Shown in pieces: positions 1 through 64,000 of a stretch of 64,000 bases of DNA. Numbering within the stretch: position 1 is the first letter of the stretch; each line of letters opens with the position of its first letter. The DNA comes from Liquidambar formosana (lineage: Eukaryota; Streptophyta; Magnoliopsida; Saxifragales; Altingiaceae): contig CM077827.1 in the NCBI GenBank assembly GCA_039720395.1, positions 18,463,822 through 18,527,821 of the forward strand, read 5' to 3'. Below the pieces are notes generated by a model. The model did no database searches. It was not told the origin of the DNA and worked only from the letters and a program-made list of their open reading frames with translations. A program made the position numbers and the translations under genes.

Positions 1-1837
1 TAAAGTCTTTTCTAGGGTTTTGCATTAAATAGTCATTATTTCATGTTCAAGCTAGTGTCTTTATCATGTCTTGTTGCTTCTATTAGCTAGTATGCATGTT
101 TAGGATAATATTCATGGGCTGTTTAGTATGCTAGGATGTTATTCCATGTGATTTACTGCATGTTTGGGATTCTAGGGTTTCCTTAGTGCTGAAATTGGTT
201 TTCTGCATGAAATAACTCTTTTGCATACTAAAGCTGGTGTCTTTATCATGTTTTGTTATTTCTATTAGCTAGTATGCATGTTTAGGATGATATTCATGGG
301 CTGTTTAGTATGCTAGGATGTTATTCCATGTGATTTACTGCATGTTTGGGATTCTAGGGTTTCCTTAATGCTAAAATTGAGTATATGCTTAGAATAGCAT
401 TATTTCATGGGAAAGCCTATGTCTTTATCATGTGTAGATCATTCTATTGGTTAATATGCATGGATTGAGTGCTTTTCATATTCTGTTTAGCATGATTTAG
501 AGTGATTTCAGGGTTTATATGCATGTCATGGTTCTAGGATTAAACTAGGGTTTGTAATTATTCACTGTTTATGTTGTTTGCATATTTAGTGAATGAATAG
601 GGACCTTATTTCTATTCTATCTAGATTTGTTTATTGCCTTAAATATGATATTAGGAGCATTCATATGGTTGATTTTTAGGGTTATTTGCATGTCATTGCA
701 TATAGGACGGAATTAGGGTTTAGTTAGCTTATGATTCATGTTGTTTGCATGACTTGTGGTTGATTTTAAGCTCTATTTCAATTCTGTCCAGATCTGTTAT
801 TTGTCCTTGATATGATATTTTGAGCATGTATTAGCCTATGTTTTAGCATGATAATTGCTTGATTGGAACCTAGCCTGGTTGGTTGGTATTCTTAGTATGT
901 TTTGCATGGAAATTGCAGGTGTTTTGACAGGTACAACAGGTGCAACTACCCCACCAATGTGGGGTGGTTATTTTGGCTATTGCGAGATGAAATCTTGCAA
1001 ATAAGATAATTACTTTATGCAATAGGATGGTTATTTTGACAGGTTGCTTTTGCTTAAAGGTAAGTAGGGTATGAGGGTGCCCCAATTCACCCTTCTTTCC
1101 TTTCCTTGAAACTTTCCCTTTCTCCCCCCTAGGGTTGTTTCCTAATAGAGGGGTATGGTAGATTCTATAGTATCCTTTCATAAAATTGCCTTTTAAATCA
1201 AAGTTTCCATCTTTATCAAATGCCATATTTACTAAAGATCTTTTGAGAATCATTTATTTTGGAAAATTACCATGTTTTACTTGAAAGGAAACTTAGGGTT
1301 TACCATAGGCCTTGATTAGGTTATAACCCTATTCCCTTTCGAACTACATGGACTTTGATCCATGTATTTCCATACATGGTACGTAGGCGCTCTTCGTGAG
1401 GTTCAAGTCCGCCCTAGGATACTAAGTATCCTAGGTTTTCTTCCCCCTCTTTCTCTTTTTCTGTTTTTCTTTGATTTACTTGATTATATGGATGAATGAA
1501 TGAATGATATGCATGCTGTCTTGTGATGATAATTGTTGATTTGTGTGTGATTATGACTTTGATTTAGCCCAATTAAATTAAGAGACCGTTTAGGGCGATA
1601 TGGGTGCCTATAGGCTTTGCCTAGAACCTTCCCATATCGTAACTTAGCCTCCGAATCCCCGATTTCTTTGGTTTCCAAAAGATCATTTGTCTTACCATTT
1701 TTAAATATGGAGTCAATCTTTTGTTTTCCTAAAACAAAACTGCTTTTAGGGTTTTCCTTGTTTCCTTTAAAAAATAAGGTGGCGACTCCTTCCCTTTTAA
1801 ATCCCTGTGGGCCACCACTCCTTTTTTAGGGTCCACA
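1..1837 (+). repeat. 5' LTR of element A (left end outside window)
   Basis: Right-hand part of a long Tat/Ogre-type LTR, ending ...GGGTCCACA at 1837 directly before a primer binding site. It belongs to the same subfamily as the LTRs at 43388-46554 and 55656-58976, sharing the ~182-bp internal tandem segment (copies near 57, 240 and 421), the CCTAGGATACT palindrome at 1413-1435 and the 44-nt hairpin at 1596-1639. A PBS-like TGGCGACTCC lies inside it at 1780-1789. The U3 and TATA region lie left of the window. Short ORFs here look like chance. Confidence 0.85.
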
Positions 1838-1841
1838 GCTT

Positions 1842-1859
1842 TGGCGACTCCACTGGGGA
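1842..1859 (+). promoter_or_regulatory. Primer binding site of element A
   Basis: TGGCGACTCCACTGGGGA begins four bases after the LTR end. It starts with TGG, as expected for complementarity to a tRNA 3' CCA end. The same site follows the LTRs of B (5994-6011) and F (58981-58998, one base different). Ogre elements are known to use tRNA-Arg; I could not verify the cognate tRNA here. Confidence 0.75.
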
Positions 1860-2584
1860 TTTGTGGGCTAGACTCTATACGATTTGATTGGGCTAAGTTA
1901 ATTTCTTTTGTTAATTAAAATCAATCACATTGCATTCGCTTGATTGTGTGCTTTCATTTATTGCATTATGTTCGCAGACTCTTGCATGTTAGGATCGATG
2001 TCCCTTGCCACTGACGGGCCTAGCCTCAGCCTTGGTTTTCCTGATTCCATGTATTGGGGCGAAAGCTCTCAACCTCTCTTGCCAAGTACCCTTGGGCTTG
2101 CCCTTGGGTATATTAAATGAGTTAATCACGTACTGCTGGACCCACGCGGCGTTCCTGATGCCACATGTGGTTAGGTATAAAAGATTGCTCAAGCAAGTGA
2201 AGGACCCCAGCCTACCCTTATCATTAGTCCATATAAACAGACTTATAGGGCACTATGGTTTCACCCTTGTGCACCCACATTGTTTGTAATGATATCATGA
2301 CCGTGTTTGTGATGTGCTTAATGGAAACTTAATAGAGGACCTTTGCACCCTATATCCTTAATACGTACCTTTCGCCCATGACCCTTGCAAAGGTGATTGG
2401 ATTAAAAGGGACTAATTGAGTATATATGGCGTGAAGTCATTGAGACAAATATGGAAGCCTAGGACACACCCTTAGGATGAGAGACTGATTGTTCCCTTTC
2501 TTAGAGGAGTGAGAGGACGTACTGGCTTGGATCTGCAACCAGTAAGGGCGCTTAGTGAAGATTGATCCTACCAACCAGTCAGAT
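1860..2584 (+). other. Leader (5' UTR) of element A with conserved 23-codon uORF
   Basis: Non-coding leader between PBS and gag. It holds a short ORF at 2049-2120 (ATG to TGA, 23 codons, ending LGYIK) that is also present at 6213-6284 in B and 59189-59260 in F. Longer ORFs that can be drawn through this stretch on either strand are not maintained in all three copies. Gag is assigned to the ATG at 2585 because the homologous ATG is kept in B and F. Confidence 0.6.
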
Positions 2585-3213
2585 ATGGCCGATGAAGCAA
2601 CTAGTGAAAGGGGTTTTGATGTTGAGACTTGTTTGAAGGCTATAATGACCAAGCTTGATTACACCACTGATGTATCCGAAAGAGCATTGAAAATGGCCCA
2701 AGATATCCAACACAAGATGTCGGAACCTGAACAGAATAATGGCCGTACCTGGGGGACAACACCGAAAATGGGACCCAGTCTGGAGAAGGCACTAAGACCA
2801 ATGAGGGAGGAAATACTAAGCCCAAGGGAAATGAATCACCCAAAATTTTTAACCTAGAAGGGGGGAAGTAAGGGGAAGACTTCTGATACAGACTCTATGT
2901 TGGCTAGCAAGGTAGAAGCCTTGGAGAGAACTATAAAGGGAATCTGTAGGATAGATGACATGGTGGATGTACGTACCCTATCTTTGTTCCCTCAAGCTCG
3001 TATTCCACTACAATTTAAGATGCCCGAACTAGAAAAGTTTGATGGAACGGGTTGCCCTAAGAGCCATTTGAAGATGTATGTACGGGCTATGCACCCTCGA
3101 GGGGCGACAGATGAACTCTTGGCCCAAATGTTCCATGAAACCCTAGCCACTTCTGCCTTAAAGTGGTTCCTAGCCTTGGATGAGAATAGAACCCGGACTT
3201 GGGAGGACATATG
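2585..3213 (+). pseudogene. gag: gag, 5' part (element A), interrupted by element B
   Basis: N-terminal third of gag, the capsid precursor that packages element RNA. Against element F it has a 1-base loss near 2752 and a 1-base gain near 2865. Between them the frame is shifted and runs into TAG at 2855. After 2897 the frame is again that of the Retrotrans_gag domain (FKMPELEKFDGTGCP and following), which reads to the codon for Asp of WEDIC, where B is inserted after ATATG. The remainder of the gene lies 17.2 kb away at 20445. Non-functional. Confidence 0.9.
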
Positions 3214-3809
3214 TGTCACACCCCATTTTTGCACCACCTTACTAGGGCTCATCATTTCATGCATGTTTTTGTTTTGTTTTTGAGTCTAGTCACCTGCATT
3301 AGTTTTCTAGGAGTCACAAGGACAATGGATATGAATTTTGGTTGAAATTGGAGTTGATCTTGAGGGATAATAAGAGCTTTTGTGACTTGAGGGGCATAAT
3401 CGTCTTTTAAGTCCCAAACTTTTCATTTGACCTTGGAATGATCTCCAAATTGTCAATTGGAGTTCATATGGATGCATAAGAGGTATTTTTAGTGTCAATT
3501 TGGTAAGTCAATGGCTCGGGATTAAAATGGCTCGATGTAGTTCAAGTTGGTTAATTGACCCTTCCTTGGGTTAGCTCTAATTGACTCACAATTACCAACC
3601 AAATCTTTTCAAATTGACTTTCATTAGTCATCATTTTACCCTCAAAAGTGTTTCATGAAGTTCATCTTAAGTCCCGTGGCCCTGATGATGAGTTTAGTGT
3701 GGTTATTTACGGATTATCCTTGAAGAATTAGTGCGAATCACAGCATGAGATTTTTGGTTAAAATGAAAAGAAAATTATTTTATTAAATTAGCCATTTTTA
3801 TCATGACAC

Positions 3810-3871
3810 TAACACATGTACGTATGTGATGAGTGTGTGTACGCACATACGATACATGTGCATGCGTGTTA
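3810..3871 (+). promoter_or_regulatory. 62-bp imperfect palindrome in the U3 of element B
   Basis: Starts TAACACATG and ends CATGCGTGTTA. The inner arms CATGTACGTATGTG and CACATACGATACATG pair with a single extra base. It includes GTACGCAC, the core of the motif repeated in element E. It lies about 140 bp upstream of the TATA box. Repeated in the 3' LTR. Confidence 0.7.
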
Positions 3872-4010
3872 GCGGTCAATCTCCCAATTTTTATAAAAGA
3901 CAATTTCCTTTTCCTATTCAGATTAGAAGTCTTTTATCATTATAAAATACCTTTTGATTATTCTCCAAAAAACCTAGTCCAGGAAGGAAAGGGAAACTCC
4001 AGATTTCAGC

Positions 4011-4018
4011 TATAAATA
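4011..4018 (+). promoter_or_regulatory. TATA box of element B 5' LTR
   Basis: TATAAATA, followed by a purine-rich stretch. The copy in the 3' LTR is at 18464-18471. Equivalent boxes in related LTRs are at 29951-29958 (- strand), 44391-44398, 48616-48623 and 56630-56637. Confidence 0.75.
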
Positions 4019-5990
4019 CTCTCTTAATGTCTTTAAACAAAGGAGAAGAGAAGAGGGTTTGGGGGGAGTGAAATTCGTCATAATTCAGCAGCAGATTTTC
4101 TGAAAACCAGCAGTCGTATTTTAATCATAACGTTTTCATCCGAAGTCAGAATTTGATGAAATTGGTCTTGTTAGAAAGATAATTCAATTCTCTACAACTT
4201 TGTATTTCACAAGCTTTGTCCATACCCAAAAACGCGATTGAAGTTGCTGCTGCTGCAAAGTGACGAGAATCACTTTTTCTTTTCTCTTGTTCTCTTTTTG
4301 TTTTCTATTTCTTTTCAAAGTTGAGTGAGTTTTGATCTCTTTGCTGTGATACCACTTTGACAAAGAGGAGGATTCGTGTTGGTTTGATTCACTCTAAAGA
4401 CCTGAGGAGCCACGAACAATTACAAACACAAGGAAGGCCCTTCCTAAGGTATTCTCCTTCTCTATTCAAGCTTAAACTAGGTTTTCATATGGGTTAGGCT
4501 TATTGCATGTTAAAGGTGACTTTTTTATCATGTATTAACACTCTAGCTAGTTAATATACATGGAATATCTATTTTTTATCTACTGTTTAGCATGCTTTAG
4601 GGCTGTCCTTTAGGTTTTTAATGCATAGTTATGATTCTTGTGCTCCTGTTTGTCCTTGTGCTAGGATTAGTGTCATTGCATGTTAGAGTTAGGATTTTCA
4701 TCATGTTATATTGCTTTAGTTAGTTAATATGCATGATTTAATTTCTGTTTAGTTTGGTTTTAGCATGATTAAAGTATGTTTTGTATGTTTTTAAGCATAT
4801 TTGTGAGTTTAGGGTTTTAGAGTCATTGTTTCGTGTTTGTTTTCATATAGCATGATAAAGTAGACTTTTTTATTTGGTTTTTCTTCGTGTTTGCTGTATA
4901 TGTTTTTCATATGGAGTAAACATGATAGTTTTGCATGCATGTTAGTATGTTTTAGGGTTTTTATGCATGATATGGTTCTAGGAATATGTTAGGACTTATT
5001 ATTGTTCGCTGTTTTTGCTATTGGCATGCTTAGTGGATGATTTTAGGTCATAATACTATTCTGTCCAGATTTGCATGTTAGTGTTTTTGCATGGTTTTGA
5101 GCACTTGTAAGGGTGCAAATAGGTGTGGTATTTGTCCCATGGCAAATAGGGCTGCTTATGTCTGAAATGGCTAAATGCTTGGAGCTAATTGCGCTCAGGT
5201 AAGTGGGTGTGAAGGTGCCCCAATTCACCTTTCTTCTTAACTCATTCTCTTCTCCCTATTTAGGGTTAATTTTTAATATGATCCTATGGTTTAATTAGAG
5301 GTTTCCTTAACCAACAAAATTCTGGTTTTTATTAAAGTTTCCATTTTGTGGATTTCTTTCCTAAAATCAAACTTTCTATCATATTCAACTCTTTTGATCA
5401 AATAAGGAAACCTAGGGTTTTAACCATAGGTTTGTATTAGGATTTAACCTTAGTTCTAATCGAACTACGTGGACTTTGATCCATGTATTTCATTGCATGG
5501 TACGTAGGCGCTCTTCGTGAGGCTCAAGTCCGTTCTAGGATCCAAGCATCCTAGGTTTATTTTTGTTTTGTTTTCTTTTTCTTTATTTTCTGTTTTTTTT
5601 TGCTTATTATGCATGGATGGATGAATGAAATATATGATATGCATGCAATTCTTGTGATGATATACTTGTTGATTTTTGTATGGGAAAGATCTTAATTTAG
5701 CCCAAATGAACTGAGAGACCGAAAGGGTGACATGGGTGCCTATAGGCTTTGCCTAGAACCTTCCCATGTCATAACTTAGCCTCCGAATCCCCGATTTCTT
5801 TGGTTTTCAAAAGATTGGTTTTTGCCTTTCCTTTTTTTTATGGAGTCATTCAAATTGTTTTCCTAAAACAACCTGATTTTTAGGGTTTTCCTTGTTTCCT
5901 TTAAAAAATAAGGTCGCGACTCCTTTCCTTTTTCTTTTTCAAACCCACTTTCTTTTCAATCCCTCGTGGGCCCAATTTCCGGGGTTCACA

Positions 5991-6866
5991 GTTTGGCGAC
6001 TCCACTGGGGATTTGTGGGCTAGACTCTATAAAGTTTAAATGGGCTAGGTTAATTTCTTATGTTTAATTAAAATCAATCACATTGCATCTGCTTGATTGT
6101 GTGCTTTCATTTATTGCATTGTGTGCGCAAACTCTTGCATGTTAGGATCGATGTCCCTCGATGTATCCTTGCCAACGATCGGCCTAGTCTCAACCTTGGT
6201 TTTCCTGATTCCATGTGTTGGGGCGAAAGCTATCAACCTCTCTTGCCTAGTACCCTTGGGCTTGCCCTTGGGTATATTAAATGAGTTAATCACGTACTGC
6301 TGGACCCACGCGGCGTTCCTGATGCCACATGTGGTTAGGTATAAGGATTGCTCAAGCAAGTGAAGGACCCTAGCCTACCCTTATCATTAGTCCATATAGA
6401 CAGACTTGTAGGACACTACGGTCTCACCTTTATGCACCCACAATTGTTTGTAATGATGCTATGCCGTGTTTGTGGTGTGAGGCTTTATATCTTATGCCCT
6501 TAATATAGACCTTTAAACCCTAGCCTTCGTTAAGGCCATGGGTTAGGAGGAATAAATTAAGGAAATAGGATGTAAAGCTATGTTTGTGATGTGCTAGTCC
6601 TAGGGGATTAATTAAACCTAATTGAAGGACTCTATGCCCTATTCTTTAAAACATACCCTTAATCCATGACCCCTGTAAAGGTAATTGGATAAAAGGAATG
6701 AATTAATTGAACATGGTGTAGAGACCGAATTCATTAAGGAAAATATGGAGGTTTAGGACAGATCCTTAGGCTAAAGGTTAAAAATTTTCTATCCATAGAC
6801 GTGCTGGCTTGGATCCGCAATCCACAAGGGCGCCTAGTGAGTGTTGAGTCCACCCATCAGACAGAC
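5991..6866 (+). other. Leader of element B with PBS and conserved uORF
   Basis: PBS TGGCGACTCCACTGGGGA at 5994-6011. The conserved 23-codon uORF is at 6213-6284. The stretch from 6470 to 6700 is a diverged duplication of leader text (phrases around 'cttaat...accctt', 'ccatgaccc..gtaa'). Nothing else coding is supported before the gag ATG at 6867. Confidence 0.65.
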
Positions 6867-9800
6867 ATGGCCGACGAAAGAACTAGTGAGGGGCACTTCG
6901 ACCTTGAGGCTTGCCTGAAAGCCATCATGGCCAAGCTTGATCATACCGCCGAGACATCCGATACCGCATTGAAAATGGCTCAAGAGAACCAACAGAAGAT
7001 GGCGGATCTTGAACAAAATGGCTCTAAGGCCCATTCCTCGGGTATACCTCATGGGGCTGGCACCGAAGAGGGACCTCAATCCAATGAGAACACCAAGACA
7101 AGGGGGGAAAGTAGCTCGAAACCTAAGGTCACCGACCTAGAAGGGGAAGCCAAGGGGAAAGGTACTAGCAGTGATTCCGTGTTAGCTAGCAAGGTAGAAG
7201 CTTTGGAGAGAACCATAAAATGGATTCGCAGGGCTGATGACATGGTCGATGTGCGGACTCTATCCCTGTTTCCAACGGCTCGTATTCCACTACAATTCAA
7301 GATGCCGGAGTTAGAAAAGTTCGATGGGACGGGTTGCCCTAAGACTCATTTGAAGATGTACGTGCGAGCTATGCACCCTCGAGGGGCTACTGACGAGCTT
7401 TTAGCTCAAATGTTCCATGAAACCTTGGCCACTTCTGCTTTGAAATGGTTCTTATCCTTGGATGAGAATAGAACCCGGACTTGGGAAGACATATGCAATG
7501 AGTTTTCAGAACACTACAAGTATAACACAGAGGTGGACGTTACTCGAAGGGACCTAGAAACTACCAAGCAAGGGGCTCATGAAACTTTCTCCGCTTACAT
7601 TACAAGGTGGAGACAAAAGGCGTCGAGAATGACGGATAGGCCGAATGAGGAGGACCAAATTCAGTTAGTGGTTAAGAACCTGCTGCCCGTGTATCACAAG
7701 CACCTATTTGCCCACTATTTCCCAAATTTCAAAGCTCTCATTGGGGCTGGCACGCAGGTTGAAGATGCTATCAATGATGGGACAATCAAGACTGAGGAAG
7801 TGAGGAGTCGCAAGACAAACTTTACTGGGAAGAACAATGCCGAGGTCAACACCATAACTCAACCAATCCAACCCTTTTCTCTTAATGATGTCAACCCACC
7901 TCGCCAATTCACTGACCTATTCATGCCACTCGAAAGAGTCCTTGAAAAGCTCATAAGTCGTGACTTATTGAAGCCACTCGACCCAAGACCTCCACCAAAT
8001 CCCTTACCCAAGAGCTATAATGAGAATGAGTACTGCAAGTACCACCAATCCAAAGGCTATGCCACCAATCGCTGTATTCGCCTTCGCCACCAAGTCCAAG
8101 ACCTCATTGACAAGCAAGTCATTTCACCACCAACCCATCCAAATGTCACCCGTAATCCTCTCCCATCACACAACAACACACCCCCACCTAACACCATAAA
8201 TGCCATTGGGGTTGAATCCTCTCGCCCTCACCATCCCATAAGACAATACACTCCGCTCCCCATGACCTTAACCCGTCTCTTCACCATTTGCCGCAATAAC
8301 AGCCTTATCATGCCACTTCCACCAAAGCCAAGACCATCAACCCCTCACCAATATTGCCAATACCATCGTGCACCCGGCCATGACACCGAGGCTTGTTCTA
8401 TACTAAAGAAGATCATCCAAGACCTCATTGACCAAAAGGTTTTGTTGTTGCCAAAGAAATCTATCCAACAAGAGCTGAAAGAAAGATATGAAGCAGGGGA
8501 TCCTCAGGTTGGCCTATTAGGTGAAGCGTCGGGGAAATATGATTACTATGTGCTGTACTCAAGCCCAAGTCCGATATCAGATGAGCCGATAGTCCCTTCA
8601 GGTTGGGATGACTTGCCGACAGAGATGGAGAGCATCGACATGATAGAATGGGATGACTTGATGAATGACTCCGAGGAAGTCCATGACATATGGGCTAGCG
8701 ATGATGAGTTGGACCATATAACCAGAGGGGGTCGCCATTTCAAGCCTCCCCACCTAGAATCTGAGAATCTGTTGGAAGATTTGGAAGGACAGAGGCGTCC
8801 TAGCTTGCAAGAAGAAGAGGATGAAGTGCTTAGGCAGCTGAAGAAGACCAATGCCAACATTACTATTTGGGGCTTGCTCATGGCCTCGCATAAGCACAGA
8901 CAGACTGTGTTGAAACTGTTGAATCAGATACAAGTGCCTGTTGACACATCCCCCGAGGGATTGGTACATTTGGTGAATCCAACTCCCAAGAACTCAACCA
9001 TCGTGTTCACCAATGTAGACCTACCTAAAAGCGGGCCGAGCCATTCTCAAGCTCTCTATGTAACCGTTGACACTATGGGGAAGAGGGTTCCCACCGTTCT
9101 TATCGACAATGGGTCCGCACTGAATGTATGTCCTCTCCGAACTGCCACTGTTTTGGGTTTGGGACCCACTGATTTCACGCCATCTGGGCAGACCGTAAGA
9201 GCTTATGACAACACCCGCCGAGAAGTAATAGGGGTAGTTACTTTGCCTCTTATCATGGGACCCACTGAATTTAGGGTGGAATTCCAAGTGTTGGATGTGC
9301 TGTCATGTTTCAACTTGCTGTTGGGCCGACCTTGGATCCATCCTGCTGGGGCTGTGCCATCTTCACTCCATCAAAAGGTGAAGTTTCCTTATGAAGGAGC
9401 CATAGTAACACTTCAAGGGGACTATGAATTGAAACTCGCAGGTGTGCCTATATGTGAGATACAACCTGAATCAGCAGCGATACCGCTATCTGGGTTTGAT
9501 TATGTCCAATGCATTGAGAAAGAGCTGAATGAATCATCACGCCATTACTCTTCTATAAAGCAGTACATCCCATATACTTTTTATCCAAGTTCCGACCCAG
9601 CTGTGGCAGATAAAAGTTTTGGTGATAGATACTTCACAGAAGGGCCGAATCCTCAAAGTTTGACAAGTTGGTACCACTCTATCCAAGATCTATATAGAAG
9701 CTTGAAAGAGGAAGACTGGGCAGAGAACCTTGATGCGGGGGCTATGACTGAAATGTTCCAAGACATGATCCTCATCATGGAAGACTCGACCATTGAAGAA

Positions 9801-9920
9801 CTCCAGGGTTCATCCATTAGCCATGCTACCGTGCCATTCCTGAATTGGTACCTTGAATGTGGTGTCATTGCGGAGATCCATGAAGAAGAAGACCTTGGCC
9901 TACCTGATAGCAGCTTGTAG
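6867..9920 (+). CDS. gag-pro: gag-pro polyprotein of element B
   Basis: 1017 codons from the ATG shared with A and F; the open frame continues 22 codons upstream without an ATG. Domains in order: N-terminal helical region; Retrotrans_gag domain from about residue 138 (FKMPELEKF) to 300; two zinc-knuckle motifs near residues 390 and 497; acidic linker; retroviral-type aspartic protease with active-site LIDNGSA (Asp about residue 747). The knuckles are of CX2HX4HX4C form; the first has Tyr in place of the second His, unlike F. Compared with F it lacks about 155 residues after the protease, including a G-patch-like motif. Its stop lies inside the predicted intron 9916-10087. Confidence 0.93.
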   Translation: MADERTSEGHFDLEACLKAIMAKLDHTAETSDTALKMAQENQQKMADLEQNGSKAHSSGIPHGAGTEEGPQSNENTKTRGESSSKPKVTDLEGEAKGKGTSSDSVLASKVEALERTIKWIRRADDMVDVRTLSLFPTARIPLQFKMPELEKFDGTGCPKTHLKMYVRAMHPRGATDELLAQMFHETLATSALKWFLSLDENRTRTWEDICNEFSEHYKYNTEVDVTRRDLETTKQGAHETFSAYITRWRQKASRMTDRPNEEDQIQLVVKNLLPVYHKHLFAHYFPNFKALIGAGTQVEDAINDGTIKTEEVRSRKTNFTGKNNAEVNTITQPIQPFSLNDVNPPRQFTDLFMPLERVLEKLISRDLLKPLDPRPPPNPLPKSYNENEYCKYHQSKGYATNRCIRLRHQVQDLIDKQVISPPTHPNVTRNPLPSHNNTPPPNTINAIGVESSRPHHPIRQYTPLPMTLTRLFTICRNNSLIMPLPPKPRPSTPHQYCQYHRAPGHDTEACSILKKIIQDLIDQKVLLLPKKSIQQELKERYEAGDPQVGLLGEASGKYDYYVLYSSPSPISDEPIVPSGWDDLPTEMESIDMIEWDDLMNDSEEVHDIWASDDELDHITRGGRHFKPPHLESENLLEDLEGQRRPSLQEEEDEVLRQLKKTNANITIWGLLMASHKHRQTVLKLLNQIQVPVDTSPEGLVHLVNPTPKNSTIVFTNVDLPKSGPSHSQALYVTVDTMGKRVPTVLIDNGSALNVCPLRTATVLGLGPTDFTPSGQTVRAYDNTRREVIGVVTLPLIMGPTEFRVEFQVLDVLSCFNLLLGRPWIHPAGAVPSSLHQKVKFPYEGAIVTLQGDYELKLAGVPICEIQPESAAIPLSGFDYVQCIEKELNESSRHYSSIKQYIPYTFYPSSDPAVADKSFGDRYFTEGPNPQSLTSWYHSIQDLYRSLKEEDWAENLDAGAMTEMFQDMILIMEDSTIEELQGSSISHATVPFLNWYLECGVIAEIHEEEDLGLPDSSL

Positions 9921-10087
9921 GTGTCTTAGTTTAGTAATATTTCCCTAATTCAATAAGATGTATCTACTTTACTCACTTTGTGGAGTCATAGTATTGATAC
10001 AGATTTGTTTGTTTTCCTTCTTTCTTTTGTGTGTCATTCCCATTATTCCTAGTCAATAAAGTGTGCTTTCTTTCTCTATATATGCAG
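9916..10087 (+). other. Predicted 172-bp intron joining gag-pro to pol (element B)
   Basis: Donor AGCTT|GTAGGT overlaps the gag-pro stop; acceptor TATATGCAG|TG. Removing it deletes the TAG and leaves an open, in-phase reading frame through six codons into the pol ATG at 10107. The same donor, acceptor and phase exist in A (23393-23577) and F (63055-63232). An AATAAA-type signal lies inside (AATAAAGTGTG near 10055). Ogre elements are known to carry an intron between protease and RT. Confidence 0.75.
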
Positions 10088-10106
10088 TGTCTCTTTTCTC
10101 TCCTCT

Positions 10107-13100
10107 ATGGATATTTATGGCATGGATATAGATCCTAGGAACGATGTCCCCCCGGAGCTCGTTGAGCAAAGGAAAAGGGGCGTCACCGAACCTAATATGG
10201 ATGAATTAGAATCAATCAACTTAGGGACGAATGAATTGCCAAGAATAGTTAAAATTGGGAAAACCCTCTCCCCCGTTGAAAAAGAAAAGATGATCTCCCT
10301 CTTGAAAGCCAACATTATGGCTTTTGCATGGTCTTATGAAGACATGCCTGGCATCGACCCCGATATTGTGCAACACTATATCCCCACTAATTCCCTAAAG
10401 AAGTCGGTAAAGCAGAAACTCAGAAGATTAAAACCAGAATGGGCTCTAAAAGTAAAAGAAGAGGTAACTAAACAACTAGACGCGGGTTTCCTCCAAGTTG
10501 TGGAGTACCCCGAATGGTTGTCAAATATAGTGCCTGTGCCTAAAAAAGATGGGAAAGTAAGGATGTGTGTCGATTTCCGAGATCTCAACGCCACGAGCCC
10601 TAAGGATGACTTCCCTTTACCCCATATCGACGTGTTGGTGGATAGTACAGTGGGACATGCATTCCTCTCCTTCATGGACGGATTCTCCGGGTATAACCAG
10701 ATAAAGATGGCGCCTCAAGACATGGAGAAAACAGCCTTTATCACGCAATGGGGAACGTACTGTTACAAGGTAATGCCTTTTGGCTTAAGAAACGCTGGGG
10801 CTACTTACCAAAGAGCAGCTACAACCTTATTGCATGATATGATCCATAAGGAAGTCGAGGTTTATGTCGATGATATAATCGTAAAGTCCATGGATAGAGA
10901 AGGGCATTTCAAGGCACTAGAGAAATTCCTAGAGCGAGCAAAAAAGTACAATCTCCGTCTCAACCCACAGAAGTGCGCTTTTGGCGTCACTGCAGGCAAG
11001 CTATTGGGGTTTATGATCACTCAGAGAGGTATCGAAGTGGACCCAGGGAAGATAAAAGCTATTGTGGAGATGGAGCCGCCTAGCACTGAGAAGCAGATCC
11101 AAGGTTTTCTGGGAAGAGTTCAATACATAAGCCGATTCATTGCCAACTTAACCATGGTTTGCGAACCAATCTTCAAATTGCTTAAGAAAGGTGTGCCAAA
11201 AGTATGGAACGAAGAATGCCAAGAGGCCTTTGAGACCATTAAGAGATACTTGAGCAATCCTCCAATCTTAGTTCCCCCACGGCAAGGTGCGCCACTTTTG
11301 TTATACTTAACGGTCACCGAAACCGCGACGGGAGCTTTGTTAGCTCAATATCTCGAAGGGTCTACAAAGGAGAATGCCATCTACTACCTAAGCAAGAAAA
11401 TGACAGACTATGAAGTGAAGTACAATGCAATTGAAAAAGCTTGTGTAGCACTAGTATGGGCGACGCAGAAACTCCGGCACTACATGATGTCCTTCGAAGT
11501 GTTCTTGATAAGTCGCATGGACCCGTTGAAGTACCTGGTAGAAAGGCCAGTATTGTCATTCAAAACTGCTCGATGGTCAATTCTCCTCAACGAATTCGAC
11601 ATCAAGTACGTGAATCAGAAGTCTATCAAGGGGAGCGTCATCGCAGACTACCTAGCCAGCTGTCCTGTGTCATCATCTGCTCCATTCAACGATCAGTTCC
11701 CAGACGAGGACGTGCTAGAGATTGGCAGAAAAATTTGGAGAGTATACTTCGATGGGGCAGCCAATAAGAAAGGTTATGGGATAGGAGTCCTGCTGGTCTC
11801 ACCCGAAGAGGCATTTACACCGTTGGCGGTCAAGTTGGGGTTCAAAGCCACCAACAACATTGCTGAATATGAGGCCTGTATCCTAGCATTGGAAGCGGCA
11901 CTTGAATTGGGGATCAAAGAATTAGAAGTGTTCGGGGACTCGGCGCTAATCATCTGTCAGATAAAAGGGGAATGGAAAACTCGAGATGAGAAGCTGCTAC
12001 CCTACCATGCCTACCTGGAAGCTCTAACCAAGGAGTTCTCAGAGATAGAATTTAACTACCTTTCAAGGAACAAGAACCAGTTCGCCGATGCCTTGGCGAC
12101 CCTAGCATCCATGGTGGAGATACCTGAAGGGGGAAATGTGAAGCCGTTGGTGATAGAATGCCGAGACAAGCCTGTGTACTGTTGTGCAATCCGAGGAGGA
12201 GAGGTAAATGATGGCCGTCCGTGGTTCCATGACATAAAGAAGTTCATTGAAGAAAGGGAATACCCAGAAGGAGCATCTCGTATCGATAGAAAAACCCTAA
12301 GGCGGTTGGCAAGTCACTATGTACTTTGTGGAGGAAAGCTATATCGGAGATCATACGACAGGATCCACCTGCTGTGTGTCACCGAGGAGGAAGCCGAGCA
12401 TCTGATTAAAGAAATCCATGAAGGGACAGGGGCTCCGCATATGAATAGCTATATGTTAGCTAAGAAAATCATGAGGTTAGGCTATTATTGGTCCACCATG
12501 GAAAGAGACTGCCACGCACATGTCAAGAAGTGCCAGAAATGCCAATTGTTCGCCAGTGGACAACATTTGCCTTCTATGCCTTTAACGAGTATGTCGTCAC
12601 CTTGGCCATTCGCGGTGTGGGGGATAGATATCATCGGACAGATCAAGCCAAAGGCATCAAATGGGCATGAATACATCCTGGTTGCCATCGACTACTTCAC
12701 TAAGTGGGTGGAAGCAGCGTCCTTCAAGACCTTGAATTCCAAGAAGGTAGCACAGTTCACACAGCACAGCATCATCTATCGATATGGGGTACCGCATGAA
12801 GTTATCTCAGACAATGGCCAGCACTTTCAGAAAGAAACCCATGAGCTCTTGCAAAAGTACGGCATAGTTCACCATCTGTCATCACCATACCGTCCTCAGA
12901 CTAATGGAGCGGTGGAAGTAGCTAACAAGAACATCAAGAAGATACTACAGAAGACTGCGGACTCGCACACAGACTGGCATGAGAAGTTGCCATTGGCTTT
13001 ATGGGGTTACAGAACATCAATAAGGTCGTCAACAGGGGCTACCCCTTATTCTCTAGTTTATGGAATGGAGGCCGTGTTGCCAGTTGAATTAGAGGTTCCT

Positions 13101-13466
13101 TCACTAAGGGTTGCCGTGGAGAGCCAGATAACAGAAGTGGACTGGGTTAAGAGCCGCTATGATGAGTTAGCTTTGCTGGATGAAAGGCGTTTAAGGGCGC
13201 TGTATCATGTTCAGGGGTATCAACGGAGAGTTGCCAGAGCATTCAACAAGCATGTCAAAGATCGAGGTCTAAAGAAAGGGGATGTAGTGCTGAAAGAAAT
13301 CAGAGCTCCAGTGTTCGATCCGCGGGGAAAATTCAAGCCAAGTTGGGGTGGGCCATACATTATCAAAGAGATATTGCCAGCAGGGGCTGTTCGCCTCATG
13401 GATTTAGATGGAATTGAGTTCGCTCGTCCAACTAATTTGGATCAATTGAAGAAATATCATGTTTGA
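10107..13466 (+). CDS. pol: pol: RT, RNase H, second (archaeal-type) RNase H, integrase (element B)
   Basis: 1119 codons, open. Reverse transcriptase spans about residues 90-310, with YVDD at 253-256 as catalytic motif and MDGFSGYNQI as motif A. The first RNase H follows; the expected catalytic TDAS motif reads TVTE, so it is probably inactive. The second RNase H begins at YFDGAANKKGYG (Asp 549) and continues through AEYEACILALE, FGDSALI and FADALA, a complete set of acidic residues. Integrase has an HHCC finger (HEGTGAPH ... CQKC) and catalytic Asp 841 (GIDIIG), Asp 902 (SDNG) and Glu 937 (VEVANK). The C-terminus lacks a recognisable chromodomain. Dual RNase H is diagnostic for the Tat group. 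Confidence 0.95.
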   Translation: MDIYGMDIDPRNDVPPELVEQRKRGVTEPNMDELESINLGTNELPRIVKIGKTLSPVEKEKMISLLKANIMAFAWSYEDMPGIDPDIVQHYIPTNSLKKSVKQKLRRLKPEWALKVKEEVTKQLDAGFLQVVEYPEWLSNIVPVPKKDGKVRMCVDFRDLNATSPKDDFPLPHIDVLVDSTVGHAFLSFMDGFSGYNQIKMAPQDMEKTAFITQWGTYCYKVMPFGLRNAGATYQRAATTLLHDMIHKEVEVYVDDIIVKSMDREGHFKALEKFLERAKKYNLRLNPQKCAFGVTAGKLLGFMITQRGIEVDPGKIKAIVEMEPPSTEKQIQGFLGRVQYISRFIANLTMVCEPIFKLLKKGVPKVWNEECQEAFETIKRYLSNPPILVPPRQGAPLLLYLTVTETATGALLAQYLEGSTKENAIYYLSKKMTDYEVKYNAIEKACVALVWATQKLRHYMMSFEVFLISRMDPLKYLVERPVLSFKTARWSILLNEFDIKYVNQKSIKGSVIADYLASCPVSSSAPFNDQFPDEDVLEIGRKIWRVYFDGAANKKGYGIGVLLVSPEEAFTPLAVKLGFKATNNIAEYEACILALEAALELGIKELEVFGDSALIICQIKGEWKTRDEKLLPYHAYLEALTKEFSEIEFNYLSRNKNQFADALATLASMVEIPEGGNVKPLVIECRDKPVYCCAIRGGEVNDGRPWFHDIKKFIEEREYPEGASRIDRKTLRRLASHYVLCGGKLYRRSYDRIHLLCVTEEEAEHLIKEIHEGTGAPHMNSYMLAKKIMRLGYYWSTMERDCHAHVKKCQKCQLFASGQHLPSMPLTSMSSPWPFAVWGIDIIGQIKPKASNGHEYILVAIDYFTKWVEAASFKTLNSKKVAQFTQHSIIYRYGVPHEVISDNGQHFQKETHELLQKYGIVHHLSSPYRPQTNGAVEVANKNIKKILQKTADSHTDWHEKLPLALWGYRTSIRSSTGATPYSLVYGMEAVLPVELEVPSLRVAVESQITEVDWVKSRYDELALLDERRLRALYHVQGYQRRVARAFNKHVKDRGLKKGDVVLKEIRAPVFDPRGKFKPSWGGPYIIKEILPAGAVRLMDLDGIEFARPTNLDQLKKYHV

Positions 13467-13775
13467 AGCCTGCTAGGTTGAAAACCCGTAAGGGCGGCCT
13501 AGGCAAAAGTTAAGGCATAAGAACTACGTAAGACCTGATTCTCCATTCAAAAACAAAAAAAAAACAAAAAAAAAAAACAAAAAAAACAAAAAAAAAAAGA
13601 AGAAAAAATCATGGAGATACGTAGGCAACCCACAAAGTTACCTTGGGTGCAGTCTAAATCAAGCAACAAAATCCCAAATTTGATTTATTATTGGCAATTT
13701 ATTCAAAACTAAAATTGATTGACATAGCAATTCATTGGTATTAAGAAAAAGAACTATAAATATGCCATAAATATC
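13467..13775. other. Convergent intergenic region with A-rich tract (element B)
   Basis: Between the end of pol (+) and the end of the antisense ORF (-). An almost pure A tract with scattered C and G lies at 13549-13609; an equivalent one is at 27041-27130 in A. It is followed by ATGGAGATACGTAGGCAACCC, also kept in A near 27132. The tract is T-rich on the antisense strand, so it could serve 3'-end formation of either gene; this is inference. Confidence 0.6.
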
Positions 13776-15077
13776 CTATTCTATTGAGTCTTCTATTTTC
13801 TTGAGCCTCTTTGCAGCTCGCTCCTCAGCTTTCTTCTTCTCTCTTTCATGTCTTCTTTTCTTCCTCAAGTCATGTTCATAAGCTATTGTCACTGCTTCCA
13901 TAATATCTTCTCTGCAAGATCCAAGTTCGTTGTTCTTGATAAGTCCAAAAATCCTTTCTCTTCGAGTAGTCTCTCTCTCACCTAAATTGCTTTTCAACCA
14001 TTCCTTATACTCGGGGCTCATCATATATGGACCATCAGTATTCATAACTTGGGTTAGTATCAACTTGCTAGGCCATCGGTCCTTCGCCCAAGTCACTACA
14101 GAAAGACCCGCGGGCACCACAGGATAGTCACCTTTCAAGGAAGTGGGTATGGTTTGCATGGCGCCCATCTGACGCAGAACCCTTGAAGGCCAATAGAAGG
14201 AAGTAGACCTCAGTCCTATGAGTCTCACCATGGCGCATCCAGAAGTCCGCAGAAGCACCTGGTCACTGCAGCCCCATATGAATACAAACCACTTGACACT
14301 CCTCCAAGAAAGGGTTTGGAAGTAACCTAGCCAATCTCTCAATGAAAATTGCCCAGGTAGTTCAATGCGGCGAAGGCAATAATGCTGGGGCTTGTATGGT
14401 GTAATGGCAACTGGTGACAAGAAATTCAGTCTTTCAAGCAACCACATCTGCAGTAGAATGGGGCTACCTCCTAAAGGAACCTTTGGGTCCTCATGAGTTT
14501 TATCCAAACCATTCAGGGTTTCAGCTAGCACCATGGGAATCAAGTTATGGCCCTTGGCAAGGAGAGGAATCAAGTCACAGATTTGAATGGGAACATGTGG
14601 AGTACCAGTGGAAATAAGAAAACGACCAACGAGGCAAAAGGCAAGAGCATGCTTAATAGGAAAGGTAAAATTCAGAATACCTTTACTATCACAAGCTAAA
14701 AAAGAGGTTGCCAATTTCATCAAGTCTACCATATGGTCCTTTACAAACGTAGAGGCATATTGTGAATGAATCCCAAGTAGATTGGAGAAAGAAGTAAGAA
14801 AGCTTGGGCGAGGAGTAGGGAGAATGAAAGGACCTACCGTTGAAACTCCATACAATGCACAGAATTCCTCCATGGTTGGGCACAGTTCTTCATAGTTGAA
14901 GCGGAACACATGAACTTGAGGATCCCAAAAATATGTAGCAGCAGTCAAGAGGTTCGTTTCAAGCCTCACATGCCTCAAGGAGAGCAATGGATCCAAGCCA
15001 AAGCACTTGAACTCAGATTTTGCTTCAGCACTCATAACTCTTAAAAACCCTCCTAAAAATTTGTCTAGAGCCTCCAT
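13776..15077 (-). CDS. Antisense ORF, DUF7745/PMD-related protein (element B)
   Basis: 433 codons on the strand opposite to gag-pol, starting MEALDKFLGGFLRVMSAEAK. It looks like the antisense product known from Ogre/Tat elements (DUF7745, related to the plant mobile domain): an N-terminal 'YFWDP..FRFNYEELCPTMEEF' segment, a helical middle with LIPMVLAETLNGLDK, GGSPILLQMWLLERL and YFQTLSWRSVKWFVFIWG, and a strongly basic/acidic C-terminal helix rich in Lys, Arg and Glu from about residue 400 that could act as a nuclear signal. Function unknown. A TATA-like box (TTTTTATAGGG, - strand) is at 15126-15136, about 50 bp before the ATG. Homologues are at 27310-28258 (A) and 36296-37270 (D). Confidence 0.85.
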   Translation of the reverse strand: MEALDKFLGGFLRVMSAEAKSEFKCFGLDPLLSLRHVRLETNLLTAATYFWDPQVHVFRFNYEELCPTMEEFCALYGVSTVGPFILPTPRPSFLTSFSNLLGIHSQYASTFVKDHMVDLMKLATSFLACDSKGILNFTFPIKHALAFCLVGRFLISTGTPHVPIQICDLIPLLAKGHNLIPMVLAETLNGLDKTHEDPKVPLGGSPILLQMWLLERLNFLSPVAITPYKPQHYCLRRIELPGQFSLRDWLGYFQTLSWRSVKWFVFIWGCSDQVLLRTSGCAMVRLIGLRSTSFYWPSRVLRQMGAMQTIPTSLKGDYPVVPAGLSVVTWAKDRWPSKLILTQVMNTDGPYMMSPEYKEWLKSNLGERETTRRERIFGLIKNNELGSCREDIMEAVTIAYEHDLRKKRRHEREKKKAEERAAKRLKKIEDSIE

Positions 15078-15570
15078 AACTTCTAATGAATGAATACAAG
15101 TAGGTTTAGGAACCTCTTGGATGTGTTTTTATAGGGAAAAGGTCACAAATCCAAGTTCAAATAGGAAAAAAACCCATCAGAATAGGAAGTTTCCTATTCA
15201 AAGTGGGATTTCCGCTTCGGGCTTGGGTAACCACCCAGGCCTGGGCGGCTAGCCTCCCGAGGCCTGGTGGTCACCCAACCCACCTTGTTTTGGCTTTCTC
15301 CCTCGCTTTGTCTCACCTTGACGCGTGATCAAACCTCCTTCCAAATGAGATATTCAACACTTTTTGAGCTTAAAATCAATCAAATTCCATCTTGAAATCA
15401 ATTCCTTGAATTGATTTTATGTTCAAAAGGGTTGAATATATTTCCCCTGTGTCATGCCAACTCAAGTGACAATGTGTTAAGTCACTTTCCTCTTGCACCA
15501 TGCCTGTTCAATCTTGATAAATTGATCATATATCCTCATTTCAAATTTTGATTTTTCATCCTACTTGGTT
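15078..15570 (-). promoter_or_regulatory. Putative promoter of the antisense ORF (element B)
   Basis: Upstream flank of the antisense ORF. It holds the TATA-like box at 15126-15136 and a decayed GC-rich palindromic module at 15222-15279 (GGCGGCTAGCC core, arms TAACCACC and GGTGGTCACC). The flank next to the ORF matches D at 36150-36296, and the other flank matches D at 32500-32732. No gene is seen in this stretch. Confidence 0.6.
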
Positions 15571-17530
15571 GAATATATTCATCGCTTGAATGTGTTCTTC
15601 CATTTCAAAAGTGTATTCACCCTTTGAATATGCTTCTCAGTTTCAAATTCTTATTTTCTATCATACTTGGTTGAATATATTCATCACTTGAATATATTCT
15701 TCCATTTCAAAAGCATGTTCACCCATTGAATATGCTTCCTAGTTTCAGATCCTCATTATCACTTACTTGGTTAAATATATTCATCAATTGAATATATTTC
15801 TCCATTTCAATGGTATACTCATCACTCGAGTATACTTCTTAGATATTTCGTCACTTACTTGGTTAAGTATATCCATCGCTTGGGTATATTTCTCCATTTC
15901 AATGGTATGTTCATCACTTGAACATACTTCTCAGATCATTTGTCACTTACTTGGTTAAGTATATCCACCATTTGGGTATATTTTTTCCATTTCAATGGTA
16001 TGTTCATCACTTGAACATACTTCTCAGATCATTTGTCACTTACTTGGTTAAGTATATCCACCACTTGGGTATATTTTTTCCATTTCAATGGGATACTCAT
16101 CACTTGAGTATACTTCTCAGATATTTTGCCACTTACTTGGTTAAATATATCCATCACTTGGATATATTTCTCCATTTCAATGTTGTGTTCATCATTTGAA
16201 CATACTTCTCAGAATATTTGTCACTTACTTGGTTAAATATATTCATGACTAGAATATATTTCTCCATTTCAATGGTGTACTCATCACTTGAGTACACTTC
16301 TCAGATTATTCTCTATCTTACTTGCTTAAGTATATCCATCGCTTGGATATATTTCTCTATTTCAATGGTATGTTTATCACTTAAACATACTTGTCACTTA
16401 CTTGGTTAAGTATATCCATCACTTGGATATATTTCTCTATTTCAATGGTATGTTTATCACTCAAACATACTTGTCACTTACTTGGTTAAGTATATTCGTG
16501 ACTAGAATATATTTCTCCATTTCAATGGTGTACTCATCACTTGAGTACACTTCTCAGATTATTCTTATCTTACTTGGTTAAATATATCCGTCGTTTGGAT
16601 ATATTTCTCCATTTCAATGGTATGCTCATCACTTGAGTGTACTTCTCAGCTTACTTAGTTAAATATATCCATCACTTGGATACATTTCTCCATTTCAAAA
16701 GTGTGTTCATCACTTGAATGTACTTCTCAGTCTTTTTCAATCATTAAGTATACTCATCACTTGAGTATATTTCTTAGCATCTTTTTCATCACTTGGTTAA
16801 ATATGTTCGTGACCTGAATATATTTCTCCATTTCAAAAGTACACTCATCACTTGAATACACCTCTCAGATTATTCTTATCCTACTTGGTTAAGTATATCC
16901 ATCGCTTGGGTATATTTCTCCATTTCAATGGTATGTTCATCACTTGAACATACTTCTCAGATTATTTGTCACTTACTTGGTTAAATATATTCATCACTTG
17001 AATATATTTCTCCATTTCAATGGTATACTCATCACTTGAGTATACTTCTCAGTTCATTCTCTATCTTACTTAGTTAAATATATTCGTGACCTGAATATAT
17101 TTCTCATTTTTCAAAAGTATGTTCATCACTTGAACGTACTTCTCAGTCTTTCTCAATCATTAAGTATCCTCACCACTTGAGTATACTTCTCAGATTTCAT
17201 TCTCAGATTACTTGGTTAAATATATTCGTGACCTGAATATATTTCTCCATTTCAATGGTATACTCATCACTTGAGTATACTTCTCAGATATTTTGTCACT
17301 TACTTGGTTAAGTATATCCATCGCTTGGATATATTTCTCCATTTCAAAGGTATGTTCATCACTTGAATGTGCTTTTCAGATCTCATTCTCATCACTTGGT
17401 TAAATATATTCGTGACTAGAATATATTTCTCCGTTTCAAAAGTATGTTCATTCGTAGTGGCTTGAATATGCTTCTCTTGACAATCATCAACCCCCAGTGG
17501 TTTAAGTATACTCATGACTTGAGTACACTT
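15571..17530. repeat. Tandem array of short hairpins, ~93-bp period (element B)
   Basis: About 21 units of ~93 bp, each with two inverted repeats, giving about 40 hairpins. Nearly all have a 7-nt loop, mostly ATCACTT (variants ATCGCTT, GTGACCT, GTGACTA, ACCACTT). Arms differ between copies but stay complementary: GTATACTC/GAGTATAC at 15813-15835, GTGTACTC/GAGTACAC at 16275-16297, GTATGTTT/AAACATAC at 16368-16390, GAATATATTC/GAATATATTC at 15673-15699. ORFs drawn through the array reflect its periodicity and are not genes. 3' regions of Ogre elements are known to hold tandem repeats. Confidence 0.9.
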
Positions 17531-17666
17531 CCTTATTTCAGTCTCAGGTTTTCAACCTCCCATCATTGTTGGTATCAGTGTGTGATTTCTCCAGGCTTCT
17601 TGGCAAAAATGGGTTGTTCTTTATCATTGGTTCACAAGTGTAACTTGTTCGCCAATGAGGGGCTTC
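17531..17666 (+). promoter_or_regulatory. 3' end of internal region and polypurine tract (element B)
   Basis: Unique 3' internal sequence ending in the purine-rich AATGAGGGGCTTC at 17654-17666, directly before the 3' LTR. It would prime plus-strand synthesis. The same tract in reverse is at 30948-30960 in element D. Confidence 0.75.
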
Positions 17667-20444
17667 TGTCACACCCCATTTTTGCACCACCTTACTAGGG
17701 CTCATCATTTCATGCATGTTTTTGTTTTGTTTTTGAGTCTAGTCACTTGCATTAGTTTTCTAGAGTCACAAGGACAATGGATATGAATTTTGGTTGAAAT
17801 TGGAGTTGATCTTGAGGGATAATAAGAGCTTTTGTGACTTGAGGGGCATAATCGTCTTTTAAGTCCCAAACTTTTCATTTGACCTTGGAATGATCTCCAA
17901 ATTGTCAATTGGAGTTCATATGGATGCATAAGAGGTATTTTTAGTGTCAATTTGGTAAGTCAATGGCTCGGGATTAAAATGGCTCGATGTAGTTCAAGTT
18001 GGTTAATTGACCCTTCCTTGGGTTAGCTCTAATTGACTCACAATTACCAACCAAATCTTTTCAAATTGACTTTCATTAGTCATCATTTTACCCTCAAAAG
18101 TGTTTCATGAAGTTCATCTTAAGTCCCGTGGCCCTGATGATGAGTTTAGTGTGGTTATTTACGGATTATCCTTGAAGAATTAGTGCGAATCACAGCATGA
18201 GATTTTTGGTTAAAATGAAAAGAAAATTATTTTATTAAATTAGCCATTTTTATCATGACACTAACACATGTACGTATGTGATGAGTGTGTGTACGCACAT
18301 ACGATACATGTGCATGCGTGTTAGCGGTCAATCTCCCAATTTTTATAAAAGACAATTTCCTTTTCCTATTCAGATTAGAAGTCTTTTATCATTATAAAAT
18401 ACCTTTTGATTATTCTCCAAAAAAACCTAGTCCAGGAAGGAAAGGGAAACTCCAGATTTCAGCTATAAATACTCTCTTAATGTCTTTAAACAAAGGAGAA
18501 GAGAAGAGGGTTTGGGGGGAGTGAAATTCGTCATAATTCAGCAGCAGATTTTCTGAAAACCAGCAGTCGTATTTTAATCATAACGTTTTCATCCGAAGTC
18601 AGAATTTGATGAAATTGGTCTTGTTAGAAAGATAATTCAATTCTCTACAACTTTGTATTTCACAAGCTTTGTCCATACCCAAAAACGCGATTGAAGTTGC
18701 TGCTGCTGCAAAGTGACGAGAATCACTTTTTCTTTTCTCTTGTTCTCTTTTTGTTTTCTATTTCTTTTCAAAGTTGAGTGAGTTTTGATCTCTTTGCTGT
18801 GATACCACTTTGACAAAGAGGAGGATTCGTGTTGGTTTGATTCACTCTAAAGACCTGAGGAGCCACGAACAATTACAAACACAAGGAAGGCCCTTCCTAA
18901 GGTATTCTCCTTCTCTATTCAAGCTTAAACTAGGTTTTCATATGGGTTAGGCTTATTGCATGTTAAAGGTGACTTTTTTATCATGTATTAACACTCTAGC
19001 TAGTTAATATACATGGAATATCTATTTTTTATCTACTGTTTAGCATGCTTTAGGGCTGTCCTTTAGGTTTTTAATGCATAGTTATGATTCTTGTGCTCCT
19101 GTTTGTCCTTGTGCTAGGATTAGTGTCATTGCATGTTAGAGTTAGGATTTTCATCATGTTATATTGCTTTAGTTAGTTAATATGCATGATTTAATTTCTG
19201 TTTAGTTTGGTTTTAGCATGATTAAAGTATGTTTTGTATGTTTTTAAGCATATTTGTGAGTTTAGGGTTTTAGAGTCATTGTTTCGTGTTTGTTTTCATA
19301 TAGCATGATAAAGTAGACTTTTTTATTTGGTTTTTCTTCGTGTTTGCTGTATATGTTTTTCATATGGAGTAAACATGATAGTTTTGCATGCATGTTAGTA
19401 TGTTTTAGGGTTTTTATGCATGATATGGTTCTAGGAATATGTTAGGACTTATTATTGTTCGCTGTTTTTGCTATTGGCATGCTTAGTGGATGATTTTAGG
19501 TCATAATACTATTCTGTCCAGATTTGCATGTTAGTGTTTTTGCATGGTTTTGAGCACTTGTAAGGGTGCAAATAGGTGTGGTATTTGTCCCATGGCAAAT
19601 AGGGCTGCTTATGTCTGAAATGGCTAAATGCTTGGAGCTAATTGCGCTCAGGTAAGTGGGTGTGAAGGTGCCCCAATTCACCTTTCTTCTTAACTCATTC
19701 TCTTCTCCCTATTTAGGGTTAATTTTTAATATGATCCTATGGTTTAATTAGAGGTTTCCTTAACCAACAAAATTCTGGTTTTTATTAAAGTTTCCATTTT
19801 GTGGATTTCTTTCCTAAAATCAAACTTTCTATCATATTCAACTCTTTTGATCAAATAAGGAAACCTAGGGTTTTAACCATAGGTTTGTATTAGGATTTAA
19901 CCTTAGTTCTAATCGAACTACGTGGACTTTGATCCATGTATTTCGTTGCATGGTACGTAGGCGCTCTTCGTGAGGCTCAAGTCCGTTCTAGGATCCAAGC
20001 ATCCTAGGTTTATTTTTGTTTTGTTTTCTTTTTCTTTATTTTCTGTTTTTTTTTTGCTTATTATGCATGGATGGATGAATGAAATATATGATATGCATGC
20101 AATTCTTGTGATGATATACTTGCTGATTTTTGTATGGGAAAGATCTTAATTTAGCCCAAATGAACTGAGAGACCGAAAGGGTGACATGGGTGCCTATAGG
20201 CTTTGCCTAGAACCTTCCCATGTCATAACTTAGCCTCCGAATCCCCGATTTCTTTGGTTTTCAAAAGATTGGTTTTTGCCTTTCCTTTTTTTTATGGAGT
20301 CATTCAAATTGTTTTCCTAAAACAACCTGATTTTTAGGGTTTTCCTTGTTTCCTTTAAAAAATAAGGTGGCGACTCCTTTCCTTTTTCTTTTTCAAACCC
20401 ACTTTCTTTTCAATCCCTCGTGGGCCCAATTTCCGGGGTTCACA
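17667..20444 (+). repeat. 3' LTR of element B
   Basis: 2778 bp, TGTCACACCCC to GGGGTTCACA, then target duplication ATATG. Matches 3214-5990 apart from about four substitutions and three 1-bp indels. TATA box 18464-18471, three-way-junction-like fold 19924-19984, 44-nt hairpin 20182-20225, PBS-like TGGCGACTCC at 20368-20377. Confidence 0.95.
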
Positions 20445-23396
20445 ATATGTAATGAGTTCTCAGAGCACTACAAGTACAACATTGAGGTGGATGTCACGCG
20501 AAGGGACCTAGAGACCACGAAACAAGGGGCTAATGAGACCTTCTTCGCTTTCATTACAAAGTAGAGGCAAAAGGCCTCGAAAATGGCAGATAGACCGAAT
20601 GAGGAAGATCAGATTCAATTGGTGGTTAAGAACCTATTGCCGGTGTATCACAAACACCTCTTTGCTCACTACTTCCCTAATTTCAAGGCTCTTATCGGAG
20701 CAGGTACACAAGTTGAGGATGCCATTGCCGATGGGTCAATCAAGATGGAAGAAGTCCAAAGGAGCCGCAAGCCGAACTTTGCTGGGAAAAACAATGCCGA
20801 GGTCAATGCCATAACCCAACCCACTCAACCTATCTCCCTAAATGACACCAACCCACCTCGCCAATTCACTGAGTTGCATATGCCACTTGAAAAAGTGCTT
20901 GAGAAACTAAAAAGCCGAGGCCTGTTGAAACCTCTCAACCCAAGACCACCACCAAACCCATTGCCTAAGAGCTACAATGAGAATGAATACTGCAAATTCC
21001 ACCAAGCCAAAGGCCACTCAACCAACTGTTGCTATCGCCTTAGGCATGAGATCCAAGACTTACTTGACAAACAAATCATCTCACCACCAACTCCACCAAA
21101 TCGCCCAAATGTCACCCAAAATCCACTTCCCTCTCATAATTCATCCAACTCCATAAATGCCATTGAAGCTGACCCATCTTGACCTTGCCTACCCATAAGA
21201 CAATATACTCTACTACCCATATCCTTGACCCAAGCCTTTTACCAATGCTGTAACCAAGGCCTTATCATACGTCACCCTCCAAAGCCAAGACCCCAAACAC
21301 CCCATCAATATTGCCAATACCATGGTATACCCGGCCATGACACTGAGGACTGTGTTATGTTGAGAAAGGTCGTCCAAGACCTCGTTGATCAAAAGACCCT
21401 ACTATTGCCAAAGAAGTCTATCCAACAGTAGTTGAAAGAAAGGTATGAAGCAGGAGACCCTCAAGTGGGGCTATTAGGAGAACCTTCGGGGAAATTTGAT
21501 TACTATGTGCTTTATCCTGATCCATTGCCAAGTGAGCCCATAATTCCTACGGGCTGGGATGATATACCTGAAGAAGTACAGATGGAGGACATTGACATGA
21601 TTGAATGGGATGACCTAATGGGTGACACAAATGAAATTGATGACATATGGGCAAGTGATGAAGAAGTAGACCACATGACAAGAGGGGGCCGCCATTTCAA
21701 ACCTCCGCACTTGGAATCTGATAATCCATTGGGTGAATTAGATAAGCGCCTTGATGTGCAAGAAGAAGAGGATGAAGTACTCCGACAGTTGAAGAAGACC
21801 AATGCCAATATCACCATATGGGGCTTGCTTATGGCCTCTCACAAACACAGATAGACAGTGCTGAAGTTGTTAAATCAGATACCGATTCCGGTTGATTTGT
21901 CTCCTGAGGGATTGGTGAATCTAGTAAACCCTACTCCGAAGAATTCCACTATAGTGTTCACAGAGGCTGACTTACCTAAAAGTGGGCCAAGCCACTCCCA
22001 AGCCTTACATATAACTGTTGATACCATGGGGAAGAGGGTTCCCACGGTCTTGATTGATAATGGTTCCGCGTTGAATGTATGTCCCTTGAGAACTGCAACT
22101 GCTTTGGGCTTGGCGCCCACTGATTTCACTCCATCTGGGCAGACAGTGAGGGCGTATGATAACACTCGTAGAGAAGTAATTGGGGTAATCACTTTACCTT
22201 TAATTATGGGACCCACGAAGTTCAGAGTAGAGTTTCAAGTCCTGGATGTGCCGTCATGTTTTAATCTGTTATTGGGAAGGCCTTGGATTCATCCTGCTGG
22301 GGCTGTACCATCATCATTGCATCAAAAAGTAAAGTTCCCTCATGAGGGAGCCATTGTCACGCTTCAAGGGGACTATGATTTGAAAATGGCGGGAGCACCC
22401 GTATGTGAAATAAAACCAGAATCAGTTGAGATACCCTTGTCTGGGTTTGAGTACGTGCAGTGCATTGAAAAGGAGTTGGAAAAGGAAGAATTGATACCCC
22501 TTGACTATTGTCCCCATGGTAATTTACATGTTGGTGAGATAATGCGGAAAATGAATTTCTTCCCAGGTATGGGGCTAGGGCGTCGCCAACAAGGACTCCC
22601 TCATTCTATTCAAAGTCGGGTTGTTTCCTATACTTTTGGGTTAGGATATGAGCCCACCAAGAATGACTATGCAGAAATGACAAGGAGGAATAAGGAGAAG
22701 GGAAAGGCCAGAGCAGAAGGAAGGGTGCCAGACTTTAAGATTTCACCATACAGGCCGACTCTGAATGGCTATTTTATCAAGGAGGGGGATGACTTCCTGT
22801 ACTGTGGGTTCCCAGAGCCTATTTTCAATCTGACAACCAAGATCAGAATCCCGGGATTTGAGATTTTCTTCACCGAGTGGTATCCAATCACCGGTGAAAT
22901 GGTGGATGATGAAGCCATCAATGACAGTTATTGGGAGAAGAAAGAAGAAGATTGGGTGGAGCATATGGATTCTGAAACCATGGTCACATTGTTCCAAGAC
23001 ATGATCCTTACTATGGGGTTTGAAGGCGAACAAGAATTCAGAGAGGAAGAGCCATCACACTATTGCACTTTTTACCCAAGTTCTAATCCAGCATTGGCAG
23101 ATAGAGATTTTTGTGACAAGTACTTTACAGAGGGGCCGAATCCTCAGAGCTTGACAAGTTGGTACAATTCTATGGGAAAGAAGAAAGAAGACTGGGTAGA
23201 GCATGTGGATACCGATGCTATGGTCACCATGTTCCAAGATATAGTTCTTACTTTAGGGGAGTCAGCAACAGAAGATTGCCAAGATTCGTCAATTCACCAT
23301 GCAACCATGCCACTTCATAATTGGTACCTAGAAGATGGAGCCATTACAGAGATCCTTGAAGAGGAAGATCATGACCTGCCTGATAGTAGCTTGTAG
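20445..23396 (+). pseudogene. gag-pro: gag-pro, 3' part (element A)
   Basis: Continuation of the gag broken at 3213. It covers the rest of the capsid domain, two zinc knuckles, the acidic linker, the protease (LIDNGSA), a G-patch-like segment (IMRKMNFFPGMGLGRRQQG) and an acidic tail. Four nonsense codons interrupt it: TAG 20562, TGA 21180, TAG 21429 and TAG 21852. At each, B and F have TGG, CGA or CAG, so each is one C:G to T:A transition. The stretch from 21858 to the final stop is open for 512 codons. The tail holds two copies of an 'EEDWVEHM' unit with a 'FYPSS...LTSWY' module between them, whereas F has one unit and B a different remnant. Confidence 0.92.
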
Positions 23397-23577
23397 GTTC
23401 CTTAGTTAGAGTCTTTCCTGCTTTCAATAAAGTGTGTTCGCCTATCCCACTTTGTGGAGTTAGGAGTCGTTTCATAGTTGTGGCAACAAATTTTGTTTCC
23501 CTTTCTGTCTTCAAGTTTGTGCTTTTTGTTAGTTCCTTTAATGAAGTGTGTTTCTTTTATGCATTGTTTGCTTGCAG
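23393..23577 (+). other. Predicted gag-pro/pol intron (element A)
   Basis: Donor AGCTT|GTAGGT, acceptor CTTGCAG|TG, 185 bp, same phase as in B and F. AATAAAGTGTG lies inside near 23426. Confidence 0.7.
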
Positions 23578-26500
23578 TGTTTCCTTTCTCTCTTATATGG
23601 ATATTTATGGCATGGATATAGATCCTAGGAATGATGTCCCCCCGGAGCTCGTCGAGCGAAGGAAAAGGGGTGTCACCGAACCTAACATGGATGAATTGGA
23701 ATCAATCAATTTAGGGACAAATAAATTGCCAAAGATAATTAAAATTGGGATAACCCTCTCACCACTTGAAAAAGAAAAGCTGATAGCCCTCTTAAAGGCC
23801 AACATAACAGCCTTTGCATGGTCTTATAAAGACATGCCCGGCATAGATCCTAACATTATGCAGCATTTCATCCCCACCAATCCCCTTAAAAAGCCGGTAA
23901 AGCAAAAATTGAGAAGGTTAAAACCTGAATGGGCAATGAAGGTAAAGGAGGAAGTAACCAAGCAACTCGACACAGGATTCCTACAGGTTGTGGAGTATCC
24001 CGAGTGGTTATCTAACATAGTGCCCGTACTTAAAAAGGATGGAAAAGTAAAGATGTGTGTGGATTTTCAAGATCTTAATGCGGCAAGCCCTAAGGATGAT
24101 TTTCCTTTGCCCCACATTGATGTGTTGGTAGACAGTACTGTAGGACATGCGCTTCTCTCTTTTATGGATGGATTTTCTAGATACAATCAGATAAAGATGG
24201 CGCCGCAAGATATGGAGAAAACAGCTTTTATCACACAGTGGGGAACATATTGCTACAAAGTGATGCCGTTCGGTTTGAGAAATGCCGGGGCTACCTATCA
24301 GAGAGCTGCTACAACATTGCTACATGACATGATCCATAAGGAGGTGGAAGTGTATGTGGACGACATAATCGTGAAGTCCGTGGATCGAGAAGGACACTTT
24401 ATAGCACTGGAAAGGTTCCTAGAGCGGGCAAAGAAGTATAACCTGCGATTGAATCCTCAGAAATGCGCCTTTGGTGTCACTGCAGGCAAGTTATTAGGAT
24501 TCATGATTACTCAGAGGGGAATCGAGGTTGATCCAGGGAAAATCAAGGCCATTGTAGAGATGGAGCCACCTAGCACAGAAAAGCAGATTCGAGGGTTTTT
24601 AGGGAGAATTCAATACATAAGCAGGTTTATTGCTAACTTGACCATGGTGTGCGAGCCGATTTTCAAGTTGCTTAAGAAAGGTGTGCCGAAGGTATGGAAT
24701 GAAGAATGTTAAGAAGCTTTTGAGACTATTAAAAGGTATTTGAGTAATCCACCAATTCTAGTTCCTCCGCGGCAAGGTGAGCCGTTATTGTTATATTTGA
24801 CGGTCACTGAAACCGCGACAGGAGCTATGCTAGCTTAGTACCTTGAGGGGTCGAAAAAGGAGAATGCCATTTATTACCTAAGCAAGAAGATGACAGACTA
24901 CGAGGTGAAGTGCAATGCCATAGAGAAGGCTTGTGTGGCTTTGGTGTGGGCAACTCAGAAACTCCGTCACTACATTATGTCCTATGAGGTCTTCTTGATA
25001 AGTCGTATGGACCCGCTGAAGTACTTAATAGAAAGGCCGGTTTTATCCTACAAAACTGCTCGTTGGTCGATTCTTCTCAATGAATTCGACATAAAGTATG
25101 TAACACAAAAGTCAGTGAAAGGAAGTGTCATTGCAAATTACTTGGCTAGTTGCCCTGTGGAGTCATCAAAACAATTTAATGATCAATTTCCCGATGAGGA
25201 TGTCCTGGAAATTAGAAAGAAGAGTTGGAAAGTATACTTCGATGGAGCTGCAAATAAGAGAGGGTATGGGATAGGAGTTCTACTAGTCTCACCTGAAGAA
25301 GCATCCACACCATTGGCGGTTAAGTTAGGGTTTGAAGCAACCAACAACATTGCCGAGTATGAAACCTGTATCCTTGCGTTGGAAGCTGCACTGGAATTGG
25401 GGATCAAAGAGTTAGAGGTTTTCGGAGATTCAGCATTGATTATCTGTCAGATAAAGGGAGAGTGGAAGACTCATGATAAAAAGCTGCTGCCGTATCATGC
25501 TTACTTAGAAGCCTTGACTAAGGAGTTTGTGGAAATAGAGTTCAATTATTTGTCAAGAAATAAGAATTAGTTCGCTGATGCTTTGGCAACTCTAGCTTCT
25601 ATGGTGGAAATCCCGGATAGTGGGAATGTAAAACCGTTGGTGATAGAATGTAGAGAAAAACCTGTGTACTATTGCTCTATTCGAGAAGCAGAGGTGAAAG
25701 ATGGCCATCCTTGGTACCATGACATCATGAAGTTCATCGAGGAAAGGGAGTATCCAGAAGGAGCATCCCGCGTTGATAGGAGAACACTGAGGAGGCTAGC
25801 AAGTCACTATGTTTTGTGTGGAGGAAAGCTATACCGGAGGTCATACGACGGGGTCCATCTGTTATGTTTCACCGAGGAAGAAGCCGAACGTCTTGGTAGT
25901 GAAATCCATGAAGGAGTTGGAGCACCGCACATGAATGGTTACATGTTAGCTAAGAAAATCATGAGCTTGGGTTGCTATTGGTCTACAATAGAGAGAGATT
26001 GCCATGCACATGTCAAGAAGTGTCACAAGTGTTAGGTCTTTGCTAATGGACAACACTTGCCTTCCATGCCTTTGACAAGCATGTCGTCGCCATAGCCTTT
26101 TGCAGTATGGGGAATAGATATAATTGGGCAGATTAAGCCGAAAGCCTCCAATGGGCATGAATACATCTTGGTAGCTATTGATTACTTCACTAAGTGGGTA
26201 GAGGCAGCATCTTTCGAGACCCTGAATGCCAAGAAGGTAGCGCAGTTCATATAGCTCAACATCATCTACAGGTATGGGGTACCCCATGAGATTGTTTCAG
26301 ACAATGGTCAGCACTTTCAGAAAGAAACTAAGGAACTTTTACAGAAATACAATATAGTGCACCATCTATCCTCCCCTTATCGCCCACAGACTAATGGAGC
26401 AGTAGGAGGCCACCAACAAGAATGTTAAGAAAATACTACAGAAAACAGCTGACACCTATACTGATTGGCATGAGAAGTTACCTTTAGCCTTGTGGGGCTA

Positions 26501-26957
26501 TAGAACATCCGTAAGATCGTCAACAGGGGCTACCCCCTATTCTTTGGTGTATGGGATGGAGGCTGTTTTGCCTATTGAGTTGGAAATACCGTCATTACAG
26601 GTTGCCATGGAAAGTCAGATAGCAGAAGCAGATTGGGTTAAGAATCGTTATGATGAGCTAGCATTGCTCGATGAAAGGCGATTGAGGGCCTTGTATCATG
26701 TGCAGGGATATCAGCGAAGGGTTGCAAGAGCATTCAACAAGCATGTCAAAGACCGAGGTTTGAAGACAGGGGATTTGGTGTTGAAAGAAATCAGAGCTCC
26801 AATTTTTGATCCACGAGGAAAGTTCAAACCAAGTTGGGGTGGCCCGTATGTCATTAAAGAGATATTGCCAGCAGGGGCTGTTCATCTCATGGATTTAGAT
26901 GGAATTGAGTTCGCTCGTCCTACCAATTTGGATCAATTAAAGAAGTATTATGTGTAA
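23578..26957 (+). pseudogene. pol: pol: RT-RNaseH-aRNaseH-integrase (element A), decayed
   Basis: Full-length homologue of pol in B, with ATG at 23597. RT is readable with YVDD, but carries missense changes at usually fixed sites (DFQDLN, FSRYNQ). Stops: TAA 24710, TAG 24836, TAG 25568, TAG 26033, TAG 26093 and TAG 26252, all explained by C:G to T:A transitions from CAA, CAG or TGG codons in the relatives. A 1-base insertion near 26404 shifts the frame just before the catalytic Glu of integrase. The last part, 26490-26957, is open again and keeps the integrase C-terminus. Not functional. Confidence 0.93.
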
Positions 26958-27309
26958 GGCCTGCTAGGTTGAAAACCCATAAGGGCGGCTTAGGCAAAAG
27001 TTAAGGCATTTGAATTACGAGGGCCTAATTCCCCATTCCTAAAGAAAAAAAAGAAGAAAAAAAATAAAAAAGAAAAAAAAACAAAAAGAAAAAAAAAAGA
27101 AAAAAAAGAAAAAAAAGAGAAAAGAAAAAAGGATGGGGATACGTAGGCAACCCATAAAGTTACCTTGGGTGCGGTCCAAACAACACCACAACAACAAATC
27201 TCAAAATTGAATTATTATTGGCAATTCATTTAGAACTAATTGATTGACAAAGCAATTCATTGGTGTTAGATAAAGAACTATTGACATGGATATCCTATTT
27301 CTAAAGTCT
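26958..27309. other. Convergent intergenic region with A-rich tract (element A)
   Basis: Matches 13467-13775 of B. An A-rich tract with G interruptions occupies 27041-27130. No gene seen. Confidence 0.6.
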
Positions 27310-28258
27310 TCAAGTCCTTTTGATTTTCTTCAGAGTCTCCTGGTATGCTTTCTTCTCCTTTCCTTCAAGTCTTCGCTTCTTTCGCAAGTCATGAGCATGT
27401 GCTGCTTCCACTGCTTCTAGAATGTCTTCTCTGCAAAATCCAAGTCTTGTGTCCTTGATAAGGTCATAAATCCTTTCCCTGCGTAGGGTTTCTCTTTCAC
27501 CCAAGCTAGTCTTCAACCATGTCTTGTATTCAGGGCTCATGACATAAGGCCCATCAGTGTTCTCAACCCGAGTCAGTTTCAGTTGGTCAGTCCATCTAGT
27601 CTTGGCCCACTTAACCATTGTGGGGCCCACAGGTTCAACAGAATGATCAAATACCACAGAAGTAGGTATGGTTTGCATGGCACCCATTTGATGAAGGATT
27701 CTTGAAGTCCAATAGAATGAAGTTGACCTCAACCCTATGAGCTTGACCATAGCACACCCAGAAGATCGAAGAAGAATTTGTTCCTTGCATCCCCATATGA
27801 AGACAAACCACTTAATGTTTCGCCATGAGAGTGTTTGAAAGTAGCCTAACCATTCCCTCAAAGAAAATTGACCAGGAAGTTCAACTCGACGGCAACAATA
27901 ATGTTGGGGTTTGTATGGGTTAATGGTGGCAGGAGATAAGAAGTTAAGCCTTTCGAAAAGCCACATCTGCAGCAGAATGGGGCTCCCTCCTAATGGGGCT
28001 TGTGGATTATCATGAGCTTTGTCTAAGCTATTCAGGGTTTCAGCTAGCACCATGGGAATCAAGTTGTTGTGTTCAAGAAGAAAAGGAATTAGTTCACGAA
28101 TTTGAATAGGGACATAGAGAGTCCCCATGGAGATAAGGAAGCGACCAATCAAATAAAAAGCAAGAGCGCGTTGAGTAGTAAGGTTGAAATTCAGGGTACC
28201 TTTGCTATCATGAGCTAAAAAGGAAGTTGCTATTTCCATGAGATTCACCATATGATCC
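27310..28258 (-). pseudogene. Antisense DUF7745/PMD-related ORF, C-terminal part (element A)
   Basis: About 315 codons homologous to residues ~115-430 of the antisense ORF of B, reading without a stop from the D insertion point at 28258 to the TAA before 27310. It keeps the segments VLAETLNSLDKAH, GGSPILLQMWLFERL and GYFQTLSWRNIKWFVF and the basic C-terminus. The N-terminal part is cut off by the LTR of element D; residues that can be read upstream of 28258 in this frame come from the LTR. The open state contrasts with the ten stops in A's sense genes. Confidence 0.88.
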
Positions 28259-30947
28259 TGTGAACCCCGGAAATTGGGCCCACGAGGGATTGACGAAAAG
28301 GTTGTGTGGGTTTTGAAAACACAAAGGAGTCGCCACCTCATTTTTTTAAAGGAAACAAGGAAAACCCTAAAAACAGTTTGTTTTAGGAAAACAATTTGAA
28401 TGACTCCATAAAAAAGGAAAGGCAAAAACCAATCTTTTGGAAACCAAAGAAATCAGGGATTTGGAGGCTAAGTTATGACATGGGAAGGTTCTAGGCAAAG
28501 CCTATAGGCACCCATGTCACCCTTTCGGTCTCTCAGTTCATTTGGGCTAAATCAAGATCTTTCCATACAAAAATCAGCAAATATATCATCACAAGATAGC
28601 ATGCATATCATATATTTCATTCATCCATCCATGCATAATAAACACATAAAAACAGAAGATAAAGAAAAAGAAAACAAAACAAAAAGAAGCCTAGGATGCT
28701 CGGATCCTAGAACGGACTTGAGCCTCACGAAGAGCGCCTACGTACCATGCAACGAAATACATGGATCAAAGTCCACGTAGTTCGATTAGAACTAGGGTTA
28801 AGACTTAATACAAACCTATGGTTAAAACCCTAGGTTTCCTTATTTGATTAAAAGAATTGAATTTGATAGAGAGTTTGATTTTGGAAAGAAATCCACAAAA
28901 TGGAAACCTTAATAAAAACCAGAATTTTATGGGTTAAGGAAACCCTTGATTAGAACCATAGGATCATATTAAAAATTAACCCTAAAGAGGGAGAAGGGAA
29001 AGAGTTAAGGGAGAGAGGTGAATTGGGGCACCTTCATACCCACTTACCTGAGCGCAATAGCTCCAAGCATCAGCCATAGGACAAATACCACACCTATTTG
29101 CACCCTTACAAGTGCTCAAAACCATGCAAATACAATGATATGCAAATCTAGACAGAATAGTATTATGGCCTAAAATCCTCTACTAAGCATGCTAACAGCA
29201 AAAACAGCAAACTTTCATAGGCCCTAACACAATCCTAAGAACCATATCATGCATAAAAACCCTAAAAATCAACTAACATGCATGCAAAAATATCATGTTT
29301 ACTCCATATGAAAAACATACACAGCAAACATGAAGAAAAACCAATAAAAAGACTTACTTTAACATGCTGTATAAAAACAAACACAAAACAAAGACTCTAA
29401 AACCCTAAACTCACAAATATGCTTAAAAACATACAAAACCAACTCTAAACATGCTAAAATAAAACTAAACAGAACCTAAACCATGCATAATAATTAACTA
29501 AAGCAATAAAACATGACAAAAGACCTAACTCTAACATGCAATACCACTATCCTAGAACAAGGACAACAGGAGCACAAGAATCATAACTATGCATTGGAAC
29601 CTATGAACTAACTCTAAAGCATGCAAAAATCATCATGAACATCATCAATATCACATGTATTAACCAATAGAAACTTCAATTCATGATAGAAATTACAAGC
29701 ATTACATGCAATAGAGCTATCCTACATGATACCTTTGTTTAAGCTTGAACAGAAAAGAAGAATACCTTAGGAAGAGCCTTCCTTGCTGCTGTATGAACTC
29801 CCTCTTGCTCTTGTGGATGTCTTCAATCAATATTCTCCAAGGCTACAACAAGAACTCCAGCTCTCCTTCAAGTCTCTCTCTCTTATTCTCTCTCAAACAC
29901 TCAAGTTTTAATCCATAAAGTGGCTCCCCTTATGCTGAAGCATAGGGGGGTATTTATAGAGTTTCATTAGGATTAACTAATGGCTAGGATTAAAACCCTA
30001 AAAATTAATCCAAGGGCTATTAGAGACCCCCTTGGGGCTTAAGTAACCCAGAAGTTACCAAAAATTAGAAGGAAACTCGTCCAAAAGAGTCCTTGTTCGT
30101 CAAAATAGGGAGGAATCCGCTTCAGCAAGGAAACACAAAGCAAATAGGAAAGTGCTCTCGGGTGACCACCAGGGCCTGGGCGGCTAGCCACCTGGGCCCA
30201 GGCGGCTAGCCGCCCGGGGCTGGGTGGTCACCCGAGCCCACTTCGGATTTTTCTCCTATTTTGCCTCCTTTCCCTTCTAGAAGTGTTTCAGGGGGCAAAT
30301 TAACTCCGATTTTGATGAAACAAAAGCCAAAACGACCGTGTTTCGATGAGGAATATGTTTTTGAACATTTTAGGGTGAAAACCACTAACCATGGGGGCAT
30401 GGTTAGGTTTGAACAAGGTGGTTAACCACCATGCTCTACCTTTGCTAAGCATAGGCATACACATAGGGTCAAACCAAACACTTTCCATATCAAAATTGAA
30501 CTTCATAAAACACTTTTGGGAGTAAAATAATGACTAATGAAAGTCAATTTGAAAAGATTTGGTTGGTAATTGTGAGTCAATTAGAGCTAACCCAAAGAAA
30601 GGTCAATTAACCAATCTTGAACTGTATCGAGCCATTTTAATCCTGAGCCATTGATTTATCAAATTGACACTAGAAATACCTCTTATGCATCCATATGAAC
30701 TCCAATTGGCAATTTGGAGATCATTTCAAGGTCAAATGAAAAGTTTGGGACTTAAAAGACGATTATGCCCCTCAAGTCACAAAAGCTCTTATTATCCCTC
30801 AAGATCAACTCCAAATCGAGCCAAAATTCATACCCATTGTCCTTGTGACTCTAGAAACCTAATGCAAGTGACTAGACTCAAAAACAAAACAAAAACATGC
30901 ATGAAATGATGAGCCCTAGTAAGGTGGTGCAAAAATGGGGTGTGACA
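28259..30947 (-). repeat. 3' LTR of element D
   Basis: 2689 bp, inverted: begins TGTGAACCCCGG and ends GGGGTGTGACA. On its own strand: GC-rich palindromic module at 30157-30236 with 14-bp perfect arms (CTCGGGTGACCACC and GGTGGTCACCCGAG), TATA box at 29951-29958, and the 44-nt hairpin at 28476-28519. Closest to solo LTR 47627-50340. Confidence 0.92.
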
Positions 30948-31084
30948 GAAGCCCCTCATTGGCGAATAAGTTACACTTGTGAACCAATGAATAAAGAACA
31001 ACCCATTTTTGACAAAAAGCCTGGAGAAATCACACACTGGCACCAACAAGGATAGGAGGTTGAAAACCTGAGACTGAGATAAGG
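30948..31084 (-). promoter_or_regulatory. Polypurine tract and 3' internal end of element D
   Basis: GAAGCCCCTCATT (reverse of AATGAGGGGCTTC) abuts the LTR at 30948-30960. The stretch to 31084 is the reverse of 17531-17653 in B. Its presence shows that the LTR at 28259 belongs to D and is not a solo LTR. Confidence 0.75.
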
Positions 31085-32440
31085 AAGTGTACTCAAGTCA
31101 TGAGTATACTTAAACCACTGGGGGTTGATGATTGACAAGAGAAGCATATTCAAGCCACTACGAATGAACATACTTTTGAAATAGAGAAATATATTCTAGT
31201 CACGAATATATTTAACCAAGTGATTGAGAATGAAATCTGAGAAGTATACTCAAGTGATGAGTGTACTTTTGAAATGGAGAAATATATTCAGGTCACGAAT
31301 ATATTTAATCAGGTGGTTGAAAGAGACTGAGAAGTACGTTCAAGTGATGAACATACCTTTGAAATGGAGAAATATATTCTGGTCACGAATATATTTAACC
31401 AAGTAGTGAAAAGAGACTGAGAAGTATACTCAAGTGATGAGTACACTTTTGAAATGGAGACATATATTCAGTTCACGAATATATTTAACCAAGTAGGTGA
31501 CAAATATGCTCAAGTGATGAACACACCATTGAAATGGAGAAATATATCCAAGTGATGGATATATTTAACCAAGTAATTGACAAATGATCTGAGAAGTGTA
31601 CTCAAGTGATGAGTACACCATTGAAATGGAGAAATATATTCAAGTGATGAATATATTTAACCAAGTAAGTGACAAGTATGTTCAAGTGATGAACATACCA
31701 TTGAAATGGAGAAATATATCCAAGCGATGGATATATTTAACCAAGTGAGTGACAAGTATGTTCAAGTGATGAACATACCATTGAAATGGAGAAATATATC
31801 CAAGCGATGGATATATTTAACCAAGTAAGTGACAAGTATGTTCAAGTGATGAACATACCATTGAAATGGAGAAATATATCCAAGCGATGGATATATTTAA
31901 CCAAGTGAGTGACAAGTATGTTCAAGTGATGAACATACCATTGAAATGGAGAAATATATTCAAGTGATGAATATACTTAACCAAGTGATTGACAGGTATG
32001 TTCAAGTGATGAACATACCATTGAAATGGAGAAATATATTCAAGTGATGAATATACTTAACCAAGTGATTGACAGGTATGTTCAAGTGATGAACATACCA
32101 TTGAAATGGAGAAATATATTCAAGTGATGAATATACTTAACCAAGTGATTGACAATGAGGATTTGGAACTGAGAAGCATATTCAAAGGGTGAATACACTT
32201 TTGAAATGGAAGAACATATTCAAGTGATGAATATATTCAACCAAGTGGGATGAAAAATCAAAATTTGAAATGAGAAGCATATTCAAAGGGTGAATACACT
32301 TTTGAAATGGAAGAATTTATTCAAGTGATGAATATATTCGACCAAGTGGGATGAAAAATCAAGATTTGAAATGAGAAGCATATTCAAAGGGTGAATACAC
32401 TTTTGAAATGGAAGAATTTATTCAAGTGATGAATATATTC
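31085..32440. repeat. Tandem hairpin array of element D
   Basis: Counterpart of the B array in reverse, shorter, with about 30 hairpins. The loop is again almost always 7 nt, mostly AAGTGAT (complement of ATCACTT), with variants AAGCGAT and GGTCACG-like. Arms include GTATGTTC/GAACATAC (for example at 31676-31698), ATATATCC/GGATATAT, GTGTACTC/GAGTACAC and AATATATTC/GAATATATT. The unit order and copy number differ from B, so the arrays have diverged by unit gain and loss. Confidence 0.88.
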
Positions 32441-33098
32441 AACCAAGTGGGATGAAAAATCAAGATTTGAAATGAGGATATACGATCAATTTATCAAGAT
32501 TGAACAAGCATGGTGCAAGAGGAAAGTGACTTAACACATTGTCACTTGAGTTGGCATGGCACAGGGGAAATATATTCAACCCTTTTGAACATAAAATCAA
32601 TTCAAAGAATTGATTTCAAGGTGAAATTTGATTGATTTTAAGCTTAAAAAGTGTTGAATATCTCATTTGGAAGGAGGTTTGATCACGCGTTAAGGCGAGA
32701 CAAAGCGAGAGAGAAAGCTAAAACAAAGTGGCTTAGGTGACCACCAGGCCTCAGGAGGCTAGCCGCCCAGGCCCTGGTGGCTAGCCGCCCAGGGCTTGGG
32801 TGGTCACCCGAGCCTATTGCTGAAAAATTCTGGGTTTTTAAATACCCAAGTGCACTATTCATACCCTTTGTTCAAAGAACCCGAAAATTGGAGTTTCTCT
32901 CTCTAGAAAGCTTACCCCATTTTGCAAAATCACTCCAACACCCAAAGGCATTCAAATCCACACTTCAAGAGGGATTCATACACATGAAATAGCATCATTA
33001 GCACCCAATTTCACATCAAAAACAAGAAATTTGCAGCACTTTGCAAATCAAAAACCCATTAAACCCATTTTTGCTCAAAACAAGCTAGTTCATCCACC
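32441..33098 (+). promoter_or_regulatory. Putative promoter of the PMD gene in element D
   Basis: Between the hairpin array and the first ATG. It holds a GC-rich palindromic module at 32732-32812 (GGCTAGCCGCC cores, arms GTGACCACC and GGTGGTCAC) and a TATA-like TTTTTAAATACC near 32835, about 260 bp before the ATG at 33099. 32441-32732 matches B 15280-15570 in reverse. No other gene seen. Confidence 0.55.
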
Positions 33099-35836
33099 AT
33101 GGATTCAAATGAAGACTCCACTTCAAAGTATCCATTCCTTGACTCAAAGAGTAGATACAAGGCACCAATATATGATGTTCCTCAAGAGAAATTGCTTCTA
33201 GAACCAATGAATCATCTTTCTTTTCTCCATTCCAAGCAAGAGGTAAGCTTACCCATTTTAAACTTTTCTTTGAAATTTTCATTTTTGTTGATTGAAATGC
33301 ATTCCCATGAACTCTCTATGAGTATTCCTAGCAATGTTTGCAATGCCCATTGATTTTGGCAAGGATTGGATGTGAAAAGGATTCAATTTGAAAACTTGGT
33401 GAATAGTGCCCACCAAGTGTTTGATAAAATGCTTGCATGATGAAAATTCATCCAATCTTTGTAAAATTGATGTGCATTGCAAGGCAAAATCATAGGCATT
33501 CATTTCTAATTGATTTTAGAAACAAAACCAAGCATTTTCATGAACTTTGAAAAACAAAGTTTGCTATATTTTTGAAAAACCAATGTTTTCATGAACAAGG
33601 TTTGCTTATTTTTTCCTTAAAAAACTACTTTGGAAAACAAGGTTTGCTTGCTATTTCCTTTGAAAAATCCATGCTTCCATGGTCTTGGAATGCATGGTTT
33701 ACCAATGATCATGAGTTTGAAGAATAAAACCATTGTTTTCATAAACTTTCAAAGCATGGTTTACTTGTTCATGAACTAAAAGACTTGGCTTTTGAAAAGC
33801 CAATTATCAATGCTTGCATATGATTTTTTTTTACACTAACTAGGTGAATAATTCTTCTTGATTAGCCCAACTTCCAAGACCTACGCACAAGGTCTTCGAT
33901 AAAGAATCTTATTGGGTGGTGGAGGCGTATGAAACACACCCAACCTTCCGCAAGAGAATCCATTAAGAAAGCAGGTTTTGGTTGGTTTCTTGACTCCCTA
34001 TGGAATGAACAGTGGGATAGGCAAGCCCTCCTTGCCTTAGCTGAGCTATGGTGGGATACCACCAACACCTTCCACTTCAGTTTTGGGGAGATGACCATGA
34101 CTCCCAAGGATTTCTCGATTATCACCAGTTTAAGCCTTAAAGGAAAGAGGTTGGAATTCTATGGGGATGCCAACACAAATAGTGCTTATCTCCTCACTAT
34201 GTTAGGGATGGATATTGAGGCGGGTTCCCGCAGTGTTAGGAGGACATGGCTATTTGAGAACTTTGCCAACCAAGTAGAAGGTATGGGAGTGGCTCCTGAG
34301 TGCATTACTAGGGCTTTCATGATCTATATGCTCTCCTGCACTCTCTTTGTTGGTGCCAATGACATGGCACAACTGGGATACCTCGCTTCCATGGTAGATG
34401 TGAACAAAATGGGGAGGTATAACTGGGGAGGGGCAGCACTAGCTACTATGTATAGATCCATGTCTGACATGTCTCGAGGTGTTTCCAAGCATTTTGGTGG
34501 GCTCCTATTTGTTTGGGAGGTAAGTAAAAATGTTTAATTTTTAAATTCCTCTCAAACTTGACTTAATTTTAATGCTTTTCTTGAATCTTGACAGATATGG
34601 TATTATGAATACCTGGGACTGTGCCGCCCCGCCCTGGACAATGAGATACAAGAATGGCTAATACTTGGGAATTATGCTCCCACCAAGATAGCTGTGCGTG
34701 CCCCCAATAGGCATGACTATGCCCATGCAAGGGCGTACTTGGCGAGCCTAAATGCTGACATGGTAATTCACCTTCCTCATTCTTTTCTTTCATTCATTTT
34801 TTATTATCTTGCTCATCATTTTTTTTTCAAATTCAACAGGTGGAGTGGAGCCCATGGGGACTGTGGGAGGCTAGGTTGCCTAGGAGGTGTGTGTCCTGTT
34901 TGGAATTGACTGGGAAGAGGGTACTCTTTGAGGGTCCCTCAGGGCGATACTGGTATTTAGGGGAGCGCGTCCTTAGGCAGGTGAAAGGAGGAGTGGATGC
35001 CGCTCTTACCCCTGTCTTGCCTCCCATGAATATGAGGCACACTGACTCTCTGGATGGGGATGAGCTGATGGAAGCTCTGATTAGATGGGATGCTGAGGAG
35101 TTCACCTCGCCCAATACTGACTACATGACTTTCTGCAACCAATTCCTGATGCGGCCTAGAGTCATTGGCTTCCCGCCTCAAGGGGTGAGTCTCTATTCCA
35201 TTCTTTCAATTATCGATTTATACGAGCACTCCTCTTAAACAAATTATCTATTGCAGGGCCGGCGAGCTCGTGGACATAGTTCCACAATAGCGTCCTCCAC
35301 AGGCATGACTCATGGGGATGAGGATTATGAGATGGGGGGAATGGCACAGCCACCTCTCCCAGTACTCGACTGGCAAGTGAATCTATGCAATGGGTTGGAG
35401 TTCATGAAGACTAATATTACTCACCCTGCTTTTGACGAAGTCCCCAGGATTGACCCGAGCTATGAGCATGTAAGCTCTAAGCCTTTTGCTTTCCTGAAAA
35501 CCTCTTTTATCATTTATTAACCATGCTCATCTTTTAGGTTCCCCGAGAGTACGCACAGGAGTGCCTTGAACTCAGCGAGGGATTAAGGCGGGACCTTGTT
35601 AGGATGAGTTTGGCGAACTCTGTGCTAGAAGGACGACTGAATCCTACTGTAAGACATTCCCTTTGTTCATTCCAATCCTAGGAGTTAAAGGCATAACCCT
35701 TCTTTATTAATTGATTTCTTTGCAACAGGTCTCCACACTGCGTCCACCACAACCAATGCCACCCCAAAGGAATCCTCATGCTGGTCGTGGTAGAGGCGAG
35801 TCAAGTAGAAAGAGAAGAACCACGGGAGATCATTAG
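33099..35836 (+). CDS. PMD (plant mobile domain) protein gene, seven exons, antisense in element D
   Basis: Predicted exons: 33099-33242, 33866-34519, 34595-34762, 34840-35184, 35257-35469, 35538-35648 and 35729-35836. All six introns start GT and end AG, all junctions are phase 0, and the frame is open for 580 codons to TAG. The core resembles the MAIN/MAIL1-type plant mobile domain: KKAGFGWFLDSLWNEQWDRQ, then WWDTTNTFHFSFGEMTMTPKDF near residues 110-135, and a helical continuation. The last exons are low in order, ending in Gly/Arg and a basic RKRR stretch. PMD proteins in plants act in nuclear genome maintenance and silencing; the role of an element-borne copy is unknown. It is antisense to D's genomic RNA, so its introns are not removed on transposition. 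Intron 1 is 623 bp, the others 68-80 bp. Confidence 0.82.
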
Positions 35837-36295
35837 ATTAGCTTAACCTCTTGCTTTGTAATCGAATGAAACATCTTTCTTTATGCTTTGTAATCTCTCT
35901 TTGAACATTTGCTTTGGTACTTTGTATGAGACTTTTGGAATTCCATGGTGGTGATTTACTCATATTTTTGTGCAAAAACAAGCTCAAAATAAGCTTCCCA
36001 AGGTCACATAACCATATAGGGGTCAAATTAGGTCAAAAATAGGCAAAACTGGGCAAAATAGGAAAACGGCCTCGGGTGACCACCCGGGGCTGGGCGGCTA
36101 GCCGGCCAAGCCCAGGTGGCTAGCCGCCCAGGCCTGGGTGGTCACTCGAGCCCGAAGCGGAAATCCCACTTTGAATAGGAAACTTCCTATTTTGACGGGT
36201 TTTTTCCTATTTGAACTTGGATTTGTAACCTTTTCCCTATAAAAAAACACATCCAAGAGGTTCCTAAACCTACTTGTATTCATTCATTAGAAATT
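35837..36295 (+). promoter_or_regulatory. Intergenic region and putative promoter of the second antisense gene (element D)
   Basis: Holds the second GC-rich palindromic module at 36071-36150 (arms CTCGGGTGACCACC and GGTGGTCACTCGAG) preceded by 'ggtcaaaaataggcaaaa', text also found before the module in LTR U3 regions (48310-48330). A TATA-like CTATAAAAAAAC is near 36237, about 55 bp before the ATG at 36296. 36150-36296 matches the promoter flank of the antisense ORF in B. Confidence 0.6.
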
Positions 36296-37270
36296 ATGGA
36301 GGCTCTAGACAAATTTTTAGAAGGGTTTTTGAGAGTTATGAGTGCTGAAGCAAAATCTGAGTTCAAGTGCTTTGGCTTGGATCCATTGCTCTCCTTGAGG
36401 CATGTAAAGCTTGAAACGAACCTCTTGACTGCTGCTACATATTTTTGGGATCCCCAAATTCATGTGTTCCGCTTCAACTATGAAGAACTGTGCCCAACCA
36501 TGGAGGAATTCTGCGCGTTGTATGGAGTTTCACCGGTAGGTCCTTTCATACTCCCTACTCCTCGCCCAAGCTTTCTTACTTCTTTTTCCAACCTCCTTGG
36601 GATTCACCCACAATATGCCTCTACGTTTGTAAAGGACCATATGGTTGACTTGATGACATTGGCAACCTCCTTTTTGGCCTACGATAACAAAGGTATTCTG
36701 AATTTTACCTTTCCTATTAAGCATGCACTTGCCTTTTGCCTTATTGGTTGTTTCCTTATTTCAACTGGTACTCCACATGTTCCCATACAAATTTGTGAGT
36801 TGATTCCTCTCCTTGCCAAAGGCCATAACCTGATTCCCATGGTATTAGCTGAAACCTTGAATAGCTTGGATAAAACTCATGAGGACCCAAAGGTTCCTTT
36901 AGGAGGTAGCCCCATTTTGCTGCAAATGTGGTTGATTGAAAGGCTGAATTTCTTATCACCCACTGGCATTACACCATACAAGCCCCAGCATTACTGCCTT
37001 CGCTGCATTGAGTTGCCTGGAAAATTCTAATTGAGGGATTGGCTAGGTTACTTCCAAACCCTTTCATGGAGGAATATCAAGTGGTTCGTCTTCATATGGG
37101 GCTGCAGTGAATGAGTGCTTCTGCGGACTTCTGGATGTGCCATGGTGAGACTCATAGGACTGCGGTCTACTTCTTTCTATTGGCCTTCAAGGGTTCTCCG
37201 TCAGATGGGTGCCATGCAAACCATACCCACTTCCTTGAAAGGTGACTATCCTGTAGTGCCTGGGGGTCTT
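36296..37270 (+). pseudogene. Antisense DUF7745/PMD-related ORF of element D, truncated
   Basis: Close homologue of the antisense ORF of B (starts MEALDKFLEGFLRVMSAEAK), open for 244 codons. It then has TAA at 37028 and TGA at 37112, where B has sense codons TCA and CAG. Homology stops at 37270, within the codons for VVPGGL, where copia sequence begins. The C-terminal ~100 residues, including the basic helix, are missing. Confidence 0.88.
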
Positions 37271-37594
37271 TTCTTGAAAAAGAGTTTATTCAAGAAGGAG
37301 ATAACAACAGGAAAATAGAACTCAAAGAGTTTTCTAATGAGACACAAACCAACATTGATGCAACCCCTATCCCTGTTGAGATAGAACCCGTTATTGTACC
37401 ATGATTGTACAAAGGGTTAGTGGGAGTGCGATCACATTTATGGTCCTATCAGTGAATGACGTTCTACTTATTAGGGAATAGTGTAGAGACGTTGTCAAAA
37501 GTGAAAGATTGGTTTTTCACAAAGTTTCTTCATAAAAGATTTGGAAGAAACATCCTATATTCTAGGAATAGAGGTCTATAGAGATAGATCTAAA

Positions 37595-38290
37595 GGATGC
37601 TAAGTCTCTCCCAATCAAAGTACATAGACAAGATTTTGAAAGAGTTCAAAATGCATGATTCCAAAAGGAGGTCTAATTCCTGTCAGACATGGAATCAAGT
37701 TGTCTATAACTAAAAGACCAGATATCAGTTTTGCTGTAAATGTTACGAGCAGATATCAGGCAGACCCAGATGAGGAACACTGGGAAGCAGTCAAGGCTAT
37801 CCTTAAGTTCTTGAGAAGAACTAAAGGACCTATCCCTTGCCTATGGAGAAAGAAACTTGAAATGGTTGGTAGAACGGATTCAGATTTTCAATCTGACGAT
37901 GATGATAGGAGATCAACATCGAGGTATGTTCTCACCTTAAATGGTGGAGCTGTAAATTTGAGTGCATTGCTGCATGTTTGGATGAGTAAGTTCATTGCAG
38001 AACTAGGAGTGGTTCCTAACATTGAGAAGCCTTTACTATTGTTTTTGTGACAACAATAAGGCTAGTGCTCAAGACAAGGATCCACGGTCTCATCAAAAGT
38101 CCAAACTTTAAGCGGCGATTCCAAGTGATTAGAGAGATCATTGGAAGAGATGACATATACATATAGAAGTTTAATACAACAGAGAATAAAGAAGACCCCT
38201 TCACTAAAGCTATGACCCAAGTGTGTTGGATCACCATCCACAGGATATGAGTATGAGATACATGGTGGATTGGCTATAGTGCAAGTGGGA
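37595..38290 (+). pseudogene. copia RT end and RNase H remnant (left copy)
   Basis: Readable pieces include the RT tail (SQSKYIDK-like and RPDISFAVNVTSRYQADPDEEHWEAVKAILKFLRRTKG over 37710-37830) and RNase H remnants (WMSKFIAEL, DNNKA and ENKEDPFTKA in shifting frames). Several stops and frameshifts are present between 38045 and 38230. Not functional. Confidence 0.85.
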
Positions 38291-38293
38291 GAT

Positions 38294-39962
38294 TGTTAGG
38301 ATTATGCCCTAGAGCCAATCATAGAGATGATTGTTTAGGGATTAGGAACAATCAATTGATTTCATTTATGTATGTCACATTTATTATTGATTTAATAAAA
38401 GGGCTTATTCTATTATGTTTATATGCATCATTTATATTTACATAATATGTCCATGGAGTTAGAGTTGAGAATATGAAATTACAGAGGGTTGTAATTTTGA
38501 GACTCTAAATATATCTCTGTACTAAACTCCTAAATCATTCCTAGTTGAAGGTTCACTATGATGGATAGTAATGAACCATAGGACTAGCACTTGTTAGATT
38601 GACTCTATAGGAGGATAGCTAGTCTCAAGCTATTTGTGTGGAGACACTACAACCAACAAGTGGGTGCCTATTATCAGAATAGGTACACTGAATGTGACCA
38701 AAGATATGAGATAAACTGAATGGAGTTTTAACCTGCCTGTCAATCAGTTTCTCATTGTTATAGTGGTACAAGTAATCCTTAGACCTGAGACACCATGGTT
38801 GTCTTATGCATGTAGCTTTAGAAGTTTGATAACACTAAGTGCAGATCCTATTCAGGGGTCTATAAGGGTGTTCATTGGCCCTTCTGCTATATGTGTGAAG
38901 GCATGTGAGTGATCAACAAGGAATCCATCACTCTCAGGAAAAAGGGAGTGAATGTCTCATACAGCATTCATTGAATATAACTCATTAAATCCATGGGCCC
39001 ATGGTAGAATGAATATGGAAAGGAGTTTCCATAAGTTCATCATTGAGTTGATATTAATGAATGAGTATAAAGTAATTGAACTAGGGACTTGACAGACTTC
39101 CATGTCCTATTAGTTCAATTGGAGACATTGTGTTGATGGAAGGATGGAATTGTAACCTGTAAACTATAACAGAAGGGTTCTTTGTAAATGACTATTCACC
39201 TCATTAAGGACCACACCATGAGCCATATGCTAGGTGTTACTCATGGTTAGTAGAAGCCCTAATTGATATAAATGAGTTATAATCAATTAGGGAATTGAAA
39301 GGAGTTTCAATTAGACCCTTAATGGAAAGTGTTCCATTGTGCACAACTTGTGCTGTTCCTACTACTTGATGATGTGAACCCAATGGGTCACACACTGATC
39401 ATGCTAAGAGAGCTTGATTGTCTATGAGAGAAAGGGTATAAGTGATTAAAGAAAAGTTCTTTAAGGGGCTAATTTGTATTTGATGCAAACTAGTGGGCTA
39501 ATTGTGTAATTAAGAGTAATTACACAAATTAGATTAGGGTTTGGAATCCCCCCTTGGCCGGCCCTAGTTGGAGGCTATTTAAAGCCTCTTATGATGTGAT
39601 GACATCATCACTTAATGCACTCTTGGAGGCTCCCAAGTGCTGGCCGAAAATTTCACAGCCCTCCCTCTCTCTCTCTCCCTCTTCTCCACCTCTAGCAACC
39701 CTAAGGAAGAAGAAGGAAGGGACAACTTGCTCAAGCTAGGTGTGGATACTGTTGGAGGCAGTGCACTTGGACTGCTCAATCAGAAGACAAAGCTTGGAGC
39801 ATAAAGGAGAAGACTTGAATCAACTGTAAGTAATTCTACCCACTTCTAGTTAGGGTTTATGGTTTTTGTATTAAGCATAATTAAGATTCATGGGTTTGGG
39901 AATCATAGGAAAAATTTTAAATTCCGCCTTTGTATTTTTCCTCTCTAGTTTGATTCCCAACA
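38294..39962 (+). repeat. copia 3' LTR (left copy), 1669 bp
   Basis: Begins TGTTAGGATTATGCCC after the purine tract AGTGGGAGAT and ends TTGATTCCCAACA. Roughly 95% alike, by eye, to the inverted LTR at 40320-42019. It contains a microsatellite-like CT-rich stretch at 39660-39690. The ORF at 39554-39739 in it is taken as chance. Confidence 0.88.
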
Positions 39963-40319
39963 CCAGGTAGGCATGGTAGGGCAACAACTTCTCATCTCAA
40001 GTTTTCCATTCCCCTTTTATCTGACAAATGATTAGCGCCGAGTCCCCGAACACTTCCAATTCTTTGATCCCCAATTCAAGTGCGGCTTCCAATGCTAGGA
40101 TGCAGGCCTCATACTCAGCAATGTTGTTGGTGGCTTCAAACCCCAACTTGACCGCCAACGGTGTAAATGCCTCTTCAGGTGAGACCAGCAGGACTCCTAT
40201 CCCATAACCTTTCTTATTGGCTGCCCCATCGAAGTATACTCTCCAAGTTTTTCTACCAATCTCTAGCACGTCCTCATCTGGGAATTGATCGTTGAACGGA
40301 GCGGATGATGACACAGGAC
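39963..40319 (-). pseudogene. Fragment of the second RNase H of element D pol
   Basis: Reverse-strand piece matching B 11664-12020: from PVSSSAPFNDQFPDEDVLE through YFDGAANKKGYGIGVLL, AEYEACILALEAALEL and FGDSALIICQIKGEWKT to the 'YHAYL' region. It is open and very close to B. It is bounded exactly by the ends of two copia LTRs (39962 and 40320). Orientation and similarity make it the continuation of element D. Confidence 0.88.
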
Positions 40320-42019
40320 TGTTGGGAATCGAACTAGGGAGGAAAACTACAAAGGGCGGAATTAAAATTTTCCTACGATTCCCAAACCCATGAATCCGAT
40401 TATGCATAATACAAAAACATAAACCCTAACTACCGAGAGAGTTGGGATTACTTACAGTTGATTAATGTCTTCTCCTTTATACTCCAAGCTTTGTCTTCTC
40501 CTTTTTGCTCCAAGCTTTGTCTCTGGACAGCGGTGAATGAGCAGCCCAAGTGTGCTACCTCCAACGGTATCCACACCTAGCTAGAGCTTGATGTCCTTTC
40601 CTTCTTTCCCTTGTTGATGCTAGAGTAGGAGAAGAGAGGAGAGAAAGAGAGAGAGAGGTGAAATTTTCGGCCAGCACTTGGGAGCCTCCAAGAGTGCTTC
40701 AAGTGATGATGTCATCACATCATAAAAGGCTTTAAATAGCCTCCAACTAGGGCCGGCCAAGGGGGGTCTTCTAACCCTAATGGGTTTTGTGTAATTACTC
40801 CTAATTACACAATAACCCCTCTAATTTATATCCTATATAAATTTGCCCCTTAAGAACAATTCTTTATTCACTTATACCCTTTCTCTCATAGACTATCAAG
40901 CTCTCTTAGCATGATCAGTGTGTGACCCATTGGGTTCACATCATCAAGTAGTAGGAACAGCACAAGTTGTGCACAATGGAACACTTTCCATTAAGAGTCT
41001 AATTGGAACTCCTTCTAATTCCCTAATTGATTATAACTCATTTATATCAATTAGGGCTTCTACTAACCATGAGTAACACCTAGCATATGGCTCATGGTGT
41101 GGTCCTTAATGAGGTGAATAGTCATTTACAAAGAACCCTTCTGTTATAGTTTATAGGTTACAATTCCATCCTTCCATCAACTCAATGTCTCCAATTGAAC
41201 TAATAGGACATGGAAGTCTGTCAAGTCCCTAGTTCAATTACTTTATACTCATTCATTAATATCAACTCAATGATGAACTTATGGAAACTCCTTTCCATAT
41301 TCATTCTACCATGGGCCCATGGATTTAATAAGTTATATTCAATGAATGCTATATGAGACATTCACTCCCTTTTTCCTGAGAGTGATGGATTCCTTGTTGA
41401 TCACTCACATGCCTTCACACACATAGCAGTAGGGCCAATGAACACCCTTACAGACCCTTGAATAGGATCTGCACTTAGTGTTATCAAACTTCTAAAGCTA
41501 CATGCATAAGACAACCATGGTGTCTCAGGTCTAAGGATTACTTGTACCACTATAACAATGAGAAACTGATTGACAGGCAGGTTAAAACTCCATTCAGTTT
41601 ATCTCATATCTTTGGTCACATTCAGTGTACCTATTCTTATAATAGGCACCCACTTGTTGGTTGTAGTGTCTCCACACAAATAGCTTGAGACTAGCTATCC
41701 TCCTATAGAGTCAACCTAACAAGTGCTAGTCCTATGGTTCATTACTGTCCATCATAGTGAACCTTCAACTAGGAATGTTTTAGGAGTTTAGTACAGAGAT
41801 ATATTTACAGTCTCAAAATTACAACCCTTTGTAATTTCATATTCTCAACTCTAACTCCATGGACATATTATGTAAATATAAATGATGCATATAAACATAA
41901 TAGAATAAGCCTTTTTATTAAATCAATAATAAATGTGACATATATAAATGAAATCAATTTATTGTTCCTAATCCCTAAACAATCATCTCCATGATTGGCT
42001 TTAGGGCATAATCCTAACA
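40320..42019 (-). repeat. copia 3' LTR (right copy), inverted, 1700 bp
   Basis: Begins TGTTGGGAATCGAAC and ends ATCCTAACA, followed by the reversed purine tract ATCTCCCACTTGC. Flanked on the left by D sequence ending AGGAC. Confidence 0.88.
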
Positions 42020-43387
42020 ATCTCCCACTTGCACTATAGCCAATCCACCATGTATCTCATACCCATATCCTGTCGGTGGTGATCCAACACACTTGGGTTA
42101 TAGCCTTAGTGAAGGGGTATTCTTTATTCTCTGTTGTATTAAACTTCTATATGTATATGTCATCTCTTCCAATGATCTCTCCAATCACTTGGAATCGCCG
42201 CTTAAAGTTTGGACTTTTGATGAGACCGTGGATCCTTGTCTTGAGCCCTAGCCTTATTGTTGTCACAAAAACAATAGTAAAGGCTTCTCAATGTTAGGAA
42301 CCACTCCTAGTTCTGCAATGAACTTACTCATCCAAACATGCAGCAATGCGCTCAAATTTACAGCTCCACCATTTAAGGTGAGAACATACCTCGATGTTGA
42401 TCTCCTATCATCATCGTCAGATTAAAATCTGAATCCGTTATACCAACCATTTCTAAGTTTCTTTCTCCAAAGACAAAGCATGGGTCCTTAGTTCTTCTCA
42501 AGTACTTAAGGATAGCTTTGACTTCTTCCCAGTATACCTTATCTGGGTCTACCTGATATCTGCTCGTAACCTTTACAGCAAAACTGATATCTGGTAATGT
42601 ACACAGCATGGCATGTGCTTTTAGACAACTTGATTTTATGTCTGACAGGAATTAGACTTCTCTTGGAATCAAGCATTTTGAACCCATTCAAAATCTTGTC
42701 TATGTACTTCGATTGGGAGAGACTTAGCATCCTTTAGATCTATCTCTATAGACCCCTATTCCTAGAATATAGGATGCTTCTTCCAAATCTTTTATGGAGA
42801 AACTTTGTGAAAAACTAATTTTTCACTGTTGACAACGTCTCTACATTATTCCCTAATAAGTAGAACGTCATTCACTTATAGGACCAAAATATGATCGCAC
42901 TCCCACTAACCCTTTGTACAATCATGGTACAATTATGGGTTCTGTCTCAACAGGGACAGGGGTTGCATCAATGTTGGTTTGTGTCTCATTAGACAACTCT
43001 TTGAGTTCTATTTTCCTGTTGTTATCTCCTTCTTGAATAAACTCTTTTTCAAGAAAGATTGAAAACTTACAAACAAAACACCTTTTGTTAATCAGGATAA
43101 TAGATATGATATCCTAAACTCCTTTTAGGATAATACACAAACCTACATTTAAGTTATCTTGATTTCCAATTTTGTTGCATTATATGTCTCTACATATGTA
43201 GTGCAACCCCATACCTTAACATGCTTAAGGTTTGGTGCTTCCCTTTCCATATCTCATATGTGTTTAGGGACAGCCTTGGTTTTGAACTCTATTTCACAGG
43301 TACGTGGCAATTCTAGGGCACATCCTAACAAGGATAATATTAGGTCGTTGTAACTTATTATGGACCTAACCATATCCAATAAGGTTC
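42020..43387 (-). pseudogene. copia RNase H, RT tail and integrase remnants (right copy)
   Basis: Minus-strand readings include the RT tail (LSQSKYIDKILNGFKMLDSKR and DISFAVKVTSRYQVDPDKVYWEEVKAILKYLRRTKDP, 42450-42730), a linker with stops, an integrase-downstream 'WKGKHQTLSM' stretch near 43220, and the start of RTLLDMVRS at 43340-43387, which joins the piece beyond solo LTR 43388-46554. Frames are broken repeatedly. Confidence 0.8.
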
Positions 43388-46300
43388 TGTCACACCCCAT
43401 TTTTGCCACCTGTCACCTTAGCTAGGGTTTGTCATTGCATGTGTCTTTTTGTTTCCTTTTTGAGTCTAGTCTTTTGCATTGAGTTTCTAGGGTCCTAAGG
43501 ATGGTGTGTATGAATTTTGGTTCGATTTGGAGTTGATCTTAAGGGTTAATTAGAACTTTTGTGACTTGAGGGGCATAATCGTCTTTTTGGTCACAAACTT
43601 TCCATTTGACCTTGAAATGATCTCCAAGTTGCCAATTGGGGTTCATATGGTTGCATTTGAGGTATTTGTAGGTTCAATTCGATGAATTGAAGGTTCGGGA
43701 TTAGAATGGCTTAACAAGGCTCAGGTTGGCTAAGAGACCTATTTCGGGTTAGCTCGAATTGGCTTATGATTTTCACTCCATGACTACTCATGTGACCTTA
43801 ATTAGTCTTAATTTCATCCCCGAATGTGTTTAGGGAGGTTGAATTTCGAATTAGAAAGCATTCGGTGCGACCCTATGTGCATACCTAAGCTAAGCGATGG
43901 TGAGGCATAGCGGTTAACCACCTTTGTAAAACCCAACCATGCAGCCATGGCTAGGGATTTTTGCCCTAAAATGTCTTAAATTACATTCCTCATCGAAGCA
44001 CGGTCGTTTTGGCTTTCGTTTTGTCAAAATCGGACTCCGTTTGACCCCCGAAACACATTTGGAAGCTGAAAGGGCTCAAATAAGGCAATTGCTGATGGCG
44101 CGCTCGGGTGACCATCTGGGGCCTGGCGGCTAACCGTCCAGCCCAGGTGGTCAGCCGTCCAAGGCCAGGCGGCTAGCCGCCCAGCCCCAGGTGGTCACCC
44201 GAGCCTCTTTCCTTTTTTGAGCTTTGACGCGGCTCCCTCCCTATTTCCTCAGATTTGCTCGCCTCCAGCCGCCATTTAACCCTAATTTCAGCCCTATTTG
44301 ACCTACTTGAGCCCCAAGGTAACCTCTAAGAGCCCTTGGATCAATCCCTAGGGTTTTAATCCCAACCATTGAGGGTTTCCCCTCAATCCCTATAAATACC
44401 CCCTTATACTTCAGCAATGGGGAGGCAATTTCTGAAGTGTGAGGCATGTGTGAGACTTGGAGGCTATGGCAGCCATCCTTAGGGTAGTTTAACCTATATT
44501 TTGAGTGAGAGAGTGAGAGAGAGAGCTTGAAGGAAGGCTGGAGTTTTGCTTGAAGGCTTGAAGGAAGGAATTTCCAGCAGTACAATAAGAGGAGGAGGAC
44601 TCTCTACAGCAGCAAAAGGGGACTTCACCATAGGTATACCTCTTCCCCTTTCTCTCTTTCATTCAAATTAGGGTTTTTGCATAGGATAGCATTATTCCAT
44701 GTTAAAGCTTGTGTTTTTATTGTGTTTTGCTACTTCTATTAGTTAGTATGCATGATTAGGATAGTATTCATGGGCTGTTTAGTATGCTAGGATGCTATTC
44801 CATGTGATTTACTGCATGTTTGGGACTTTAGGGTTTCCTTAGTACTGAAATTGGTTTTCTACATGAAATAACACTTTTGCATATTGAAGCTTGTGTTTTT
44901 ATTATGTTTTGCTACATCTATTAGTTAGTATGCATGATTAGGATAATGTTCATGGGCTGTTTAGTATGCTAGGATGCTGTTCCATGTGATTTAATGCATG
45001 TTTGCAATTCTAGGGTTTCTCTTGTGCTGAAATTAGGTTTTCACTTAGAATAGCTATATTTCATGTGCAAGCTTGTGTTTTTATCATGTGTTGATGCTTC
45101 TATTGATTAATATGCATGATTAGAATGATGTCCACAATGAGTTTTGCATGATTTAGAGTTATTTTATGTGATTTTGAGCACAATTGTGATTCTAGGGTTT
45201 CATTCATCCTTGTATTAGGAAAGTTGCATATAGCATGATAGCTTAGGGTTTTTCTTTGTGTTTTCTTCATAGTTGATATATATATGCTGCATATTTGATA
45301 ACTATGATATTCTTCTGCATTCATAGTAGTGGATTTTAGTGTTTTTTGCATGTCATTGCATGTAGGGTTGAATTAGGGTTTTAGTTAGCTTATGATTCAT
45401 ATTGTTGCATGACTTGGGGTTGATTTTAAACCTTATTTCAATTCTGTCCAGATCTGTTATTTGTCCTTGATATGATATTTTGAGCATGTGTTAGCCCATG
45501 TTTGGGCATGATAATGGCTTGATTTGGAATCTAGCTTGTTTGGTTGGTATTTTTGGTATGTTTTGCATGGAAATTGCAGGTGCATTGACAGGTACAACAG
45601 GTGCAACTACCCCACCAATGTGGGGTGGTTATTTTGGCTATTGTGAGATGAAATCTTACAAATAAGGTAATTACCCTATGCAATAGGGTGGTTACTTTGA
45701 CAGGTTGCTTTTGCTTAAGGTAAGTAGGGTATGAGGGTGCCCCAATTCACCCTTCTTTCCTTTCATTGAAACTTTCCCTTTCTCCCCCCCTAGGGTTATT
45801 TCCTAATATGGGAACATGGCAATCCTTATAGTTTCCTTCCAAAAAAAAAAAAAAACTTTTAAATCAAAGTTTCCATCTATATTAAATTCCATATTTTCTA
45901 AAGATCGTTTGAGAATCATTTATTTTGGAAACCTACCATGTTTTACTTGAAAGGAAACATAGGGTTTACCATAGGCCTTGATTAGGTTATAACCCTATTC
46001 CTTTTCGAACTACGTGGACTTTGATCCATGTATTTCCATACATGGTACGTAGGCGCTCCTTGTGAGGTTCAAGTCCGCCCTAGGATACTAAGTATCCTAG
46101 GTTTTCTCCCCCCTCTTTCTTTTTCTGTTTTTCTTTGATTTACTAGATTGTATGGATGAATGAATGAATGATATGCATGCTGTCTTGTGATGATAATTGT
46201 TGATTTGTGTGTGATTAAGACTTTGATTTAGCCCAATTAAATTAAGAGACCGTTTAGGGCGATATGGGTGCCTATAGGCTTTGCCTAGAACCTTCCCATA

Positions 46301-46554
46301 TCGTAACTTAGCCTCCGAATCCCCGAATTCTCTGGTTTCCAAAAGACTTTTTTGCCTTACCATTTTTAAACATGGAGTCAATCTTTTGTTTTCCTAAAAC
46401 AAAACTGTTTCTAGGGTTTTCCTTGTTTCCTTTAAAAAATAAGGTGGCGACTCCTTTCTTTTTCCAAACCCATTCGTGGGCCCTCTTTTCCTGGGTCCAC
46501 AGATTGGCGACTTTTAAACCCTCCTGTGGGCCTTAACAATTTCTGGGGTTCACA
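43388..46554 (+). repeat. Solo gypsy LTR (type of elements A/F), 3167 bp
   Basis: TGTCACACCCC to GGGGTTCACA with a perfect target duplication GGTTC at 43383-43387 and 46555-46559. No internal sequence, so it arose by LTR-LTR recombination. Contains a GC-rich palindromic module 44103-44203, TATA box 44391-44398, 182-bp-type tandem segment, and the 44-nt hairpin 46260-46303. The last ~65 bp duplicate the LTR end plus the first bases of the PBS. Inserted in the copia integrase. Confidence 0.93.
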
Positions 46555-46900
46555 GGTTCTATTCCTCTTTTCTGACACACCATTAAGTTATGGTGTTCCA
46601 AGAGGTGTCCATTGTGATTGAATGCCCATTTGAACAAGTTGATCTGAAAATTGACCGGTTAAATATTTGCCTCCTTGATCCAATCGAAGAGCTTTAATAC
46701 TTTTACCGGTTTGTTTCTCTACTTCATATCTGAATTCTTTGAACCTTTCAAATATTTCAGACTTGTACTTCATTAAGTATACACACCCAAACCTAGAATG
46801 AATCATTGGTAAAGGTTGTAAAGTAAGAGAAACTTCTACATACATCATTATGTATATCTTGTTCTCTTAGGTTTATTAGCGTTCAATTTAGAACTATCAT
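46555..46900 (-). pseudogene. copia integrase core fragment (right copy)
   Basis: Reads on the minus strand YLMKYKSEIFERFKEFRYEV... through LRLDQGGKYL to QSQWTPLGTP. The segment corresponds to the copia integrase core around the second catalytic Asp; the usual SDRGGEY reads LDQGGKY. It continues at 43387 on the other side of the solo LTR. Confidence 0.85.
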
Positions 46901-47273
46901 ACTCCATAGCAATTCATATTTGCAATAAAGTTTAGAAAATAAAGGCCATCCACATAAACTCCAGAAGTAATGAACTCTTCATTTAATAGAAAACATTTAT
47001 TAAATCAAACTAAAACCTCGTTTAGATAAAACTGAAATAAAATTAATGTTTCTAATAACTTCTGGAATATAAAGATAGCCAACTATTATTTCTAAACTAC
47101 TCCATTAGGTAGAGTCAAGCAACAAGCCCCACAGCTAATGCAGCAACGTTTGCTCCATTCCCCACTTGTAGGGTTGATCCGCCTTTACTCTGCCTTCTGC
47201 TTCCCACTAGATTCTGCATGGAATTCAAAATTCACATCAGAATTAAGTACCCAAGTGGAAGCAGAACTAACAT
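46901..47273 (-). other. Degraded copia internal sequence
   Basis: Lies between integrase and gag remnants of the inverted copia copy. No clear reading frame; AT-rich with a short GC-rich patch at 47130-47240. I see no separate gene. Confidence 0.5.
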
Positions 47274-47626
47274 TTAGTTTAGAGCATGATCCATACATTC
47301 CAAAGGTTGGTTCTTTAGAGTATCCAGATACTCCCGGTAGTTACGTTTCCAGTGCCCATTTTTGCCGCAGTGAAAACAGGTTCCTTTGGCTTTGTTGTTA
47401 CCTTTCTTCTTCCTTCGAGTACTCTTGCCCTTGCCTATGCCCTTGCCCTTGGGCTTGAGCTTAGACTTGGAAGTAGCAGCTTCATTAAATTCAAGCAAGA
47501 ATTCTTTCCCATACAATTCTTGTATGTTGATAAAAATCTCGTAAGCACTTCCCATGGACTCACGTTGCTTCTTAAGCTCGAGACTCATAAATACCATCAT
47601 ATAGCACCTTGCCATGAGATCGTCGT
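47274..47626 (-). pseudogene. copia gag C-terminal part with damaged zinc knuckle (right copy)
   Basis: Minus-strand reading with SAYEIFINIQELYG, a Lys-rich basic segment and CFHCGKNGHWKRNY. This is a CX2CX4HX4C knuckle whose last Cys is Tyr, a single G-to-A change. The N-terminal part continues across solo LTR 47627-50340. An internal part of gag between the MV and knuckle regions is deleted. Confidence 0.82.
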
Positions 47627-50340
47627 TGTCACACCCCATTTTTGTACCACCTTACTAGGGCTCATCATTTCATGCATGTTTTTGTTTTGTTTTTGAGTCT
47701 AGTCACTTGCATTAGGTTTCTAGAGTCACAAGGACAATAGGTATGAATTTTGGTTCAAATTGGAGTTGATCTTGAGGGATAATAAGAGCTTTTGTGACTT
47801 GAGGGGCATAATTGTCTTTTAAGCCCCAAACTTTTCATTTGACCTTGAAATGATCTCCAAATTGTCAATTGGAGTTCATATGAATGCATAAGAGGTATTT
47901 CTAGTGTCAATTTGATAAATCAATGGCTTGGGATTAAAATGGCTCGATGTAGTTCAAGATTGGTTAATTGACCCTTCTTTGGGTTAGCTCTAATTAACTC
48001 ACAATTACCAACCAAATCTTTTCAAATTGACTTTCATTAGTCATCATTTTACTCCCAAAAGTGTTTTATGAAGTTCAATTTTGATATGGAAAGTGTTTGG
48101 TTTGATCCTATGTGCATGCCTATGCTTAGCAAAGGTAGAACATAGTGGTTAACCGCCTTGTTCAAACCTAACCATGCCCCCATGGTTAGAGGTTTTCATC
48201 CTAAAATGTTCAAAAACATATTCCTCATCGAAACACGGTCGTTTTGGCTTTTGTTTCATCAAAATCGGAGTTAATTTGCCCCCTGAAACACTTTTAGAAG
48301 CATTAGGAGTCAAAAATAGGCAAAAATCCGGAGTGGGCTCGGGTGACCACCCAGCCCCGGGCGGCTAGCCGCCTGGGCCCAGGTGGCTAGCCGCCCAGGC
48401 CCTGGTGGTCACCCGAGACCACTTTCCTATTTTCACTCTAACTCCTTGCTGAAGCGGACTCTTGCCTATTTTGACGTATTTGGGCTCTTTTGGACGAGTT
48501 TCCTTCTATATTTTGGTAACTTCTGAGTTACTTAAGCCCCAAGGGGGTCTCTAATAGCCCTTGGATTAATTTTTAGGGTTTTAATCCTAGCCACTGGTTA
48601 ATCCTAATGAAACTCTATAAATACCCCCCTATGCTTCAACACATGGGGAGCCACTTTATGCATTAAAATTAGAGTATTAGAGAGAGAATAAGAGAGAGGG
48701 ACTTGAAGGAGAGCTGGAGTTCTTGCTGTAGCCTTGGAGAACATTGATTCAAGTCATCCATAAGAGCAAGAGGGAGTTCATACAGCAGCAAGGAAGGCCC
48801 TTCCTAAGGTATTCTCCTTCTCTATTCAAGCTTAAACTAGGTTCTCATATGGGTTAGGCTTATCGCATGTTAAAGGTAACTTTTTTATCATGTATTAACA
48901 CTCTAGCTAGTTAATATACATGGAATATCTATTGTTTATCTACTGTTTAGCATGCTTTAGGGCTGTCCTATGTGTTTTTTATGCATAGTTATGGTTCTTG
49001 TGCTCCCGTTGCCCTTGTACTAGGATTAGTGTCATTGCATGTTAGAGTTAGGATTTTCATCATGTTATATTGCTTTAGTTAGTTAATATGCATGATTTAA
49101 TTTCTGTTTAATTTGGTTTTAGCATGACTAAAGTATGTTTTGTATGTCTTTAAGCATATTTGTGAGTTTAGGGCTTTAGAGTCATTGTTTTATGTTAGTT
49201 TTCATATAGCATGATAAAGTAGACTTTTTTATTGATTTTTCTTCGTGTTTGCTGTATATGTCTTGCATATAGAGTAAATATGATGTTTTTGCATGCATGT
49301 TAGTATATTCGAGGGTTTTTATGCATAATATGGTTCTAGGAATATGTTAGGACTTATTATTGTTTGCTGTTTTTGCTGTTAGCATGCTTAGTAGATGATT
49401 TTAGGCCATAATATTATTCTGTCCAGATTTGCATATCATTGTTTTTGCATGGTTTTGAGCACGTGTAAGGGTGCAAATAGGTGTGGTAATTGTCCTATGG
49501 CAAATAGGGCTGCTCATGTCTGAAATGGCTAATGCTTGGAGCTATTGCGCTCAGGTAAGTGGGTATGAAGGTGCCCCAATTCACCTCTCTTCCTTATCCT
49601 TTCTTTTCTCCCTATCTAGGGTTAATTTTTAATATGATCCTATGGTTTAATTAGAGGTTTCCTTCACCAACAAAATTCTGGTTTTTATTAAAGTTTCCAT
49701 TTTGTGGAGTTCTTTCTAAAAACTTTCTATCAATTCTCTTTTGATCAAATAAGGAAACCTAGGGTTTTAACCATAGGTTTATATTAGGTCTTAACCTAAG
49801 TTCCAATCGAACTACGTGGACTTTGATCCATGTATTTCGTTGCATGGTACGTAGGCGCTCTTCGTGAGGCTCAAGTCCGTTCTAGGATCCAAGCATCCTA
49901 GGCTTCTTTTTGTTTTGTTTTGTTTTTCTTTATTTTCTGTTTTTGTGTGCTTACTATGCATGGATGGATGAATGAAATATATGATATGCATGCTGTCTTG
50001 TGATGATATACTTGCTGATTTTTGTATGGAAAAGATCTTGATTTAGCCCAAATGAACTGAGAGACCGAAAGGGTGACATGGGTGCCTATAGGCTTTGCCT
50101 AGAACCTTCCCATGTCATAACTTAGCCTCCGAATCCCCGATTTCTTTGGTTTCCAAAAGATTGGTTTTTGCCTTTCCTTTTTTATGGAGTCATTCAAATT
50201 GTTTTCCTAAAACAAACTGTTTTTAGGGTTTTCCTTGTTTCCTTTAAAAAATGAGGTGGCGACTCCTTTGTGTTTTCAAAACCCACATCCACACAACCTT
50301 TTTCGTCAATCCCTCGTGGGCCCAATTTCCGGGGTTCACA
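47627..50340 (+). repeat. Solo gypsy LTR (type of element D), 2714 bp
   Basis: TGTCACACCCC to GGGGTTCACA with a perfect target duplication GTCGT at 47622-47626 and 50341-50345. GC-rich palindromic module 48338-48417, TATA box 48616-48623, three-way-junction-like fold 49818-49878, 44-nt hairpin 50074-50117. Inserted in copia gag. Confidence 0.93.
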
Positions 50341-50541
50341 GTCGTCCATGCGCTTCTGGTAAGCGTCTTTCTCTTGCTGAGTTGTAGCCTCAGCAGGAGC
50401 AATGGGAAGTGGATTATGAAGTGCATAGGTAAGATTCTTGGAATCCAAAACAATTTTTAGATTCCTAAGCCAATCAAGACAATTTGGTCCAGTCAAACGG
50501 TTGATGTCCAATATTTTGGATAACGGGTTGAGGTGAGCCAT
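50341..50541 (-). pseudogene. copia gag N-terminal part (right copy)
   Basis: 67 codons from ATG at 50541: MAHLNPLSKILDINRLTGPN, then WLRNLKIVLDSKNLTYAL, typical of TNT1-94-like copia gag. Cut at 50346 by the solo LTR. Confidence 0.85.
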
Positions 50542-51223
50542 TTCTATGAACTACATATAAAAATTAAATAGAGAATTAGATTTCATTTTTAATCCATAAT
50601 GATCGGGTCTTTAATCATATGGTACCTCCCACTATTTTATCAAATTCCATACACCCTCTAATGGAATTTGGGAATCTTATTCCTAATGGGGATTGGGGTC
50701 CCACTATGACCTAGAAGCCTCACATGTTAGTTTCTTGACTTCTAACCCACAGTAAGAAGACAATTCTTTGTCTATTGCTTCATAAGCAAGTTCCAATCAT
50801 TTTGCCTCTAGGGTACATACTCCTCACATGTTAGTTTCTTGGAATACTTCCCTAGTTAAGTTAAGCCCATCATTCACACAGGTATGTTTCACCAAATATA
50901 TACCTCACATGTTAGTTTCTTGGTATATACCAGCTTAGGCACCCCATGATATCTACATATGTGATAGTTTCAAGTAATGTCTTTAATATGGGTAGCTCCT
51001 ACATGTCTGCAGCCAGGTACCCACATTAAGGGACGTTAGATAATCCTATAATGATGGAAGGCAATGAAGAATCCATTCCCTAATGTATTCTCCATTTCCA
51101 ACTTAATATTAAAATAGAGGGGTTTTAAGGGTCTCATCAAAATAACTAATCTAACATACATCTCATGCATTTAAATAAGAAATATATAACAACATTATAT
51201 ATATATAATCCACTTATCGATAT
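50542..51223 (-). other. copia leader with several hairpins
   Basis: Untranslated leader upstream of copia gag. A perfect 10-bp inverted repeat with a 10-nt loop is at 50641-50670 (CAAATTCCAT and ATGGAATTTG). Three copies of a constant 17-mer (TCACATGTTAGTTTCTT at 50720, 50824 and 50905) are each flanked by different, mutually complementary arms. A (TA)n stretch is at 51197-51208. It ends where element E starts. Confidence 0.6.
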
Positions 51224-52629
51224 TGTGAGCGCCGCGTACTGAACCACGCCGGCTCGGGAGTACGCCGCTAACCACGGGTGTGATTAGGGCGGAGAGGGAG
51301 TCGCCACCCGGTTGGGCCCCGGGAACCGATTGACCCCTAGCAAGAGGCCCACTCGTCGTTACCAAGAGAATCAAGGTTCGGAGTTAAGGTACGTCGTCGG
51401 GAAGGTGTTAGGCACCCGACAACGCCCGGCTGAATTCGGCCTCCACACGCATTTTGTTGGCTTTAATTAACGAGAAATATCAATTGGGTTCAACCCCTAT
51501 TCATGCGACAGATATCTCAAACAACAATGGCACACAGGATGACATTATGTGAATAAAAATATATAAATAAATAACTAAACAAAAGATAAAATTGGTGCGC
51601 AGAATAAACAGTGGCTGTGAAAGAAGAAGAGGAGAAGGATTTATTGCTGCCTGCAAAAATGGGTTAGCACAGCATCATATATATGCGTACGCACAAACAC
51701 AAGGTGCGTACGCACCTTTAATTTATACGTACGCACATTTCATGGCAGATTCGAAAATAACAGAAACATGCTGAAATTGCACATGCTATTTTACTCCAGA
51801 TTACAGAACCCTAATTGCATGCAAATATCCCATCATGTCATTATTACACCCTAAATCTAACCGTGAATTTATGCACTTTAAACATTACACCGATTAACGT
51901 GCAAAGACATATTTAAATGATACTAAACATGCTAGAACATAATATAAAGTGTAGATCCGGTCATGCAACATTTGATTGAAAGCACTTGAATAAATCTGAA
52001 ATCACGGCATTCAATGGAAAATACGCATGATAGAAAATATACTTGGAGGAATAATTAGTGATTATTCTAACATTCAAAGAACTGAATCATAAAAGATGTT
52101 ACCCTCAGGTTTGGGTGAATCCCAATGAATGCACTAACAAGAATCTCTCCTTCGAGCCTCCGTAATCGCAGCTGCCGCCTTTTGAGTTTTAGGTTAAGAG
52201 TCCTTAGGGTTTTGTGGAGCTTTCAAAGTGGTGGTGGCCAAGGATCCCCCATTTGATGCGGAAGTGGTCCTTTTATAGGTGAAGAATTAGGGTTTCGGGG
52301 TAAGGAACTAGGGTTTCTCTGGTTCTCAGCCGTCACAGGCTGGATGTGCAGTAGGCTCCATCCATATAAGGCAACAGGGGAAATGGGGGGGGAAATTCGA
52401 ATACTGGAATATTAACATGCGTACGCATAAATGTAAGGTGCGTACGCACAAATTAAAGGTGCGTACGCACAAAGGAATGGGCTGGGCTTCTTTGGGCCAG
52501 GCTGCAGCTGCGACCACATCAGCTCTTTGGGGATCACTTGTTAGTCATTTCAAGTTGGGCTACCCTTCATCACCGGGCTTAAAAGGGTGGATTCGAAATA
52601 TTTAGGCGGTACAAAATCGGGTGTTAACA
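51224..52629 (-). repeat. 3' LTR of element E, 1406 bp
   Basis: Inverted: begins TGTGAGCGCCGCG and ends GGGTGTTAACA. TATA-like box CTTTTATA (reverse TATAAAAG) at 52270-52277. TGCGTACGCA-type palindromes near 51683, 51702, 51723, 52417, 52437 and 52458. A hairpin with arms GTCGGG/CCCGAC at 51396-51420 corresponds to the 44-nt hairpin of the other LTRs. Confidence 0.8.
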
Positions 52630-52900
52630 GTTGCCCCTTCTTTCAGCTCTATTCGCAGAGTGAATAGAACTGAAAGACTAGAAACAATCCATTTTGGCCG
52701 GCCGATATTCCAAGTCCTTGGAACAAATGCTGAGATATGCATAAGGTGAGATGAGGTCGAATCAGACAATGAGCCTGCTTTCCTACGTACTCTTTTCAGA
52801 GATCAGACCTAACGTAGTTCTTATGCGTGGTATTGACTTTTCGGGGCACGAGAAAGTCCATAAAAACAGTAATGAGTTGAATTGATGTTGCGGATTAAAT
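52630..52900 (-). promoter_or_regulatory. Polypurine tract and unique 3' internal region (element E)
   Basis: The reverse of GAAAGAAGGGGCAAC abuts the LTR at 52630-52644 and would prime plus-strand synthesis. The remainder to 52900 is unique with no gene seen. Confidence 0.65.
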
Positions 52901-53094
52901 GATTCATGGGCGGAATCGAGAAATTCGCGGGCTGAATTTCTGATAACGGACTATTCACAGGTAGAATCGAGAAATTCGCGGGCTGAATTTCTGATAACGG
53001 ACAATTCGCGGGTGGAATTGAGAAATTCGCGGGCTGAATTTCAGATAACGGACAATTCGCGGGTGGAATTTGAGAAATTCGCGGTCTGAATCTC
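52901..53094. repeat. Small hairpin array of element E, ~52-bp period
   Basis: Eight consecutive inverted repeats with 7-nt loops: GATTC/GAATC around ATGGGCG (52901-52917), then GAAATTC/GAATTTC around GCGGGCT (first at 52920-52940) alternating with CAATTC/GAATTG around GCGGGTG. The arms differ but remain complementary. Confidence 0.8.
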
Positions 53095-53509
53095 TAATCA
53101 TGACTTGATGAGCCGAATTTCGAAATGCGGCACTGAACACTCAAGGTATGGTCGAGTGATTTGTACGTGGCATGGTTCACATGCCTTGAGTGGCAACAGG
53201 GGGCCTGTAACAAAAAGTGCGTACGTATAAAACTAAAGCGCGTACGTAGGACCTAAATACACGTACGCCCAAAGTAAATGTGCGTACGCATATTTACTTG
53301 ATGTCAGAAAATAAAAACAGAACGACGCCGTTTCGCCTGGACTGTTCTTCTTCTCCATGAAACCGACACCCCTCCTCCATTTTCTCCGGAAACCTCTCAC
53401 CCACGATTCTCTCTCTCTCTCTCTCTTCCCTCGCATAAAACCCTACATCCCTCTCTTCTCTCCTATCAAACCTTACTCCTTCTCATCCTTCGATACCCAC
53501 AACAAAGGA
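53095..53509 (+). promoter_or_regulatory. Upstream flank of the PMD gene in element E
   Basis: Contains four GTACGC-type palindromes at about 53218-53292, a CT-rich run at 53409-53428 and no recognised gene before the ATG at 53510. A clear TATA box is not obvious. Confidence 0.45.
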
Positions 53510-55655
53510 ATGGCTCCCAAACGAGCACGGCGTGAGGGCGCGCAAGGCGGCGAGGAGGGCAAGCCGACGGTGAAGCGACGGGCTCCAAAGCGCATCGTGA
53601 ACGAGGTGATGAGGATCGTGCATCGTCCCAAAGAGCACCTCTCCCACTACGCACGCCAAGGAATGGTATGCTCCCTCAAAACCTGAAACTACGCTTTCGC
53701 TTTTCATTCGAACATAACTAGGGTAGGAAATGTGAAATCTGCTATGAACAACAAAAGAATGTTAATGCCAAATGATTTGAGTGACCTGGTGTGAGAAAAA
53801 CATGACCTTGATTGACTGTGATGGGGGCGGGAAACTATGGGGACGATGGTGAAATTGAATAGGAAATGTGCGTACGCACTATTTGTTCCATGTGTACGTA
53901 CATTTACAAAATGCAGAACTGCAGCTGAACAAAAAGGCGTACGCACTTTCCTTTATGCGTACGCGCCTTGATGTAATGAACAGGTATGGTCTCCAAAATG
54001 TGCGTACGCATATTTAATTGAAGCGTACGCCTATTTACAAATCATGACAATGTAAATGTGCGTACGCGCTTCAAGTGCTGTTTCGGCCTCATATAAGTGC
54101 GTACGCACATCAAAAGATGCGTACGCATATTTTGAAATGTACGTACCTTTATTATGCAAACAGAATACATGTAATGCGTACCTGTGCTGTATACTTACCT
54201 GTGACTTTTCTTATGGCAGCTTCCACCTGAGCTTGTGACGAGGGGCAGTTTCACCAAGACAGGTGCTTGGTGGAATCGGCTCACCGGCGAGACCAGAGCT
54301 CTGGTCAACGCCGTCGGTTTTTCTGCGATCACGGCTGACGTGAACGTGCGCACTCCCAGGGCGATAGTCCATTGCCTAGCTGAGAGGTGGTGGGACACCA
54401 CGCATACATTGCATATCGGAGGGCGAGAGCTGACGATGACCCCTTACGATTTCTATCGGTTGTCCGGGCTGCGTATGACTGGGGAGCCTTTCTCCTTTGA
54501 TCATGATGCAGACGAGCGAGCAGAGATTTCAGTGCGGCTGCTGGGCATAGCCTTTACTGGTTCTTCCATTTACTGCCCCGGCCTATATGATGCGTACCTC
54601 TCCTACCCGTAGGATACCCCCGAGCACCGAGCCCACATGGCGCGAGCTTACATCATGTTCCTCTTGGGGGCCTATCTGGTCCCCAACTCTTCACAGACTG
54701 TCTCTTTTGGGTGGTTGCTGGCCTTGGAGGATCTGGAGACAGCCGATCGTTTCTGTTGGGGCGCCGCCATTTACGCCCATCTAATCTCCGCCATGGATTC
54801 ACTGAGCAGGGGTGCTATCAACTCCATGCTTAGTTATTGGAGAGTGTGGGTGGTAAGATTCTTTATCTTCCCTTGTTTGTGTAGCTTCTTTGCTCATGAT
54901 GTTTTATTCTATCAGCTCACTTGCGTTCTTATTGTGCCACAGCTATGGGTTTATAGGTACCTCCGGAAGGAGGTTGAGGAAGAGGGAGTCCCCGCAGTGA
55001 GTATGCGGCAGCATCTGAGCTCCCGCAGGTTCCTCGACGAGATGGTGGTCGAGAGGGTAAGAACCACTACACAATCCTGCGCTTCTTTGTTTTCTTTCAT
55101 TCCTCTTCCTGATTCCTTATGTGTTCGCAGATCGTTCCCCGCCCCTGGGAAGATGAGGCACCTTTGCCCCCAGTTGAGCACGACACTGCGGCGTGGGAGC
55201 TCACCTCAGTGTCGCAGGTGTTCGAGTACGCCGGCGCCCGTTCTTTCTATCTGGCTGAGAGGGTAGCTTGGCAGTTCGACGCCGACATGGGCGTGATCCC
55301 TCGTGTGCCGTTGGATCCTCCCCCGTATATTGCATTCCCTTACCAGTGCAGTGACGAGGATTTGGCCGTCTGGCGGGGTGGGGTCGCGTATACGGACAGA
55401 CTGATGGGGGAGGATTTTGATTACGAGCTTTTTGCCAGAGAGCAGCTCATGCCGAGCCTTTCCATGCCCTCGACGGTGGGTCAATATCCTGCTCTTTCTT
55501 CTTTTTCACTTTAATCCTGTTATCTGATCTGATGACGTGCGTTGCTGTAGGACCCACATGCGTCATCTTCCGGAGCCGTGGACCCTGTGTACCCGGGATG
55601 GTACGTGCCCTTTCATGAGACGAGGGGCGTTCTAGGGGAGTGGATAGTTCCCAGG
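53510..55655 (+). pseudogene. PMD gene, antisense in element E, broken
   Basis: Predicted exons 53510-53665, 54220-54852, 54943-55056, 55131-55475 and 55551-55655 (cut). All introns are GT-AG and all junctions phase 0. Exon 1 is basic (MAPKRARREGAQGGEEGKPT). Exon 2 holds the mobile-domain core WWDTTHTLHIGGRELTMTPYDF. Exon 4 is 345 bp, the same length as exon 4 of the D gene; intron 1 is also long (554 bp) and the rest 74-90 bp. One in-frame TAG at 54610 (probably from CAG) and truncation by the LTR of F at 55656 disable it. Intron 1 carries about ten TGCGTACGCA-type palindromes. Confidence 0.82.
53866..54182. repeat. Cluster of TGCGTACGCA palindromes in PMD intron 1 (element E)
   Basis: About ten copies of GCGTACGC-centred palindromes within 317 bp, often in pairs ~20-25 bp apart (for example 53869, 53937, 53957, 54000, 54027, 54059, 54099, 54118). 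The same motif is found in the E LTR and upstream flank. Confidence 0.75.
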
Positions 55656-58600
55656 TGTCACACCCCATTTTTGCCACCTTAGCTAGGGTTTGTCATTGCA
55701 TGTGTCTTTTTGTTTCCTTTTTGAGTCTAGTCTTTTGCATTGAGTTTCTAGGGTCCTAAGGATGGTGTGTATGAATTTTGGTTCGATTTGGAGTTGATCT
55801 TGAGGGTTAATAAGAACTTTTGTGACTTGAGGGGCATAATCGTCTTTTTGATCACAAACTTTCCATTTGACCTTGAAATGATCTCCAAGTTGCCAATTGG
55901 AGTTCATATGGTTGTATTTGAGGTATTTGTGGGATCAATTCGATGAATTGGAGGTTCGGGATTAGAATGGCTCAGCAAGGCTCAAGTTGGCTAAAAGACC
56001 TACTTCGGGTTAGCTCGAATTGGCTCATGATTTTCACTCTATGACTACTCATTTGACCTTGATTAGTCTTAATTTCATCCCCAAATGTGTTTAGGGAGGT
56101 TGAATTTCGAATTAGAAAGCATTCGGTGCGACCCTATGTGCATACCTAAGCTAAGCGATGGTGAGGCATAGCGGTTAACCACCTTTGTAGGACTCAACCA
56201 TGCAGCCATGGCTAGGGTTTCTTGCCCTCAAGTGACTCAAGTTACATTCCCCTTCGAAACACGGTCGTTTTGGCTTTCGTTTCGTCAAAATCGGAGTTGA
56301 TTTGAGCTCGGAAACACATTTGGAAGTCGAAAGGGTCAAATATGGGCAAAAGCTGACATGGCCTCGGGTGACCACCCAGGCCTGGGCGGCTAGCCGCCTG
56401 GGCCCAGGCTGCTAGCCGCCCAGCCCCAGGTGGTCACCCGAGCCACTTTCCTTTTTTGAGCCTTGACGCGGCTCCCACCCTATTTTCTCGGATTTGCTCG
56501 CCTTTGGCCGCCATTTAACCCTAATTTCAGCCTTTTTTGACCTACTTGAGCCCCAAGGGAACCTCTAAGAGCCCTTGGATCAATCCCTAGGGTTTTAATC
56601 CCAACCATTGAGGGTTTCCCCTCAATCCCTATAAATACCCCCTTATACTTCAGCAATAGGGGACACTTTGAGGCCACTTGGAGAGAAAATTCTGAAGTGT
56701 GAGGCATGTGTGAGACTTGGAGGCTATGGCAGCCATCCTTAGGGTAGTTTAACCTATACTTTGAGTGAGAGAGTGTGAGAGTAAGCTTGGAGGAGGGCTG
56801 GAGCATTGCTTGAAGGCTTGAAGGAAGGAACTCCCAGCAGTACACAAGAGAAGGAGGACTCCCTACAGCAGCAAAAGGATACTTCACCCTAGGTATTCCC
56901 CCCTTCCTCCTCTTCTCTCTTTTAAAGTTAGGGTTTTTGCATAGAATGGGATGATTGCATATCAAAGTTTGTGTTTTTATCATGTCTTGTTGCTTCCATG
57001 CATGTTTAGGATCATAGTTGTGGGCTGTTTAGTATGCTAGGATGTTATTCCATGTGATTTACTGCATGTTTGGGACTTTAGGGTTTCTTAGGTGCTTAAA
57101 ATGGTTTTCTGCATGAAATAACTCTTTGGCATATTAGAGCTTATATTTTTATTGTGTTTTGTTGCTTCCATTGGAATGTATGCATGATTAGGATAATATT
57201 TATGGGCTGTTTAGTATGCTAGGATGTTATTCCATGTGATTTACTGCATGTTTGGGACTTTAGGGTTTCTTAGGTGCTTAAAATGGTTTTCTGCATGAAA
57301 TAACTCTTTGGTATATTAGAGCTTGTGTTTTTATCATGTCTTGTTGCTTCCAAGCATGTTTAGGATCATATTTGTGGGCTGTTTAGTATGCTAGGATGAT
57401 GTTCCATGTGATTTGCTGCATGTTTGGGATTCTAGGGTTTCCTTAGTGCTGAAATGGAGTTTATGTTTAGAATAGCTATATTTCATGTGCAAGCTTGTAT
57501 TTTTCTCATGTGTGGATGCTTCTATTGATTAATATGCATGATTAGCATGATGTCTATGATGGGCTTTGCATGATTTAGAGTTATTCTATGTGTTTTTTAG
57601 CACAATTGCGATTCTAGGGTTTCATTCATCCTTGTATTAGGAAAGTTGCATATAGCATGATAGCTTAGGGTTTTTTCTTGTGTTTTCTTCATAGTTGACA
57701 TATATGTGCTGCATATTTGATAGCTATGACATTTTTCTGCATTCATAGTAGTTGATTTTAGGGTTTTTTGCATGTCATTGCATGTAGGGTTGAATTAAGG
57801 TTCAGTTAGCTTATGATTCATGTTGTTGCATGACTTGTGGTTGATCTTAAGCCTTATTTCAATTCTGTCCAGATCTGTTATTTGTCCTTGATATGATATT
57901 TTGAGCATGTGTTAGCTCATGTTTGGGCATGATAATGGCTTGATTTGGAATCTAGCTTGTTTGGTTGGCATTTTTGGTATGTTTGCATGGAAATTGCAGG
58001 TGCTTTGACAGGTACAACAGGTGCAACTACCCCACCAATGTGGGGTGGTTATTTTGGCTATTGTGAGATGAAATCTTACAAATAAGGTAATTACCCTATG
58101 CAATAGGGTGGTTACTTTGACAGGTTGCTTTTGCTTAAGGTAAGTAGGGTATGAGGGTGCCCCAATTCACCCTTCTTTCCTTTCTTTGAAACTTTCCTTT
58201 TCTCCCCCCTAGGGTTGTTTCCTAATAGGGGAATATGGTGATTCCTATAGTATCCTTTCAATAAAAAATACTTTTTTTAAATCAAAGTTTCCATCTTTTA
58301 TCAAAATTCCATATTTTACCAAAAATCTTTTGAGAATCATTTATTTTGGAAACTTACCATGTTTTACTTGAAAGGAAACTTAGGGTTTACCATAGGCCTT
58401 GATTAGGTTATAACCCTATTCCCTTTCGAACTACGTGGACTTTGATCCATGTATTTCCATACATGGTACGTAGGCGCTCTTCGTGATGTTCAAGTCCGCC
58501 CTAGGATACTAAGTATCCTAGGTTTTCTCCCCCTCCTTCTTTTTTCTGTTTTTTTCTTTGATTTACATGATTATATGGATGAATGAATGAATGATATGCA

Positions 58601-58976
58601 TGCTGTCTTGTGATGATAACTGTTGATTTGTGTGTGATTAAGACTTTGATTTAGCCCAATTAAATTAAGAGACCGTTTAGGGCGATATGGGTGCCTATAG
58701 GCTTTGCCTAGAACCTTCCCATATCGTAACTTAGCCTCCGAATCCCCGAATTCTCTGGTTTCCAAAAGATCATTTGCCTTTCCATTTTTAAATATGGAGT
58801 CAATCTTTTGTTTTCCTAAAACAAAACTGTTTTTAGGGTTTTCCTTGTTTCCTTTAAAAAATAAGGTGGCGACTCCTTTCTTTTTCCAAACCCATTCGTG
58901 GGCCCTCTTTTCCTGGGTCCACAGATTGGCGACTTTTAAACCCTCCTGTGAGCCTTAACCATTTCTGGGGTCCACA
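55656..58976 (+). repeat. 5' LTR of element F, 3321 bp
   Basis: TGTCACACCCC to GGGGTCCACA. GC-rich palindromic module 56363-56442, TATA box 56630-56637, three copies of a ~180-bp tandem segment between about 56970 and 57470, three-way-junction-like fold 58437-58497, 44-nt hairpin 58683-58726. The final part repeats the LTR terminus: GGGTCCACAGATTGGCGAC at 58915-58933 is an older LTR end plus PBS start. Confidence 0.93.
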
Positions 58977-59722
58977 GAACTGGCGACTCCGCTGGGGATT
59001 TGTGGGCTAGACTCTATACAATTTGATTGGGCTAAGTTAATTTCTTTTGTTTAATTAAAATCAATCACATTGCATTCGCTTGATTGTGTGCTTTCATTTA
59101 TTGCATTGTGTGCGCAAACTCTTGCATGTTAGGATCGATGTCCCTTGCCACTGACGGGCCTAGCCTCAACCTTGGTTTTCCTGATTCCATGAGTTGGGGC
59201 GAAAGCTCTCAACCTCTCTTGCCAAGTACCCTTGGGCTTGCCCTTGGGTATATTAAATGAGTTAATCACGTACTGCTGGACCCACGCGGCGTTCCTGATG
59301 CCACATGTGGTTAGGTATAAAGATTGCTCAAGCAAGTGAAGGACCCCAGCCTACCCTATCATTAGTCCATATAGACAGACTTGTAGGACACTATGGTTTC
59401 ACCCTTATGCACCCACATTGTTTGTAATGATATCATGACCGTGTTTGTGATGTGCTTAATGGACAATTAATAGAGGACCTTTGCACCCTATATCCTTAAT
59501 ACGTACCTTTCGCCCATGACCCTTGCAAAGGTGATTGGATTAAAAGGGACTAATTGAGTATATATGGTGTGAAGTCATTGAGACAAATATGGAAGCCTAG
59601 GACATACCCTTAGGATGAGAGACTGATTGTTCCCTTTCGTAGAGGAGTGAGAGGACGTACTGGCTTGGATCCGCGACCAGCAAGGGCGCTTAGTGAAAAT
59701 TGATTCTACCGACCAGTCAGAT
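58977..59722 (+). other. Leader of element F with PBS and uORF
   Basis: PBS TGGCGACTCCGCTGGGGA at 58981-58998. The conserved 23-codon uORF is at 59189-59260. The rest is homologous to 1860-2584 in A. Gag starts at the ATG at 59723; the reading frame is open ten codons further upstream but without an ATG. Confidence 0.65.
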
Positions 59723-62700
59723 ATGGCCGACGAAGCAACTAGTGAAGGGGGTTTTGATGTTGAGACTTGTTTGAAGGCTATCATGACCAAACTTGATTAC
59801 ACCACTGATGTATCCGAGAGAGCATTGAAAATGGCCCAAGATATCCAACATAAGATGTCCGAACCCGAACAGAATAATGGCCGTACCCCGGGGGGTAACA
59901 CCGAAAATGGGACCCAGTCTGGAGAGGGCACTAAGACCAATGATGGGGGAAGTACTCAGCCCAAAGGGAATGAATCACCTGAAGTTTTTAACCTGGAAGG
60001 GGGAAGTAAGGGGAAGACCTCTGATACAGACTCTGTGTTGGCTAGCAAGGTGGAAGCCTTGGAGAGAACTATAAAGGGAATCCGTAGGACAGATGACATG
60101 GTGGATGTACGTACCCTATCTTTGTTCCCTCAAGCTCGTATTCCACTACAATTCAAGATGCCCGAATTAGAAAAGTTCGATGGAACGGGTTGCCCCAAGA
60201 CCCATTTGAAAATGTATGTACGAGCTATGCACCCTCGAGGAGCGACAGATGAACTCTTGGCCCAAATGTTCCATGAAACCCTAGCCACTTCTGCTTTAAA
60301 GTGGTTCCTAGCCTTGGATGAGAATAGAACCCGAACTTGGGAGGACATATGTAATGAGTTTTCAGAGCACTACAAGTACAACACTGAAGTGGATGTCACA
60401 AGAAGGGACCTAGAGACCACAAAACAAGGGGCTAATGAGACCTTTTCCGCTTTCATTACAAGGTGGAGGCAAAAGGCCTCGAGAATGGCAGATAGACCGA
60501 ATGAGGAAGATCAGATTCAGTTGGTGGTTAAGAACCTATTGCCGGTGTATCACAAGCACCTCTTTGCTCACTACTTCCCTAATTTCAAGGCTCTTATCGG
60601 AGCAGGTACACAAGTTGAGGATGCCATTGCCAATGGGTCAATCAAGACAGAAGAAGTCCAAAAGAGCCGCAGGCCGAACTTTGCTGGGAAAAACAATGCC
60701 GAGGTCAATGCCATAGCCCAACCCATTCAACCTATCTCCCTAAATGACACCAACCCACCTCGCCAATTCACCGAGCTGCATATGCCACTTGAGAAAGTAC
60801 TTGAAAAGCTAAAAAGCCGAGGCCTGTTGAAACCTCTCGACCCAAGACCACCACCAAATCCATTGCCCAAGAGCTTCAATGAGAATGAATACTGCAAATT
60901 CCACCAAGCCAAAGGCCACTCAACCAACCGTTGCTATCGCCTTAGGCATGAGATCCAAGACTTACTTGACAAGCAAATCATCTCACCACCAACTCCACCA
61001 AATCGCCCAAATGTCACCCAAAATCCACTTCCCTCTCATAATTCATCCAACTCCATAAATGCCATTGAAGCCGATCCATCTCGACTTTGCCTACCCATAA
61101 GACAATACACTCCATTACCCATGTCCCTGACCCAAGCCTTTCACCAATGCTGCAACCAAGGCCTTATCATACCTCACCCTCCAAAGCCAAGACCCCAAAC
61201 ACCCCATCAGTATTGCCAATACCATGGTATACCCGGCCATGACACTGAGGACTGCGCTATGTTGAGAAAGGTCGTTCAAGACCTCATTGATCAAAAGACC
61301 CTGCAATTGCCAAAGAAGTCCATCCAACAGCAGTTGAAAGAAAGGTACGAAGCAGGAGACCCTCAAGTGGGGTTATTGGGAGAACCTTCGGGGAGGTTTG
61401 ATTACTATGTGCTTTATCCTGATCCATTGCCAAGTGAGCCCATAATTCCTACGGGCTGGGATGATATACCCGAAGAGGTGCAGATGGAGGACATTGACAT
61501 GATTGAATGGGATGACCTGATGGGTGACACAAATGAAATTGATGACATATGGGCTAGTGATGAAGAAGTAGACCACATGACAAGAGGGGGCCGCCATTTC
61601 AAGCCTCCGCACTTGGAATCTGATAATCCACTGGGTGAGTTAGATAAGCACCTTGATGTGCAAGAAGAAGAGGACGAAGTACTCCGACAATTGAAGAAGA
61701 CCAATGCCAATATCACCATCTGGGGCTTGCTTATGGCCTCTCACAAACACAGACAGACAGTGCTGAAGTTGTTAAACCAGATACAGGTTCCGGTTGATTT
61801 GTCTCCTGAGGGATTGGTGAATCTAGTAAACCCTGCTCCGAAGAATTCCACTATAGTGTTTACAGAGGCTGACTTACCTAAGAGTGGGCCAAGCCACTCC
61901 CAAGCCTTGCATATAACTGTTGATACCATGGGGAAGAGAGTTCCTACGGTCTTGATTGATAATGGTTCCGCGTTGAATGTATGTCCCTTGAGAACTGCAA
62001 CTGTTTTGGGCTTGGGGCCCACTGATTTCACTCCATCTGGGCAGACAGTGAGGGCGTATGATAATACCCGTAGAGAAGTAATTGGGATGGTCACTCTACC
62101 TTTAATCATGGGACCCACGGAGTTCAGAGTGGAGTTTCAAGTCTTGGATGTGCCGTCATGTTTCAATCTGCTATTGGGAAGGCCTTGGATTCATCCTGCT
62201 GGGGCTGTACCATCATCATTGCATCAAAAGGTAAAGTTCCCACATGAGGGAGCCATTGTTACACTTCAAGGGGACTATGATTTGAAAATGGCGGGTATAC
62301 CTATATGTGAAATAAAACCGGAATCAGTTGAGATACCCTTGTCTGGGTTTGAGTATGTGCAATGCATTGAAAAGGAGTTGGAAAAGGAAGAACTGATCCC
62401 CCTTGACTATTGTCCCCATGGTAATTTACATGTTGGTGAGATAATGCGGAAAATGAATTTCTTCCCGGGTATGGGCCTAGGGCGTCGCCAACAAGGAATT
62501 CCCCACTCTGTTCAAAGTCGGGTTGTTTCCTATACTTTTGGGTTAGGATATGAGCCCACTAAGAATGACTATGCAGAAATGACAAGGAGGAATAAGGAGA
62601 AGGGAAAAGCTAGAGCAGAAGGAAGGGTGCCAGACTTTAAGATTTCACCATACAGGCCGACTCTGAATGGCTATTTCATCAAGGAGGGGGATGACTTCCT

Positions 62701-63058
62701 GTACTGTGGGTTCCCAGAGCCTATGTTCAATCCAACAACCAAGATCAGAATCCCGGGATTTGAGATTTTCTTCACCGAGTGGTATCCAATCACCGCTGAA
62801 ATCGTGGATGATGAAGCCATCAATGACAGTTATTGGGAGAAGAAAGAAGAAGATTGGGTGGAGCACATGGATTCTGAAACCATGGTCACCATGTTCCAAG
62901 ATATGGTTCTTACTTTGGGGGAGTCAGCAACAGAAGATTGCCAAGATTCGTCAATTCACCATGCAACCATGCCACTTCACAATTGGTACCTAGAAGATGG
63001 AGCCATTGCAGAGATCCTTGAAGAGGAAGATCATGACCTGCCTGATAGTAGCTTGTAG
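59723..63058 (+). CDS. gag-pro: gag-pro polyprotein of element F
   Basis: 1111 codons, open. Capsid domain (FKMPELEKFDGTGCP onward), two CX2HX4HX4C zinc knuckles near residues 391 and 498 (CKFHQAKGHSTNRC and CQYHGIPGHDTEDC), acidic linker, aspartic protease with LIDNGSA (Asp about residue 746), then a G-patch-like motif near residues 905-945 (IMRKMNFFPGMGLGRRQQG, followed by TFGLGYEP), a segment with FFTEWYPIT, and an acidic tail. G-patch motifs next to proteases are known from betaretroviruses, where they bind nucleic acid; here the role is inferred. Its stop lies within the predicted intron. Confidence 0.94.
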   Translation: MADEATSEGGFDVETCLKAIMTKLDYTTDVSERALKMAQDIQHKMSEPEQNNGRTPGGNTENGTQSGEGTKTNDGGSTQPKGNESPEVFNLEGGSKGKTSDTDSVLASKVEALERTIKGIRRTDDMVDVRTLSLFPQARIPLQFKMPELEKFDGTGCPKTHLKMYVRAMHPRGATDELLAQMFHETLATSALKWFLALDENRTRTWEDICNEFSEHYKYNTEVDVTRRDLETTKQGANETFSAFITRWRQKASRMADRPNEEDQIQLVVKNLLPVYHKHLFAHYFPNFKALIGAGTQVEDAIANGSIKTEEVQKSRRPNFAGKNNAEVNAIAQPIQPISLNDTNPPRQFTELHMPLEKVLEKLKSRGLLKPLDPRPPPNPLPKSFNENEYCKFHQAKGHSTNRCYRLRHEIQDLLDKQIISPPTPPNRPNVTQNPLPSHNSSNSINAIEADPSRLCLPIRQYTPLPMSLTQAFHQCCNQGLIIPHPPKPRPQTPHQYCQYHGIPGHDTEDCAMLRKVVQDLIDQKTLQLPKKSIQQQLKERYEAGDPQVGLLGEPSGRFDYYVLYPDPLPSEPIIPTGWDDIPEEVQMEDIDMIEWDDLMGDTNEIDDIWASDEEVDHMTRGGRHFKPPHLESDNPLGELDKHLDVQEEEDEVLRQLKKTNANITIWGLLMASHKHRQTVLKLLNQIQVPVDLSPEGLVNLVNPAPKNSTIVFTEADLPKSGPSHSQALHITVDTMGKRVPTVLIDNGSALNVCPLRTATVLGLGPTDFTPSGQTVRAYDNTRREVIGMVTLPLIMGPTEFRVEFQVLDVPSCFNLLLGRPWIHPAGAVPSSLHQKVKFPHEGAIVTLQGDYDLKMAGIPICEIKPESVEIPLSGFEYVQCIEKELEKEELIPLDYCPHGNLHVGEIMRKMNFFPGMGLGRRQQGIPHSVQSRVVSYTFGLGYEPTKNDYAEMTRRNKEKGKARAEGRVPDFKISPYRPTLNGYFIKEGDDFLYCGFPEPMFNPTTKIRIPGFEIFFTEWYPITAEIVDDEAINDSYWEKKEEDWVEHMDSETMVTMFQDMVLTLGESATEDCQDSSIHHATMPLHNWYLEDGAIAEILEEEDHDLPDSSL

Positions 63059-63232
63059 GTTCCTTAGTTAGAGTCTTTCCTGCTTTCAATAAAGTGTGTC
63101 CGCCTATCCCACTTTGTGGAGTTAGGAGTCGTTTCATAGTTGTGGCACCAAATTTTGGTTTCCTTTTCAAGTTTGTGTCTTTTTGTTTGTTCCTTTAATG
63201 AAGTGTGTTTCTTTTATATATTTTGCTTGCAG
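63055..63232 (+). other. Predicted gag-pro/pol intron (element F)
   Basis: Donor AGCTT|GTAGGT, acceptor CTTGCAG|TG, 178 bp, in phase with pol. AATAAAGTGTG near 63089. Confidence 0.72.
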
Positions 63233-63251
63233 TGTTTCCTTTCTCTTTTCT

Positions 63252-64000
63252 ATGGATATTTATGGCATGGATATAGATCCTAGGAATGACGTCCCCCCGG
63301 AGCTCGTCGAGCGAAGGAAAAGGGGTGTCACTGAACCTAACATGGATGAATTGGAATCAATCAATTTAGGGACAAATGAATTGCCAAAGATAATTAAAAT
63401 TGGGATAACCCTTTCACCACTTGAAAAAGAAAAGCTGATAGCCCTCCTAAAGGCCAACATAACGGCCTTTGCATGGTCTTATGAAGACATGCCCGGCATA
63501 GATCCAGACATTGTGCAGCACTTCATCCCCACCAATCCCCTTAGAAAGCCGGTAAAGCAAAAATTGAGAAGATTAAAACCCGAGTGGGCATTGAAGGTAA
63601 AGGAGGAAGTAACCAAACAACTCGATGCGGGATTCCTACAGGTTGTGGAGTATCCCGAGTGGTTATCCAATATAGTTCCCGTGCCTAAAAAGGATGGAAA
63701 AGTAAGGATGTGTGTGGATTTTCGAGATCTTAATGCAGCAAGCCCTAAGGATGATTTCCCTTTGCCCCACATTAATGTATTGGTAGATAGCACTGTAGGA
63801 CATGCGCTCCTCTCTTTTATGGATGGGTTTTCCGGATACAATCAGATAAAGATGGCGCCGCAAGATATGGAGAAAACGGCCTTTATCACACAGTGGGGAA
63901 CATATTGTTACAAAGTGATGCCGTTCGGTTTGAGAAATGCCGGGGCTACCTATCAGAGAGCTGCTACAACATTGCTGCACGACATGATCCATAAGGAGGT
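63252..64000 (+). CDS. pol: pol, N-terminal part with reverse transcriptase (element F), cut by window end
   Basis: Open frame from ATG 63252 to the last base (about 249 codons), starting MDIYGMDIDPRNDVPPELVE. It covers the pol N-terminal linker and RT as far as HDMIHKEV, just before the YVDD motif. Motifs seen: CVDFRDLNAASPKDDFPLPH, MDGFSGYNQIKMAPQDMEKT and MPFGLRNAGATYQRA. It has PHIN where B has PHID. Everything downstream lies outside the window. Confidence 0.93.
   Translation, partial: MDIYGMDIDPRNDVPPELVERRKRGVTEPNMDELESINLGTNELPKIIKIGITLSPLEKEKLIALLKANITAFAWSYEDMPGIDPDIVQHFIPTNPLRKPVKQKLRRLKPEWALKVKEEVTKQLDAGFLQVVEYPEWLSNIVPVPKKDGKVRMCVDFRDLNAASPKDDFPLPHINVLVDSTVGHALLSFMDGFSGYNQIKMAPQDMEKTAFITQWGTYCYKVMPFGLRNAGATYQRAATTLLHDMIHKE

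Follow-up and report, generated by a model that had tools for sequence, protein, structure and literature searches.

The window analysed here, a 64,000-nucleotide stretch of the Liquidambar formosana genome, contains nested LTR retrotransposons. One of them, element B, occupies positions 3214..20444 on the forward strand and is bounded by a 5-bp target duplication, ATATG, at 3209-3213 and 20445-20449. Its 5′ LTR (3214..5990) and 3′ LTR (17667..20444), both on the forward strand, are 99.75% identical, differing by four mismatches and three gaps, which indicates that B is young. Between the LTRs lie a forward gag ORF at 6801..9920 (PF03732), a forward pol ORF at 10107..13466 in which reverse transcriptase, RNase H, a second RNase-H-like domain and integrase follow in that order (PF00078, PF17917, PF13456 and PF00665), an antisense gene for a plant mobile domain (PMD) protein at 13776..15077 on the reverse strand (PF10536, E 3.5e-17), and a forward-strand array of short hairpins at 15571..17530. 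The 3′ LTR starts 136 bases past the end of this array. The sequence after the 5′ LTR, TGGCGACTCCACTGGGG, is a candidate primer site; the primer site of Ogre elements is complementary to tRNA-Arg. No tRNA genes were found in positions 14000-18000.

To judge from its coding content and its LTRs, B is a young Ogre-type LTR retrotransposon. An RNase-H-like second domain (aRH) between RNase H and integrase marks the Ogre lineage (Ty3/gypsy, Tat clade), according to the portions of PMC6317226 cited here, and in B the PF13456 match at residues 548-666 lies between the RT_RNaseH match (395-497) and the rve match (834-930), although an aRH is not exclusive to Ogre and is present in Retand too. Likewise, a PMD in an extra ORF, which those portions report for 57% of Ogre elements (PMC6317226), is present in B as the PF10536 match in the antisense ORF at 13776-15077. 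The ATATG duplication fits the Ogre lineage but is not diagnostic alone; target duplications are of 4 or 5 bp in most lineages (PMC6317226, same portions).

Two further elements of the window are of interest. Element A is related to B, with about 78% identity over 23067-28259, and element C carries, at 31085..32440 on the reverse strand, a hairpin array homologous to that of B. Beyond the C array, a second PMD reading frame at 36296-37270 has 93% identity to the first 325 residues of the B PMD, and 54343-54846 is a distant PMD-like stretch, 27% identical to the PMD next to the C array. A 2.7-kb inverted duplication (37270-39962 and 40320-43056, 92.5% identity) flanks 363 bp with a reverse-orientation match to the pol of B.

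On the reverse strand of B, a TATA-box-like sequence of the PMD gene, TATAAAAA, lies at 15126..15133, between the PMD ATG and the array, and its CCTATAAAA context recurs in two loci of family A, L071 and L076. If the PMD gene is transcribed from this box, as we infer, the array would lie outside the PMD transcript and inside the sense RNA of the element. The PMD promoter of B also contains a GC-rich palindromic module, GGTGACCACC ... GGCGGCTAGCCGCC ... GGTGGTCACCC, at 15225..15277, which lies 5′ of the TATA-like box both in PMD promoters and in the LTRs of other elements; further sites are at 30182-30211, 32757-32786, 36096-36125, 44171, 48363-48392 and 56388 and in L071 and L076. In the LTRs of C and of the copy at 47627-50341 the module is at positions 737 and 759, with a TATA at 990, and the LTRs of B lack GGCTAGCC. 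The module may couple PMD and LTR promoters.

The hairpin array and its relatives in the genome

The array of B begins with a hairpin at 15571-15597 (loop 15581-15587) and ends with one at 17504-17530. Its 42 hairpins with a 7-nt loop have arms of 8 to 10 bp and belong to two alternating types (23 of type I and 19 of type II), and they are accompanied, near the 3′ end of the array, by one forward-strand hairpin with a 14-nt loop (17442..17471). The array of C comprises 30 hairpins with a 7-nt loop and, at the matching place, one with 14 nt; in both arrays the 14-nt loop is ATTCGTAGTGGCTT. Extraction with a pairing-blind profile recovers the same hairpins, 43 in B and 31 in C. A previous reading of this stretch, made from the sequence only, had described about 40 tandem hairpins at 15571-17530, which these exact coordinates confirm; its repeating unit of about 93 bp with two inverted repeats holds as far as the two hairpin types are concerned, but the units are not only of that length, because the spacing from type II to type I varies from 42 to 64 bp in the units of B and C. 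The spacing from type I to type II is 38-39 bp in all 33 of the 33 complete units of the two arrays.

Further arrays were sought in 718 Mb of the genome (370 contigs), and 36 were taken from the best 40 of 682 and the best 40 of 1858 first-look candidates. Together with B and C, these 38 arrays yielded 771 units and 1470 complete hairpins under a profile without a pairing criterion, with 7 to 57 hairpins per fetched stretch, the smallest being truncated by the stretch edge. The loop is 7 nt long in 1434 of the 1470 complete hairpins, a count from which 72 incomplete hairpins were omitted, so that the fixed loop length, proposed from the copies in the window, extends across family members; among the 36 complete hairpins of other length, 31 are of type II with 14 nt between the arms. 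Of the 1434 hairpins whose loop has 7 nt, 1415 are Watson-Crick or G-T at 7 or more of 8 arm positions; the pair counts also omit the 36 hairpins of other length. As for the loop sequence, ATCACTT is the commonest, as had been said, but it does not make up most loops in B, where it is a plurality (20 of 42); over the 38 arrays it is found in 787 of 1434. In the type I loops of the 38 arrays, ATCACTT or ACCACTT occurs in 281 of 745, and this share of 38% would count against one loop-reading protein for all hairpins. Loop inversion was considered as the origin of the GTGAC loops and set aside; the intermediates ATGACTT and ATGACTA exist.

No Rfam family was found for the array: a search of 14000-20500 gave only two matches at E up to 1, both below the gathering score and outside the array. 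Relatives were also sought in viral contigs (by pattern, PMD and pol), in plasmids and in genome contigs, and none was confirmed.

Arm pairing and its strand signature

In the two window arrays, 520 of 576 arm pairs are Watson-Crick, against a mean of 424 and a maximum of 456 when arms are permuted, and none of 10000 permutations reaches the observed value. The permuted set was chosen by pairing (at least 7 of 8 positions Watson-Crick, G-T or A-C), a criterion that is symmetric for G-T and A-C, and it left out overlapping spacer helices (six named loop strings), candidates outside the arrays and the 14-nt-loop hairpins. Many hairpins arose by duplication of blocks that included both arms, one 9+9 haplotype being common to 11 of the 39 type I hairpins of the window, so that raw counts overstate independence, and it is the distinct-haplotype and tree-aware tests that take block duplication into account. 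The 29 distinct haplotypes retain 196 Watson-Crick pairs out of 232, against a permuted maximum of 182; for type I of C alone, with six distinct haplotypes, the observed pairing is reached by 343 of 10000 permutations. For the tree-aware null, parsimony changes were obtained for 33 units and the same changes were dealt to random arm columns, on trees made from all columns, from unpaired columns only, or without the right arms. The observed 541 Watson-Crick pairs of 594 exceed the null maxima of 498, 469 and 513, and 0 of 1000 simulations reach them on each tree. Shuffling arms between units gives far worse complementarity, and the claim that the arms change together, with which the sequence-only reading began, is upheld under the permutation and on all three trees. 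For pairs changed on both sides, the count taken alone is mixed and not significant on every tree: the observed number, seven, was reached by 15, 467 and 83 of 1000 simulations.

Paired cells amount to 98.1%, against 93.5% when shuffled (reached by 0 of 500), and sliding the register by 1 to 3 columns lowers this share to 20.7-56.2%; as a control, a register shifted by one column shows no excess of pairing over permutation (164 vs 166 and 202 vs 206). Further pair types show no excess over shuffles, 471 of 500 of which reach the observed number. The alignment of units took 30 of the 33 units, and from it alone RNAalifold found both hairpins and, at the foot of hairpin I, an additional short UGG/CCA helix. 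The fold z is -22 for the array of B and -19 for that of C, against -2.4, -2.0, +1.2 and -1.4 for four other tandem repeats of the window, which are not hairpin arrays, and +0.8 to +3.3 for coding stretches; the flank at 15080-15560 also folds (-4.4).

A G-U pair is stable in RNA, and the same site on the opposite strand reads A-C. Read on the sense strand, the imperfect pairs of the arrays are G-T in 43 cases and A-C in 5; the earlier remark had been that several imperfect pairs are G:U compatible. The observed G-T share of 0.90 was reached by 0 of 1000 simulations on each tree, the nulls giving 0.62, 0.60 and 0.63. Strand-biased mutation is not the cause, because unpaired columns have 21.5 changes of the kind leading to G-T pairs (A>G, C>T) against 28.5 others. 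Furthermore, transitions and transversions stand at 53:4 in the arms and at 50:24 in loops and spacers (Fisher p 0.0005). The energy of the 27-nt hairpin is lower in sense than in antisense in 37 of 42 hairpins of B and 28 of 30 of C; antisense array RNA also folds well, with z of -13 to -16.

It is informative to separate the changes confined to single copies from those that recur across the genome. Among haplotypes private to one array, 77 of 81 differ by one base from a shared haplotype, and the private changes from Watson-Crick pairs in the 38 arrays comprise 23 G-T, 27 A-C and 24 other. Haplotypes common to at least three arrays have 30 G-T, 9 A-C and 5 other (Fisher G-T/A-C p 0.0045), and under the stricter threshold of at least five arrays the numbers are 22, 8 and 2 (p 0.02); the 9 A-C and 5 other mismatches retained in shared haplotypes count against the explanation favoured below. 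A double change in the same pair was seen in 0 of the 81 private haplotypes. There are 11 pair positions where two Watson-Crick types occur in three or more arrays, and at 11 of 11 the types differ by transitions; given that 24 of 74 private changes are of transversion type, the chance of 0 of 11 is, by our own arithmetic, about 0.013. In our reading, private changes reflect neutral decay of copies once they had inserted, and shared changes are what the active lineage kept. As far as comparison of copies goes, these patterns show that the replicating lineage kept its stems paired as sense RNA, by way of G-U intermediates, and that the loop stayed at 7 nt.

Family A and the exchange of modules

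The profile of the B and C arrays has no match in 16 of 16 loci of family A. Downstream of the PMD start, 11 of the 16 stretches have tandem repeats of other sequence, which again form hairpins. Two hairpins are present in units of 80 bp: an a-type, whose RCCAG/CTGGY stem is extended past a 2-nt bulge by another helix, and a b-type, CATCGAA/TTCGATG. Units of about 45-53 bp contain a c-type, GAGAAAGA/TCTTTCTC. The 54 a-type copies have 488 Watson-Crick, 138 G-T, 14 A-C and 8 other pairs, a pairing reached by 1 of 5000 arm permutations. The distinct a-type haplotypes have 71 G-T and 12 A-C pairs against permuted means of 77 and 18, so that much of the a-type G-T excess reflects arm composition; the mutation control described above covers the arrays of B and C. 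For the b-type, distinct haplotypes have 12 G-T and 3 A-C, with no convincing two-sided change; the 82 c-type units have 67 and 4, their right arm being little variable because the units were picked by it. One of 55 a-type units, 1 of 64 b-type units and 7 of 89 c-type units, the last without the right-arm motif, were omitted. Fold z values for three stretches are -7.6, -8.5 and -3.7, and one stretch has a stronger fold z in antisense than in sense (-13.2 vs -7.6). By these comparisons, family A is a sister family with a second, unrelated hairpin array and a G-U excess.

In both unrelated arrays, UCAC and UGAC loops stand side by side (ATCACTT and GTGACTA in B and C; TGTCA-C and CGTGA-C in A), which could be due to chance or to a shared reader. 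Kissing of GUGA with UCAC loops is possible but was considered and set aside, as was a KH-type protein that would read UCAC.

The type of array is not tied to the antisense gene beside it. Specifically, B and C are about 80% identical in array and promoter region, and the antisense PMD gene beside the C array (33929-34537; PF10536, E 2e-25) has no BLAST similarity to the PMD of B, while the PMD proteins of A and B are 70% identical over 315 residues and their arrays are unrelated. This pattern suggests an exchange of modules, and because array and PMD gene exchange independently, the idea that the array is a binding site of the element's own PMD protein is disfavoured. A search with the PMD protein gave nine homologous proteins, which were used as queries for other families. 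A further PMD family (5780 first-look candidates) was examined at locus L081, where a tandem repeat of 161 bp contains short inverted repeats, GGCATA/TATGCC among them; with a fold z of -2.8 in sense and -4.6 in antisense, this one locus, whose LTR was not located, shows no clear structure excess, so that it neither supports nor settles generality.

Possible role of the arrays and rival explanations

On balance, we favour the explanation that the array is a structured element of the Ogre-type sense RNA, with about 40 short stem-loops just upstream of the 3′ LTR, from which a multivalent platform is inferred. The arm pairing has very probably been selected as RNA, and there is good reason to think that the selected RNA is the sense transcript: G-U leftovers, random uncompensated mutations in single copies and transition-only compensation all favour folding of the sense RNA. 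The sequence-only reading had offered a folded RNA or cruciform, or else template switching; the first of these is favoured, in the form of a sense-strand RNA, and cruciform and template switching fit the data less well (G-T 43 vs A-C 5; 11 of 11 transitions). That the hairpins are a multivalent protein platform is a more tentative suggestion. The roughly 40 hairpins would act jointly near the 3′ end of the genomic RNA and would most likely bind an RNA-binding protein, either the element's Gag or a host protein, that would read loop and shape and not stem sequence, and the platform might serve packaging, export or protection of the genomic RNA.

The main rival shares most of its predictions with this RNA-platform reading: hairpins in the template might pause reverse transcriptase, and jumps would duplicate the units that fold, so that pairing would persist through self-amplification without benefit to the element. 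Such a process likewise predicts pairing in the sense RNA, decay of dead copies and a variable array length (7 to 57 hairpins per stretch), and abnormal strand transfer was proposed earlier as the origin of Ogre 3′ repeats (PMC7004042, citing Macas 2009, in the part drawn on here). However, self-amplification alone leaves unexplained the 7-nt loop in 1434 of 1470 hairpins and the fixed I-to-II but variable II-to-I spacing, and none of the four other tandem repeats of the window is a hairpin array; we regard it as unlikely. Quasipalindrome correction by template switching is known to preserve arm complementarity while the sequence drifts. If fold-back copying of this kind used one arm as the template for rewriting its partner, whether in genomic DNA or in the course of reverse transcription, and RNA were not under selection, many perfect pairs with drifting sequence would be expected, as the 520 of 576 Watson-Crick pairs could suggest, but it would neither prefer G-U over A-C nor exclude transversions. 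The arrays lack its signature of compensated transversions and equal leftovers: G-T and A-C stand at 43:5, compensated transversions at 0 of 11 positions (chance about 0.013) where private changes include 24 of 74, and same-pair double changes at 0 of 81 private haplotypes. We consider template switching improbable, its reverse-transcription form being harder to exclude than its DNA form.

Ordinary tandem duplication, by which paired arms would be inherited as blocks and covariation would be shared ancestry, accounts for the many exact hairpin copies, including the 9+9 haplotype in 11 of 39 type I hairpins, and yet the distinct haplotypes still beat permutation (196 of 232 vs a maximum of 182), and a null that keeps both the tree and the changes never attains the observed pairing, so that this explanation is hardly credible. 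It is also worth considering that the dyads might act as DNA, the array being an enhancer of palindromic sites for a dimeric protein. Its location upstream of the TATA-like box of the antisense PMD gene would suit such a role, and antisense genes are frequent in such elements (PMC6317226 and PMC11963269, in the portions cited). DNA dyads or a cruciform have no strand preference, however, which is at odds with the excess of G-T over A-C; the arms drift in sequence, where a fixed binding protein would keep them conserved; and the same array type stands beside dissimilar PMD genes (B and C) and related PMD genes (B and A) beside unrelated arrays. We give this possibility little credence. A small-RNA precursor was considered and set aside; the stems are about 10 bp.

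Among known systems, the packaging and export stem-loops of retroviruses and retrotransposons are structured signals in genomic RNA that are recognised by protein. These signals usually consist of one or a few hairpins, whereas the array of B has about 40 tandem copies. The A-repeat of Xist is made of tandem hairpin units, each of which folds and which together form a multivalent binding platform; in contrast to B, Xist is a host RNA gene and not a mobile element, and we claim no sequence relation between the two.

Tandem repeats have been described before in the 3′ region of Ogre and Retand elements, as have antisense ORFs (PMC7004042, PMC11963269 and PMC3305785, in the parts cited here); the sequence-only reading had also called such Ogre repeats known. 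Like the array, the 3′ UTR repeats of Ogre and other Tat elements described there lie between the coding region and the 3′ LTR, vary in copy number and are family-specific in sequence (PMC7004042; PMC3305785; PMC11963269). In the same parts they are regarded as by-products or as satellite seeds, whereas here they are paired RNA stems with compensated changes; neither PMC7004042 nor PMC11963269 uses the word 'hairpin' in its main text (0 occurrences in each). A search by title or abstract, in which subscription papers were thinly covered, found no report of such hairpin arrays in Ogre elements or other retrotransposons.

Ogre elements account for a large share of some plant genomes, 45% in Lathyrus sativus (PMC7004042), and their 3′ repeats seed satellite DNA (PMC7004042; PMC3305785; PMC11963269), as stated in the parts of these papers used here. 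It is possible, though we hold this only provisionally, that some of the hypervariable 3′ tandem-repeat regions of Ogre elements are a turnover-prone RNA organ: dozens of stem-loops selected in the sense RNA, whose sequence could be replaced wholesale, as between A and B or C, with the architecture kept and the module exchanged separately from the antisense gene. Should the repeats be selected RNA hairpins, what has been treated as a by-product would become a functional part of the element, and the recurrence of repeats at the same place despite their differing sequences would be explained. Each molecule would then also provide a natural series of about 40 stem variants for the study of loop-reading RNA-binding proteins.
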